NCBI GenBank assembly: GCA_036245525.1
Contig: BTPG01000002.1
Location: forward strand, 166,925,501-166,989,500
From: Semisulcospira habei
Lineage: Eukaryota > Mollusca > Gastropoda > Semisulcospiridae
Length of the DNA: 64,000 nucleotides
Direction of reading: 5' to 3'
Shown here: piece by piece, positions 1 to 64,000 of the stretch
How the letters are laid out: each line of letters begins with the position of its first letter
How positions within the stretch are numbered: the first letter of the stretch is position 1
Notes under the pieces: generated by a model
What the model was told of the DNA's origin: nothing
The model's input: the letters and a program-made list of their open reading frames with translations, nothing else
The model's database searches: none
Made by a program: the position numbers and the translations under genes

Positions 1-1026
1 GAGTTGAGAGTCCCACGTCAGCAAGGCCTGCCAAACCGCCTTCAACTCCAACCAGTTGATCTGTTGGGTCAGAAGATCTGGGGGCCAAGTACCCGAGGCT
101 GTGGTGAACGACGGCAGAAGGTGAGCTCCCCAACCGGTGAGACTTGCGTCGACACAGAGGGACAAGTGGGGAGGCGGTGTGTAAAGCGGGACTCCAGAGG
201 CCAGCCAGATGGGGTCCGCCCAGCGAAGAAGGTGTAAACGTAACATCGGGAGCACCGGGATCAGAGCGTCGATGTCATCCTTCGCGGGTCGCCAATGAAG
301 GAGCAGGTGCAGATGCAGAGGCCGGGAGTAGAGGCGTCCCAGGGGAAGCAGGTCGGCGGCTGCACTCATCAAACCCAGTAGCTGTAACCACACCCGTGCA
401 GAGACCCTGTCCTGGTGTGCCACTTGCCGCGCCAGATCGCTGAGTTTCTGGATACGCGCCTCCGTGAGCCGGACTACGTTGAGGTCAGTGTGGAACTCCA
501 TTCCCAGGTGAACAAAGCGGCGGGATGGCGAGAGGTCAGACTTGCCCTTGTTGACGATGAACCCGAGGTAGTCGAGCAGGATTTAGGAGTGCATCTCGGT
601 CCCTCTCCAGCACGGAGTCCACCTGGTTCCATAGAAGGAGGTCGTCGAGGTAATTCGACGCAGGACTTGAGCTTGTCCGTCTGGCCTTGGCGACGACAGC
701 GTCCATGATCCGGGTGAACACCCACGGGCTGAGGTTGAGACCGAAGGGGAGGGCGCGGAACTGGTAGACGACCCCAGCGAAGGCGAAGCGCAGGAAGCGT
801 CTGGCCGCCGGATGCATGGGAACATGTAGGTAAGCGTCTGAAAGGTCGAGGCTGATGGCAAAGTCCATAGGCTGCACCGCGGATCGAAGGGCTCGAGCGG
901 TCTCCAGGCGGAATGACGGGGCGACGAGGAACTTGTTCAGGGCAGAAAGGTCGATGACCGGACGCCATTTGCCCTCCGGCTTGGGAACGACAAACAGACG
1001 GCTGTAGAAGGCTGGAGTGTCGTGTC
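1..1026 (-). pseudogene. DIRS-E pol: reverse transcriptase and start of RNase H
   Basis: From 1026 to about 550 one frame reads [68 protein letters not shown] and NYLDDLLLWNQ. The D-AY box and the YLDD box are the RT catalytic sites, and the LSPWVF spacing is typical of DIRS RTs. The frame then shifts near 550 and continues FIVNKGKSDL...[18 protein letters not shown]. It ends near the edge with LSLCVDASLTGWGAHLLP, the first RNase H Asp. A TGA near 1028 replaces the ARHD codons seen in DIRS-D. Confidence 0.85.
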
Positions 1027-1299
1027 ACATCACCACCTCCGTGGCGTTCTTCTGGAGTAGGGCGGCCACCTCGTTGCGTAGGGCCTCGGCCCTGAGCGGA
1101 TCCGAAGGCACCGACGTCCAAAGTGGAGACCGGCACAGTGGAGGGGGAGACCGAAACGACAGCTGTAGTCCTTGGCAGACGGTCGACAGGATCCACGGGT
1201 CGTCGGGAAACAGCGCCGTCCAAGCGGTGCTATGTAGAGCTTAGCCTCCCGCCGACAGGAGACCCGGGGGCGGTCAGCGGAGGCGGTTTCGGGAGGCAG

Positions 1300-2399
1300 T
1301 CAGCGGGCCCTACCTCGCCCGAAAGAACGTCGGGCAGGTCTAGGCCAAGCAGGAGCGGGGGCGTCCGTGGAAACGGGATTGGGTGGACAGGGGCGACCGA
1401 AGGCAGGAGGTCGGGGGGGGGGGGGGGGGGGGGGGGGGAGGGGGGGACGTCCACGACTGGTGACGGGGCGAGCGGAGGGTCTGGCGGACCGCAAGACTCG
1501 ACCCACAGGCCTGCGGGCTGGAGGAAAGCGAGGCGGAGCGACGCGGGTGGGCCACAAATCCTTACATGACTCCTTGACGGACTGCCAGTGCGAGCCAAAA
1601 AGGAGTTCGCTGCCGAGAGGGGCCCGGCGTAGTTGGTTCTTAATTTCCAAAGGTAGTGAGCAGGCTTGTAAGACTGAGGTGTGGTAAGCTGCACGGTTGC
1701 AAGAAACAGCCAAGGCTAGGATGTCGGCTAAGAGCGGGGCGATGGAAGGGTTCCACGCTTCCTCGACGCATCGTACTATGGCCTGAGTAGCTAAGTCCAA
1801 AAAACCCGCAGAAGCGAGGGCATTGCGGATGAGTGTCGCAGTCAGATTCAGGCCAGGAGCGAAGACAGAACGTTGGAGCAGGCCGGCACAGGACAACGCC
1901 GGGGAATCCACCGCCGGGAGAGGACATGCGAAGGCTTGAGAATGACCGGCGTACCACTTGACTTCTGCCGGAAAGCTATCACCAGGTCTGCAGGCCACTT
2001 GTTCTCCGAAAAGAAACCAGAATCCCCTAGGGATCCCTGAAGCAGGTGAGCTGAAAGGGCGTCGCGAATGTCTCGGAAACCAGGAGGCTGCGGTAGGGAC
2101 TTGAAGCGCTTAGCGTGAAGCTCTGAGTCCACAAACGCCGAGGCTCTCTTCTTAGCAGGGGGAGAAGGAGGGCAGTCTTCCGAAGGCAGAGCAGCCGCAA
2201 TGATTCGAGCAGCTTCATCCAGGGCCCGCACGGTCTCCATTCTGTGTCCGAGCGCAGCTGGGGGGATCTCCACATCTTCCGGCGAACGCGAGCGACGAGT
2301 AGGGGAGGCGTCCAGCCAGGCCGACACCGAGTCTCCAGGAGCCAGGCTGATGGCGTCATCCACGCGAGCGGAGAGGACAGAGTTGTCGGAAGCCTTCAC
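1300..2399 (-). pseudogene. DIRS-E gag C-terminal half
   Basis: Two overlapping frames (1848-2399, then 1300-1998) code a gag-like domain with METVRALDEAARIIAAALPS, then KRFKSLPQPPGF and SGFFSENKWPADL. A helical section with LALAVSCNRAAYHTS and ELLFGSHWQSVKESCKDLW follows, then a long proline run. DIRS-D carries the same order at 28383-29740. The proline run comes from a 26-base G tract at 1413-1438. Confidence 0.7.
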
Positions 2400-2465
2400 G
2401 GAACCACCGGGTGCAGGGGTTGTCGTGGAGCGCCGCGGAGGAGAGGCTGTCCTGGTATCTGGTCG

Positions 2466-2906
2466 TCATCCACTGAGCCGACGAGGCGACCTACTCGGAA
2501 TAGGGGAAGTGTAAGAGCGATCGTGCGGGACTAGGTGGCGCTCCCACGGAGAGCGGCTGCGTCGCGAAGAGCGGGAACTGTGAGAAGTCAGTCGGGTCTG
2601 ACGGACGTCCGGTGAAGTCCTCGAGGGCGAGCGTCGCCTAGGCTGGCGGTCTTGAGGAGCGGAACCCCGAAAAGAAGAACGAGGACTATCATGGCGCAGC
2701 GGACCCACCGTACTGGTCCGTCGTCTCGGACTCCCGTCACGTAGCCTGTCTCTGTGTGGGTCAGGGTAGATACTCGAGCCCGACGAGCTAACCGCCCGAG
2801 AACGAAAACGGCGATCCGGATCCTGACGAGAGGAAGACCGTCGTCTTTCAATGCTGCGCCTGGCGCGTGGGCTGTTATTACGTAAACGTGTGGGAGAAAC
2901 AGACAT
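2466..2906 (-). pseudogene. DIRS-E gag middle, Arg/Ser-rich
   Basis: This 146-residue frame is dominated by RS, RR and SP repeats, like the basic linker of DIRS gag proteins, and probably binds RNA. It lies between the Cys-rich N-terminal part and the C-terminal gag domain. Low complexity makes homology uncertain. Position and orientation support the call. Confidence 0.55.
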
Positions 2907-2966
2907 GCCCCCGCTAACCTGAGATCTGGACGAGGAGCGAGCCGTCGATACAGGTCTGTCCGAAAA

Positions 2967-3350
2967 ATATATTTTTCTCTAAAATGTATTTTTTTGAAAA
3001 ATACTTACCGATGGCATTACTAAGAGATACTTAGCCTACCCAATTTCAGCCTAAGCTTCCGTTGTGTACGCTACGCAACCTGGAAGGTCACTTAGAGAGT
3101 CGTTACCAAGGACTCCGGGTGGCCTCCCCTGTCTCCCCATCCGGTCATGCGCATAGCTTTCCCGCCAGTTTTTTATACTTAGCTGGTAAAGTATGGACGT
3201 GTTTCAGCCTATGCTACGCTTCGACTGTGTACAGGATTTTCTTTGGTGGTTTTTAGTATTGGTGGTTTCTAGGAAACTTCAAATTGTTTGTATCGGTGTG
3301 GGTGATGGCAAGGTAAGGCCTCGATTAATGCTTATCAGCCGGTAAATTGG
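2967..3350. mobile_element. DIRS terminal-repeat fragment inside DIRS-E gag
   Basis: The block starts with a DIRS outer edge (ATATATTTTTCTCTAAAATG near 2967) and the ACTTACCGATGGCATTAC repeat. It continues with a leader-like sequence up to ATGGCAAGGTAAGGCCTCG at 3306, the same start-codon and donor motif as DIRS-A at 38237. It interrupts the gag frames of DIRS-E between 2906 and 3355. The right boundary is uncertain by tens of bases. Confidence 0.6.
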
Positions 3351-3354
3351 CAAG

Positions 3355-4045
3355 CTACGGCATCAACCTGGTACGCGACCGGCTTCCGGTCGGGCGCAAC
3401 GAAAAACGGGAGCCAGTGTGTCGTGGAGTAAGCAGCTCAGTCCGTCGCGTGTCCACTCTGTCCTGCGGATGGGCGGCGGAGCGGTCATCTCTTGAGGCCG
3501 GATCCCGGTGTTTACGAGACTCATGGGCCACCGTGTGACTTCCCTCACGTGATCTCTTCTGCCTGTCATGCCTACGATCCGCCGACTGTGCCAGGACTGG
3601 AAGAGTCGTAATGTCGGTAGCCGACACCAGCCCGGCGGAAGTAACCTTGGTATTAGGCATCTGAAGCGGAGTTTTGTCAGCTATCCCTCCCGCTGACAAG
3701 CGCTCAGGATAAGGTATCTTGGTCGCCACGGTAAGGGTAACCTGAGGAGGGCCCTCCGCGATAGTTTGCGACTTACATGCCTTACTGGTCCGGGACAACA
3801 TAGTCACTGCCACTGACTTGGGTCCCACCTTGTTACTCTTGGGCGGCTCTGTCATTCGGTCTCTGATAGGAGTCGGACGCTCTCTGCGGTAAAAACCCCA
3901 CAGCTGTGACCATCTTTCTTCCAGCCATGGGGCGCACACATCACAAGTATGGGTCGATTCGCAGCCTGAACAGGGTAGGCAGACCGCATGCTCGTCCGAA
4001 GGCCACTGAAAGTCGCCACACCTCGTGCAGGTACAAACCTGGTAA
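3355..4045 (-). pseudogene. DIRS-E gag N-terminus, Cys-rich
   Basis: After the leader intron the frame reads MA-SYQVCTCTRCGDFQWPSD, then EHAVCLPCSGC, then THTCDVCAPWLEERWSQLWG and FYRRERPTP. The CxxC...CxxC...CxxC spacing is shared with DIRS-C (63411 on), DIRS-D and DIRS-A, and looks like a zinc-binding fold. The frame ends at 3355 where the inserted DIRS fragment begins. Confidence 0.7.
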
Positions 4046-4192
4046 CTGCAACAAGAGGGTACAATGAAGAACGAACGAGCGTAAATCGAACAATCGAATA
4101 CAATCGAAATCAACGAGTGTACAGCGCGTGCCGACGCTCGGCGCTCCTTCCCACCCCAGAGCGCCAGTCAAGGGCAATCACCGAGATATTAC
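4046..4192 (-). other. DIRS-E leader intron splitting the gag start codon from gag
   Basis: The upstream exon ends CCATGGCCAG, the donor is GTAATA, and the acceptor is GTTGCAG followed by TTACCAGG. Joining gives Met-Ala-Ser-Tyr-Gln-Val-Cys in frame with the Cys-rich gag. The 147-bp length and the position match introns in DIRS-A, B, C and D. Confidence 0.75.
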
Positions 4193-4671
4193 CTGGCCAT
4201 GGCGGAACAAGGAGCAAACCCACATCTCTCCAGCGAAGTGGAAACCACTGACAGCAGGTCGAAGCAGGTCGCCGCAAGTCACGACCGGGTAGGAAATGCA
4301 GAGTCGAAGTAAGAACTGTCACAGGTGTGAGCACTAGGAATCCCAGCCACGAACACAGCTCCAAGGTTCCAAAGTTTCCAGGCTCATACGAACTAACAGC
4401 CAAGGTCGTAAGTCGACCGGTCCAAGTAGCAAAACGCAGAGCTCGAAACAGACACAACCTATCTCAGTGCCAGCTAAGAACTGGGGTATGCCGGGTAATC
4501 TTGTACCGGATGGGAGTAAGGGGAGGCTATTCGGGTTGTGACATGGTCTATGGCGCCCCACTCCTGCAAACGATACCGTATACGGACACAACCAATTTTT
4601 GGGCTAAAATTATGCTAGCTAAGTGCCTTTCCTATATGTAATACCATCGGTAATGTGTTTTGAGAAAACAA

Positions 4672-5142
4672 ATTAAATTCTTGGAACCAAGAGACGAGAG
4701 AACCCTCTTGTTATTAGTACAGGTCAGCCTCAGTATATCATGGTACCTGGGAGCCATAAAGTCGGATGCATGATTTGCGACCGCATTATTGTTGTGATTA
4801 ATTCACATAGACATAATTATGAGGGGGAAAAAAAATTAGTAAGCAAAAGCTCCTTGGGTTAGCTGGCCTGCAAACGTTTTTATGTTTGCTCTAAATTCGC
4901 TGCAAACAAATTTCTCATTTAGGGACAATAAAGTATATCGTATAAAATAGTGTTATATCTGACTTCTGTTAGGAGATAGATCAACTGTTTTAGTTCAAGG
5001 GTGGTCCAAAGGTGCCATGCTATTCTGGCACCACCCTTGAACTATCAGTCACATTTATTCAAGCAGTGGGTGTATCAGAATGATAAGGGTTAAGAAGCAA
5101 CTTGGAGGAAAGAGAACTAGCAAGCAACAAATGAAAACACAC
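4672..5142. other. DDX27 intron 8, unique part
   Basis: AT-rich intron sequence between DIRS-E and exon 8. It holds one hairpin repeat at 4991-5044 (arms TAGTTCAAGGGTGGT and its complement). I see nothing else. Confidence 0.6.
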
Positions 5143-5316
5143 CAGCCGCCAGACAAATATCGATGTTGGAGAACTGAGCCAGCTGTCGCCCGACCTGATG
5201 CACCTGAACGGCCAACTCACGAGTAGGTACCAGGATGAGGACACGTGTCACTGAGCGCTGCACAGACCGATACAGCAGGCGCTCCAGAATTGGCAGCATA
5301 AAAGCCACAGTCTTCC
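5143..5316 (-). CDS. DDX27: DDX27 exon 8 (end of Walker A, motif Ia)
   Basis: The exon has 174 nt. It completes GKT of Walker A and continues VAFMLPILERLLYRSVQRS, then VTRVLILVPTRELAVQVHQ, and ends at IDICLAAG. The donor is GTGTGT. Exons for motifs Ib to VI are not in the window, so intron 8 continues left and contains DIRS-E. Confidence 0.92.
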
Positions 5317-8300
5317 CTGCATGAAGCACAATGTAAACAAATCACTGAATGTTCATTAGACAATTTCAGTAAATCAGAAGGTCAAAATTTGAAAGTATTT
5401 GACACATGCAGATTAAAAGCCCTAGCAAAAGACATTTCACATGTCTGTCTGGGCTGCTTGTGCCAAAACATGCAACTTTAAACCAATGCCTGATTTCCAG
5501 ACAATGTCAATGTACAGTAGACTGTGTATTGGACAACCAGCCTAAGTGCTATGCAACCATCATCATTGGCAGCTTGGTCTGGAGAGATGATGCTTGGTGT
5601 GCCCTGAGGTGTCTGAGTCAGTGTCAATTTCGGCATCATCTCTTGTGACTGCAAGCCGATTCGGGAGTGGCAGTCTTTGGTACAACAGGGTCAGATAGAG
5701 GATGACAGCAGGGAAGCCACAGCACCCTGCCTTCTGGCGGCTATTTTCTCTACGGTGCGCTGGTTTCTGCTCTCATCAGTCTGCTTGGTGCTCTATGCAA
5801 CCACCTGTACTGTAAACAGTACCACTCTTGACTGCTGGACCACAGTGAACAACATCCAAATCCAACAGGCATACATCCTCAGGAGCCATCGCATATGCGG
5901 AGGCTTTTGAGGATCTACGTTTGCCTGAGGCACACAGATATCAGCCAGGCAAACCTTTTCAAAAATCAATAAATGCTTCATGTTCTACCCATGCTCAGTA
6001 ACATTAATTTTTCTCTAAAATGTATTTTTTCGAAAAATACTTACCGATGACATGACTAACTGGAAATAGTCTACTTGCTTACCAATTTTAGCCTAAGACC
6101 CAAAGGGTCCCCCCCAGGAGGCTCTCGGGGATCCCTGACAGGGACGAGAGAGCTTTCGGGGATCCCTAACAGGGACGAGAGTAGCCTCCCCTGCCCATCC
6201 GGTCAGGCGCCAGGTGGTGTCTCCTTTAGCCAGTTGTCTACGGAGTTACCAGCGGCAAGCGGGGAGGAGGGAGGGACCTCCGAGTCATGTCATCGGTAAG
6301 TATTTTTCGAAAAAATACATTTTAGAGAAAAATTAATTTGTTTCCTCAAAACACATTACCGATGACATGACTAACTGGAAGAATGGCAAAGAGGAGGAGG
6401 GTGCCGCACAATCCCTTTTAGAAACCTCTTCAGGGACGAAGACGGCCCGTCACTCCTGATCACCCACTCCCGACAATTTTAGCGAAGTGCCGCCTAAGCG
6501 CCGAGGGCGCCTGGAGGGAGTGTTGCGCCGCAGAATTTGCCCACCAGCGTAAGGTTGTCGCGCTGGACTGTCAGGGCGCGGGAGTAGAAGCGGCAATGGT
6601 AGATCCGTCCCGCCACCCCACCACCGCCACAGTGTCCTTAACCACACCGGCGCGGCGAAGGCGAGACATGCGGCCCTAGCGCGCGTTCCATGGGCGCGGA
6701 TCTTCAGTGCCTCGGCTCCCTGTGGGGAGAGGTCGCGATAGGCGGACCGGAATACCCAGCGGAGCGAGGAGGAGAACGTTTGGGCTGAGAAGCCGGTTCT
6801 GCCAGCGGTCGGCGGCAAGCGACGAGACCGTCCCCTCCGCACGGACTTGGAGCAGGTAGATACGAAGTGCCTGTCCCGGATCTTGCTGCGGAGTGCCCCG
6901 AGGGACCGGGTCGTGTAAGCGGCCAAGCGGCGAGGGCCGGAGGCGCTGTCAAGGGAGACCTAGGCTGAGCGAGAAGGAAGGATCCGGGAGTAGCTGCACG
7001 GAGCCATCCACTCGGAACTGCAGGCCGGCGGGGCGAGACGAGAGCGTGTGGAGCTCGCTGACGCGGGGCGCCGTGGCGAGGGCCATCAGGAAGCAGGCCT
7101 CCGAGTCACGTCAGCGAAGCGGGCCAGATGGCGCGGTTTAACGGTCCGAAGTCAGTCAGGGGAGGACCAGGGAGGTCCCAGCACGGGCCAAGGGAGACGA
7201 AGACCGGACGCTGCATGCCGAACGCGCCATAAGGTCGGGCAGGTCCTTGCAGGTGCTGGGTCGGGACGGCCGAGGTGACAGTAGGCGTCGGCGATCAAGA
7301 GGGGTAGCAGCTGCCCCGGAGGGGAGCCAATCTTGGTCTTGGACGAGCCAGAGAAGAAGTCCGCGAGCTGAGGAGACGTCAGGCCGACGGTGGAGAGGCG
7401 GCGGGGTCAGAGCGCCAGGCACGAAGCACGCCACTTTCCCTCGTAGACACGTCTGGTAGGACTGCGGGCTGAAGCGATAGCGTCCGCTGTCGCACTCGAG
7501 AAGCCTCCAGCAGAGAGAGCTTGCCGCACAATCGCTAGGCGTGTAGGAGAAGTCGCTCGGGGCAGGGGTGGAAGAGCGGCTGTCGGCGCTGCTCGAGCAT
7601 CGTGCAGGGGGTGGGAAGAGGGAGGGTGAGCCCGTGGCGAGACTGAGAAGGTCGTTAGTCCATGATCCGGTCCGGGAGAACGGCTACCAGGAGAAGGACT
7701 GCGTTGCATCCCCGGAGGCTGAGCAGGACTTGAGGACCAGGACCGCCGGAGGGTAGGTGTAAGGACCAGTCCGTCCCCAGGGATCAAGCGCATCGACTGC
7801 CCAGGCCAGAGGTCGGGAACGGGGAGATGAAGAGGGAAGCCGGAGGCTCCACTTCGAGGCGAGGAGAACAAGGGGGGAGTCTCCCAACGAGCGCAGAACC
7901 TGCGAAGGATGCCTCCGTCGCAAGAGGTAGTCTGCCAGTACGAACAGGTGACCTGGACTGCGGCGGTCTGGGAGGGAGAAGTCGCTGTCCGCGCACCAGC
8001 GAAGGGGCGATAGAGGAGGAAGCAGAAGTCGGGAGAGCGGGTTCCTCCTGCGTCTGAAGGCAAGCCACGAAGAGGGGTTGTCGGAAGGACGAGGAGGTCC
8101 TGTGTCCAAAGATCGTATCGCCAAGCGCAGAGGGCCTGCCAACTGCAACCAGTCCCCGCGGGTGACGTGCCGCGAAGTCAGGTTCGCGGGCCAGCGGACG
8201 GCCGACGAGTGGAATTCGGGAGAAGGAGAGCGCCTTAACCGCCGAGACCAGCAACGACGCCGAGAGAGAGGGGCAGTGGCGAGGTCAGGGGGAATCCGGG

Positions 8301-11300
8301 AGCCGAGCTAAGAATGTCCGTCCAGCGAAGCCGATGTGGCGCAGCACAGGGGAGATCGGCACCAGGGTAGAGAGATCGCCGGAGGACAGCCTCCAGAGGC
8401 GGAGTACAGAAGACCGAGGGAAGGAGATCAGCTGCCGCACTCGTCAGGAGGAGGAGCTGGAGCCGCAGTCAGGTGGGGACCGCCGCGCCCGCAGCTACCC
8501 ACGGGCTAGAACGGCAAGGACTGGATCCGAGGCTCGTGAAGACGCACCAAGTTGCGGTCGGTCACCAAAACCATTCCCAGGTGAACAGACGGCGAGGGCG
8601 AGAGGTCGGACCGTAGGCGCTGACCAGGGCGACCAGGCGAGCAACCGGAGGAGGAGAGCATCCCTGCCCTACGAGGAGGAACCACTGACTGATACCGCAG
8701 AAGCAGGTCGACCAAGGAGGAGAATGGCTGGCGGAAGATCGAAGGTCCCGGGCAACCAAGGCATCCGCGATCCACGCAAGGACCCAGGGCTGAGGGGAGA
8801 CCACACCAAGGAGGCCGAGCTGGAAACGGTCCCGTCGACGGCAAGCGAAGACAAAGGCGGGGGCGGGAGGCATGGGGACGCGTAGAAGCAACGGGTAGGT
8901 CCAGGCTGGCGGCGACAACCAAGGGCTGAAGGCGACGCAAAGGGTCCGAGGCGGGGGAGCCGTGCCGAGCGATGAGCAGCATCGCAACTTCCCAAAGAAG
9001 AGCGGAGACCTGCGCGCGAAGGGCGAGGGCCTTGGTCCGAAAGGGCGGGAACCCAATCCACAAGGGTGGCGTTGGGCCCACAGGCCTAGAAGGGTTCCTT
9101 CAGAGACTGCCAGGCAGGGCCGACGGGCGCGGGTACCCACAGGAGCACGGTAGAGCTGCGACGTCGCATCAGGGGAGATGGTCAAGAAGGAGCCAGGCCG
9201 CCACGAACGAAGGAAGGCAAGGGGCGGAGGGTTCGAAGCCACGCGGAAGATCCGCTAGAGCTGGGAAGGGTTGCCGCAAGCACGGGCGCCGGCGGAACCA
9301 CCGGAGGCCGCGAGCACGAAGGGAGCGAGAGGCCAGCGAACCGGGGAGCCGAAGGCTAAGACGCCAGCAGGCCAGAGACGAACGCAGGACGCCGAGTCAT
9401 CCCCCGGAGAGGGTCGGGGAGACGCCGGAGGCGAAGGGTGCAGGGAGCGGGGAAGAGGATGTCCCGAGGAGAACGACAGCGCCGCACCAGGCAAAGGTCG
9501 ACAGGGACCCCGGAGGGAGTCGAGGGGCGGGCGACGACCGTCGGGCGCCGCAACTATCCAGGCGACGAGGGCGAGGAAGTTGATCCCCACTGCACTGGGT
9601 GTACCCCTAGGGGCACCCAACCAAGCGCTAACAGCGCGACGTAGCTTCACTTCGGTGAACAGACGAGAACCGGTGAAACGTGGAAGGCCGTAGGCGCCAG
9701 GGGAAACGGCCCGAAGTCCCGAGGTACAAGAAGGCCGATCCAGACGCAGTGCGCGAAGCTCAAGTAGGGGGCACGTAGCTGGCTGGGGACTCGACGGCGG
9801 AGTCAGCGGGTTGGAAGGAGGGGCCATAAGCCGCGTAGGGTACCAACAGGCGATAAGGGTCGCGGTGCCCGGGGCTCAAGGAGGGGGCACAAGCGGCTAG
9901 GCGACTCGCCGTAGGAGTCAGCGGGCCCAGAGACTGAGGTCGAAGTGCCGAAGTGAGAACGAAGGAGACAAGGTCGCGGTGCCCGGCTCAAGGAGGGGGG
10001 CACACGGACTTAAGCTGGGGCCGAAGGCCGACGCGTGAACTAATTGGCGACCAGGTCGCGGTGCCCAGGGCTCAAGGTGGGGGCACAAAGCGGCTCGGCG
10101 ATTCGCCGGAGGAGTCCGCAGGCTTAGGAGGGGCCGTGAGGCCAACGCGTCAACAATAGGCGACAAGGTCGCAGTGCCCGAGGCTCAAGGAGGGGGGCAC
10201 GTAGCCGGCTTGGTGACTCGCCGGAGGAGTCAGCGGGCTGAGCAGGTCCGAAGGCCGACGCGTAGACTAGTTAGCGACAAAGTCGCGGTGCCCGGGGCTC
10301 AAGGAGGGGGGCACGTAGCCGGCTAGGCGACTCGCCGGAGGTCAGCGGCTCAGGCCGGGCAGCGACTTGGACAGGTCGCGGTGCCGGGCTCAGAGGGGGC
10401 CGTACGCACGCTCGCGGTGAAGGCCTAAGGCGACAATCGCGGTCCCGGGCGGGTGCCGCGGGGCTCGCGCTTTTTTACGGCGAGGTGCGGTGCCCGGGCT
10501 CACGGGGGGGCACGTAGCCAGCTTGGCGACTCGCCGGAGGAGTCAGCGGGCTTAACGCGTCTACGAATAAGCTACAAACTTACCAGGGACGAGAGGAGTG
10601 GCTATCCCATGTCCGAGGGCAGCTGGAACAATTCCGCCGTGCCGCGGAAGGTCCCAAGGAGGCGGAAGTCGCGGGTCGCTCGGCGGTGGAACACCGGAGT
10701 AGAGACCAAGAACCTCCAGTCAAGCAGGGCAGCCAGCGCAGCCGATGACAGAGGAGCAGGTGGCACCCGGTCTACAGTATGGCGGACACCAGGCCACTGG
10801 AAGCCGCCGTCCTGGGCAGCAACGCACTTGGTACTGCAACACATACCCATACATGAAAGGTGACGGGCGGCGGGCAACTAACGCCGCCAGATAAAGCTCC
10901 GAATTAACGAGCAAAACTCACCGTTAAATGCGGAGAGAAAACAAACAAGTCCGAGCCAAGCACGACGTCCGGCCCCGCCGGGGGAGACGTAGGTAGCGGT
11001 CAAGACTTTACCTTTACATGGCGGAACTGCAGAGTGACGAAGCACAAAGCACCGGACACTAGGTCACTGGAAGACGCCGAAATGGGAAGAGGCGCACTTG
11101 GCAACTGCAACCCAAACCCAAACATGAAAGGCGACCGGCGGCGGGTAACAAACCCCGCCATTTAAAGCTTCGAAAATTAAGAGACACGCGAAACTGACAG
11201 TGAATGCAAAGACAAACAACAGTAGCTCGAGCGAAGCCCGACGTCCGGCCCAGCCAGGCGAGACGTAGGAAGTGGCCGATACTCCACCTTTCCATGGCGG

Positions 11301-14300
11301 AACGGCAGAGTGACGAAGCACAAAGTACCAGACAGTAGGTCACTGGAGGTCGACGTACTGGGGAGAGGCGCACTAGATAACTGCAGCCCATACCCAAACA
11401 TGAAAGGCGACCTGGGGCGGGTAACGAACCCCGCCATATAAAGCTTTGAAATCAAGAAACACTCGAAACTCACCGTGAAATGCGGAGAGAAACCAACAGT
11501 AGCTCGAGCGAAGCCCGACGTCCGACCCAGCCAGGCGAGACGTCGGAAACGGCCGAGACATTACCTGTCCATGGCGGAATGGCAGGGAGACGACGACGGG
11601 AGCCTAGAAGGTTCCAGGGCCAGCCAAGAGCACGAGGCACAGACGAGGGCTAGCAGAGAAGACGGAGGCCACGCCAGAAGCAGTAGACGAGAGGCAAGGC
11701 GAAGGCAGGCCGGCAAGGGACGGTCGAACCGTACACAGTCTTTCCAAGGGTCAGAGGCTCAGGTAAAAGCGTCCGAACGCTAACAGCGAAGTAGACAACT
11801 GGCTAAAGGAGACACCACCTGGCGCCTGACCGGATGGGCAGGGGAGGCTACTCTCGTCCCTGTTAGGGATCCCCGAAAGCTCTCTCGTCCCTGTCAGGGA
11901 TCCCCGAGAGCCTCCTGGGGGGGACCCTTTGGGTCTTAGGCTAAAATTGGTAAGCAAGTAGACTATTTCCAGTTAGTCATGTCATCGGTAATGTGTTTTG
12001 AGGAAACAAATGACATGGCCTAATGCCACTTCCTCTTCCTCCAATAGTTGAATTGTAAACTTTGTGTGCTGGGGCCAGTTGCATGAGTAAACTTATTTCT
12101 GTGCTCGCCACTAACCTAGGTGCTCTACTATAGGGGCCAGCTGCATGAGTGAGCTTAGCCCTGCACCAGCCACTAAGCAAGGTGCTCCACAATATCAGAA
12201 CACCTTGCCTAGTGGCTGGTGCAGGACTAAGCTCACTCATGCAACTGGACCCTGTCTGTGATTTTGGACTTTACAACTTCAATCTGTGAGGTCTAAAATC
12301 ACAGAACAGCATACTTTCCTTTAATGCTGCCACAGACATAAATTAAACTTGAGCAAATCACTCACCTGAGCCAGTGACAGCGCAAGCACAGAGGTCTCGC
12401 CCTTTGAGTGCCACAGGTATGCAAGCTGCCTGGATTGGTGTCGGCTTTTCAAAATTCAGTGAGGCCAGGCCCTGAATGACACAAAAATCAACAGTCAAAC
12501 TCAAGCTTGATGAAAATGTGTGCTCGTGTTGATTTGGAACCTTTCAGCTGCGACAGTGTGAGGTAAAAAAAAAAAAAAAAAAAAATCAGACCAGCTGACC
12601 AAAAGTAGCTCTAAAGGGAATAACAAAAAAGACGGAAGTAAATTTGTTTGACTACCTGAAAACATGACAGAGCAACATTCCCCCTCCCCCCCCCCACCCC
12701 CCCCCCCCAACCAAAAGAAACAAAACGAGGGGAAACTTCATGAGTAAAAACCAAGCTTCTAGCTCTAATATGAAAGATGTTTAACCCATCTGGCCTTGAT
12801 GCATTACTGCAGGAGATGGATTGACCATGATAATTCAAGATTAGCTTGGCGCCCTCAGGCACCAAGCTAAATCTGGTACTGCACTTGATTTATCATGGTT
12901 GATCCATATCTTGAAAATGGTACATAGTCGTTGGATAACAATTCCAAAATCTGGGAAATGTGACCAGGGGGTTAAATGGGTTAACTCATTTCACCCTTGG
13001 GTTAAAGTTGCATCTGTTTTCAGAAGCCTATGCACCAGTTCCATCAGCGATGGTGCAAACATTTGAAATGACCCAAAATGGTCCAGGGACTATCTAGGAT
13101 CCACTTCAGGACAGGGTCAGTCAGCATTTCATGATACGTACATGTCAGAATACATGCAAGTTTGTTCTTTATTCAGCTGTTGATTCAAGTGTGGATGTGA
13201 CTGTGGCTGATCCAGCCCAGCAAGAGACATAATTTCTCATGAGCCCCCGCAGACGTGGAATGTAATTGTGACTGTGGATGTATGGGCTCATGAAAATGTA
13301 TGCCTCTTGCAGATGGTACAGGTTGGCAGGCTGAAGGACTGCGTTCTGTCTGAACCAAAAAGCTAAGTTCAGTTTTCTGCGATTTTGAAAAAGGATGGAA
13401 GATTTTCACCTGTGTATTCAAAACAGAGATCGACCAAGCCAGTTCCACTTAGTAGTGTCAAATATCTAGGCACGAGGCGTCCAAGGCTATTCTGGAACTA
13501 TGCTTGCACTAGCATGGTCAGTTTGTGTTATGCCCAACCCATTTAGCCCTAACGCATTACAACAGGAGATTAACCATGATAAATCAAGGGTAGTGCCAGA
13601 TTAGCTTGGTGCATGATAGCGCCAAGCTAATCTGGCACTACCCTTGATTTATCACAGTCGCTCCATCACCTGCAACTAGTACAGTCGTTTGATGACACCT
13701 CCAAAATTTGGGAAATAAAGCGATGGGATTCAATGGGATAAAGACAAAATGGGCTCAAGTTCACTGCTACTTGAAATTCCAAGTTGGTCAACATATTACA
13801 GTACCTTTAACAGAGGCCTGGAAATGTTCATGTCTTGGAAGACAAGGCTGGCATCATAAGAGTCAATGCTTTCTGTGAATTCCTGTTTCTTGGGAGCCTG
13901 CAAATTAAATTTAATGCACATGCAGCATGAAACTATCTGGTGATCAAATTTGATTTGGTGTCTTGAGCATGTGATCAAATACATGGGCGACAGTGTGAAA
14001 ACTGATATGACTGAAAACGGTCCATGGACTAACAACCCAAGGCTAGCAACAGACATAACTTCCAATGAAGTCTTGCAGATTCAGCTTTCTGGGACTTTGA
14101 AAAATCTGAATCATCCTCCAGGACTGAAGACTATCACCCATGCAAATAAAAAAAAAAATTAAAGTGTCATTGCATGTATGTGCGTTCCATTGAAAAACTT
14201 TGTGAAATAAAACAGCACTAATATTAATCTCACCTCTTCCTCCTCCCCTTTTTTCCCTTTGCTTTTTTTCTTCTTTTTGCGTTCCTTTGTCTTTATGATA

Positions 14301-17300
14301 TCTGGGAAAGAAGAAAAAATAACACCTTAAGAAGTGAACACTACCAACCTGCAAGAGACATAAATGTGCCCCAGCAGTTGCAGGGCTCACAAGGATCTGT
14401 TTCTTGTTATTTTTATGTTCTTAAGGTATATTTTGGTCAGATTCACATTTGTGTTCTACATACAAATGTTGATCAGCGTCTAGTCGTTTCAGATGCAAAA
14501 TCTGTGATCAATCGCAGTGAAGGGGTTAGAACAAGGTACAAATTTATGTTCACCTTAACCCTTATCATTCGGAATACACCAGTGTGTGAAATAAGTTTGA
14601 CTTATATAGTTCAAGGGTAGTGCCAGAATAGCTTGGCGCCTCTAGGCGCCAAGCTATTCTGGCACCACCCTTGAACTAAAGAGATTGGTCTATATCTTTA
14701 TCTGTAAGTACTATAATGTAGCTTGCATATGGCAGCGAACAATTTGAAGCTTTTAGCCTCAGTATGATATGGGTTAGAATGGACTGGCATACACAATGCA
14801 GATTTTTCTGTTGTAAAAGCTAAAGTACAGTAAAACCTGTTATGAACGGTCACCGGATTTTAAAGTCACCTGCCGTTTACGGCCACTTTCGCGATGTACG
14901 GACGATGTTTTCCCTAAAATGTATTTTTTAGAAAAATACTTACCGAAGGCATTACTATATGGAAGGTACACTTAGCTTACCGATTTCAGCTTACAAATCT
15001 GTTGTGTATACATACACAACCAGGGAGGCGACTCTAGGGAGTCGTTACCAAAAAACCCTGAGTAGCCTCCCTTCCCTCCCTATCTGGTGGCGTGTGCAGT
15101 GCCACGCCAGTCGAACGCTATAGCGCTCCGGCGGCAAGCGGGGTAGGCAGGGGGGCTATTCGAGTAATGCCATCGGTAAGTATTTTGGGAAAAAATACAT
15201 GTTAGTGAAAAATACATTTGTTTCCTCAAAATCCATACCAATGGCATTACTATATGGAAGAATAGCGAAAATGAGTAGGTTGTCCCAGTAATTTTTTAAG
15301 ATTCAAAAGACAATACAATTTTTTTTTACAGTTTTCTGAAAGTAAACATTAAGATGAGCTTGCATGCAAAATTTTGTGGAGATATCTTAAACGGTTTCTG
15401 AGTTATAGCGATTTGAATATTGTGTCATTCTGTCTTTTCGGGTCAAATTTAAGAAAAGTCTATGTTTGAGGCCTCAGCAATAACACAGTTTTGTCAGCCA
15501 ACACTGCTTACAGTGTTTAAACAGTGCAGACTACTACTTAGATGAATATAATACTAACTGAACCTCCTTCTCCACAATAATGTATGAATAACGTGAACCT
15601 GAATGTGCTCTTGCGAGTCACATTTTTTTTGGTATACTCAAGGCTAATAATATGTCTGTTATAAAGGTTCAAAGTATCTAAACCATGCCAGTTTGCAACA
15701 GTACAAAAATGAACAGTGTAACACAAAGTCAGGTGCAAGTCAAATCTTTATATCTCGAGAACTATTGGACACACAGAAATGGTTCACATATCAAAAGAAA
15801 GGCCAGAATCTTACAAATGCAATGCAAGTAATGGTTTAGCTAAATAATTTATTTAAAAAAAAATTGATATTAGAAAGTACAAAAACTGAAAGCATGTTGT
15901 ACAGTAAAATCTGCAGATCTCAAGAACTATGACACATATACATATGGTTCACATATCAAAATAAAGGTCAGAATCTGGCCAGTGCAAAACTGCAATGCAA
16001 ATAATGATTTAGATGAATAATAAAATCTTAACAATCTTAAATGAGGAAAAAATATGAATAAAAGATTATGCTAAATTTCAAAATCATTACCTTGCCTGTG
16101 GATTCGCGCGAATCTCATGCCAACATGTAAAATGAATACTCAAGAACTCGGTGAAAAAATGCACAAAATAATACTGTACAATGCAATTGCAATACCTGAA
16201 GTGTGTCATTTTGAAAGCACACTGAAAAAAAGTAAAATATGAAAGTCTGATATAGAATTTAGAAATATAAATCATCACATCAAAACAAAAAATCAAGACC
16301 AGAAACTGAAAATTTCAAATGCAAATATATTAAACTATGACAAGGCAACAGTCACTAGCTCACAGTCACAAGCACACACATCTCCAAAAAAAGTTTCATG
16401 TCTATGCAAAACAAAATTCTGTTTGCATTCCTAGCCATAACCTGATTCAGATCAGACGAGTTGCCTAACAATCTTTTGATTACAAAGATAACTATGTTTA
16501 TAAAAAATAATGAAGTAGCATAAAGAAAACTAAAACCTGTTTGGCAAATTGCAAAAAAAGTTATCACAGAAAAATTAATTTTTCTCTAAAATGTATTTTT
16601 TCGAAAAATACTTACCGATGACATGACTAACTGGAAATAGTCTACTTGCTTACCAATTTTAGCCTAAGACCCAAAGGGTCCCCCCAGGAGGCTCTCGGGG
16701 ATCCCTGATAGGGACGAGAGAGCTTTCGGGGATCCCTAACAGGGACGAGAGTAGCCTCCCCTGCCCATCCGGTCAGGCGCCCGGTGGTGTCTCCTTTAGC
16801 CAGTTGTCTACGGAGTTACCAGCGGCAAGCGGGGAGGAGGGAGGGACCTCCGAGTCATGTCATCGGTAAGTATTTTTCGAAAAAATACATTTTAGAGAAA
16901 AATTAATTTGTTTCCTCAAAACACATTACCGATGACATGACTAACTGGAAGAATGGCAAAGAGGAGGAGGGTGCCGCACAATCCCTTTTAGAAACCTCTT
17001 CAGGGACGAAGACGGCCCGTCACTCCTGATCACCCACTCCCGACAATTTTAGCGAAGTGCCGCCTAAGCGCCGAGGGCGCATGGAGGGAGTGTTGCGCCG
17101 CAGAATTTGCCCACCAGCGTAAGGTTGTCGCGCTGGACTGTCAGGGCGCGGGAGTAGAAGCGGCAATGGTAGATCCGTCCCGCCACCCCACCACCGCCAC
17201 AGTGTCCTTAACCACACCGGCGCGGCGAAGGCGAGACGTGCGGCCCTAGCGCGCGTTCCATGGGCGTGGATCTTCAGTGCCCCGGCTCCCTGTGGGGAGA

Positions 17301-20300
17301 GGTCGCGATAGGCGGACCGGAATACCCAGCGGAGCGAGGAGGAGAACGTTTGGGCTGAGAAGCCGGTTCTGCCAGCGGTCGGCGGCAAGCGACGAGACCG
17401 TCCCCTCCGCACGGACTTGGAGCAGGTAGATACGAAGTGCCTGTCCCGGATCTTGCTGCGGAGTGCCCCGAGGAACCGGGTCGTGTAAGCGGCCAAGCGG
17501 CGAGGGCCGGAGGCGCTGTCAAGGGAGACCTAGGCTGAGCGAGAAGGAAGGATCCGGGAGTAGCTGCACGGAGCCATCCACTCGGAACTGCAGGCCGGCG
17601 GGGCGAGACGAGAGCGTGTGGAGCTCGCTGACGCGGGGCGCCGTGGCGAGGGCCATCAGGAAGCAGGCCTCCGAGTCACGTCAGCGAAGCGGGCCAGATG
17701 GCGCGGTTTAACGGTCCGAAGTCAGTCAGGGGAGGACCAGGGAGGTCCCAGCACGGGCCAAGGGAGAGGAAGACCGGACGCTGTATGCCGAACGCGCCAT
17801 AAGGTCGGGCAGGTCCTTGCAGGTGCTGGGTCGGGACGGCCGAGGTGACAGTAGGCGTCGGCGATCAAGAGGGGTAGCAGCTGCCCCAGAGGGGAGCCAA
17901 CCTTGGTCTTGGACGAGCCAGAGAAGAAGTCCGCGAGCTGAGGAGACGTCAGGCCGACGGTGGAGAGGCGGCGGGGTCAGAGCGCCAGGCACGAAGCACG
18001 CCACTTTCCCTCGTAGACACGTCTGGTAGGACAGCGGGCTGAAGCGACAGCGTCCGCTGTCGCGCTCGAGAAGCCTCCAGCAGAGAGAGCTTGCCGCACA
18101 ATCGCCAGGCGTGTAGGAGAAGTCGCTCGGGGCAGGGGTGGAAGAGCGGCTGTCGGCGCTGCTCGAGCATCGTGCGGGGGGGTGGGAAGAGGGAGGGTGA
18201 GCCCGTGGCGAGACTGAGAAGGTCGTTAGTCCATGATCCGGTCCGGGAGAACGGCTACCAGGAGAAGGACTGCGTTGCATCCCCGGAGGCTGAGCAGGAC
18301 TTGAGGACCAGGACCGCCGGAGGGTAGGTGTAAGGACCAGTCCGTCCCAAGGGATCAAGCGCATCGACTGCCCAGGCCAGAGGTCGGGAACGGGGAGATG
18401 AAGAGGGAAGCCGGAGGCTCCACTTCGAGGCGAGGAGAACAAGGGGGGAGTCTCCCAACGAGCGCAGAACCTGCGAAGGATGCCTCCGTCGCAAGAGGTA
18501 GTCTGCCAGTACGAACAGGTGACCTGGACTGCGGCGGTCTGGGAGGGAGAAGTCGCTGTCCGCGCACCAGCGAAGGGGCGATAGAGGAGGAAGCAGAAGT
18601 CGGGAGAGCGGGTTCCTCCTGCGTCTGAAGGCAAGCCACGAAGAGGGGTTGTCGGAAGGACGAGGAGGTCCTGTGTCCAAAGATCGTATCGCCAACTGCA
18701 ACCAGTCCCAGCGGGTGACGTGCCGCGAAGTCAGGTTCGCGGGCCAGCGGACGGCCGACGAGTGGAATTCGGGAGAAGGAGAGCGCCTTAACCGCCGAGA
18801 CCAGCAACGACGCAGAGAGAGAGGGGCAGTGGCGAGGTCAGGGGGAATCCGGGAGCCGAGCTAAGAACGTCCGTCCAGCGAAGCCGATGTGGCGCAGCAC
18901 AGGGGAGATCGGCACCAGGGTAGAGAGATCGCCGGAGGACAGCCTCCAGAGGCGGAGTACAGAAGACCGAGGGAAGGAGATCAGCCGCCGCACTCGTCAG
19001 GAGGAGGAGCTGGAGCCGCAGTCAGGTGGGGACCGCCGCGCCCGCAGCTACCCACGGGCTAGAACGGCAAGGACTGGATCCGAGGCTCGTGAAGACGCAC
19101 CAAGTTGCGGTCGGTCACCAAAACCATTCCCAGGTGAACAGACGGCGAGGGCGAGAGGTCGGACCGTAGGCGCTGACCAGGGCGACCAGGCGAGCAACCG
19201 GAGGAGGAGAGCATCCCTGCCCTACGAGGAGGAACCACGGACTGATACCGCAGAAGCAGGTCGACCAAGGAGGAGAATGGCTGGCGGAAGATCGAAGGTC
19301 CCGGGCAACCAAGGCATCCACGATCCACGCAAGGACCCAGGGCTGAGGGGAGACCACACCAAGGAGGCCGAGCTGGAAACGGTCCCGTCGACGGCAAGCG
19401 AAGACAAAGGCGGGGGCGGGAGGCATGGGGACGCGTAGAAGCAACGGGTAGGTCCAGGCTGGCGGCGACAACCAAGGGCTGAAGGCGACGCAAAGGGTCC
19501 GAGGCGGGGGAGCCGTGCCGAGCGATGAGCAGCATCGCAACTTCCCAAAGAAGAGCGGCGACCTGCGCGCGAAGGGCGAGGGCCTTGGTCCGAAAGGGCG
19601 GGAACCCAATCCACAAGGGTGGCGTTGGGCCCACAGGCCTAGAAGGGTTCCTTCAGAGACTGCCAGGCAGGGCCGAAGGGCGCGGGTACCCACAGGAGCA
19701 CGGTAGAGCTGCGACGACGACGGGAGCCTAGAAGGTTCCAGGGCCAGCCAAGAGCACGAGGCACAGACGAGGGCTAGCAGAGAAGACGGAGGCCACGCCA
19801 GAAGCGGTAGACGAGAGGCTAGGCGAAGGCAGGCCGGTAAGGGACGGTCGAACCGTACACAGTCTTTCCAAGGGTCAGAGGCTCAGGTAAAAGCGTCCGA
19901 ACGCTAACAGCGAAGTAGACAACTGGCTAAAGGAGACACCACCGGGCGCCTGACCGGATGGGCAGGGGAGGCTACTCTCGTCCCTGTTAGGGATCCCCGA
20001 AAGCTCTCTCGTCCCTATCAGGGATCCCCGAGAGCCTCCTGGGGGGACCCTTTGGGTCTTAGGCTAAAATTGGTAAGCAAGTAGACTATTTCCAGTTAGT
20101 CATGTCATCGGTAATGTGTTTTGAGGAAACAACTGCACTTCTGAATCCGTTACTTTTTTTGAGGCTCCTGGAATTTTCTAATGATGATTATGACAGAAAA
20201 GCTTGCCACTCTGACACTGGTGTACTGTGTAGCTTCTTCCACAGGCCAATTTCTTCATGGGTAAGTGTAGGAAGATCCTTACCAACTTTCACGTTTAGTG

Positions 20301-23300
20301 CTTGCTGTGCAAAACTGTAAATTCTCTCTCAAGTCTTGCCAGTGGTGACCCGAAGAAGACCAAGCTGCAAAACGAGGCGGTTGGTGCACTGCACGCTTGG
20401 TAACTTGCACCGGCAGCCTCTACCTTCTGCAGAAACATGCTTCATCAGCAGATGATATGTCTCATCCTCTGGAATTAAAGAAAGTAAAGAGTGTTTGAGG
20501 AAGAAGAAGAAGAAAAAAAAATAAAGAAAAAAGCACCCTGAGAATTTCAGCCTTCCATAGTCATACTCATAGTCCAATTAATAAAACATTATTTATATTA
20601 TCACATGATCACAGCCTGAACTTGTGAACTTTATATAAACATGATCTATTCTAATTGACATTACTGTCAATGCCACTACTATTAACAACAGTGAGTTGTC
20701 TATACATAAACAGACTCTTGTCTAACTAAATTGCATCTTAAATTCTTAAAGTTGAACAGTATACTGTGCCGTGTAACCTACAGCACTGTTACTGTGTAAG
20801 TATGCCATATATATGCCATTTTACAAAGTTATCCTATACAATTCTGATCAGTTATATCACAGTCAGCACTAACATCGTAAAAATAGCAAAGCAAAATAGC
20901 AAAGAGTGAATCGCCGTTGATCGGAAAAAAATCTCCGAGAAGCCACTTCCGGTTTTCGGCCACTCACACCTGCCTCATATTTTGTTTAGATTTTGTGCTT
21001 TAGCTGTACCATCTAAACTTACAAAAAAAATTGATGGCCTTTTGAAACGCTTGTTAACACTAATAACCATTAAATATGCATTATTTAACACTGTAAGTCG
21101 GAAAAGCGACTTCAGAAAACATCGATCAGCTGACCACGTTATCCTAACGTAGGTTTGCTAGAGCAACAATAGAGTCGGCTGTTGTTTCCACACATCTATA
21201 CATAATGATAATATAGAAAAAAAAATCACAAAACTCGCATTACTAATCAAAACATATAATTTAAGCATTACTCACCGAGATATGGTCGAAGACATTCGTT
21301 GGCGACGAAATTTGTATCTGCCGAGTCCGAGTCATCGCTAGGCTCGCGAGTTCACTTTGCCTCCAGCTAGTCGCCGCAGACGGTGTAGGGTTGCCCCACT
21401 TGGATTGCATGGCAAAATTCCTACAGAAAAGCTATCGTGCTGATTTTCGTATCATTGGAAAGAGCGTAAATTGAGCTTTAATACCCGCGTTTACTGGTCA
21501 AAAACGGATGAAAAATATGGCAGATACGACCACTTGAAGTCAAAAAAAGTTTTCGTTGTCGGATTTTGACCAGAATTTCAGCAAATATTGATACAAAAAT
21601 TATATCGGCAGATCGGCAAACAACTCTTACTTACTTACTTACGCCTGTCACCCCTACCCGGGTATAGGCCGTCGACGAGAGACCTCCAGCAACTCCTGTC
21701 CTGTGCTTCTCCTTCGATTCTACTCCAGGTGGTTCCCAGTCTCTTGATGTCTGCTTGGAGGTCTCGACGCCAGGAGTTTCTCGGCCTACCTCTTTTCCTC
21801 TTTCCCTGGGGGTTCCATGACAATGCCTGCCTAGTGATACTGGAAGCTGGCTTTCTCAGACTGTGACCGATCCATCCCCATCTTCTTCGCCCAATTTCAT
21901 TCTCTGCTGTTATCTGCTCTGTTCTCTCCCAGAGTCTGACGTTGCTGATCTTCTCTGGCCAGTGGATTTTCAAAATTCTTCTAAGGCAACTGTTCATGAA
22001 GGTCTGTACTCTGTTGACTGTGGTTTTTGTCAATCTCCATGTCTCTGCTCCATATAGGAGAACTGCTTTTACATTGGAGTTGAAAATCCGGACTTTGGTG
22101 TGTTGTGACAGCTCTCTGGAACTCCACACTTTTTTCAACTGGAGAAAGGCTGCTCTGGCTTTACCGATTCGTGCTCTGACATCTGCATCAGTGCCGCCTT
22201 TTTTGTCTATGATGCTCCCGAGATAGGTGAAGGACTCCACCTCCTCCAACGGGGTGCCAGCAAGCAAGACTGGTTCTTCCCTGGTTGCGTTCAGCCTCAT
22301 TGTCTTTGTTTTCTGTTTGTGAATGGTGAGGCCCACTTGGGACGAGATGTCAGCAAGCCTCGTGGTCTTGTCCTGCATTTGTTGATGAGTGTGGGACAGT
22401 AATGCCAAGTCGTCTGCAAAATCGAGGTCGTCAAGCTGTGTCCACAGTGTCCACTGTATTCCACTTCGTCTGTGCTCTGTGGTCATCTTCATGACCCAGT
22501 CTATGGCCAGTAGGAAGAGGAACGGAGACAGCAGACACCCCTGCCTGACACCAGTTCTGACCTGGAGCTCTCTGGTGAACTGCCCTTCGTGGATCACGCG
22601 ACATGTCATGCCATCATAGCTGCTCTTGATCAGGCGGATGAGCTTTGTGGGTACACCGTAGTGTCATAGGAGTTTCCACAGAGTCTCTCGGTCCACGCTG
22701 TCAAATGCTTTCTCATAATCCACAAAGTTGACATACAGCGGGGAGCTCCACTCCAGAGACTGTTCCACGATGATGCGGAGAGTGGCGATCTGGTCTGTAC
22801 ATGATCGGTTCTTCCTGAATCCTGCTTGCTGGTCTCTCAGCTGGGGGTCAACGGAGCTCTTCATTCTCTCTAGGATGATCCTGTTGAAGACCTTTCCTGG
22901 TACTGACAGCAAGGTGATTCCTCTGTAGTTGGAACACTTGCTGAGGTCGCCTTTCTTGGGAAGCTTGATTAGGTACCCCTCCTTCCAGTCAGCTGGCATC
23001 ACCTCCTCTTCCCAGATCATTCCAAACAGTGGGTACAGCATCTCAACTGTTGTCTCTAGGTCTGCTTTCAGAGACTCCGCTGGGATGCCATCTGGCCCTG
23101 CTGCTTTGCCATTCTTCAAAAATGCCACTGCTTTTCTGATCTCTTCCCGGCTGGGTCTGTCACAGCTGATGGGTAGGTCGGTCTCTGCCGGCTGGATGTC
23201 GGGGGGGTCGGGTGGGCTAGGTCTGTTCAACAACTCTTCAAAATACTCGGCCCATCTGTCGAGTTGGTCTGCTCTGTCTGCAATAGGCTTGCCTTCTTTG

Positions 23301-26300
23301 TCTTTTACTGGTCTTTCTGTATGGCCATACTTACCCGACAATCTTCTGGTAATGTCGTAGAGCTGTTTCATGTTGCCGCTGCCTGCTGCCTTTTCTGCCT
23401 CTGCTGCCAGGCTGTCTGTGTAGGCCCTCTTGTCTGCCCTGATACTCCTCTTCACCTCGCGGTTGGCTTCCGAGTATTCCCCCTGTGCCCTTACTTTGGC
23501 TGCTCTCGTGCGACTGTTGTTGACCGCTGCTTTCTTCTGCTTCCTCGCTTCTATCTTCTTCAAGGTCTGTGCCGACAGCCAGTCCTTGTGGTGGTGTTTC
23601 CTGAACCCTACAGTGTCTTTGCAGGTTGAGTTCAGCGCCTCTCTAACTGCCTTCCACTGCTGCTCTGTGGTGACCGCCTCCTCTTCATTTACTAGCTCCT
23701 GTAGCGCTTGAAACCGGTTGGACAGCACCAGTTTGAACTCTTCTCTAACTCCAGTTTCTCTCAGGAGGCCTACATTATAGCGCTGTCTTCTTGTTGTCTC
23801 TGTGCGGCTTTTCTTTAGCTTGAGCTTCATTCTTAAGGTAAGCAGATGGTGGTCTGAGGCGACATCTGCTCCCCTCCTCACTCGAACATCTTGAAGGGAT
23901 CTTCTAAATTTCTTGCTAATGCAGATATGGTCTATTTGGTTCTCTGTTGTATGGTCAGGTGAGACCCAAGTTGCTTTGTGTATTCTTCTGTGTGGGAAGA
24001 TGCTGCCTCCAATGACAAGTCGGTTTAGAGCACAAAAGTCTACAAACCTCTCCCCGTTCTCACTCATCTCCGAGCCTAGTCCCTGTCTCCCCATCACCTC
24101 TTCGTATCCGGTGTTGTCCTCCCCTATTTTGGCATTAAAATCGCCCATGACGATGGTGATGTCTCGCTCCGCACATTTGTCCACGGCACTCTGGAGTCGG
24201 TCGTAGAACTCTTGTTTCTCTTCCTCATCCCTGTCATTGGTAGGCGCATAACACTGGATGACGTTCAGCTTGAGCTTTTTCTTGGTTCTAAAGGCTGCTG
24301 TTATAATTCTTGGCCCAAGAGGTTCCCAGCCCATCAGCGCTCTCTGTGCCACTGGTGACAGCATGAGTGCTACTCCTTCTGTATGGGGGGCATTCTCTTC
24401 TTCATGACCTGAATACAGAATCATCTCCCCACTTAACAGCCTTTTCTGGCCAGACTGCGTCCATCTGGCTTCACTGATGCCTAGCAGGGAAAGGTTGTAC
24501 TTTTGCATTTCTGCTGCTATCTGGGCGGCCTTGCCGCTCTGGTACATGGTCTTGACGTTCCATGTGCCCATGGTTGTATCCCTGGATAGAGAGAGGCGGC
24601 TCGGTCCTGTGGCTTCCGAAGACTTCCGGCTTTCACCACAGGACGTCATAAGTCTTCTAGTAGAAGAACCTTCCTCCTCCAGGAAAGGAATTACTGTTAG
24701 TCTTTTCGTCGGCGTTTTTGTAGCTATTTCCTTTTTTGCAGGGTGGGGAAGCTACCCCCACGCCCAACCCCCTTACTAGGAGGACCAGGGGTTTTCTGTC
24801 GGGGTCACCTTCCCTTAGACCATGTTGGTTCACGGCACCTTATTTCATTCGGTGCACCCCTCTCACGAGGGACCCCCTATCCACCACCCAGGGGACGCGC
24901 CTCAACGCCGTATGGTCCCAGCGCGAGGGCAAACAACTCTACTTTCATCATAAGATTATTTTTAGTGTGTGTCCTTTGTCTCGGAAATCCGCGGCGGGAA
25001 AAACCGGAGTGTGTAAAATGCTGCCTTTAGCTGCGCGCTGCGAGGAAGGCCTCGCCACGGCAAAAATGGAGTAAACCCCTATACATTTCCACAATTTATT
25101 ACAACTAATTCTGAACTTAACTATAAAACACACATAGATTGAAAGAGAAATATTTTATCTTCATTTTCATATTAAAATCAGAAACAAAAAATGATGTTTA
25201 TGTAGTGAAAGTGATGATCAAATTTGTGCAATTTTTAGCACATTTGGCCTAGTATTCCGCCTGCGTGTGGGCGCCTGGGACGACCTAAAATGAGGAGGTT
25301 GCCGCCTGCTAGGTCCCGTCACTGCTTGTGCTTAGCGGTCGCGAACAGGAGCAACCTCCCGACGATTTCAGCTAAGCGTACCTAGGGCGCCAGAGGCGCT
25401 GGGAGGGAGTGTTGTGCCGCAGCGATGTCCCCCACCACGGCCAGGTTCTCCAGCTGGCCCGAGAGGTCTCCGAGGTAGAAGCGGGCAAAGGTGGAATTTG
25501 CCCGCCACCCGACAGCCACCACAATGTCTCGCACGGCACAGTTTCAATCAAACGCGACGCTGGTGGAGACCGCTCGGACCTCGTGTGCTCGGATATGCAG
25601 CCTCTTAGCACCTGTCGGGGTGAGCTCCTCGTACGCAGAATGGATGACCCAGTGCAGCCACGAGGAGATCGTCTGCACAGAGATATTGTTCCTGCCGGGG
25701 GATAACGGCAGGAAGAGGCAGGTCCGGCCACGCCGGAAAGGCTTTGTCCTGCGCAGGCTTTGTTCTGCAGCGCCCGGACCGGGTCCTGACGGCAGGAGTC
25801 CTGGGTCTCGTCAGGTCCCCTGAGTGGGCGCAGGATAATTACTGGGGCCCTGGCCGAGGGGAGCCGATTCTTCGCCAAGGCGGCGGGGCTCGTTAGGAGA
25901 TGCACGGAGCCATCCGACCTGTGCTAAAGACAGGCCGGGTCCACTGAGAGCGCGTGCAGCTCGCTGACTATGGACGCCGTAGCAAGCGCCAGCAGGAAGC
26001 AGTTCTTCCTGGTTATGTCCGCCAGGTTGGCCAAGGGCAGAGGCTCGAACCTGCTCAAATTTAGCCACGTAAGGACCCAGGGGAGGTCCCAGCAAGGGAT
26101 CCGCGAGTGCGGGACTGGTCGGCGGAGATCGAAATGGTGCATCAGGTCCGAGAGGTCCGGGCACGCCCCAGGGTCCACGTGGCCCAAATGGCGATACGTG
26201 TCTGCCACCATGGAAGGGTATCCCCAGATGGTGATAGGGGCCAGGTTCTTCTCTTGAAATAGTCACAGGAAGAACTCGGCTAGTTGGGGCGACGTTAGCG

Positions 26301-29300
26301 CCGTGGGGGAGAGGCGCTCCGACTTGCACCATCCCCGGAAGACTCGCCACCTCGCCTCGTAAACCCAGCGGGTGGAAGATCTGGGGGCCACAGCAATAGC
26401 CTCCACTGCCGCACACAAGAAACCTCTTGCAGAGAGGGCTTGCCGCACAACCTCCAGGCGTGTAAGAGGAGCCGCTTCGGGCACGGGTGAAAGAGCTTCT
26501 GCCTGGGCTGCTTCAGCATCATGCGGGGGGAGGGGGGGGGGGTGGGCAAAGGTAGGGGAAGGTCCGTGGCCAGGCTTAGGAAATCGGTGGTCCAGCTCCT
26601 GTTCCAGCTGAACGGGGCGACGAGGAGAAGGATCGCGTTGCAGCCCCTAAGCTTCAGCAAGACCTTGGGCACTAGCATCATCGAAGGGTACGCGTAGGCC
26701 ACGAGGCCCTGCCCAGAGACGGAGAGAGCATGCACCGCCCACGCGATGGGATCCCGGAAGGGGGAGACGAAGATGGGGAGCTGTTCATCGAGTCGCAAAC
26801 AGGTCGAGCATCGTGGTCTCCCAGTGCGCGCAAATCATGCGGAAGATCTCCAGACTCAGCAACCACTCGGTGTGCAGGAGCTGACCTTTCCGTGAGAGGG
26901 AGTCCGCAAAGACGTTTAGGCGGCCCAGAATGTGGCGAGCCCGGAGAGAAATGCCGCGATCCCTGCACCACAGGAGCCGCTGGTACAGCAGCATGCAGAG
27001 GGTCGGGGAGTGCGTACCCCCCTGCTTCTGGATGTACGCGATGACCATCGCATTGTCGGACATGATCAGAACCTCTTGGTGGAGGAGACGAGTCTGCCGA
27101 TGGTTAAGCGCCAACCACACTGCCTTTAACTCCAGCCTGCCCGAGAAGTCCCGGGGCCAAAGGCCCGATGCTGCGGAGACGTCCGGAAGGAGGTGCACGC
27201 CCCAACCTGACCGGCTGGCGTCGGTGCTGAGGGAGAGCCGCGGTGGGGGAGAGTAGAGGGGAACTCCCAAGACAAGACAAGCTGGAGGTGAGCCAGGACG
27301 AGCGGGAGGACAGGCACTGGAGCAGCGAGGTCGCGGGAGGACGGGCGCCAAAGGGCCAGGAGATGGAACTGGAGCGGGCGCGAGTAGAGCCGGCCCAGGG
27401 GCAAGAGGTCCGCTGCTGCGTTCATAAGGCCCAGTAGTTGCAACCAGACTCGGGGAGGGACCACGTCTGCGAGGGACACCCGGCGGGAGAACTCCACCAA
27501 CTTCATGACGTGTGCCTCCGGCAGTCTCACTTGGTTGCAGTCAGTCAAACACTCCATACGAAGATGGACGAACCGTCTGGACGGAGTGAGGTCGGACTTC
27601 CTCCTGTTGACCAGGAAGCCGAGCCGACAGAGGAGGGCTAGGAACGCGTCCTGGTCTGCGGTGAAAGCGGAGGAATCCTGGTTCCGGAGAAGCAGGTCAT
27701 CCAAATAATTGGAGGTGGGGCTGGAGGACGTCTGACGGGCCTTGGCGACCACCGCATCCATAATCCGCGTGAACACCCAGGGGCTGAGGTTGAGGCTGAA
27801 GGGGAGAGCACGGAACTGATAGACCACCCCGCAATAGGCCAAACGCAGAAACGCTGAGAGGCCGGGTAAATGGGGACGCGCAGGTACATGTCTGCCAGAT
27901 AGAGGCTGATGGCAAAGTCCATGGGGCGCACGGCGGCCTTCAGGGCCTGCGCCGTCTCCATCCGAAACGGGGGAGCGGAAATGAATTTGTTGAGTGCGGA
28001 TAGGTCGATGATAGGGCGCCAGGGGCTGCCAGGCTTCGGCACTAGGAAGAAGCGGCTGTAAAATGCCGGGGAGTCATGCCGCGCGACCACCTCCATCGCG
28101 GACTTGAGTAGCAAGGCCGAGATCCTGTCCCGCAGAGCATCCACCTTGAGCTGGTCGGCTGGGACACGTGTCCAGACAGGAGAGCGGTGGAGTGGAGGGG
28201 GGAGTCGAAAGGAAATCCGCAGGCCCTCCGAAACGGTAGTGTCATCCGGCAGCAGCGACCACCACTCTTCGCTGTGCACGGCTGGCCGCCCACCGACTGG
28301 GGGCTCTGCAGGGGTCGGCGGGGGTGAGGGAGGGAGTGAGTCAGCGGGCCCTGCCCCGCCCGAGTCTGTGGGCGGGTCTGAGCTAGGTGGGGGCAGCGGC
28401 CGCGGTGGCGCGAGGGCGACAGGAAGGAGTTTGGCCCGGGGGACTGCGTTCATCCCTGAAGACTGGCCGGGAGGAGGATCTGAAGGACTGCAGGGCACGA
28501 CCCACCGCCCTAAGGGAGGCCTGAAAGCGAGCGGAGGGTGGCCTGGGGGTGGTCCGCCAGAGGTCCTTGGAGGCCTCCTGCACTGCCTGCCAGGTGGGAC
28601 CGAAGAGTAGGGGAGCCGCGAACGGCGCTCGGCACAGATGAGAACGGATGGGCGCAGAGAGGCGCGAGCACTGGTCCAACAAAGCATCCCAGCGCATCAG
28701 GTCACAGTTCGCAGCTGTGGCAAGGGCATTGGTGGACGCATGGTAAGCCACTCGGTTGGCTGCAACCGCTAACGTGTGGATGTCACGCCAGAAATCCGCG
28801 TCGGGACGCTCCAAGGTTTCCTCCACACAGCTCCAAGAAGCCCGTGCAGGCCAGGGAGTTGCGGATCAAGGTCGCCGTGTTGGAGAGCCCAAAGGGGATG
28901 CAATGCTGTAGGGCCCGCTGACCCCCAAGCAGTGTCTCAGTCACAGGGTCCACAGGAGGAAGAGGGCAGATGAACGACTGAGAATGACCCAAGTACCAGC
29001 TCTGCCGGAACCTGATAAAAATCGACGCCCGCAGGCCAATGCGCGTTAGAGAAGAAGCCCCTCTCTGTCAGCCGACCATGCTGGAGCTGGGCGTTGAAGG
29101 CCTCTGTCAGGTCCCGAAACCTGGGGGATTGAGGGAGGGACTTAAACTTCTTGGTCATGCGCGGCGCGTCCACCAGAGCCGAGGCCTTCCTCTTCATTGG
29201 CGGGGACGGAGAGCAGATGTCCGGAAGCAGGAAACGAGCAATCAGGCGAGACACGTGGTCAAGGGCTCGAGTTGTCTCCAAGCCAGCAAGGGGGGCTGAT

Positions 29301-32300
29301 GCAGGGGAAAGGGCACCGCGAGGGAGAATGAGACCGGGCATTGCAGCGGGAATGTGAGCAAGGGGACGAATGCCGGTCTGAGGAGAGAGAATCTGGTGAG
29401 AAGAGAGCAGACACAGAGTTCTCCGGGTGGAGACTAAGCGTGTTGTCGGCATCCTCCGGCATCGGCCTTCAGAGCGGGGAATGCAGGGGGGGGGGGGGGG
29501 GGGGGGCGCCGGGGGGCGTCTGATCGCAACTACAGATGCGCACAAGGCGGGGAAGGACGACGCTAGGGAAATCACGCCAGCCATAGCAGGTCCCTGAAGG
29601 GCGCTGGTCCCGGGAATCCGACCTGTGCTGTAGACAGGCCGGGTCCCCTCTGGTCTCTGGAATCCAACCTGTTCTGTAGACAGGCCAGGTCCCGCTGGTC
29701 TCGTGAATCTGAACTGTGCTGTAGACAGGCGGGGTCCCATTGGTCTCGTGAATCCAGGCTGTGTGCAGCGAGGGACCCGGAAGCCGCACGGCGCCGAGAG
29801 TTAGAGTGCGACCCCGAGGGGGTCCTGGATCCCGACAAGACACCAGAGAATCCTTCGGCCCAGTGAGAGCTGCGCCGAGCGCAGGGCGGCGCCCTTGCCG
29901 CTGCCTGCCAAGCATGCGGTAGGGAAGGAGGGTCCTGCGACGTCATCGGCCCAGTGGATCCGCGACCTGGGGAACGAGATACAGAGGCTGATGGAGAGCA
30001 TGCACGTCGACGCGAGCATTCCTGCGTCCGAGCTGACGGCCGGTGGTCCGGACAACCCGAGCGCCCCAGCACTGGGAGGAGTCCGTGCAGCCCAACGAAG
30101 AAGTCCAGCCCGGGGTGGGGGGGTGGGGGGGTGGGGGGGGGCAGGGCAGACGGGCGATTGCGCCGGTAGAACTCCCACAACTGAGACCATCATTGCTCCT
30201 TCTATGGAGCGCATCTCTCGCACGGCTGTGTGGAGGAGCAGCCCGAGCATGGGAGTCACAGTGTGTGGGAATCCGTCGGCCACTGAAGCCCTTTACACCG
30301 ACGACAAGTACGCAACTGTCCACTGTAACACACAGCGGAACACATGAGAGGCAACGGCATGTGGCCCGTATGAACGAAGGGCCATGTGAGCGAAAACTCA
30401 CGACCGGTTCTGCAGTGAAGTCTGGCTGTGTACGAACCAGCCGCTAACCGAGGAAATACCATGGCCGGTCAGGAGAACCTGGTCGACAGAGGCACGCCCC
30501 GAGACCTTACCTAGCCATGTCCAGAGCGACGGAAGGCAAGCAAGGACAAGGAGAGACACCAACCAAGGGAACCACAGGTAGTCCAAGGGAACCACGGGTA
30601 GTCCAAGGGAACCACAGGTAGTCCAAGGGAACCACAGGTAGTCCAAAGTGAAACACAACACACAAAGTAATCCAAAAGTATCCACAGGTATCCAAGGGCT
30701 TCAAAGGGTATCCAAAGGCTGAGCAAGGGTACAAAACACCTTACCACTACGAAGCTAAGTGTTCAACTGGCGTGGCAACACTGCACATGTGACTGGATAG
30801 GGAGGGGAGGGAGGGTACTCAGGGTTTCTCGTTAACGACTCCCTGGAGTCGCCTCCCTGATTGTGTATGTGTACACAACAGATTCTTAGGCTGAAATCAG
30901 TAAGCTAAGTGTACCTTCCATATAGTAATGCCAACGGTATGGATTTTGAGGAAACAAAATCACAGCAACAACTGTATTTCCTCTTAAAATGCCAATGCTT
31001 CAAGCACTTTTCCCCCATATCTTTCTGTTGATATGCACCATGGAGACTGATTGTTAAGTTTGAAACGTACGTGTGCAGTTACCAGTTGATTGTGTTTTTC
31101 CGTTTTCATCAGGTATAATGTGGTGACAAAATGAAGCTGCACCGACTTTGAAGTGCAAATGTTTACATGTTCAACATTTTACAAGGACAATGTACGTGTG
31201 CATTACATGTATTCTTTCCTAATCTTTTGTCTTAACTGTGACGATTTTACACACACGAAGGCTGCGAACTTGCACTGTAGGGGATATACACTAGCATACA
31301 CTAGTAGTAGTAGTGGCTAGGTTAGCACAGATTTACATTTCTGGGTGCTTCTGAGTCTATTTCTATCACCGCCGTGAGATGGCCTTATTTGCCTGCTCGG
31401 CATTAAACCCAAATAACTCACTAACTTGTAACTAACCATTTCTATCATACCTGCTGTGAGCGGTCACCTGCTGTTTACGGCCACTTTTGCTTGGCAACAG
31501 GGCCAGGGGTGACCGCTCACAGCAGGTTTTACTGTACTAGTCATCATGCTAATTAATTGCAAACACATACCAGAGGCCATATTTTCCTCTTGTTCTTCAT
31601 CAGAACTTGAGCTGTCTTCTTCTTCATCTTTCTCTATCTCTTCTTCCACTTTCTGAAAAAGCATACAACACATTATATATTTACTGTTATTGTCTATATG
31701 ATTTGCATTGTCGACACTCGGGCCCATCTAGTTTATTAAAAAAAATGACCTATAGAATTTTGACTCCGTGGGCCAATGTCCCAAGTGCTTGAATTCTGAA
31801 AATGAACACTGCACCTACCCCTCTCTTTTTCAGCTTGCGCATGTGACAGATTTTCTCATCGAGTGTTGAGTGGTGTTTTTTCTTTTTCGCCATTCGGAGA
31901 GCAATATCCACATCAAATGGTGACTCATCGTCAAACTACACCAAGACAAAAAATAAGGTGGTTAGTGAAATCAGGATAATTAAATAAAAATGCTCGTCAC
32001 TAAAAGGAAAAAAAAAACACACACACACAAACAAAACAACTTAATCTTGGACACAAAGAAAACCTCAAAAGTACTAAGGGTTCCAGAATCATAAATATAG
32101 GTCGGCCTCAGTATGACATGCTCCAGTATACAGATGCACAGTGGGTATGCCTTTGTTTGAGCAAAAGGTCTTTGGGTGGACATCAGCCTTAGCTGGCCAG
32201 CGCATGGCTGTGCACGAGCCAGCTGAGGCTCATGTCCACCCAAGGACCTTTTGCTTACTAAGGTGCTTTTCATCACAAGTCTATATTATGAAGTCGGCAC

Positions 32301-34843
32301 CACAATAATGTGAACGTGAATAATGTGGTCTGCCTTAATGGTCACTGAGAGTGAGATACACTGAGGCTGACCTGCATGTCATCCTTCTTTTAATGATGAA
32401 TCATGTAAAGAGTCTGTGTGACAGCTGGTGAGGTCGACTGGCCATGATAATTTGAAAGAAAAGCCAAACTGCCTTGGCGCCTTCCAAAGCACCAGTCTAA
32501 TCAGCCATTAACATTCTAAGTACTATTATGCTTGATCTGGCTCCCACTGGGGTGTTTTAAAGGTGAAAGTTATATTTTAATGTGCACCATGGGTCAGTTC
32601 CATGAGTAAGCTTAGTCCTATGCCAACAACTAGGCAAGGTGCTCCACTATAGCTGAGTGCCTTGCTTAGTGGCTGGCGCAAAACTAAGCTTAATCATGTA
32701 ACTGGCCTGAAAGTAAAATGAAACAAACTTAACTATCCAAGTACAGACTGATTCCATGAAAAAATAACCCACTTGCACCTACAGTCACTGATACTGTAAA
32801 CAATACCGCTGGCTGCATATGTACATAACATTACCTGGTCTGAGAATGTAAATGCTGGATTGAAATTATCAAGACCGGCTTTTTTCTTCCGTTTCTTCTG
32901 CTGCTTCACACTGACAGTCTACAAAGAAAGTTATTAACATGACATTGGATTAAAAAAAAAAAAATCATTGGGCTTACAAAATATTGTCCTCCATACACGA
33001 CTATGCATTTACTTAGTCATACAGTTAGTGTCCTGTAAGTACTTAGTCATACACAGGGTTGGAAGATTTAACGATATAACGATTTAACAAATTAAATATT
33101 TGGTTAAAGAAAATTTAACGCGTTAATGTTTTTAAAAAGTTAAAGAAAATTCAACGAATTAAAAAATTAAAGTAACGATTATCGATTTCTTTCGTTAAAT
33201 TTTTTGTTACTTCAGTTCGTTTTTCCGCCACGAACAACAGGTACCTATGCGCAAAGCCGGTTTGACCCAATTGCAGCCAGTTTGAGGTGGTTTGGAGGAT
33301 CTATGCCTCTGGGTGAAAAACTTAACGGATCCCCTTTGCTTGAGAAGATCATGAGCGTAGATTATCCCAGGAAGAGGCATAGATCCTAACGAGCCCCCTG
33401 CAGTTGCGGGGGCTCATGAGGATCTATGCCTCTTTCAGTTGGGTGGTTTTCGTTTCAGGAGTAAAAAAGCAGATGGTACAGCAACGATTGGACAGGTGAA
33501 AAACTTAACGGATCCCCTTTGCTTGAGAAAATCACGTGCGTAGATTATCCCAGCAAGAGGCATAGCTCCTCACCAGCCCCCGCAGTTGCGGGGGCTCATG
33601 AGGATCTATGCCTCTTTCAGCTGGGTGGTTTTCGTTTTTGGAGTATTAAAGCAAATGGTACAGCAACGATTGGACAGGTGAAAAACTTAAGGGATCTACT
33701 TTGCTTGAGCGAAACAAGAGCGCAGATTATCCTAGCAAGAGGCATAGATCCTCATGAGCCCCCGCAGTTGCGGGGGCTCATGAGGATCTATGCCTCTTGC
33801 AGTTGGGTGGGTTTCGTTTCAGGAGTGAGAAGACAGATGGTACAGCAACGATTGGACAGCACAGGTGAAAACCTGAACGGGTGCATGAATACATTTTTAA
33901 TAGTAGTAGGCATAGATAGTCATTAACCCACCAACACCCCCCCCCCCCAAGACTGCTGGGGTTCTTGAGGATCTATGGCTCTTGCAGATGAGTGGATTTG
34001 TCAGCAGTGCGAAATAAGATCAAACAAGCCTGAATTGTTCCATTTTTAGCCACATGACTTTTTCTTGCGCTGTGCAGTTTTCCGAGTTTTTTTTCCCTTC
34101 CCCCTTCTCATAACTACTGCATGTGTCTGGCCAGATACTAGATAGTGTTTTAGATAGTGGGTAGAGAAGGAAATCTGGTGGCGTGTCACTTTTCAACTGC
34201 ATACCACTTTTTTTTGTCTGAGCTGAGCAATAAATGATAATTCATGTATTTAACGCAAATTTATTTCATTAAAAAGAAAAAATAAAGAAAATTTATTTCT
34301 TTAATTTAAAAAAAAATGTAAAGAAAATTTAATTCTTTAACCTTTTACCAGAATTAAAGAAAAGTTATTTCATTAAAGAAAAAAAGTAATGACTATCAAC
34401 CCTGGTCATACTGTTAGTGTCCTGTAAGAGACAAATTGTAAACAAATGGCTTTCACTTCATGGCACATCCGTTGTCTCTCCTGTGTCAAGTATCCTCAGC
34501 GTATGTGCACTTGATGAAGTGTAAAGAGTGTATGGAGCGAGAATATGTGCAAATGCTAGGAAAGCTCGGACGATGATGATTAAGACCGCCTCATATGGAC
34601 GGGAGTGTGACTGGTAGCGGTGCATACGTTTCAAGACTGTCAACAGTAGCACGTGTGAGAGTGACACACTAGCTACGATCGGCAAAACTCCAAAGGTCTG
34701 TGAGTAGCCATACTGTCATACAGAACTTTATGAGCGTTTCTGTGGAGTACCTCAGTGTCCGATTCCGAGCTTTCGTCAAGCACAGGGACGTCGTCGTCAT
34801 CTCCGATAGTTCCGATCATGCCAAGCTCGCTGATCGTCGCCAT
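5143..34843 (-). CDS. DDX27: DDX27 (Drs1) DEAD-box RNA helicase, exons 1-8, 3' part outside window
   Basis: This is the spliced gene for the nucleolar DEAD-box ATPase that acts in large-subunit ribosome assembly and 47S rRNA 3' processing. Eight exons join in one open frame of 817 nt (272 codons plus one base), and every junction has AG/GT signals and matching phase. The order matches animal DDX27: acidic N-terminus (MATISELGMIGTIGDDDD), an FNPAF segment, a basic TLDEKI helix, acidic and lysine-rich stretches, then the helicase core. The core shows the upstream Phe, the Q motif (KPTPIQ), Walker A (AVTGSGKT, split by intron 7) and motif Ia (PTRELAVQ). DEAD, SAT and the second RecA domain must lie left of base 1. 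Introns 1, 4, 7 and 8 are swollen by transposons. I am very sure of the family and of the assignment to DDX27. Confidence 0.93.
5317..6002. other. DDX27 intron 7, left part
   Basis: Intron sequence with one degenerate palindrome around 5868-5945 related to the ATGAGCCCC hairpin family. I see no gene; short frames here lack any recognisable domain. Confidence 0.5.
6283..6380. repeat. Internal complementary region of DIRS-B1
   Basis: These 98 bp are the reverse complement of the element's two outer ends joined: AGTCATG...TTAAT followed by TTGTTTCC...GGAA. This is the expected DIRS internal complementary region that templates the circular intermediate. Confidence 0.85.
6440..9200 (-). pseudogene. 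DIRS-B1 pol remnants (RT, RNase H, tyrosine recombinase)
   Basis: Sense fragments include the recombinase box [14 protein letters not shown] (about 6660-6700) with a following FYSR tyrosine in another frame. The LFATKW and [10 protein letters not shown] segment lies near 7780-7850. At the RT catalytic box the YLDD of other copies is replaced by LVD (near 8680). Frames switch many times and the same breaks occur in DIRS-B2 and B3. Long frames on the opposite strand are composition artefacts. Confidence 0.75.
9785..10570 (-). repeat. Tandem array of about 115-bp units in DIRS-B1
   Basis: About six degenerate units share GGAGTCAGCGGG and GTCGCGGTGCCCGG cores. The array lies between the leader and the RT remnant, where gag should be. 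DIRS-B3 carries the same array with about three more units. Confidence 0.8.
12010..12365. repeat. Hairpin repeat (CAGTTGCATGAG family) in DDX27 intron 7
   Basis: At 12133-12250 an imperfect palindrome starts GGGCCAGCTGCATGAGTGAG and ends in its complement, with arms of about 50 nt. A partial copy precedes it at 12075. A related palindrome lies at 32588-32711. The remainder is plain intron next to exon 7. Confidence 0.75.
12366..12471 (-). CDS. DDX27: DDX27 exon 7 (Q motif, start of Walker A)
   Basis: The exon has 106 nt and ends in phase 1. It codes GLASLNFEKPTPIQAACIPV and then ALKGRDLCACAVTGSG. The Q-motif glutamine and the first half of Walker A are present. The donor is GTGAGT. Confidence 0.92.
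12472..13804. other. DDX27 intron 6 with three hairpin repeats
   Basis: The intron holds AGCTTGGCGCC-type palindromes at 12813-12913 and 13565-13672 and an ATGAGCCCCCGC-type palindrome at 13221-13310. It also has an A tract (about 12565-12585) and a C-rich tract (about 12680-12708). I see no gene. Confidence 0.65.
13805..13897 (-). CDS. DDX27: DDX27 exon 6
   Basis: The exon has 31 codons, phase 0. It ends LVFQDMNISRPLLK, the region carrying the conserved Phe upstream of the Q motif in DEAD-box proteins. The acceptor is TTTGCAG and the donor GTACTG. Confidence 0.9.
14234..14301 (-). CDS. DDX27: DDX27 exon 5
   Basis: The exon has 68 nt and completes the codon opened in exon 4 to give DIIKTKERKKKKKSKGKKGE, then EEE. 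The Lys-rich run matches the DRKKKKKK region of DDX27 orthologues. The acceptor is TTCCCAG and the donor GTGAGA. Confidence 0.85.
14302..14903. repeat. DDX27 intron 4 with a near-perfect 72-bp hairpin
   Basis: Bases 14607-14678 form a hairpin with 34-nt arms and a 4-nt loop. The arm begins TAGTTCAAGGGTAGTGCCAG and ends at GCTTGGCGCC. A second repeat near 14828-14903 (CGGTCACC, GTTTACGGCCACTTT) is related to a palindrome at 31450-31526. DIRS-D starts right after it. Confidence 0.75.
15163..15260. repeat. Internal complementary region of DIRS-D
   Basis: The block reads AGTAATGCCATCGGTAAG...GTGAAAAATACAT joined to TTGTTTCCTC...GGAAG. It is the complement of the element's two ends and has the same 98-bp length as in DIRS-B1. 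Confidence 0.8.
15289..16573. other. AT-rich non-coding left arm of the TIR insert
   Basis: No frame longer than 70 codons and no recognisable domain. A loosely repeated motif (CAAGAACTAT...ATATGGTTCACATATCAAAA) occurs near 15760 and 15918, suggesting an internal duplication. Confidence 0.5.
16574..20132 (-). mobile_element. DIRS-B2, internally deleted derivative of the B family
   Basis: This 3,559-bp minus-strand copy keeps both DIRS edges, both terminal repeats and the internal complementary region (16853-16950). Relative to DIRS-B1 it lacks about 2.43 kb, from B1 position 9164 to 11592. The junction at 19713-19716 is a 4-bp GACG shared by both break points. The missing part holds the tandem array and most of the leader copies. 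The rest is nearly identical to B1. Confidence 0.88.
16853..16950. repeat. Internal complementary region of DIRS-B2
   Basis: Identical in layout and length (98 bp) to the circle-junction complement in DIRS-B1 and B3. Confidence 0.8.
20133..21615. other. Middle arm of the TIR insert with a possible captured exon pair (minus strand)
   Basis: On the minus strand, a segment ending at a GTGAGT donor (about 21277) and a segment after an AATTCCAG acceptor (about 20475) join in one open frame. It reads DDSDSADTNFVANECLRPYL, then EDETYHLLMKHVSAEG, and ends VTTGKT before TGA at about 20334. No ATG is seen in that frame and I recognise no family. It could be chance. The rest is AT-rich. Confidence 0.3.
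21616..21627. repeat. Left target-site duplication of RTE-1
   Basis: GCAAACAACTCT here is repeated exactly at 24929-24940 on the other side of RTE-1. Confidence 0.9.
21628..24928 (-). mobile_element. RTE-1, near full-length RTE-type non-LTR retrotransposon
   Basis: A 3.3-kb minus-strand element flanked by an exact 12-bp duplication (GCAAACAACTCT). It has a short 5' region, one long ORF and a (TAAG)n simple-repeat 3' tail at its left end, all typical of RTE elements. It lies within the TIR insert in DIRS-D. Its paralogue RTE-2 (38691-49187) defines the same 5' end (GCGCGAGG). Confidence 0.92.
21635..24649 (-). pseudogene. RTE-1 endonuclease-reverse transcriptase ORF with one in-frame stop
   Basis: The frame runs about 1,004 codons with a single TGA at 22666-22664. 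The N-terminal endonuclease has [35 protein letters not shown] and ASDHHLL, giving the catalytic N, E, Y, D-N and S-D-H residues. The RT follows with [40 protein letters not shown] and [14 protein letters not shown]. The active site is FADDLALL. Proteins of this type are often listed as craniofacial-development-protein-2-like. The ATG at 24649 sits 280 bp from the element 5' end. At the stop, RTE-2 has CGA. Confidence 0.92.
24929..25274. other. Right arm of the TIR insert
   Basis: It starts with the second copy of the RTE-1 target duplication (24929-24940) and runs to the terminal inverted repeat. I see no gene or other feature. Confidence 0.5.
25340..26484 (-). pseudogene. DIRS-D tyrosine recombinase remnant
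   Basis: Three sense frames cover the recombinase. 26263-26484 has LTRLEVVRQALSARGF and RWVYEARWRVFRGWC (the SAM-like N-terminus). 25924-26211 has MVADTYRHLG, WDLPWVLTWLN and NCFLLALATASIVSELHALS. 25360-25610 has IRAHEVRAVSTSVAFD, then after a TGA, VGWRANSTFARFYLGDL. The HxxR pair and the FYLG tyrosine are kept. The box I arginine before SELH (RVSELH in DIRS-B3) is lost here. Confidence 0.75.
26785..27842 (-). pseudogene. DIRS-D RT C-terminal half and RNase H
   Basis: 27842-27126 carries [29 protein letters not shown], the RT catalytic [11 protein letters not shown], and the thumb-like LQLLGLMNAAADLLPLG. 27351-26785 continues in another frame with RNase H: STDASRSGWGVHLL, RLELKAVWLAL, IMSDNAMVIAYIQKQGG and NVFADSLSR. 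These give the catalytic D, E, D and D. MICAHWETTMLDLFATR leads into the post-RNase H segment. The RNase H looks functional in sequence. Confidence 0.85.
27638..28687 (-). pseudogene. DIRS-D gag-pol linker and RT N-terminal half
   Basis: This 349-codon frame has a proline-rich linker, then FYSRFFLVPKPGSPWRPIID, LSALNKFISAPPFRMETAQ and MDFAISLYLADMYLRVP. The expected SLDLSDAYLHVP is altered to SLYLADMYLRVP, so the first catalytic Asp context is damaged. A frameshift near 27845 moves the rest of RT into another frame. Confidence 0.8.
28383..29740 (-). pseudogene. DIRS-D gag C-terminal half
   Basis: 28937-29740 contains GLETTRALDHVSRLIARFL, KRKASALVDAPRMTKKFKSL and GFFSNAHWPAGV. 28383-28826 contains FWRDIHTLAVAANRVAYHAS and PLLFGPTWQAVQEASKDLW. 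Both match DIRS-E gag in order. A 21-base G tract at 29486-29506 gives a proline run. Confidence 0.7.
29606..29765 (-). repeat. Minisatellite in DIRS-D gag, about 54 bp x 3
   Basis: Three units share CTGTAGACAGGC and the GGTCTC...GAATC core. In one frame they code repeats of the type CLQ(H/N)..SDSRDQR. Confidence 0.7.
29800..30322 (-). pseudogene. DIRS-D gag N-terminus
   Basis: After the leader intron the frame reads Met-Ala-Ser-Gly-Gln-Leu and RTCRRCKGLQWPTDSHTL, then hits TGA. It aligns with the CTRCGDFQWPSDEH start of DIRS-E. Downstream frames are broken. A G-quadruplex motif (30112-30141) lies in this segment. Confidence 0.6.
30323..30510 (-). other. DIRS-D leader intron splitting the gag start codon
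   Basis: The upstream exon ends ACATGGCTAG, the donor is GTAAGG, and the acceptor is GTTACAG followed by TGGACAG. Joined, ATG GCT AG-T GGA CAG is in frame with the Cys-rich gag start. The length is 188 bp. Confidence 0.75.
30560..30650. repeat. Simple tandem repeat, about 20 bp x 4-5, in the DIRS-D 5' leader
   Basis: The unit CCAAGGGAACCACAGGTAGT recurs with small changes, followed by related CCAAAG-type units up to about 30720. Confidence 0.8.
30958..31570. repeat. DDX27 intron 4 (exon 4 side): LINE 3'-end fragment and hairpin
   Basis: 31365-31437 matches the last 55-60 bases of the LINE at 52811-59210 (GCCGTGAGATGGCC, CCTGCTCGGC, TTAAACCCAAATAACT) with a CTAAC-type tail, so it is a very short 5'-truncated copy on the plus strand. 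31450-31526 is a palindrome with arms CCTGCTGTGAGCGGTCACC. No gene is seen. Confidence 0.75.
31571..31652 (-). CDS. DDX27: DDX27 exon 4
   Basis: The exon has 82 nt and ends in phase 1. It codes an acidic low-complexity stretch (KVEEEIEKDEEEDSSSSDEE) like the one before the helicase core in DDX27. The acceptor is TTTTTCAG and the donor GTATGT. The following intron is 17.3 kb long because DIRS-D sits in it. Confidence 0.85.
31819..31935 (-). CDS. DDX27: DDX27 exon 3
   Basis: The exon has 39 codons, phase 0 on both sides. It reads FDDESPFDVDIALRMAKKKK and then HHSTLDEKICHMRKLKKRG. The TLDEKI segment is conserved in DDX27. The donor is GTAGGT. Confidence 0.9.
31936..32834. repeat. DDX27 intron 2 with two hairpin repeats
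   Basis: 32160-32255 is a palindrome (arm AGCAAAAGGTCTTTGGGTGG). 32588-32711 is a CAGTTGCATGAG-type palindrome related to 12133-12250. A decayed AGCTTGGCGCC-type copy lies near 32440-32510. Nothing else is seen. Confidence 0.7.
32835..32918 (-). CDS. DDX27: DDX27 exon 2
   Basis: The exon has 28 codons, phase 0 on both sides, with acceptor TTTGTAG and donor GTAATG. It holds a lysine/arginine run followed by LDNFNPAFTFSDQ, which matches the conserved FNP-F-F motif of DDX27. Confidence 0.9.
33054..34404. mobile_element. hAT-like non-autonomous element in DDX27 intron 1
   Basis: This 1,351-bp block begins CAGGGTTGGAAG and ends CTATCAACCCTG, short terminal inverted repeats of hAT type. It is flanked by 8-bp GTCATACA (33046-33053) and GTCATACT (34405-34412). 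Both ends hold TTAAAGAAAATTTAA-like AT repeats. No transposase is present. The middle holds the hairpin tandem array at 33300-33990. Confidence 0.8.
33300..33990. repeat. Tandem array of about 184-bp units, each carrying a hairpin
   Basis: GGTGAAAAACTTAA recurs at about 33312, 33496 and 33678, and in altered form near 33863. Each unit carries a palindrome with arm GAGGCATAGATCCTCATGAG and a GCGGGGGCT closing stem. The copy near 33737-33799 has arms of about 29 nt and almost no loop. Confidence 0.8.
34456..34750. other. DDX27 intron 1, next to exon 1
   Basis: Plain intron sequence. Just right of the hAT element, a stretch (GTTAGTGTCCTGTAAG) repeats host sequence found left of the element at 33024. 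No gene is seen. Confidence 0.5.
34751..34843 (-). CDS. DDX27: DDX27 exon 1
   Basis: The exon starts at ATG 34843-34841 and codes 31 residues beginning MATISELGMIGTIG and ending in an acidic run. The donor GTAC follows directly, phase 0. The N-terminal LG-IGTIG pattern is the conserved start of DDX27 orthologues, which fixes this start codon. Confidence 0.9.
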
Positions 34844-35142
34844 ATTGCAGAAGATACTTCACGTAAAGCTATTCTAGTTTTATTTCGTACTGGTTTGGTT
34901 TTGGCGAAAAAGTAGACCCCTGAAGGCTCACATTATTAAGTAATGTGCATATATAAAAACCACCACTTTAAAGCAGCATGAAAGAGACAAACTATTGCAT
35001 CTGAAGTAGGTACAGAACTTAAGACATGGTTATGGCACAATATTCAGCGTTTCTTACGAAACTGCTTTCATGCTGACTTTGCACATCTGCAATCGTGGCG
35101 GGAGTCATCTTTATCAGAAGCTTCCATTTGACAGTTAGAATA
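34844..35142. promoter_or_regulatory. Divergent DDX27/FEN1 promoter region
   Basis: Only 299 bp separate the two divergent start codons, so both promoters and 5' untranslated regions must lie here or start inside it. TTTTGGCGAAAAA at 34899-34911 resembles an E2F site (TTTSSCG core with a matching A-run), which fits an S-phase gene such as FEN1. TATATAAA at 34950-34957 is a possible TATA element for FEN1, 186 bp before its ATG. Transcript starts cannot be seen in the sequence. Confidence 0.6.
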
Positions 35143-35224
35143 ATGGGTATTCACGGGCTATCTAAAGTCCTTGGAGACTATGCTCCGTCTTCTTCGAAGG
35201 AAAGCGACATTAAGAATTATTTTG
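35143..35224 (+). CDS. FEN1: FEN1 exon 1
   Basis: The exon has 82 nt from ATG 35143, with donor GTAAGT, and codes the invariant N-terminus [10 protein letters not shown]. The N-terminal Gly-Ile after Met is required for FEN1 activity in known orthologues, which fixes the start. Confidence 0.95.
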
Positions 35225-38200
35225 GTAAGTATATTTCAAGTCGATTGTGTGTTTATTATGAACAGACAGTGTGCAGATGTAATCTTTGCCGAAATGAAGT
35301 GTCGCGCGCAGAAGATGCAATGCCGTCTGATACTATCTGTGCATCAATCAGTGGATAACAAAATAATGACTTGTTTGCATTTGTGCTTTCAGGTCGTAAA
35401 GTCGCTATTGATGCGTCCATGAGCATCTACCAATTCCTGATCGCTGTCAGGTCCGATGGGTCACAGTTGACAAACGAGGAAGGGGAGACAACAAGGTAAC
35501 TATAAACATTTGTTTGTTTCGATCAGGTGTGTGCTGGAGCAGTATGATCATAGCAGTATGTCACCAATATATGCCTGTCCATTGCAATGATACTCAGAAA
35601 AGAATTACAATTATTGTTGGGGTTCAAAATACTTTTCAAAAGTACGGGGCCCTTTGGGCACCTTGTTAGTAAAAGTAGGGGGCTCATGAACCGTCGCAAG
35701 ATTTACGGACATGACAGCGAAACATAGAAACTCTCCTTCGCGGGAGGAAGCAGCTTTAGCTAAAAGAAGCATAGCGAGCTGCAAACAGCAGAGTGAACGT
35801 ATTGCGCTAGACCGCTATGCAGCAAAGAGAGGTTGATGCAATGTGTACCGTGCTAAAAATAGCCAGCCACGTGTGTTTGGTGAAAAGTTCATGACCTGCG
35901 TCGGGACTGCGCTGAGTACCGCCTACCGCTGCTTTGAGACAAAGTAGGTCTGAAAAGAAGGGAGCATATCGGGCCCCGTGGACATGAAAGTAGAGGGCCC
36001 GAGGCCAAAATAAGGGGCTTTTTGCCCCGGGCCCCCAGTTATTTCGAACCCTGATTGTGTTTTTTTTTTTTATTGAGCTGTTTACACCCTACAGCAGCAT
36101 ATGGATTGACCATGATAATCCAGGGTAGTGCCAGATGAGCTTGGCGCCTGAAAGTGCAATAGTCATCTGGCAGTGGCACTACCCTTGAATTTTCATGATC
36201 AATCCATCTCTTGAAATCACCAGCAATTTCCAGCTAACGGGATAGCTTACATTTCAAATCGTGAGGTGCACAGAGCCTGCAGCTGCACTTTGATTGTTAA
36301 CTGTAATTTATATTTATATGCTGCAGTATCTCTTAATGAATGCTTTTATATCAACAAGGGAAAAGTGTCATGTTTAGTGATTTTTTTTTATTTCAGTCAC
36401 CTGATGGGTATGTTCTATCGCACAATCCGTATGTTGGAAAATGGAATCAAGCCGGTGTACGTGTTTGATGGTAAACCACCGGATATGAAGGCTGGAGAGG
36501 TATGCCATTATCAGCCATTAACCTATTTAGCCCTGATACTCTGCAGCAGATGGATCGACCATGATAATTAATAGCACTGCTGGGTTAGCTTGGCGCCTGA
36601 TGATACTAAGCTAATCTAACACTACCCTTGAATTATCATGGTCAATCCATCTCCTGCAACTGGTGCATAGTTATTTGACGTGTCCAGAATTTGGGAAATG
36701 TGGTCTTGGGGTTAAATAGGTTAACTCCACAACTGGTTTGACAGTTTTACTATTTTAAAAAACCTTTACCTTGTCTTGAGCAAACACCCTTATGAGAGAT
36801 CACTTGATATTAGTAGTAATAATAATAAATGAAAAGTGTTATTCAAGACCATAATTTAGGTGGCTGTGGACACCTGAATGATGGTCTTTAACAACAGGTG
36901 ACACTTTTGCCATTGCAAGACTTGCCTTGAGAGAGCACCTGTTTTTTAACCCCCCAAAAAGTGGTTACTCTAGACAGATTTGACTTCATTGATGTTATCT
37001 GCACAGCTGTTGATTCTTTATCATTTCTAGATTAGGTAAAGGAGGGGTAGTGTGTGTTTGACATAGAACCAGAACCCTTTGCGTGTCGGTAGCGGTTTTA
37101 GTCACGATGATTCCTGCAGGAATCATCGTGACTAAAACTGCTACCGACACGCAAAGGGTTAATTATTCAAGATTTCTGAAAATATTTTGGATTTAATAAA
37201 GCACATTTTTTTATGACAGCTGACAAAGAGGAAAGAGAAGAGAGAAGAGGCACAGAAAGAACTCGAAAAGGCCGAGGAAGCAGGTATACACATCTTCTAC
37301 TATGAATTTTCTGAAAGATTTAACCCTTGAAGTTGAACTGGAGAGAAGAACCCAGCAGAGAAAGAAATATGCGTAGAACAGACAGTAACAATACAGTTGT
37401 GCTGTAACTGTCTTTTCCAAGTGTTTCTTTCTGAGTTTCTCTGTTGGGTTCATATGAAATTTTTGTAGATATACGCTGAGGTCTATATCACAGTGCTGGA
37501 GACAGATCAACCATGATTTGTTTCCTCAAAAACATTACCGATGATATTACTTTATGGAAGTGTCTACTAGCTTACGCAATTTTAGCCTAAGAACCTGTTG
37601 TGTTCCCACACAACCAGGGAGGCACTCGGGGAACCCTAACTAGGGCCAAGAGTAGCCTCCCGTCCCTGCCCATCCGGTCACGTGTCACGTGGTGTCACGC
37701 CAGTCGTTTTACTTAGTTTACCGTAAACAGTTGTGTTCTAGCCTAATAGACCTTGGCTGTGTACGCTGTGACCGGTTCTTAGGGCTGGTCGGCTTGGATT
37801 ACGGTTGGCCGTGCTTACTGTGCTTGCCTGGATTTCTCCTCGTTCTCTTCGAGTGTGCAAGTCTGATGGGCCCTTTGTGACAGTCTTGCGGAGACAAAGT
37901 GTTCAGTGCTGAGATTCACCGTGTGGGCAACGTTGTTTCCTTGGACATAAACAGACTCGGCAGCACTCTGTCACTTCTGACTTGCACGGCTGACTGCTAC
38001 GTAGTGTTGGAGACTGGTTGACAGTGACGAGCTCACTGAGCGACGACCTTCGGACGCCATGCTGAGGGCATTCTTGGTTGGCGGGCACTTCGTTAGCTGG
38101 GGAGATGTTGGGCCGTTCTCCGCTGCGCACGAGGGACCTTCACCCTTCCGCCTCGCTGGACGGGCTACAGCTTCTTCGTAGCACTACTAGCAGTGGCCGA

Positions 38201-41200
38201 CGGCCTTCAATCAGGTTTTCTCCCCGGTCTCTTGCCATGGCAAGGTAAGGCCTCGTTTCTTTCCCTTGGCCGGCGCTCGGTGCGCCGGGCGGTGGTTCGG
38301 GCTGTCAATTTGGCTACAAGTTTCTTGGAGGTCGCCTTCACATCATGTGCCAAGCGTCCCAGTAGGCAGTTTGGGGCTGTCGTATTCTGTCTAACGCATC
38401 TTGGCTCCTGCGCTTGAGCAGGAGGTCCTTTTAAGCAAAGAATTAAGTGCTGCTCAGTGGCACAGTGGGAGCGTGCTGGGCCCATTACTCTTTGGTCCGT
38501 GGGCCTTAACACGCTCTGCTAAGTGATAGTTAAAAAAAAAAAAGAACAGACAGACAGTCTGCTCACCTGACCAAGACGATGTCGATCGGGGAGGAACTAC
38601 TGGGACCCGTATGCGGTTATTGAGGTGGCTTGTGTCGTTTGCGTGGTCTGGTGGAGCCGCGCTCACTCGCCTTGCGCTTCGGCTGCCTCCTTACTTACTT
38701 ATGCCTGTCACCCCTCGCCGGGTATAGGCTGTCGACGAGAGACCTCCAGCGACCCCTGTCCTGTGCTTCTCCTTTGATTTTACTCCAGGTGGTTCCCAGT
38801 CTCTTGATGTCTGCTTGGAGGTCTCGACGCGAAGTGTTTCTCGGCCTGCCTCTTTTCCTCTTTCCCTGGGGGTTCCATGACAATGCCTGCCTAGTGATAC
38901 TGGAAGCTGGCTTTCTCAGACTGTGACCAATCCATCCCCATCTTCTTCGCCCAATTTCATTCTCTGCTGTTATCTGCTCTGTTCTCTCCCAGAGTCTGAT
39001 GTTGCTGATCTTCTCTGTGTTGCGTGGTGGAGTTGTAGTCCTAGTATGATAAACACACCAGACGCACGCACGTAAGGTTCTTTTAAATAACCCTCATTCA
39101 GCTGCAATCCGTCACACGTGGCTGAAGGATGTAGACAATACTGGATAAACAATTCCAACAATATTTTAATTCAGCGATGCGATCTCCACAAAATGCAGTT
39201 CCAAACTCACAACCACTGATACAATGTCTCTTCTGCAATGTCCACACTCTGACACAAAGTTTCTCATACACAGCGTTTCACACAATGTACACCCCACACG
39301 GGCCACGCACCTACGCTAACTGAGTGTCTCTACAACTGACAAATGCAAGACAATGTACCCATGAGCTTCCCAGCACAACTCTTTTATAGTAACAGGCTTT
39401 CCCAAAAAATCGCGGAAGTTCGTACAACACAACCAATCAGAACAAACTATGTAACTAAAACCCCTAAATATCAATGAATAAACATTACACTGGAATATTC
39501 GGTAAAAATCTGGCTGCTATTTACCAGCCCCTTATGTTGGAAAATCCCGGCGCGCCATGACGTCACACAAAAGTAGGCCAGACAGGTCACGACCTTGCCT
39601 GCTTTATTTTTAAAACAGGCGATTAGTGCACTAGTACTGAACGCTAAGCTACACGCGCGCAGTAAACAAATGAATACTCGAGCTGCTTCTAGACTCTTCG
39701 TGACTCAACTCCGTGCGGCAACGGATAATCAACACCGCACTATTCGTAAACGAAAGTGAAATTCACTGAAAAGGTACGTGATTCGTAATCATGATAGCTC
39801 AAATAAATATTGGATCGTTTCATACGATTTATGCATGACCGTTCTCACAGAACAACACAACCACAATCGTAACACTGGCCAGTGGATTTTCAAAATTCTT
39901 CTAAGGCAACTGTTTATGAAGATCTGTACTCTGTTGACTGTGGTTTGTTTCCTCAAAACACATTACCGATGACATGACTAACTGGAAATAGTCTACTTGC
40001 TTACCAATTTTAGCCTAAGACCCAAAGGGTCCCCCCAGGAGGCTCTCGGGGATCCCTGATAGGGACGAGAGAGCTTTCGGGGATCCCTAACAGGGACGAG
40101 AGTAGCCTCCCCTGCCCATCCGGTCAGGCGCCCGGTGGTGTCTCCTTTAGCCAGTTGTCTACTTCGCTGTTAGCGTTCGGACGCTTTTACCTGAGCCTCT
40201 GACCCTTGGAAAGACTGTGTACGGTTCGACCGTCCCTTACCGGCCTGCCTTCGCCTAGCCTCTCGTCTACCGCTTCTGGCGTGGCCTCCGTCTTCTCTGC
40301 TAGCCCTCGTCTGTGCCTCGTGCTCTTGGCTGGCCCTGGAACCTTCTAGGCTCCCGTCGTCGTCTCCCTGCCATTCCGCCATGGACAGGTAAAGTCTCGG
40401 CCGTTTCCGACGTCTCGCCTGGCTGGGTCGGACGTCGGGCTTCGCTCGAGCTACTGTTGGTTTCTCTCCGCATTTCACGGTGAGTTTCGAGTGTTTCTTG
40501 ATTTCAAAGCTTTATATGGCGGGGTTCGTTACCCGCCCCCGGTCGCCTTTCATGTTTGGGTATGGGCTGCAGTTATCTAGTGCGCCTCTCCCCAGTACGT
40601 CGACCTCCAGTGACCTACTGTCTGGTACTTTGTGCTTCGTCACTCTGCCGTTCCGCCATGGAAAGGTGGAGTATCGGCCACTTCCTGCGTCTCGCCTGGC
40701 TGGGCCGGACGTCGGGCTGCGCTCGAGCTCCTGTTTGTCTTTGCATTCACCGTCAGTTTCGCGTGTCTCTTAATTTTCGAAGCCTTAAATGGCGGGGTTT
40801 GTTACCCGCCGCCGGTCGCCTTTCATGTTTGGGTTTGGGTTGCAGTTGCCAAGTGCGCCTCTTCCCCGTTCGGCGACTTCCAGTGACCTAGTGTCCGGTG
40901 CTTTGTGCTTCGTCCCTCTGCAGTTCCGCCATGTAAAGGTAAAGTCTTGTCCGCTACATACGTCTCCCCCGGCGGGGCCGGACGTCGTGCTTGGCTCGGA
41001 CTTCTGTTTGTTTTGTCTCCGCATTTAACGGTGAGTTTTGCTCGTTAATTCGGAGCTTTATCTGGCGGCGTTAGTTGCCCGCCGCCCGTCACCTTTCATG
41101 TATGGGTATGTGTTGCAGTACCAAGTGCGTTGCTGCCCAGGACGGCGGCTTCCAGTGGCCTGGTGTCCGCCATACTGTAGACCGGGTGCCACCTGCTCCT

Positions 41201-44200
41201 CTGTCATCGGCTGCGCTGGCTGCCCTGCTTGACTGGAGGTTCTTGGTCTCTACTCCGGTGTTCCACCGCCGAGCGACCCGCGACTTCCGCCTCCTTGGGA
41301 CCTTCCGCGGCACGGCGGAATTGTTCCAGCTGCCCTCGGACATGGGATAGCCACTCCTCTCGTCCCTGGTAAGTTTGTAGCTTATTCATAGACGCGTTAA
41401 GCCCGCTGACTCCTCCGGCGAGTCGCCAAGCTGGCTACGTGCCCCCCTCCCGTAAAAAGGAGCCCCGGGCACCGCGACCATGTCGCCTTAGTTCACGCGT
41501 CGGCCCCTCGGCCAAACCTCAAGCCCGCTGACTCCTCCGGCGAGTCGCCAAGCCGGCTACGTGCCCCCCTCCTTGAGCCCCGGGCACCGCGACCTTGGTC
41601 GCTAATTCGTTAAGCGTCGGCCTTTGGCCCTTCTTCTAAGCCCGCTGACTCCTCCGGCGAGTCGCCTAGCTGGCTACGTGCCCCCCTCCTTGAGCCCCGG
41701 GCACCGCGACCTTGTCGCCTGTTACATACAAAAAAAAAAAAAAAAAAAAAGAAGAAGTTGACGCTTGGCCTCGCGGCCCCTCTTGAGCCCGCTGACTCCT
41801 CCGGCGAGTCGCCAAGCCGGCTACGTGCCCCCCTCCATGAGCCCCGGGCACCGCGACCTTGTCGCTAATTAGCTTAAGCACCGGCCTTCGGCCCATCTAA
41901 GCCCGCTGACTCCTCCGGCGAGTCGCCTAGCTGGCTACGTGCCCCCCTCCTTGAGCCCCGGGCACCGCGACTTTGTCGCTAACTAGTCTACGCGTCGGCC
42001 TTCGGACCTGCTCAGCCCGCTGACTCCTCCGGCGAGTCACCAAGCCGGCTACGTGCCCCCCTCCTTGAGCCTCGGGCACTGCGACCTTGTCGCCTATTGT
42101 TGACGCGTTGGCCTCACGGCCCCTCCTAAGCCTGCGGACTCCTCCGGCGAATCGCCGAGCCGCTTTGTGCCCCCACCTTGAGCCCTGGGCACCGCGTCCT
42201 GGTCGCCAATTAGTTCGCGCGTCGGCCTTCGGCCCCAGCTTAAGTCCGTGTGCCCCCCTCCTTGAGCCGGGCACCGCGACCTTGTCTCCTTCGTTCTCAC
42301 TTCGGCACTTCGACCTCAGTCTCTGGGCCCGCTGACTCCTACGGCGAGTCGCCTAGCCGCTTGTGCCCCCTCCTTGAGCCCCGGGCACCGCGACCCTTAT
42401 CGCCTGTTGGTACCCTACGCGGCTTATGGCCCCTCCCTCCAACCCGCTGACTCCGCCGTCGAGTCCCCAGCCAGCTTCGTGCCCCCTACTTGAGCTTCGC
42501 GCACTGCGTCTGGATCGGCCTTCGTGTACCTCGGGACTTCGGGCCGTTTCCCCTGGCGCCTACGGCCTTCCACGTTTCACCGGTTCTCGTCTGTTCACCG
42601 AAGTGAAGCTACGTCGCGCTGTTAGCGCTTGGTTGGGTGCCCCTAGGGGTACACCCAGTGCAGTGGGGTTCGACTTCCTCGCCCTCGTCGCCTGGATAGT
42701 TGCGGCGCCCGACGGTCGTCGCCCGCCCCTCGACTCCCTCCGGGGTCCCTGTCGACCTTTGCCTGGTGCGGCGCTGTCGTTCTCCTCGGGACATCCTCTT
42801 CTTCCCCGCTCCCTGCACCCTTCGCCTCCGGCGTCTCCCCGACCCTCTCCGGGGGATGACTCGGCGTCCTGCGTTCGTCTCTGGCCTGCTGGCGTCTTAG
42901 CCTTCGGCTCCCCGGTTCGCTGGCCTCTCGCTCCCTTCGTGCTCGCGGCCTCCGGTGGTTCCGCCGGCGCCCGTGCTTGCGGCAACCCTTCCCAGCTCTA
43001 GCGGATCTTCCGCGTGGCTTCGAACCCTCCGCCCCTTGCCTTCCTTCGTTCGTGGCGGCCTGGCTCCTTCTTGACCATCTCCCCTGATGCGACGTCGCAG
43101 CTCTACCGTGCTCCTGTGGGTACCCGCGCCCGTCGGCCCTGCCTGGCAGTCTCTGAAGGAACCCTTCTAGGCCTGTGGGCCCAACGCCACCCTTGTGGAT
43201 TGGGTTCCCGCCCTTTCGGACCAAGGCCCTCGCCCTTCGCGCGCAGGTCTCCGCTCTTCTTTGGGAAGTTGCGATGCTGCTCATCGCTCGGCACGGCTCC
43301 CCCGCCTCGGACCCTTTGCGTCGCCTTCAGCCCTTGGTTGTCGCCGCCAGCCTGGACCTACCCGTTGCTTCTACGCGTCCCCATGCCTCCCGCCCCCGCC
43401 TTTGTCTTCGCTTGCCGTCGACGGGACCGTTTCCAGCTCGGCCTCCTTGGTGTGGTCTCCCCTCAGCCCTGGGTCCTTGCGTGGATCGTGGATGCCTTGG
43501 TTGCCCGGGACCTTCGATCTTCCGCCAGCCATTCTCCTCCTTGGTCGACCTGCTTCTGCGGTATCAGTCGGTGGTTCCTCCTCGTAGGGCAGGGATGCTC
43601 TCCTCCTCCGGTTGCTCGCCTGGTCGCCCTGGTCAGCGCCTATGGTCCGACCTCTCGCCCTCGCCGTCTGTTCACCGGGGAATGGTTTTGGTGACCGTCC
43701 GCAACTTGGTGCGTCTTCACGAGCCTCGGATCCAGTCCTTGCCGTTCTAGCCCGTGGGTGGCTGCGGGCGCGGCGGTCCCCTCCTGACTGCGGCTCCAGC
43801 TCCTCCTCCTGATGAGTGCAGCGGCTGATCTCCTTCCCTCGGTCTTCTGCACTCCGCCTCTGGAGGCTGTCCTCCGGCGATCTCTCTACCCTAGTGCCGA
43901 TCTCCCCTGTGCTGCGCCACATCGGCTTCGCTGGACGGACATTCTTAGCTCGGCTCCCGGATCCCCCCTGACCTCGCCACTGCCCCTCTCTCTCTGCGTG
44001 ATTGCCGGTCTCGACGGTTGGGGCGCTCTTCTTCTCCCGAATTCCGCTCGTCGGCCGGCCGCTGGCCCGCGAACCTGACTTCGCGGCACGTCAACCCGCT
44101 GGGACTGGTTGCAGTTGGCCGGCCCTCTGCGCTTGGCGATACGATCTTGGACACAGGACCTCCTCGTCCTTCCGACAACCCCTCTTCGTGGCTGGCCTTC

Positions 44201-47200
44201 AGACGCAGGAGGAACCCGCTCTCCCGACTTCTGCTTCCTCCTCTATCGCCCCTTCGCTGGTGCGCGGACAGCGACTTCTCCCTCCCAGACCGCCTCAGTC
44301 CAGGTCTCCTGTTCGTACTGGCAGACTACCTCTTGCGACGGAGGCAGCTTCTTCACACGGATTGCGCCCTACGCTGGGACATCCTTCGCTGGTTCTGCGC
44401 TCGTTGGGAGACTCCCCCCTTGTCCTCTTCGCCACGAAGTGGACCCTCCGGCTTCCCTCTTCATCTCCCCGTTCCCGACCTCTGGCCTGGGCAGTCGATG
44501 CGCTTGACCCCTTGGGACGGTCTGGTCCTTTACACCTACCCTCCGGCGGTCCTGGTCCTCAAGTCCTGCTCAGCCTCCGGGGATGCAACGCAGTCCTTCT
44601 CCGGGTAGCCGTTCTCCCGGACCGGATCGTGGACTTCCGACCTTCTCAGTCTCGCCACGGGCTCACCCTCCCTCTTCCCACCCCCCGCACGATGCTCGAG
44701 CAGCGCCGACAGCCGCTCTTCCACCCCTGCCGTGAGCGACTTCTCCTACACGCCTGGCGATTGTGCGGCAAGCTCTGTCTGCTGGAGGCTTCTCGAGTGC
44801 GACAGCGGACGCTATCGCTTCAGCCCGCAGTCCTACCAGACGTGTCTACGAGGGAAAGTGGCGTGCTTCGTGCCTGGTGCTCTGACCCCGCCGCCTCTCC
44901 ACCGTCGGCCTGACGTCTCCTCAGCTCGCGGACTTCTTCTCTGGCTCGTCCAAGACCAAGGTTGGCTCCCCTCTGGGGCAGCTGCTTCCCCTCTTGATCG
45001 CCGACGCCTACCGTCACCTCGGCCGTCCCGACCCAGCGCCTGCAAGGACCTGCCCGACCTTATGGCGCGTTTCGGCGTGCAGCGTCCGGTCTTCCTCTCC
45101 CTTGGCCCGCGCTGGGACCTCCCTGGTCCTCCCCTGACTGACTTCGGACCGTTAACACCGCTCCATCTGGCCCGCTTCGCTGACGTGACTCGGAGGCCTG
45201 CTTCCTGATGGCCCTCGCCACGGCGCCCCGCGTCAGCGAGCTCCACACGCCCTCGTCTCGCCCCACCGGCCTGCAGTTCCGAGTGGATGGCTCCGTGCAC
45301 CTACTCCCGGATCCTTCCTTCTCGCTCAGCCTAGGTCTCCCTTGACAGCGCCTCCGGCCCTCGCCGCTCGGCCGCTTACACGACCCGGTTCCTCGGGCAC
45401 TCCGCAGCAAGATCCGGGACAGGCACTTCGTATCTACCTGCTCCAAGTCCGTGCGGAGGGGACGGTCTCGTCCCTTGCCGCCGACCGCTGGCAGAACCGG
45501 CTTCTCGGCCCAAACGTTCTCCTCCTCGCTCCGCTGGGTATTCCGGTCCGCCTATCGCGACCTCTCCCCACAGGGAGCCGGGGCACTGAAGATCCGCGCC
45601 CATGGAACGCGCGCTAGGGCCGCATGTCTCGCCTTCGCCGCGCCAGTGTGGTTAAGGACACTGTGGCGGCGGTGGGGTGGCGGGACGGATCTACCATTGC
45701 CGCTTCTACTCCCGCGCCCTGACAGTCCAGCGCGACGACCTTACGCTGGTGGGCAACTTCTGCGGCGCAACACTCCCTCCAGGCGCCCTCGGCGCTTAGG
45801 CGGCACTTCGCTAAAATTGTCGGGAGTGGGTGATCAGGAGTGACGGGCCGTCTTCGTCCCTGAAGAGGTTTCTAAAAGGGATTGTGCGGCACCCTCCTCC
45901 TCTTTGCCATTCTTCCAGTTAGTCATGTCATCGGTAATGTGTTTTGAGGAAACAAATTAATTTTTCTCTAAAATGTATTTTTTCGAAAAATACTTACCGA
46001 TGACATGACTCGGAGGTCCCTCCCTCCTCCCCGCTTGCCGCTGGTAACTCCGTAGACAACTGGCTAAAGGAGACACCACCGGGCGCCTGACCGGATGGGC
46101 AGGGGAGGCTACTCTCGTCCCTGTTAGGGATCCCCGAAAGCTCTCTCGTCCCTATCAGGGATCCCCGAGAGCCTCCTGGGGGGACCCTTTGGGTCTTAGG
46201 CTAAAATTGGTAAGCAAGTAGACTATTTCCAGTTAGTCATGTCATCGGTAAGTATTTTTCGAAAAAATACATTTTAGAGAAAAATTAATTTTTGTCACTC
46301 TCCAATCCTCTGCTTCATATAGGAGAACTGCTTTTACGTTGGAGTTGAAAATCCGGACTTTGGTGTGTTGTGACAGCTCTCTGGAACTCCACACTTTTTT
46401 CAACTGGAGAAAGGCTGCTCTGGCTTTACCGATTCGTGCTCTGACATCTGCATCAGTGCCGCCTTTTTTGTCTATGATGCTCCCGAGATAGGAGATTCCC
46501 CCCCCCCCCCCCCCCCCCCACCGTGAAGGACTCCACCTCCTCCAATGGGGTGCCAGCAAGCAAGACTGGTTCTTCCCTGGTTGCGTTCAGCCTCATTGTC
46601 TTTGTTTTCTGTTTGTGGATGGTGAGGCCCACTTGGGACGAGATGTCAGCAAGCCTCGTGGTCTTGTCCTGCATTTGTTGATGAGTGTGGGACAGTAAAG
46701 CGAAGTCGTCTGCAAAATCGAGGTCATCAAGCTGTGTCCACAGTGTCCACTGTATTCCACTTCGTCTGTGCTCTGTGGTCCTCTTCATGACCCAGTCTAT
46801 GGCCAGTAGGAAGAGGAACGGAGACAGCAAACACCCCTGCCTGACACCGGTTCTGACCTGGAGCTCCCTTGTGAACTGCTCTTCGTGGATCACGCAACAT
46901 GTCATGCCATCGTAGCTGCTCTTGATCAGGCGGACGAGCTTTGTGGGTACACCGTAGTGTCGTAGGAGTTTTCACAGAGTCTCTCGGTCCACACTGTCAA
47001 ATGCTTTCTCGTAATCCACAAAGTTGACGTACAGCGGGGAGCTCCACTCCAGAGAATGTTCCACGATGATGCGGAGAGTGGCGATCTGGTCTGTACATGA
47101 CCTGGTCTTGAATCCTGCTTGCTGGTCTCTCGGCTGGGGGTCAACGGAGCTCTTCATTCTCTCCAGGATGATCCTGTTGAAGACCTTTCCTGGTACTGAC

Positions 47201-50200
47201 AGCAAGGTGATTCCTCTGTAGTTGGAACACTTGCTGAGGTCGCCTTTCTTGGGAAGCTTGATTAGGTACCCCTCCTTTCAGTCAGCCGGCATCACCTCCT
47301 CTTCCCAGATCTTTCCAAACAGTGGGTACAGCATCTCTACTGTCATCTCTAGGTCTGCTTTCAGAGACTCCACTGGGATGCCATCTGGCCCTGCTGCTTT
47401 GCCGTTCTTCAAAAATGCCACTGCTCTTCTGATCTCTTCCCGGCTGGGTCTGTCACAGCTGATGGGTAGGTCGGTCTCTGCTGGCTGGGGGGTCGGGTGG
47501 GCTGGGTCTGTTCAGTAACTCTTCAAAATACTCGGCCCATCTGTCGAGTTGGTCTGCTCTGTCTGCAATGGGCTTGCCTTCTTTGTCTTTACTGGTCTTT
47601 CTGTATGGCCATACTTGCCCGACAATCTTCTGGTAATGTCATAGAGCTGTTTCATGTTGCTGCTGCCTCTGCTGCCAGGCTGTCTGTTTAGGCCCTCTTA
47701 TCTGCCCTGATACTCCTCTTCACCTTGCGTTTGGCTTCCGAGTATTCCTCCTGTGCCCTTGCTTTGGCTGCTCTCGTGCGACTGTTGTTGACAACTGCTT
47801 TCTTCTGCTTCCTCACTTCTATCATCTTCAAGGTCTGTGCCAACAGCCAGTCCTTGTGATGGTGTTTCCTGACCCTACAGTGTCTTTGCATGTTGAGTTC
47901 AGCGCCTCTCTAACTGCCTTCCACTGCTGCTCTGTGGTGACCGCCTCCTCTTCATTTACTAGCTCCTGTAGCGCTTGAAACCGTTTGGACAGCACCAGTT
48001 TGAACTCTTCTCTCACTCCATTCTCTCTCAGGAGGCCTACATTATAGCGCTATCTTCTTGTTGTCTCTGTGCGGCATTTCTTTAACTTGAGTTTTATTCT
48101 TAAAGTAAGCAGATGGTGGTCTGAGGCGACATCTGCTCCCCTCCTCACTTGAACATCTTGAAGGGATCTTCTAAATTTCTTGCTAATGCAGATATGGTCT
48201 ATTTGGTTCTCTGTAGTATGGTCAGGTGAGACCCAAGTTGCTTTGTGTATTCTTCTGTGTGGGAAGATGCTGTCTCCAATGACAAGTCTGTTCAGAGCAC
48301 AAAAGTCTACAAACCTCTCCCCCGTTCTCACTCATCTCCCCTAGTCCCTGTCTCCCCATCACCTCTTCGTATCCGGTGTTGTCCTCCCCTATTTTGGCAT
48401 TAAAATCGCCAATGACGATGGTGATGTCTCGCTCCGCACAAATGTCCACAGCACTCTGGAGTCGGTCGTAGAACTCTTGTTTCTCTTCCTCGTCACTGTC
48501 ATTAGTGGGCGCATAACACTGGATGACGTTCAGCTTGATCTTTTTCTTGGTTCTAAAGGCTGCTGTGATAATTCTTGGCCCAAGAGGTTCCCAGCCCATC
48601 AGAGCTCTCTGTGCCACTGGTGACAGCATGAATGCTACTCCTTCTGTATGGGGGGCATTCTCCTCTTCATGACCTGAATACAAAATCATCTCCCCACTTA
48701 ACAGCCTTTTCTGGCCAGACTGCGTCCATCTGGCTTCACTGATACCTAGCAGGGAAAGGTTGTACTTTTGCATTTCCGCTGCTATCTGGGCGGCCTTGCC
48801 GCTCTGGTACATGGTCTTGACATTCCATGTGCCCATGGTTGTGTCCCTGGATAGAGAGAGGCGGCTCGGTCCTGTGGCTTCCGAAGACTTGAGGCTTTCA
48901 CCACACGATGTCATAAATCTTCTGGTAGAAGAACCTTCCTCCTCCAGGAAAGGAATTGCTGTTTGTCTTTTCGTCGGCGTTTTTGTTGCTATTTCCTTAT
49001 TTGCAGGGTGGGGAAACTACCCCCACGCCCAACCTTCCTACGAGGACCAGGGGTTTTCTGTCGTCACCTTCCCTTAGACCATGTTGGTTCACGGCACCTT
49101 ATTTCATTCGGTGCACCCCTCTCGCGAGGGACCCCCTATCCACCACACAGGGGACGCGCCTCAACGCCATATGGTCCCAGCGCGAGGTTCGGCTTCCTCC
49201 ACATTGTGTTTATGTTTTAGCGGTATATATTGGATACGGCTGCCGTTTACACCTGGCACAGAGAGGGTGTGAACGGTACGCACTTGGACTTGGTGTGCAG
49301 TGTCCTTATCTTACCCTCGTTATGACATAATCATATGGTCTCCGGAAAAGCATGGGGTTCTTTTCCACACTACCGCACAGAGGTGAGCTTACTCTGGGTA
49401 AGTTAGACTTGATTGCGCTGGGCCATGCAGCATGCGGTAGGTAAACTTTGAATGTGTGACAGTATCATGTGGGCGCGGGGTGCTTGTTTGCGTGGCCTCC
49501 CGGGCCACGGCCGCTCGTCGCTCACCTTGACTATGTTGCAGGAATAGTACGTGCCACTTGTCAGACGAGACGCATGCGGCGTACCACCCCTACCCTGGCG
49601 GCGCGTCCGGCCACGCCTGCGGCTCCTGCGCGCTCTGGGTGGAAGAACGCGGTCACAGTTTGGGGCTCCTTCGGCGCAAATGACCGTCGCCGTCCGGGGT
49701 CCTCCCGCTACCGCTACGGATCGGCTTAGGAGATGCTTTTCCGACAGGACGCGCCAGCCTCTTCGAGATCCGCTCCGACCTTGGGGAACAGACGACACGC
49801 CGGACGCGTGACCACAGCTCACGCCCCAGGACTGCATGTTCCTCTGCACCCTCTCGGACAAAGCCCGCTCACTCCTACGGGGAGTCCAATAGCCAGCAGA
49901 GTGCCTGCCTCACTGAGGTCTGCCTGCAGAGACCTTCGTCGCCGTGTCCGGTGACTGTTGGCAGACCCGATAGCTTGCATGACGTCGGAGGCCCACGCGC
50001 CCCGCGCTTCCGTCGGCCGCCTCTTCGAGGCCCTCCCGCAGCAACCTTCGGCGCATCGCCCTGTGACCGATGACGGACCTCACAAGTTCAAGCTCGCTAC
50101 CTCCCCCAGGGCCAAGCGATCTCCACCCGGTCCGCCTACCCTGGTCCGGCTGCACCTCCGACCACGCTTCCGATGTCTGCTTCACTTGGCCGGAGGAACT

Positions 50201-53200
50201 ATGGTCGCAACATGGAGTTCCTACCGGCGCGAGCGCCCGACCCCGGCCTGTGACCGCCCGTCTGCCATGGCGCCCTCCTCCCTCAGAGAAGTCACCAACC
50301 GCGCCCGCTCTGACTTGGGGGAACGTACGGCACGTGACTACGGCTTGCGTGGTAGGACTGCAACTTCCATGGTGACCACACCGTATGTGCCCGCTGACTC
50401 CTGCGGCAAGTCACTAAGCCGGCAGAGCGCCAGCCTCACTGAGCCTGACCTGCAGCGACCTCGTTGACCCGTACACCCTCCACTGGCGGTCCTGACGTTC
50501 CCCTCACGAGTAAGCCCACTGACTCCTACGGCGAGTCGTCTAGCCGGCAATGTGCCCCTTCAGATACATCGTGGCAGACCCGACAGACCTCTTGATGCTG
50601 GGAGCTCATGGCGCCCCCGCTCGCCGGAAGGCACCCCTGCGACGGTCCATGATCCGCTCTGCGACGACGGATGCAGCCCTCCACCCTCCTCGTCCTCTTC
50701 GTGCTTGACTTCGTCTCGTGCCTCTAGGTCACGTCCTCCCACCCACGTCGACTTGTATACTATCCACTGTCGGTCCTGACATTCCCCTCACGAGTAAGCC
50801 CGCTGACTCCTACAGCGAGTCGTCTAGCCAGCAGCGTGCCCACCTTACTGAGGCCCGGCCGAGGTGACCTTCGTCCCCTCGTCATAGACTTCTTGGCAGA
50901 TCCAACAGACCGCTCCACGCCAGGAGCCCCTGGCGCCCCACGGCTTTACCAGCCAGTGCTGGCGCCTAGCACTTAGTTCGCTTCCAGCTGCCAGCGAGAT
51001 AAGGCGCCGCGAGGTCACATTCCACTCTCGCCCGCTCATTCTATTTATATCGCTTGCTACTGTGGGGTACACGGCGTGACCGGCGCTCTGCCGCTATAAC
51101 AACTACCTACACATTTGTATTCATAACACATCTCTGCCTACAGTGACTGTTGTGGAAGCAACATCGTTCAAAAGTTGAAATTCTCACCTACACACCGATA
51201 CCAAATATGACAACATTACGACTTGCACTTGTGTAGCAGGTTATGGTGAAAATAATGAGAACGGGAATTTGTTGATGTACGATGTCGGTGTTTGTTGTGA
51301 AATTGACAAAGTTCCCACAGCCATAACACGAAGACGCTACTTTTCCCAACGAAACACACTTGCATGCATAAGGGTCAGCATGCCTACAGTAAGTATCACT
51401 TAGCGGATTTTGGATTCATGGTGGGGGACGAAAGCAGGAGGGTGGTTAATGAGGTCACTGACAGGTCGCGTGTTGTGCGGTACACGGCGTGACCGGCGCT
51501 CTGCCGCTATAACAACTACCTACTGGTTTGTATTCATAACACAAATCTGCCTGAAGTGACTGTTGTGGAAGCAACATCGTTCAAAAGTTGAAATTCTCAC
51601 CTACACACTGATACCAAACATGACAACATTACGACTTACACTTGTGTAGTAGGTTATGGTAAAAATAAAGGGAACGGGAATTTGTTGATGTCGGTGTTTG
51701 TTGTGAAATTGACAAAGTTCCCACAGCCATAACACAAAGACGCTACTTTTCCCAACGAAACACACTTGCGTGCATAAGGGTCAGCATGCCTACAGTAAGT
51801 ATCACTTACCGGATTTTGGATTCATAGTGGGGGACGGAAGCAGGAGGGTGGTTAATGAGGTCACTGACAGGTCGCGTGTTCTGGCATTTCTCGCCCGCAG
51901 CCGTCTCGGTACTCCACAGACTGCTATTGCCATCCCGAAATACGATCAGTCCATAACAGGTCACAATATTCAACAGTGTTTTTAAACATACCTTGAGGTT
52001 TAACACATTTTCTGACACACTAGACATAAGAACCGTTTTACGGGGAGTAGACGTCGGCGGAATAAAAACTTGTATACCACTATCACCTTCATTAGTGCTG
52101 TTATCAGTGTCAGTGTTATGAGTGTCACATTCCGCGGATCGAAACGATCGTTTCTTTCCATGCCGGGAACCCCGCTTCGCTGGTCATCCTCCTTTACCTA
52201 GCTGCATGAAGTGAACACACGCGACACATTCTTCAACGCTCGTATTTGGATGGAATATGGTCCAAATGTGTTGTGATGAGGCAATATCAGACGCCACATT
52301 TCGCGTTGTCTCCTCGGACACAGTGTTTCAGTCGAGTCTATCCGTTTCATCCGGCAATAGCAACTCCTACACATTGTTTTGGAGTGCATCATGTCTTTGT
52401 CTTCCTGGATATTAATTCCATAACACTTGTGGATTAAGTGTTCATAATTGATACAAAGAAATGACTTTTTATCCGTGTATCTCTTTTGTGATCTCTCGCC
52501 ACATATTCTGCACAATGCATTAACTCTCATTGCATGGAACACACCTGTGTGTACACAGACTGTACGCGTTTCATCAGACTCCATCATGATCAAAAGTTAA
52601 ATCAAAAGTACATTTACAAGGTTGACTGTTAGTGTTACACTATTTCCCAAGAAAGAAACGTGGCTATCTCCTCAATAGTATCCGTGTAACTAAGCCCTCT
52701 CTTTCCCCAATGCCGGGAGTGTACACCAAGTCGGATGTCTGGAACTTGTCTGTCGACACCTGTCAGTGACCTCATTAATTACCCTCCTGCTTCCGTCCCC
52801 CACCATGAACGCCTACCCGGCACCGGCCTCCACGTGGCGTGGGTGGGTAGTCCACTCGGTCCCTGACTGAGTGGGCTAGCAGACGGGTGCCATCTTTGTC
52901 CAGGATTAGGACTTGATGTCAGCAGATATGTTGTTCAGTCTTTTTCACTGGTCCGGTTTTTAAGGAGCTGTGCTTACCCAGGTCTTACCATGTTGGATTG
53001 GTCCTTAAAAATACGCGTGAGCTTTTGGTCCTTTGGATCCCAAGTGTTTGCCGTGCTTGGAGACCCGTGTCGGGGGAGAAGAGGATCCTGGTGGCTGAAA
53101 CACTCCACTTTGGCCTTGACTTCTGCCTAAACGGGAGGCTAGTCGTACCGGCCTAGTCAATCGGCTCTTGTCACGTCGAGCCCTATCCCCCTGTTGACAT

Positions 53201-56200
53201 GCGGGTTGTTATACGGAGCACCATGCTATAGCCTCTGATGCTGATTGGGTGCTTTACGCCAGTATTCCCCTGTATTCAACAGTGTGATAGAAGGCGGTGG
53301 CTCAAACGGTTCAATCGGGCTTACCCCCTTGAGTATATCTTTCGGGCAGTCTCCATTGTGCGTCGGCTGGAGACCCGCCGACAATTGCACTTTCCCTTGT
53401 TGGGCTCGGTGGCGGGCGGGGACCCCCGGGGGATGAATATCTATAATACTATAATATGGAAAATATCAAAAAACCAAAACTGGCACCAAAGCGGCACATA
53501 GCCACTGACATTGACCTTGAAAATGATAGCGACTCTGATTGTGGGGAAGCGACGCCTCAGGTTTCGGCCGTCTGGCCTCGCTTTCTCATTATCCACAGCA
53601 AAGTTAAAGAGAAGCCTGTTTCCAAGCTGCACCCTTTCCTGGTGGGGGAGACCCTCAGGAGCCGTGTTGGCAGGCCTGAGGCCCAGCGCCTCAGGTCTGG
53701 TGACTTGTTGGTAGAGTGCCGTACCCGGGCACACTCCAATGGGCTACTGAGGCTCTCCTCCATCGGAGACACTCCAGTGGAGGTTACTCCCCACAAAACA
53801 ATGAATTCCTCTAGAGGAGTGATTAAAGATCAAGCATTGGCCGAACTGTCTGAAGATGAACTTGTACGGAACCTTAAGTCACAGGGGGTGACCTACGTCA
53901 GGCGCTTCATTTCCAAACGAGGTGGTAGGGAGATCCGTCTCCCTACCATCATCCTGACGTTTGGCACCCCCACAGCTCCTACTACCATCTGGGGAGGTTA
54001 CTACTCCCTAAAAGTGAAAAAGTACGTCCCTCTCCCCCTTCGGTGCTTTAAGTGCCAAAAGTATGGCCATGGGCAGAAGACATGCCGCCAGGCAGAGGCC
54101 CTATGCGCCCGTTGCACTAAGCCCGGACACTGCTGAGTCCTGCACAGCCATCCCCCTGTGTGTGAATTGCCAGGGGGCGCATATGGCTTCGGACAAGAAG
54201 TGCCCTCGTTGGATCTCCGAGTGCAGGATTCAGCAGGTGCGTGTGGAGAAGGGGCTGTCCTTTGCGGACGCAAAAAAACTGGTTGACGGTCCTGGTGCAG
54301 CTGAGGCGGCGCCAAACTCAAATAACAACTTTGTGTATACTTTCAGTGCTGCGGTGGCAGGCAAGCGCCCCACCAAAGACTTCTCTTGTCAAACCCCAAC
54401 TTCTTGGTTGGGGGCGGAGCCTCGGATCCTCTCACCCCTGGAGAGTAATCCTCCTCCGGTGGTGACGAGGAGCCAGGGAACGCAGAGGGCGGACGCTACC
54501 GGTCCGGTGGCACCGCCTTCTGCTGCCCCTAAGCCTCAGCCCCCACCCAAACCTGCTAGTTTGTCAACACCAAAGGTTTCTGGCTCTGGTCAGCCTTCTA
54601 AGGCCGCTAACTCTAGCGGCAGGAACGCTGCCCAGGACCAGAAGTCAAAGAAATCTATGGGACCGCCGTGCGCACGGGCCCAGAAGGGGAACATTGATGG
54701 CCCCCTTCAAAACAAATATGCTGCGTTGGAGGAGCAGATGGAGGGAGTGGAAGTTGTCGATGCTGCGGCAGCTCCACCCCCTTCATCTCCTAAGAACCAG
54801 AGGAGGCCCGGGAGCCGGCCCCCCTCTGTTTCTCCGACTCCTTCCAAGGCAAAGGACAAAGGGGGGAAAAACTCCGCACCCCCAGATAAGACATAATCAT
54901 GGACTCTCTGCTTCAGTGGAATTGTCGTGGTTTTCAAGCTAACTTTGAGGAATTACGTCTTTTAGTCAAGTGCTATAACCCCTCAGTAATATCTCTTCAG
55001 GAGACTTACCTGAAGACTTCTGACCCTGTGTCCTTTAATGGTTTTAACGCTATACATAAAGGCTCTGATTCGGAGAGGCGCTCGGGTGGAGTGGCTCTTC
55101 TCATTAGTAGCCAAATTTTATGTAGCCCCGTTAGCATCGACACCTGTCTTCAGGCTGTCGCAGCTCGGGTTACCTTGAAGAAGACCATAACTATATGCAG
55201 TATTTACCTGCCACCATCCCTGCGGGTCTGTAGTAATGATTTTTTTAATTTAGTTGATCAACTGCCCCCTCCCTTTATTCTCATGGGGGATTTTAACGGT
55301 CACGCTCACCTTTGGGGTAGTGACCACTGTGATGGCAGAGGTCAGATGTTAGAAGATGTTTTTTCTCAACTTAATCTATGTGTCTTTAACGATGGTTCAC
55401 CTACATACTCTAACCCAGGTTCAGGATCTAGTTCTGTTCTAGACCTCACTGTGTGTGATCCTTCTCTCATGCTGGACTTTGACTGGAAGGTTCACGATGA
55501 CCTGTGTGGTAGTGACCACTTCCCAGTAGTCCTGTCATCGGTCAGCTGTGGGGAGGATCCGCCGGTGGGGCGCTGGAATCTTAAGAAAGCTAACTGGCCT
55601 CTGTTCGCCTCCCTCTGTCAGTCTCGTCTTACAGAGGAGGTGGTCATGACATCTGAAGAACCTATTTCTTCTTTTACTACTATTTTGTTGGGCGTAGCGG
55701 GTGAAACCATCCCTAAAACTTCCGCATCAGTCCCTCGAAAGCCGAGAGTACCATGGTTCAACGAAGAGTGCCGCAAGGCCCAAATAGCGCGCAAATCTGC
55801 TCAGCGACGTGCTTTCCGTAATCCGTCGCAAGTGAATATTTTAACCTTTAAAAGACAGAGGGCGAAAGCCCGTTACATTTTTAAACGTGAACGCCGTGCT
55901 TCCTGGAGACGCTTCGTCTCATCTTTAACTTCTCGGACTCCGTCCCAGAAAGTATGGAAGGCTGTTCGGAGAATTAGGGGCAGAGGTGGCTCGGCTTCTG
56001 TTGGCCATCTTAGAGATGGTGTCAGTTTGGTTACAGATAAAAAAGCTGTGGCCAATTTGCTTGCCTCCACCATTGCCCATAATTCTTCAACGGAGCATTA
56101 TTCACCTTTCTTCCAGATAGAGAAGGAGAAACGAGAGTCTCGTATTTGTGATTTTGAGTCCGATAACTCAGAAGACTATAATGTCCCGTTTACATTATCA

Positions 56201-59200
56201 GAATTGCAGCAAGCTTTGCAGAAATGTAATGACTCTGCTGCTGGCCTAGATACCGTCCACTATCAATTCCTAACGCATCTGCCTGAGAGGTCACTCCTTG
56301 TACTTCTCAAGGCCTTTAACCATATCTGGAGAACTGGTCATTTTCCGCCGTCTTGGCGCCAAGCTGTGGTTGTACCGATCCCCAAGCCGGGTAAGGATCC
56401 TTCCGACCCGGGCAACTACCGGCCTATCGCTTTGACATCATGTTTATGTAAAACTATGGAGCGCCTGGTCAACGCCCGCCTGGTGTGGCATCTTGAGTCA
56501 CAGGGTCTCCTCACAGACCTCCAGTGCGGTTTCCGGCGCTTCCGTAGTACAACTGACCATTTAGTCCGCTTTGAATCGTTTATTCGAGATTCTTTTGTCA
56601 ACAAGCAGCATGTCTATGCAATTTTTTTCGATCTTGAGAAGGCGTATGACACTACCTGGAAGTATGGCATAATGTCTGACTTGTTGGACATGGGTTTTAA
56701 AGGGCACCTGCCCGTTTTTATTCACAATTTTTTGACTAACCGGTCGTTCCATGTCCGTGTGGGCTCCACCCTCTCCAACTCCTTTGAACAGGAGATGGGT
56801 GTCCCACAGGGCAGCATTCTATCTCCTGTTTTATTTAGTATTAAAATTAATAACATTGTAAAGGCCGTCAAGGATGATTCTGAATGCTCTTTGTTTGTTG
56901 ACGACTTTGCTTTGTGCGCACGTGGTCGAGGACTTGCGTCCCTTGAGAGGCGCTTGCAGCTGTGCGTTGATCGCATCCAGCGGTGGGTGTCTCTCAATGG
57001 ATTCAAGTTCTCGCCCTCCAAGACTGTTTGTGTGCTCCCCACCCGGGTCTGCCCTGGGGGACTTGGGTGGGGTTAGGTATTTTTTAGTTCCCAGGGTCAC
57101 CCTGGTCAGCCCCACAGGGTGGGTTTTTCTCTCTATTCTGGGGCATGTGTTTCTGTCTACCCGAGGTCCATTCATCTGTATTTGCCTTTTTAAAACTCTC
57201 CCTACTGTCTGCACTGCCTGTAGCTCTTGATGTTGGATGTGTGTTGCTAAATGGTCTTAGCTTTATTTATGCCCCATGTTGTAGGTTTATTTAATGTATT
57301 TGACCGGCTGGCGACATACATTCAATTTTCTGTTTAGTTTTTTTTTCACAAGCAGTGCAGGCACGTCCTGAGAAAGCCTTGTTGCTGTCGGGACGTTAAG
57401 CAATGTACAATCAATCAATCAATGTTTGTGTGCATTTTACTAACCAGACGAAATTTTTTCCAGAACCTAGCCTGAGCATTGCTGGAGTGCCAATTAAGGT
57501 GGCCGAGGAGGCAAAGTTTCTGGGGGTCATTTTTGACAAAAGACTTACCTTCCGCAACCATATTAATTACCTTAGAACCTCTTGTCAGAAGGCTCTCGAC
57601 ATTCTTCGTGTCGTCGGTCGTACTGACTGGGGTGCGGACCGTACTGTCTTACTTCGTCTGTACCGGGCCCTTGTTCGGTCCAAACTGGATTACGGCTCTG
57701 TGGTGTATGGCTCAGCTTCCAAGTCTGTGCTACAGCGTCTGAACACAATTCACCATCAGGGTCTGCGGATATGTCTTGGGGCCTTCAGGACGTCTCCAGT
57801 TCCTAGTCTGTATGCTGAGGCAGGGGAGCCTTCTCTCAAGCTCCGCCGCATCCGCCTCATGCTCAGCTACGTTCTGAAACTGAAGGCCCATCCAGACAAT
57901 CCTGCCTATGATTGTGTTTTTAAACCATCGTTTGCAGAGATTTACGATACCCATCCGGGAGCTGTCCGTCCACTTTCTTTCCGTGTCCGACCTCATCTGC
58001 AGGCGGCCGGATTGGACCTGGACAGAGTTTCGGAATCCCTGCAACACATCACTCCACCTTGGCTCTTACCAGTTCCTGACATCTTGCTGGACTTGACTGC
58101 CCACAAGAAAGACTCTACTCCACCAGCCATATACCAACAGAGCCTCAATGAACTGCTTTCAATTTTTCCTGGCTATTGTCGCATCTATACCGATGGGTCA
58201 AAGTCTGAGGATGGGAGAGTGGCTGCGGCCGCAGTATCCTCTCGCCATCCTAGACGCCCATTTAAGCACCGCCTCCCAGACCACTCATCTGTATTTAGTG
58301 CGGAACTGCAGGCGGTTCTGCTGGCACTCAAGCATGCTTATCGATCTAGAGAAAGGAACTTCCTGATTCTGTCTGACTCTCTTTCTGCCCTGCAGGCCCT
58401 TCAGGGCACGGGAAATGACCACCCACTGCTGGTGCAGATCAGAGAGCTCCACGCGGACTTGATGAAGGAATATTATGATATCATTTTTATTTGGGTGCCA
58501 GGGCATGTGGGCATCGAAGGCAACAGGATCGCAGATTCTGCTGCCAACGATGCCCGCAATGACCCTGTCCCTGACACACAGACTGTTTATAGTGATTTTA
58601 GACATGTGGCTAGTGCGTACATAGCCCGTGAGTGGCAGTCCGAGTGGGACAAAGAGGAAGCTAACAAGCTGCATGAAGCCCTTCCTAAGTTGTCCGACGG
58701 TCTACCTTATCGCTGCGGCAGCCGCCGTGAGGAGACTGTCCTGGCTCGGCTCCACATCGGCCACACGTATGTTACGCACTCTTATTTACTTAAACAGGAG
58801 GAGCGTCCATGGTGTTATGCCTGCGACGAGCAGTACTCTGTTCAACACTTTTTGTTGTCTTGTGCTGATCTAATCGACACAAGGTATAAACATTTCACAG
58901 CAGACTCCTTGAAGGTTTTGTTCCGGGATGTGCCCCCGGACAAGATCTTCAGTTTTCTGAGAGAGTGCCATATTTTTAATAAGATTTGAGCGTTTATAGA
59001 TTATGATGTTTCTATTATTTTGACCTTTTTGAGAGTCTTCCGACGTTTTCTTTAAAGACCTGTGCGACATTTTAGCCTGACATATTTTTAAGGTATATTT
59101 ACATCATGTCTTAAGACCTTTCTTTTAGTCTGGCTGACCAGATTTTTACCCTTCCCGCCGTGAGATGGCCTTAGTTGCCTGCTCGGCGTTAAACCCAAAT

Positions 59201-62199
59201 AACTAACTAACCCCCACCATGAACCCAAAATCCATTAAGTGATACGTACTGTAGGCATGCTAACCCTTATGCATGCAAGTGTGTTTCACTGGGAAAAGTA
59301 GCGTATTTGTGTTATGGCTGTGGGAACTTTGTCAATTTCACAATAAATTCTCGTTTTCGTACATCAACAAATTCCCGTTCTCTTTATTTTCACCATGACC
59401 TGCTACACAAGTGCAAGTCGTAATGTTGTCATGTTTGGTATCAGTGTGTAGGTGAGAATTTCAACATTTGAACGATGTTGCTTTCACAACAGTCACTTTA
59501 GGCAGAGATGTGTTATGAATACAAATGTGTAGGTAGTTGTTATAGCGGCAGAGAGCCGGTCACGCCGTGTACCGCTCAGTAGTGCGATATAAATAGAATG
59601 AGCGGGCGAGAGTGGAACTCGCGGCAGCCTTATCTCTCTGGCAGCTGGAAGTGAACTAAGTGTCGGCTATGGTAAAGGCGTGGCCCCCACTCTTCGGAAG
59701 GCGCCCCCGCTACGGCCCGTGATGCGCAGACGTAGCCCTCGGCACAGAACAAGTACATCTCAGCCCCGTCCTTTACATGGAGACAGCCGTCAGTCTGGCT
59801 GGTCCTCTCCACGTCCCCGTGCACCCCGCCTCCTGACGGTTCCTGCGCTTCACCTCCGACGGCGTGGTCTACCAGTTTCGGGCCCTTCCGTTCGGCCTCA
59901 ACCTCAGCCCTTGGGTCTTCACCTGCATCATGAACGCCATCGTTGCCAAGGCCAGTCAGTCCGACCTCGACCTATTTGGACGACCTCCTTCTGAGGAACC
60001 CACTCTAGTGTCAGCCAGGGATGCGCTTCTCCTGTTGTTGATGCGGCTGGGCTTCCTGGTCAACGCAGACAAGTCGGACCTCACACCTTCCCGCCGGTTT
60101 GTACTCCTCGGCATGGACTTTGCGACCGACCTCAACCGGGTGAGACTTCCGGAGCTTCAGATACAGACGCTGGCCGCCCTGGCCCGCCGGGTGGCCCAAG
60201 AGGATGCATTGCAGTTCCCGCAAGAGTTGGCTCCAGCTCCTCAGCCTGATGAATGCAGCGGTGAACCTCCTGCCACTTGGTTGTCTTCCTCCCGGCCTCT
60301 CCAGCTGCATCTCCTTCTCCTCGGGCGTCCGTCCCCCGGTACCTGTTCCTCAGATGCTTCATCCCCATCTGCAATGCTGGACGGACCCTTCATGGCTCGC
60401 TTCATGATTTCCTCTCGCCTCACCCCCACCCCAGCTTTTGCTCTGCGTGGATGCAAGTTTTGCCGGCGTGGTGTGCACTCGTGCTCCCGAGTTTTCTCAT
60501 GACGGCAGGCCGTTGGCCTCCGGACCTAGCGGCCAGACACTTCATCTGGTTGGAACTGAATGCAGTTTGGCAAGTGCTCCTCGCATGGGAGCCCCGCCTC
60601 CGTTCCCAGGAGCTCCTCGTCCTCTCGGACTACTCCACGGTCGTTTCCTACATCCAGAAGCAGGGCGGATCCCCTGTATACTCCTCTAATAGGTCCTGCG
60701 TTGGGGCGAAGACCGAGGCATCTTCCTCCGTGCACGACACACCCCTAGACACCTGAACGTCCTGGCCGACTTCCTCTCGCGGCACGACCAGCTTCTCCAC
60801 ACGGAATGGACCCTGCGACCGCACATCTTTCGGATGATCTGCGCTCTCTGGGAGACGCCCATGGTCAACCTCTTCGCCACGAGGTGGAATCGCCCACTCC
60901 CCCTCTTTGTCTCCCCGATTCCAGACCCCCTGGCATGGGCTGTCAACGCACGTTCCATTCCGTGGGACGGTCTCATCGCTTACACGTATCCCCCGACGAC
61001 GTTAGTCCCCAAAGTCCTGCTCAAGCTCTAGGGATGCAATGCGGTGCTGTTACTGGTGGCCCCGTTCTCTTGGAACAGATCCTGGACCACCGACCTGCTC
61101 AGTCTTGCCATGGGACCCCCCCCCCCCCCCACCTGCTGCTCCCCACCCCGAGCGTGTTGCTCAAACAGCCTTGCCAGTGGCTGTTCCACCCGTGCCCAGA
61201 GCGACTTCTCCTGCACGTCTGGAGATTGTGTGGCAAGCCCTCGCCGCAAGCGGCTTCTCAAGTGCAGCAGTGAACACGATCGCTACAGCCTGCAGACCCT
61301 CGACCAGACGAGTCTACGAGGGAAAGTGGCGAGTACTACGGTCGTGTGAAGACCAACAGCTCTCTCCCACTGATCTGACTACCCCTCACACAACAGGTTC
61401 TTAGGCTAAATTGCTTAAGCTAGTAACACTTCCATAAAGTAATGTCATCGGTAAGTATTTTTCGAAAAAATACATTAGAGAAAAATTCATATTTCAAGGT
61501 TGGTGTCAAAATAGCTTGGCACCTAGAGGAGCCAAGCTATTCTGACACCAACCTTGAAATATCATGGTCGATGCACATCCTGTCTTAGACTTTCAGGACT
61601 TTATGGGTGAAATAAATCGGGAATGAACACCTCACATCTCATTTTCATGTTAAAACTGCTAATAGTTTAGTCAGGGTTTTTTACACCTAGTTAATAGAAG
61701 ATGAATTTCTTATAAAGCTGCTCCTTTGCAGCTGTTGACCATCTTTTTCTTACAAAGCTGCTCCGTTGCAGCTGTGTTCATGGGTTGTCCATTCCCAGGA
61801 TCACCCAACAGGGAGAGAGAATTGCATGTATGGCTGCTTTTAATTACCCTACACTGTTGGTGGTCACACTTAAAATATTTTATCCAGAGAATGCAAGTTG
61901 TTATTCTGGGAGCTTGCCGTAACTGAAGACAATCCCCAAATAGCAATGCCATAACAACAGTTACTGAAGCCTTAGAGGTTTTGGCTAGTCAGCTGACAAA
62001 TAGCAGCCTCTGTCAAAGGCAACCTCCATTTCTGTCTCTTGGCCGGCAAGTGCATAGGAGTGATTCACACCAGTTGTTTGATCTTTCAGGTGATGAAGAA
62101 AATATTGACAAGTTGAACCGTCGTCTGGTCAAAGTGACGAAACAGCACAACGATGACTGCAAACAACTGCTGAAACTGATGGGCGTACCATATGTTGAG
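35143..62199 (+). CDS. FEN1: FEN1 flap endonuclease 1, exons 1-5, 3' part outside window
   Basis: This is the structure-specific 5' nuclease that removes flaps during Okazaki-fragment maturation and long-patch base excision repair, working with PCNA in the nucleus. Five exons join in one open frame with consistent phases. The frame opens [20 protein letters not shown], and the [19 protein letters not shown] block contains a catalytic Asp (Asp34 equivalent). [19 protein letters not shown] follows, and [14 protein letters not shown] carries the Asp86 equivalent. The arch helices end [14 protein letters not shown]...LMGVPY. The Glu158/160 region, the rest of the nuclease core and the PIP box lie beyond base 64000. 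Intron 4 is 24.8 kb because of nested transposons. I am very sure of the identity. Confidence 0.95.
35393..35495 (+). CDS. FEN1: FEN1 exon 2
   Basis: The exon has 103 nt with acceptor TTTCAG and donor GTAACT. It codes [20 protein letters not shown] and then [13 protein letters not shown]. The Asp in AIDAS is a metal ligand of the nuclease. Confidence 0.95.
35618..36053. mobile_element. hAT-like MITE in FEN1 intron 2
   Basis: The block begins GGGGTTCAAAATAC and ends GTTATTTCGAACCCTG, an inverted repeat of the CAGGGTTCGAAAT type. GGGGCCC and GGGCCC segments lie inside each end. It is 436 bp with no ORF. A clear 8-bp duplication is not visible. Confidence 0.65.
36101..36207. repeat. AGCTTGGCGCC-family hairpin in FEN1 intron 2
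   Basis: The arms start ATGGATTGACCATGATAATC and end in its imperfect complement, with GGTAGTGCCAGAT and AGCTTGGCGCC inside. It is related to hairpins at 12813, 13565, 14607, 36548 and 61491. Confidence 0.8.
36397..36499 (+). CDS. FEN1: FEN1 exon 3
   Basis: The exon has 103 nt with acceptor ATTTCAG and donor GTATGC. It codes [20 protein letters not shown] and then [15 protein letters not shown]. The Asp in VFDGKPP is a metal ligand. Confidence 0.95.
36548..36652. repeat. AGCTTGGCGCC-family hairpin in FEN1 intron 3
   Basis: The arms start AGATGGATCGACCATGATAA and end in its imperfect complement. It is flanked by the same CTGCAGCA/TGCAACT context as other copies. Confidence 0.8.
37073..37160. 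repeat. 88-bp spacerless palindrome in FEN1 intron 3
   Basis: AACCCTTTGCGTGTCGGTAG begins a palindrome centred on CCTGCAGG at 37116/37117, with no spacer. Only one of 44 pairs mismatches (G at 37094 against T at 37139), which would still pair as G:U in RNA. It ends 59 bp before FEN1 exon 4. Confidence 0.92.
37220..37283 (+). CDS. FEN1: FEN1 exon 4
   Basis: The exon has 64 nt with acceptor TGACAG and donor GTATAC. It codes the charged helix [20 protein letters not shown], typical of the segment just before the helical arch. Confidence 0.92.
38237..38244 (+). other. DIRS-A gag start codon exon end (ATGGCAAG before GTAAGG)
   Basis: ATG GCA AG precedes a donor GTAAGG at 38245. The matching acceptor is GTTGCAG at 49534-49540, giving Met-Ala-Arg-Asn-Ser-Thr-Cys in frame with the gag Cys-rich region. 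RTE-2 now sits inside this leader intron. Confidence 0.65.
38678..38690. repeat. Left target-site duplication of RTE-2
   Basis: TTCGGCTGCCTCC here matches TTCGGCTTCCTCC at 49188-49200 with one difference. Confidence 0.88.
39018..39874 (-). mobile_element. Solo LTR-like insertion in RTE-2
   Basis: An 857-bp block interrupts RTE-2, with RTE-1 as the empty-site reference. It begins TGTTGCG and ends CGTAACA, the TG...CA ends of an LTR. CTG is repeated on both sides (39015-39017 and 39875-39877). On the minus strand an ATTGGTTG box near 39430 precedes TATAAAAG near 39388, which suggests a minus-strand LTR promoter. There is no coding sequence. Strand is an inference. Confidence 0.7.
40379..41200 (+). 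repeat. Leader exon-intron unit repeated three times in DIRS-B3
   Basis: Units of about 272 bp start at 40379, 40654 and 40925. Each has CCATG, an AG/GT donor (introns 40389-40572, 40666-40845, 40939-41118) and a TGCAG acceptor. The first two start codons are intact (ATG GAC AG, ATG GAA AG); the third is followed by TAA. The same triplication lies in DIRS-B1 (about 10600-11600). Confidence 0.8.
41395..42470 (+). repeat. Tandem array of about 115-bp units in DIRS-B3
   Basis: About nine degenerate units share CCCGCTGACTCCTCCGGCGA, CTACGTGCCCCCCTCC and GGGCACCGCGACC. An A tract of about 20 bases followed by GAAGAAGTTG lies inside one unit near 41731-41760. The array takes the place of gag. Frames through it are broken. 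Confidence 0.85.
43100..45840 (+). pseudogene. DIRS-B3 pol remnants (RT, RNase H, tyrosine recombinase)
   Basis: Homology to DIRS-E and DIRS-D pol is visible but scattered over frames. The YLDD region reads LVDLLLRYQ near 43550. [18 protein letters not shown] and LFATKW...PLAWAVDAL lie near 44420-44560. Recombinase box [20 protein letters not shown] is near 45205, box [16 protein letters not shown] near 45595-45640, and [17 protein letters not shown] near 45705. Catalytic recombinase residues R, H, R and Y are all present but not in one frame. Confidence 0.78.
45913..46010. repeat. Internal complementary region of DIRS-B3
   Basis: 45913-45955 is the complement of the left end 39945-39987 (43 bp). 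45956-46010 is the complement of the right end 46235-46289 (55 bp). They are joined exactly at the predicted circle junction. Confidence 0.9.
46290..48914 (-). pseudogene. RTE-2 endonuclease-RT, multiply broken
   Basis: 48914-48222 keeps the endonuclease ([32 protein letters not shown]), then a frameshift; 48331-48050 continues with ASDHHLL. 46905-46453 carries RT motifs [14 protein letters not shown] and FADDFALLS. The 31-bp insertion at 46493-46523, several small deletions and DIRS-B3 break the rest. It is clearly older than RTE-1, or less constrained. Confidence 0.85.
49541..50467 (+). pseudogene. DIRS-A gag, duplicated N-terminal part
   Basis: After the acceptor at 49540 the frame reads [20 protein letters not shown] and then [20 protein letters not shown], matching DIRS gag N-termini. 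A second, shifted copy near 50140-50250 reads [20 protein letters not shown]. Units with CCGCTCACTCCTACGG and related cores at about 49862, 50390, 50516 and 50802 resemble the DIRS-B array. All frames are broken. Confidence 0.6.
50939..51466. repeat. Left terminal inverted repeat of the RAG1-N-like transposon
   Basis: About 528 bp, matched in reverse by 59682-59225 plus 52810-52756, the right arm split by the LINE. Shared stretches include CTCGCCCGCTCATTCTATTT, TACACGGCGTGACCGG and TCACTGACAGGT. Confidence 0.82.
51479..51882. repeat. Direct duplication of the subterminal region
   Basis: This block repeats 51066-51474 in the same orientation with about 95% identity by eye and a 7-bp deletion. 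It lies between the left inverted repeat and the RAG1-N-like ORF. Confidence 0.82.
51978..52197 (-). pseudogene. Downstream remnant of the RAG1-N-like ORF
   Basis: In the shifted frame, after a TGA, the sequence reads [20 protein letters not shown] and then a Ser/Thr-rich tail to VSENVLNLK before GTATGT, a possible splice donor. No further exon is recognised before the subterminal repeat. Confidence 0.4.
52198..52593 (-). pseudogene. RAG1 N-terminal-like zinc-binding protein fragment
   Basis: The frame opens at 52593 and has 131 residues. C28-x2-C31 ([11 protein letters not shown]) is followed by a 38-residue helical stretch ([15 protein letters not shown]) and H70-x4-C75-x2-C78 ([17 protein letters not shown]). 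The order CRIC...H-x4-C-x2-C with a hydrophobic GI(N/D) helix between is that of the RAG1 N-terminal zinc region. About residue 90 the frame shifts. A second frame continues [20 protein letters not shown], then [10 protein letters not shown], like the next Cys pair and basic patch of RAG1. No RAG1 core or RAG2 is present. A ZAD-type zinc finger is the main alternative but lacks the His. Confidence 0.62.
52797..52810. repeat. Left target-site duplication of the I-group LINE
   Basis: CCCCCACCATGAAC is repeated exactly at 59211-59224. Confidence 0.92.
53456..54896 (+). pseudogene. LINE ORF1, gag-like with CCHC knuckles, one frameshift
   Basis: The start ATG is at 53456. The N-terminal half is charged, followed by an RRM-like stretch ([14 protein letters not shown]). 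The knuckles are [14 protein letters not shown] (CX2CX4HX4C), CARCTKPGH-(TAES)C split by the frameshift near 54132, and [15 protein letters not shown] (CX2CX3HX6C). The tail is Pro/Ser-rich to the stop at 54896. The frameshift looks like a loss of two bases. Confidence 0.88.
54899..58989 (+). pseudogene. LINE ORF2: endonuclease, RT, RNase H; open except for one insert
   Basis: Apart from the insert (with its duplicated target 398 bp), the frame is open for about 1,230 residues. The endonuclease has [31 protein letters not shown] and GSDHFPVVL. The RT has [50 protein letters not shown] and FVDDFAL. The RNase H has [33 protein letters not shown] and [10 protein letters not shown], giving the D, E, D and D residues. 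A C-terminal Cys/His stretch [18 protein letters not shown] follows. The insert at 57036-57422 breaks it just after the FVDD thumb region. Confidence 0.93.
57036..57422 (+). mobile_element. 387-bp 5'-truncated LINE 3'-end fragment in LINE ORF2
   Basis: TGTTTGTGTGC at 57025-57035 is repeated at 57423-57433, an 11-bp target duplication. The insert ends GGGACGTTAAGCAATGTAC followed by an AATC tail, a typical simple-repeat 3' end of a non-LTR element. It has no ORF of its own. The source family is not in this window. Confidence 0.85.
59690..60756 (+). pseudogene. DIRS-A RT and RNase H remnants
   Basis: The RT core reads [20 protein letters not shown] and [17 protein letters not shown]. The YLDDLLLR box (near 59968-59995) is one frame away. 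[20 protein letters not shown] follows. RNase H pieces [13 protein letters not shown] (near 60435) and [19 protein letters not shown] (near 60610-60670) lie in separate frames. Part of the RT N-terminus is deleted. Confidence 0.75.
60834..61404 (+). pseudogene. DIRS-A post-RNase H segment and recombinase N-terminus
   Basis: 60834-61031 reads [39 protein letters not shown] and [15 protein letters not shown], the segment that follows RNase H in DIRS elements. 61039-61404 reads [20 protein letters not shown] and [17 protein letters not shown], the recombinase N-terminus. The sequence then runs directly into the 3' terminal repeat, so the catalytic recombinase domain is gone. Confidence 0.72.
61491..62089. 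repeat. FEN1 intron 4 right end, with half of a host hairpin
   Basis: 61491-61570 is most of an AGCTTGGC-type hairpin whose first bases are left of DIRS-A (37505-37517). Around 61700-61770 a short stretch (AAAGCTGCTCC, TTGCAGCTGT) is duplicated. No gene is seen before exon 5. Confidence 0.7.
62090..62199 (+). CDS. FEN1: FEN1 exon 5
   Basis: The exon has 110 nt with acceptor CTTTCAG and donor GTGAGG. It codes [20 protein letters not shown] and then [16 protein letters not shown], the helical arch region that threads the flap. It joins exon 4 in phase across the 24.8-kb intron. Confidence 0.94.
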
Positions 62200-62524
62200 G
62201 TGAGGAATTGCATAGACAGTGCATTTTAGTAGTGGTACAATAGTAGAGAAATTCATCGCTTTCCTATTATTTTTGCATACGTTGGCAAATTTGTTAATGT
62301 ATGGGTAACAATCTTACGTCCTAAAAGTTGATTCAGCTTGTTCAAAATCCAAGAAATGCTGAATTTCAGCTTTTTTTTCTTCAGACGGGAGAGTCATTCA
62401 GCCATCATGTTTATCTGCAAGAGACATAAATTCTCATGAGCCCCTGCATTTGCAGGGGCTCATGAAAATGTATGCTCTTTTGGAATGAATGGTCATGGAT
62501 TATGCGACATAGTCTGTGGACCGT
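62200..62524. repeat. FEN1 intron 5 start with an ATGAGCCCC hairpin
   Basis: 62416-62480 is a palindrome (GAGACATAAATTCTCATGAG arm, loop region TGCATTTGCA) of the same family as 13221-13310. The rest is plain intron. Confidence 0.75.
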
Positions 62525-63226
62525 TTGTTTCCTCAAAAACATTACCGATGCCATTACTACAATGGAACAACCTGTAGCTTACATAATTTTAGCCCAAAAC
62601 TTACTATGCGTACCTTTATGGCCAGGGGAGGCCACCTAGGGGTGCCGTGATCTAGTACCCGAGGTAGCCTCCCTTCCCACCCCATATGGGTAACTGCCAG
62701 AGCAGCCAAGCCATTTTTTTCCTTTAGCTTGCAGCGTATAGACGTGCTTTAGCCCTCTGCAGTGTGCCTACGGCTGTGTATGGTTCTATGCTTGTGGGAA
62801 TTATCTGCGACTTGGACTTAGTTCCCGGCTGTGCATTCGCCTTGCCTTGGAACTTGGACTGTTTACTTGTGTGCCTTACTAGAGACTTTGCGCCTCTGTG
62901 ACTAACTTCGCCGGAACGAGCCTTGGTCCCCGGACGAGCCTGGCCGTGGAGCCAGGTTCTTAGCTCCACGTGGGGCACTGTGCTGCACCGGGTGTTCCGG
63001 CACTTTGAGACTTTCGCAGCGTGTGTTGTGCCTGGCTCGGAGCCGTCGCCTGGCGTTCAGTGTGCTCCTTCTTCGGGTGCCCCAGACAATTTCGCCTGTT
63101 TGGACTGCTGGGACTTTCGTCGTGGACCCGGCCTCCTTACCTGTCATGTGTGGTCCCCAGCCTCGTGGGCGCCTCTTCTTCTTTGTCTCAGGTTCTACCT
63201 CGCCCTGCCCTCTGCGAGAGGGCCAG

Positions 63227-63410
63227 GTAAGGTCTTGGTGTTTGCCAGCGCCCCGCGCCTTTGGTGCCGTGCGGCGGCTTCACTTTGGAATTTCGTTTGA
63301 AAGTGCTGAGCTCAAGGTTAAGGGTATTGCGGGGAGTGGTGCACGGTTAATTTCATCTCATGGCCTTCAGCTACGACCGGTCGCCTTGCAGTTTCACCTC
63401 TTTGTTGCAG
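63227..63410 (+). other. DIRS-C leader intron
   Basis: Donor GTAAGG and acceptor TTTGTTGCAG, 184 bp. The upstream exon end AGGGCCAG stands where other copies have ATGGCCAG, so the gag start codon appears mutated here. Confidence 0.7.
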
Positions 63411-63709
63411 TTGTCAAGTCCGCACCTGCACCCGCTGTGGTTATTTCCAGTGGCCGAGCGACACGCATGCGCTATGTCTCCCCTGCTCCGGTTGTGCTTC
63501 CGGACGCACCTGTGACGTCTGCGTGCCCTGGGTGGAGGAGCAGTGGGCTCAGCTTTGGAGTTTTTATTGGCGTGAAAGGGGATCGACGCCCTCACGCAGC
63601 CATGCGCTTGCATCGGCCCCAGACCCACAAAGACGCACCCGCGCTGCTGTTGGGGGACAGCATACTTTGGATCCCCCCTTGCGCACCCACTCTCTCGAGT
63701 CAGGTCCAT
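63411..63709 (+). pseudogene. DIRS-C gag N-terminus, Cys-rich
   Basis: The frame reads SCQVRTCTRCGYFQWPSDTH, ALCLPCSGCASGRTCDVC and VPWVEEQWAQLWSFYWRERG. It has the same Cys pairs and the WPSD-H and LW-FY-RER motifs as DIRS-E. It ends at a stop at 63709; the lost start codon and this stop suggest a dead copy. Confidence 0.7.
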
Positions 63710-64000
63710 AGCGAGTCCGCTCGCCCCGCTTTGCGGAAAACAAACAGCCTCCAGGCCTCGACGTTGGGGGACGTCTATCTCCCCCCTTGCGCACCAGCTC
63801 GCTCGAGCCTGGTCCGCAGCAAGCTAGCTCGCCCCGCCTTGCGGAACCCAAGCCTCACAAGATTAGAGACAGAAGTGGACGCCACGCCTCCCCGACGCCG
63901 GACCTTCGGCATCGTCGTACGGCTCCCGACACGCGACCCTGGGTTCCCGACCGACTGGACACAGCCCGCTCGCGACGCAGCCCACGCCCTCGTGCGTCCC

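Follow-up and report, generated by a model that had tools for sequence, protein, structure and literature searches.

RAG1 is the enzyme shuffling antibody genes. A transposon composed entirely of sequence resembling the N-terminal part of this protein, N-RAG-TP, is known from Aplysia californica (Panchin & Moroz 2008, as cited in PMC8355894; N-RAG-TP is also cited in PMC2996935 and PMC13337447). Chapaev transposases carry a RAG1-N-terminal-like zinc finger termed the 'Chapa domain', a truncated version of which occurs in TransibSU (RAG1L), with RING and Chapa being present in no other known transposable elements according to this source (PMC4411706). Hallmarks of Chapaev elements are target-site duplications (TSDs) of generally 3 to 4 bp and 5'-CAC/GTG-3' termini (PMC4079192), and transposition by Transib and RAG1/2 yields a 5-bp TSD (PMC8355894). 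For the RAG1 N-terminus, one published scenario proposes the fusion of N-RAG-TP with Transib (PMC8355894) and another a shared Chapa-RING-core ancestor (PMC4411706).

We analysed a stretch of 64,000 nucleotides of Semisulcospira habei, referred to as the window, which contains a terminal inverted repeat (TIR) transposon with an exon for a RAG1-N-terminus-like zinc domain (Table 1). We consider it likely that this element is a cut-and-paste transposon of the Chapaev type (CMC group), non-autonomous and recently amplified, which retains only exon 1 of a transposase gene. A preliminary description of the window had recognised a zinc-binding frame within a TIR element and this observation is real, the exon being found in all 40 genomic copies scored and RAG1 being the top match of the window-family protein in Pfam as well as in the PDB.

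Table 1. Coordinates of the transposon, its coding exon and the nested LINE in the window.
Feature	Position	Strand	Remarks
Whole TIR transposon	50939..59682	.	flanked by GCCC/GCCC; full-length copies L002-L008 end alike
Left 4-bp TSD, GCCC	50935..50938	.	
Right 4-bp TSD, GCCC	59683..59686	.	
TIR (3' TIR of the coding strand)	50939..51466	+	528 bp; starts CACGGCTTTACCA
Extra tandem copy of the ~410-bp TIR unit	51474..51883	+	unit number differs among copies
Other TIR (5' TIR of the coding strand), inner part	52758..52810	-	
Other TIR, outer part past the nested LINE	59211..59682	-	final letters GGTAAAGGCGTG
Coding exon, RAG1-N-terminus-like (Chapa) zinc domain	51992..52587	-	ATG at 52587, end at 51992; intact copies have 199 codons, the window copy has a one-base deletion
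Putative 5' splice donor GTATGT at the exon end	51986..51991	-	codon phase 0; by sequence only
Nested LINE retrotransposon, ~6.4 kb, in the right TIR	52797..59224	+	14-bp duplication CCCCCACCATGAAC at both bounds (52797-52810 and 59211-59224)

Without the nested LINE the window element comprises 2,330 bp, equal to copy L002, and its TIRs have 528 and 511 bp with an identity of 92% over 499 columns. The inverted repeats of 0.5 kb proposed in the preliminary description are therefore confirmed for the element freed of the LINE, but only 52 nt of inverted repeat are directly visible in the window because the LINE splits the right TIR. The 4-bp duplication described at the bounds of the element is present as GCCC on either side. 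The ends of the element read CACGCCTTTACCA / CACGGCTTTACCA, corresponding to 5'-CAC ... GTG-3' termini; the patterns used in the end search started with CAC, so that the patterns taken alone are not independent evidence, and the duplications nevertheless adjoin exactly these ends.

The nested LINE is younger than the TIR element. As judged by eye, its first frame shows a zinc-knuckle-like motif and its later frames are endonuclease-, reverse transcriptase (RT)- and RNase H-like, and a Pfam scan of its first two frames returned no family at E≤0.01. Inspection by eye further suggests that the RT region is broken around 57071-57430, where a short insertion-like sequence with (AATC)n at its end is located. 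Elsewhere in the window long frames are located at 474-9875, 17726-19882, 25372-30347, 42378-45208 and 59837-60502, many of them repeated and distributed over both strands, with DIRS-like pieces recognised by eye. The whole window contains 41 frames of at least 180 aa, among which DIRS-like and LINE-like ones are common by the same visual assignment.

The coding region had previously been placed at 51978..52593; the frame is indeed present there, located on the minus strand, and in the window copy it is frameshifted. This copy has 616 bases compared to 617 in the 12 next-best copies and carries a one-base deletion relative to copy L002, resulting in a break of the frame near codon 89. In copy L002 the exon has a length of 597 and ends at a donor-like site in codon phase 0. 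This site, CTCAAG followed by GTATGT (CTCAAGGTATGT), occurs without mismatch in all 40 copies, and past it the frame continues into the TIR. As the frame ends at a donor-like site, it has the appearance of a first exon belonging to a longer gene. Numbered from the ATG, the protein shows a C-x2-C motif (C26/C29) and an H-x4-C-x2-C motif (H68/C73/C76), and the residues C28, C31, H70, C75 and C78 named in the preliminary description are correct if two residues preceding the ATG are counted. We identified a third CxxC motif, C121/C124, which was absent from that description; it is preceded by W109, and GKGG and a basic stretch come after it.

Our data support the exon protein being related to the RAG1 N-terminus, as judged from profile comparisons. 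For the protein of the window family, P0001, the best Pfam family is RAG1_imp_bd with E=0.0021 and 18.1 bits, which is below the gathering cut-off of 23.3, and zf-AD (PF07776) is not reported at E≤10. A search of 5.8 billion proteins yielded three relatives, i.e. P0002 (75% identical), P0003 (40%) and P0004 (48%); for P0002 and P0003 individually neither zf-AD nor RAG1_imp_bd is reported at E≤10. In the PDB, RAG1 (21wb_A) is on top for P0001 as a single sequence (E=0.02), and a four-sequence profile matches RAG1 21wb_A with E=1e-5 and the full-length RAG1 entries 6oem_A and 9jpu_A with 1.3e-3, while the next match, an unrelated one, has E=2 and no ZAD-named protein is among the matches listed at E≤10. 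The homology to the RAG1 N-terminus put forward in the preliminary description is hence borne out, with RAG1 ranking first in Pfam for P0001 and the four-sequence profile having RAG1 as its first PDB match, and the better match to ZAD, which it had named as an objection, was not found for the window family.

Across the four family members C73, C76, W109, C121 and C124 are invariant, and the first CxxC motif is retained in all three members long enough to include that position. H68 is present in P0002 and is no hallmark of the protein family because it is replaced by tyrosine in P0004 and falls into a gap in P0003, which speaks against the motif as given in the preliminary description. AlphaFold predictions based on alignments of 3 and 4 sequences were poor, with mean pLDDT values of only 34.3 and 34.7, and the RAG1 reading therefore rests on the profile evidence. 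Among viral contigs, a search for relatives gave 39 pattern matches, none of which was confirmed. P0004 is a Chapa-like protein matching both RAG1_imp_bd, with 23.5 bits over residues 8-140 and thus above the cut-off of 23.3 bits, and zf-AD, with a slightly higher score of 26.7 bits over residues 18-76, which comprise the first two CxxC motifs, and below the cut-off of that family. This double match makes it possible that the ZAD and the RAG1 N-terminal zinc domains are homologous; if P0004 is such a bridge, ZAD, Chapa and the RAG1 N-terminus would constitute one zinc-domain family. A literature search found no paper linking ZAD and RAG1, which does not prove the absence of such a link in print.

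Searching the genome with the exon region resulted in 1,236 first-look candidates, of which 40 were scored, none of them having less than 99% identity with the query; as these are best matches only, the number of near-identical copies is at least 40. All 597 coding positions are matched in each of these 40 copies (595-597 bases each), and the 199-codon frame is intact in the aligned exon of 35; identity and intactness are biased upward because these are the best-scoring copies. An absence of the ORF from other copies, the further objection considered in the preliminary description, is contradicted by these numbers. Both ends were found for 29 of the 40 copies, spanning 1,918-3,295 bp, and all 29 are flanked by a perfect 4-bp TSD for which a base preference is not clear. 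Of the remaining 11, one is the window copy; in the other ten, ends are truncated or mutated, additional inserts are present, or an end lies outside the retrieved stretch, and no transposase-sized extra element sequence was found in these ten, L018 and L040 being followed to the end of the retrieved stretch. A transposase of its own was seen in none of the 40 copies (L018 and L040 in part), and the two-ended copies have no room for one, nor for a RAG1 core and a RAG2-like gene. The RAG1-core profile PF12940 had no match genome-wide, but as it matched in 0 of 14 control genomes too, this negative result carries no weight. Regarding the assembly, eight giant contigs hold 1.96 of 1.98 Gb and the ninth has 0.8 Mb, suggesting n=8; TTAGGG occurs 39 times in the last 3 kb of contig C6, with no array at the other 15 of the 16 giant-contig ends, one of which begins with N.

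The exons of the scored copies differ by 30 distinct substitutions, i.e. 21 non-synonymous, six synonymous and three nonsense ones. This split lies close to the 69/28/3% predicted under neutrality, in line with a passenger role; CpG transitions account for 12 of the 30 substitutions and the neutral expectation ignores CpG effects. Differences from copy L002 amount to a mean of 1.1 per copy and to 6 in the window copy. Based on the few differences and the near-neutral substitutions, the scored copies are young and their exons appear free to drift once inserted.

Comparison with the Chapaev hallmarks shows three of these marks being present, i.e. the 4-bp TSD, the CAC...GTG ends and a Chapa-like domain, the latter placed by RAG1 profiles with Chapaev represented by published descriptions, whereas an own DDE transposase with the CMC residues is missing; we therefore provisionally place the element as a Chapaev-type non-autonomous transposon. 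As the frame resembles an exon 1, we interpret the element as having arisen by internal deletion and as being mobilised in trans. In this model an autonomous parent would have contained the exon as the first one of its transposase gene, the remainder of which was deleted, and a full transposase supplied in trans would recognise the TIRs and mobilise the deletion derivative. The leftover zinc domain would then travel along as a passenger, with a regulatory or partner-binding role at most. As a side effect, insertion of the element into a gene could lead to its exon being spliced to a host exon via GTATGT. The donor-like site makes the exon-1 hypothesis testable and, judged from this site, elements of the N-RAG-TP kind may have originated from Chapaev by deletion; this, if true, would weaken the case for a separate 'N-terminus transposon'. 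Our literature search found no paper on Chapaev transposons in chiton, which does not prove absence in print.

Alternatively, the element could be a self-sufficient N-RAG-TP type, in which the small zinc protein is the intended product, e.g. a TIR-binding factor or repressor, and the transposase is provided by a different element. The preservation of the 199-codon frame in 35 of 40 copies agrees with this, as do the 26 invariant columns which P0002, P0003 and P0004 have in common with the window protein and the composition of the Aplysia N-RAG-TP, made entirely of RAG1-N-terminal-like sequence (PMC8355894). However, the conserved frame stops at a strong donor-like site and then continues into the TIR, the substitutions between copies are near neutral and the young age of the copies, with a mean of 1.1 differences from L002, could by itself explain the intact frames, so that we regard this explanation as unlikely. 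Still somewhat less probable, in our view, is that the unit acts as a mobile exon, its phase-0 donor being able to fuse the zinc domain to host genes or genes of other transposons, with the protein family also bridging the RAG1 N-terminus and ZAD; a mobile exon of this kind would show in action the event which has been suggested for the N-terminus of RAG1.

The two further alternatives invoke a different origin of the domain or of the transposon, and both are disfavoured. An unrelated TIR transposon having captured a zinc-finger exon of the ZAD (zf-AD) type would account for P0004 scoring higher with zf-AD than with RAG1_imp_bd (26.7 versus 23.5 bits) and for tyrosine replacing the RAG1-like H68 in this protein; we judge it very unlikely, as P0001 matches RAG1 with zf-AD unreported at E≤10, the zf-AD match of P0004 covers residues 18-76 and stays below its cut-off while the RAG1 match covers residues 8-140 and exceeds its own, no protein named as ZAD is among the PDB hits listed at E≤10, and termini and TSD fit Chapaev. 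Least probable of all is a non-autonomous derivative of RAGL/ProtoRAG or Transib. CAC-type termini are common to the RAGL/ProtoRAG/Transib group too, which counts for such an origin, but the termini CACGCCT/CACGGCT do not resemble an RSS heptamer. The N-terminal zinc motifs of RAG1L proteins are likewise of the same kind (PMC7204232). A RAGL/ProtoRAG or Transib origin is opposed by the TSD, which has 4 bp in all 29 two-ended copies compared to 5 bp for Transib and RAG1/2 transposition (PMC8355894), and by the RAG1 core (PF12940) being unmatched in the genome, although the 14 controls are empty too.

Comparison with the known systems suggests the N-RAG-TP-type anatomy belonging with Chapaev rather than with Transib/RAGL, as indicated by the 4-bp TSD and the CAC/GTG ends. 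The occurrence in a new lineage assumed in the preliminary description is not supported. The direct bearing on the origin of the RAG1 N-terminus claimed there could not be upheld either, since these same features point to a Chapaev-type element, for which the domain is already published (PMC4411706); the Chapaev placement itself bears on both published scenarios for the RAG1 N-terminus. With Chapaev (CMC) the element shares the 4-bp TSD, the CAC...GTG ends and the RAG1-N-terminus-like zinc (Chapa) domain, and it differs by having neither a visible transposase core nor a RING frame and by the tandem ~410-bp units in one of its TIRs. RAG1L of the RAGL transposons carries RAG1-type N-terminal zinc motifs as well (PMC7204232), whereas our element is without a RAG1 core or a visible RAG2L and has a TSD of 4 bp instead of 5 bp. 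The comparison with N-RAG-TP of Aplysia californica drawn at the outset holds by description, both being transposons in which the coding sequence resembles the N-terminal part of RAG1 alone. Transposons of this RAG1-N-terminus-only kind are already known, and the element is thus not a new class but a clear and useful new example, young and present in multiple copies, which combines the anatomy of N-RAG-TP with ends and a TSD of the Chapaev type.
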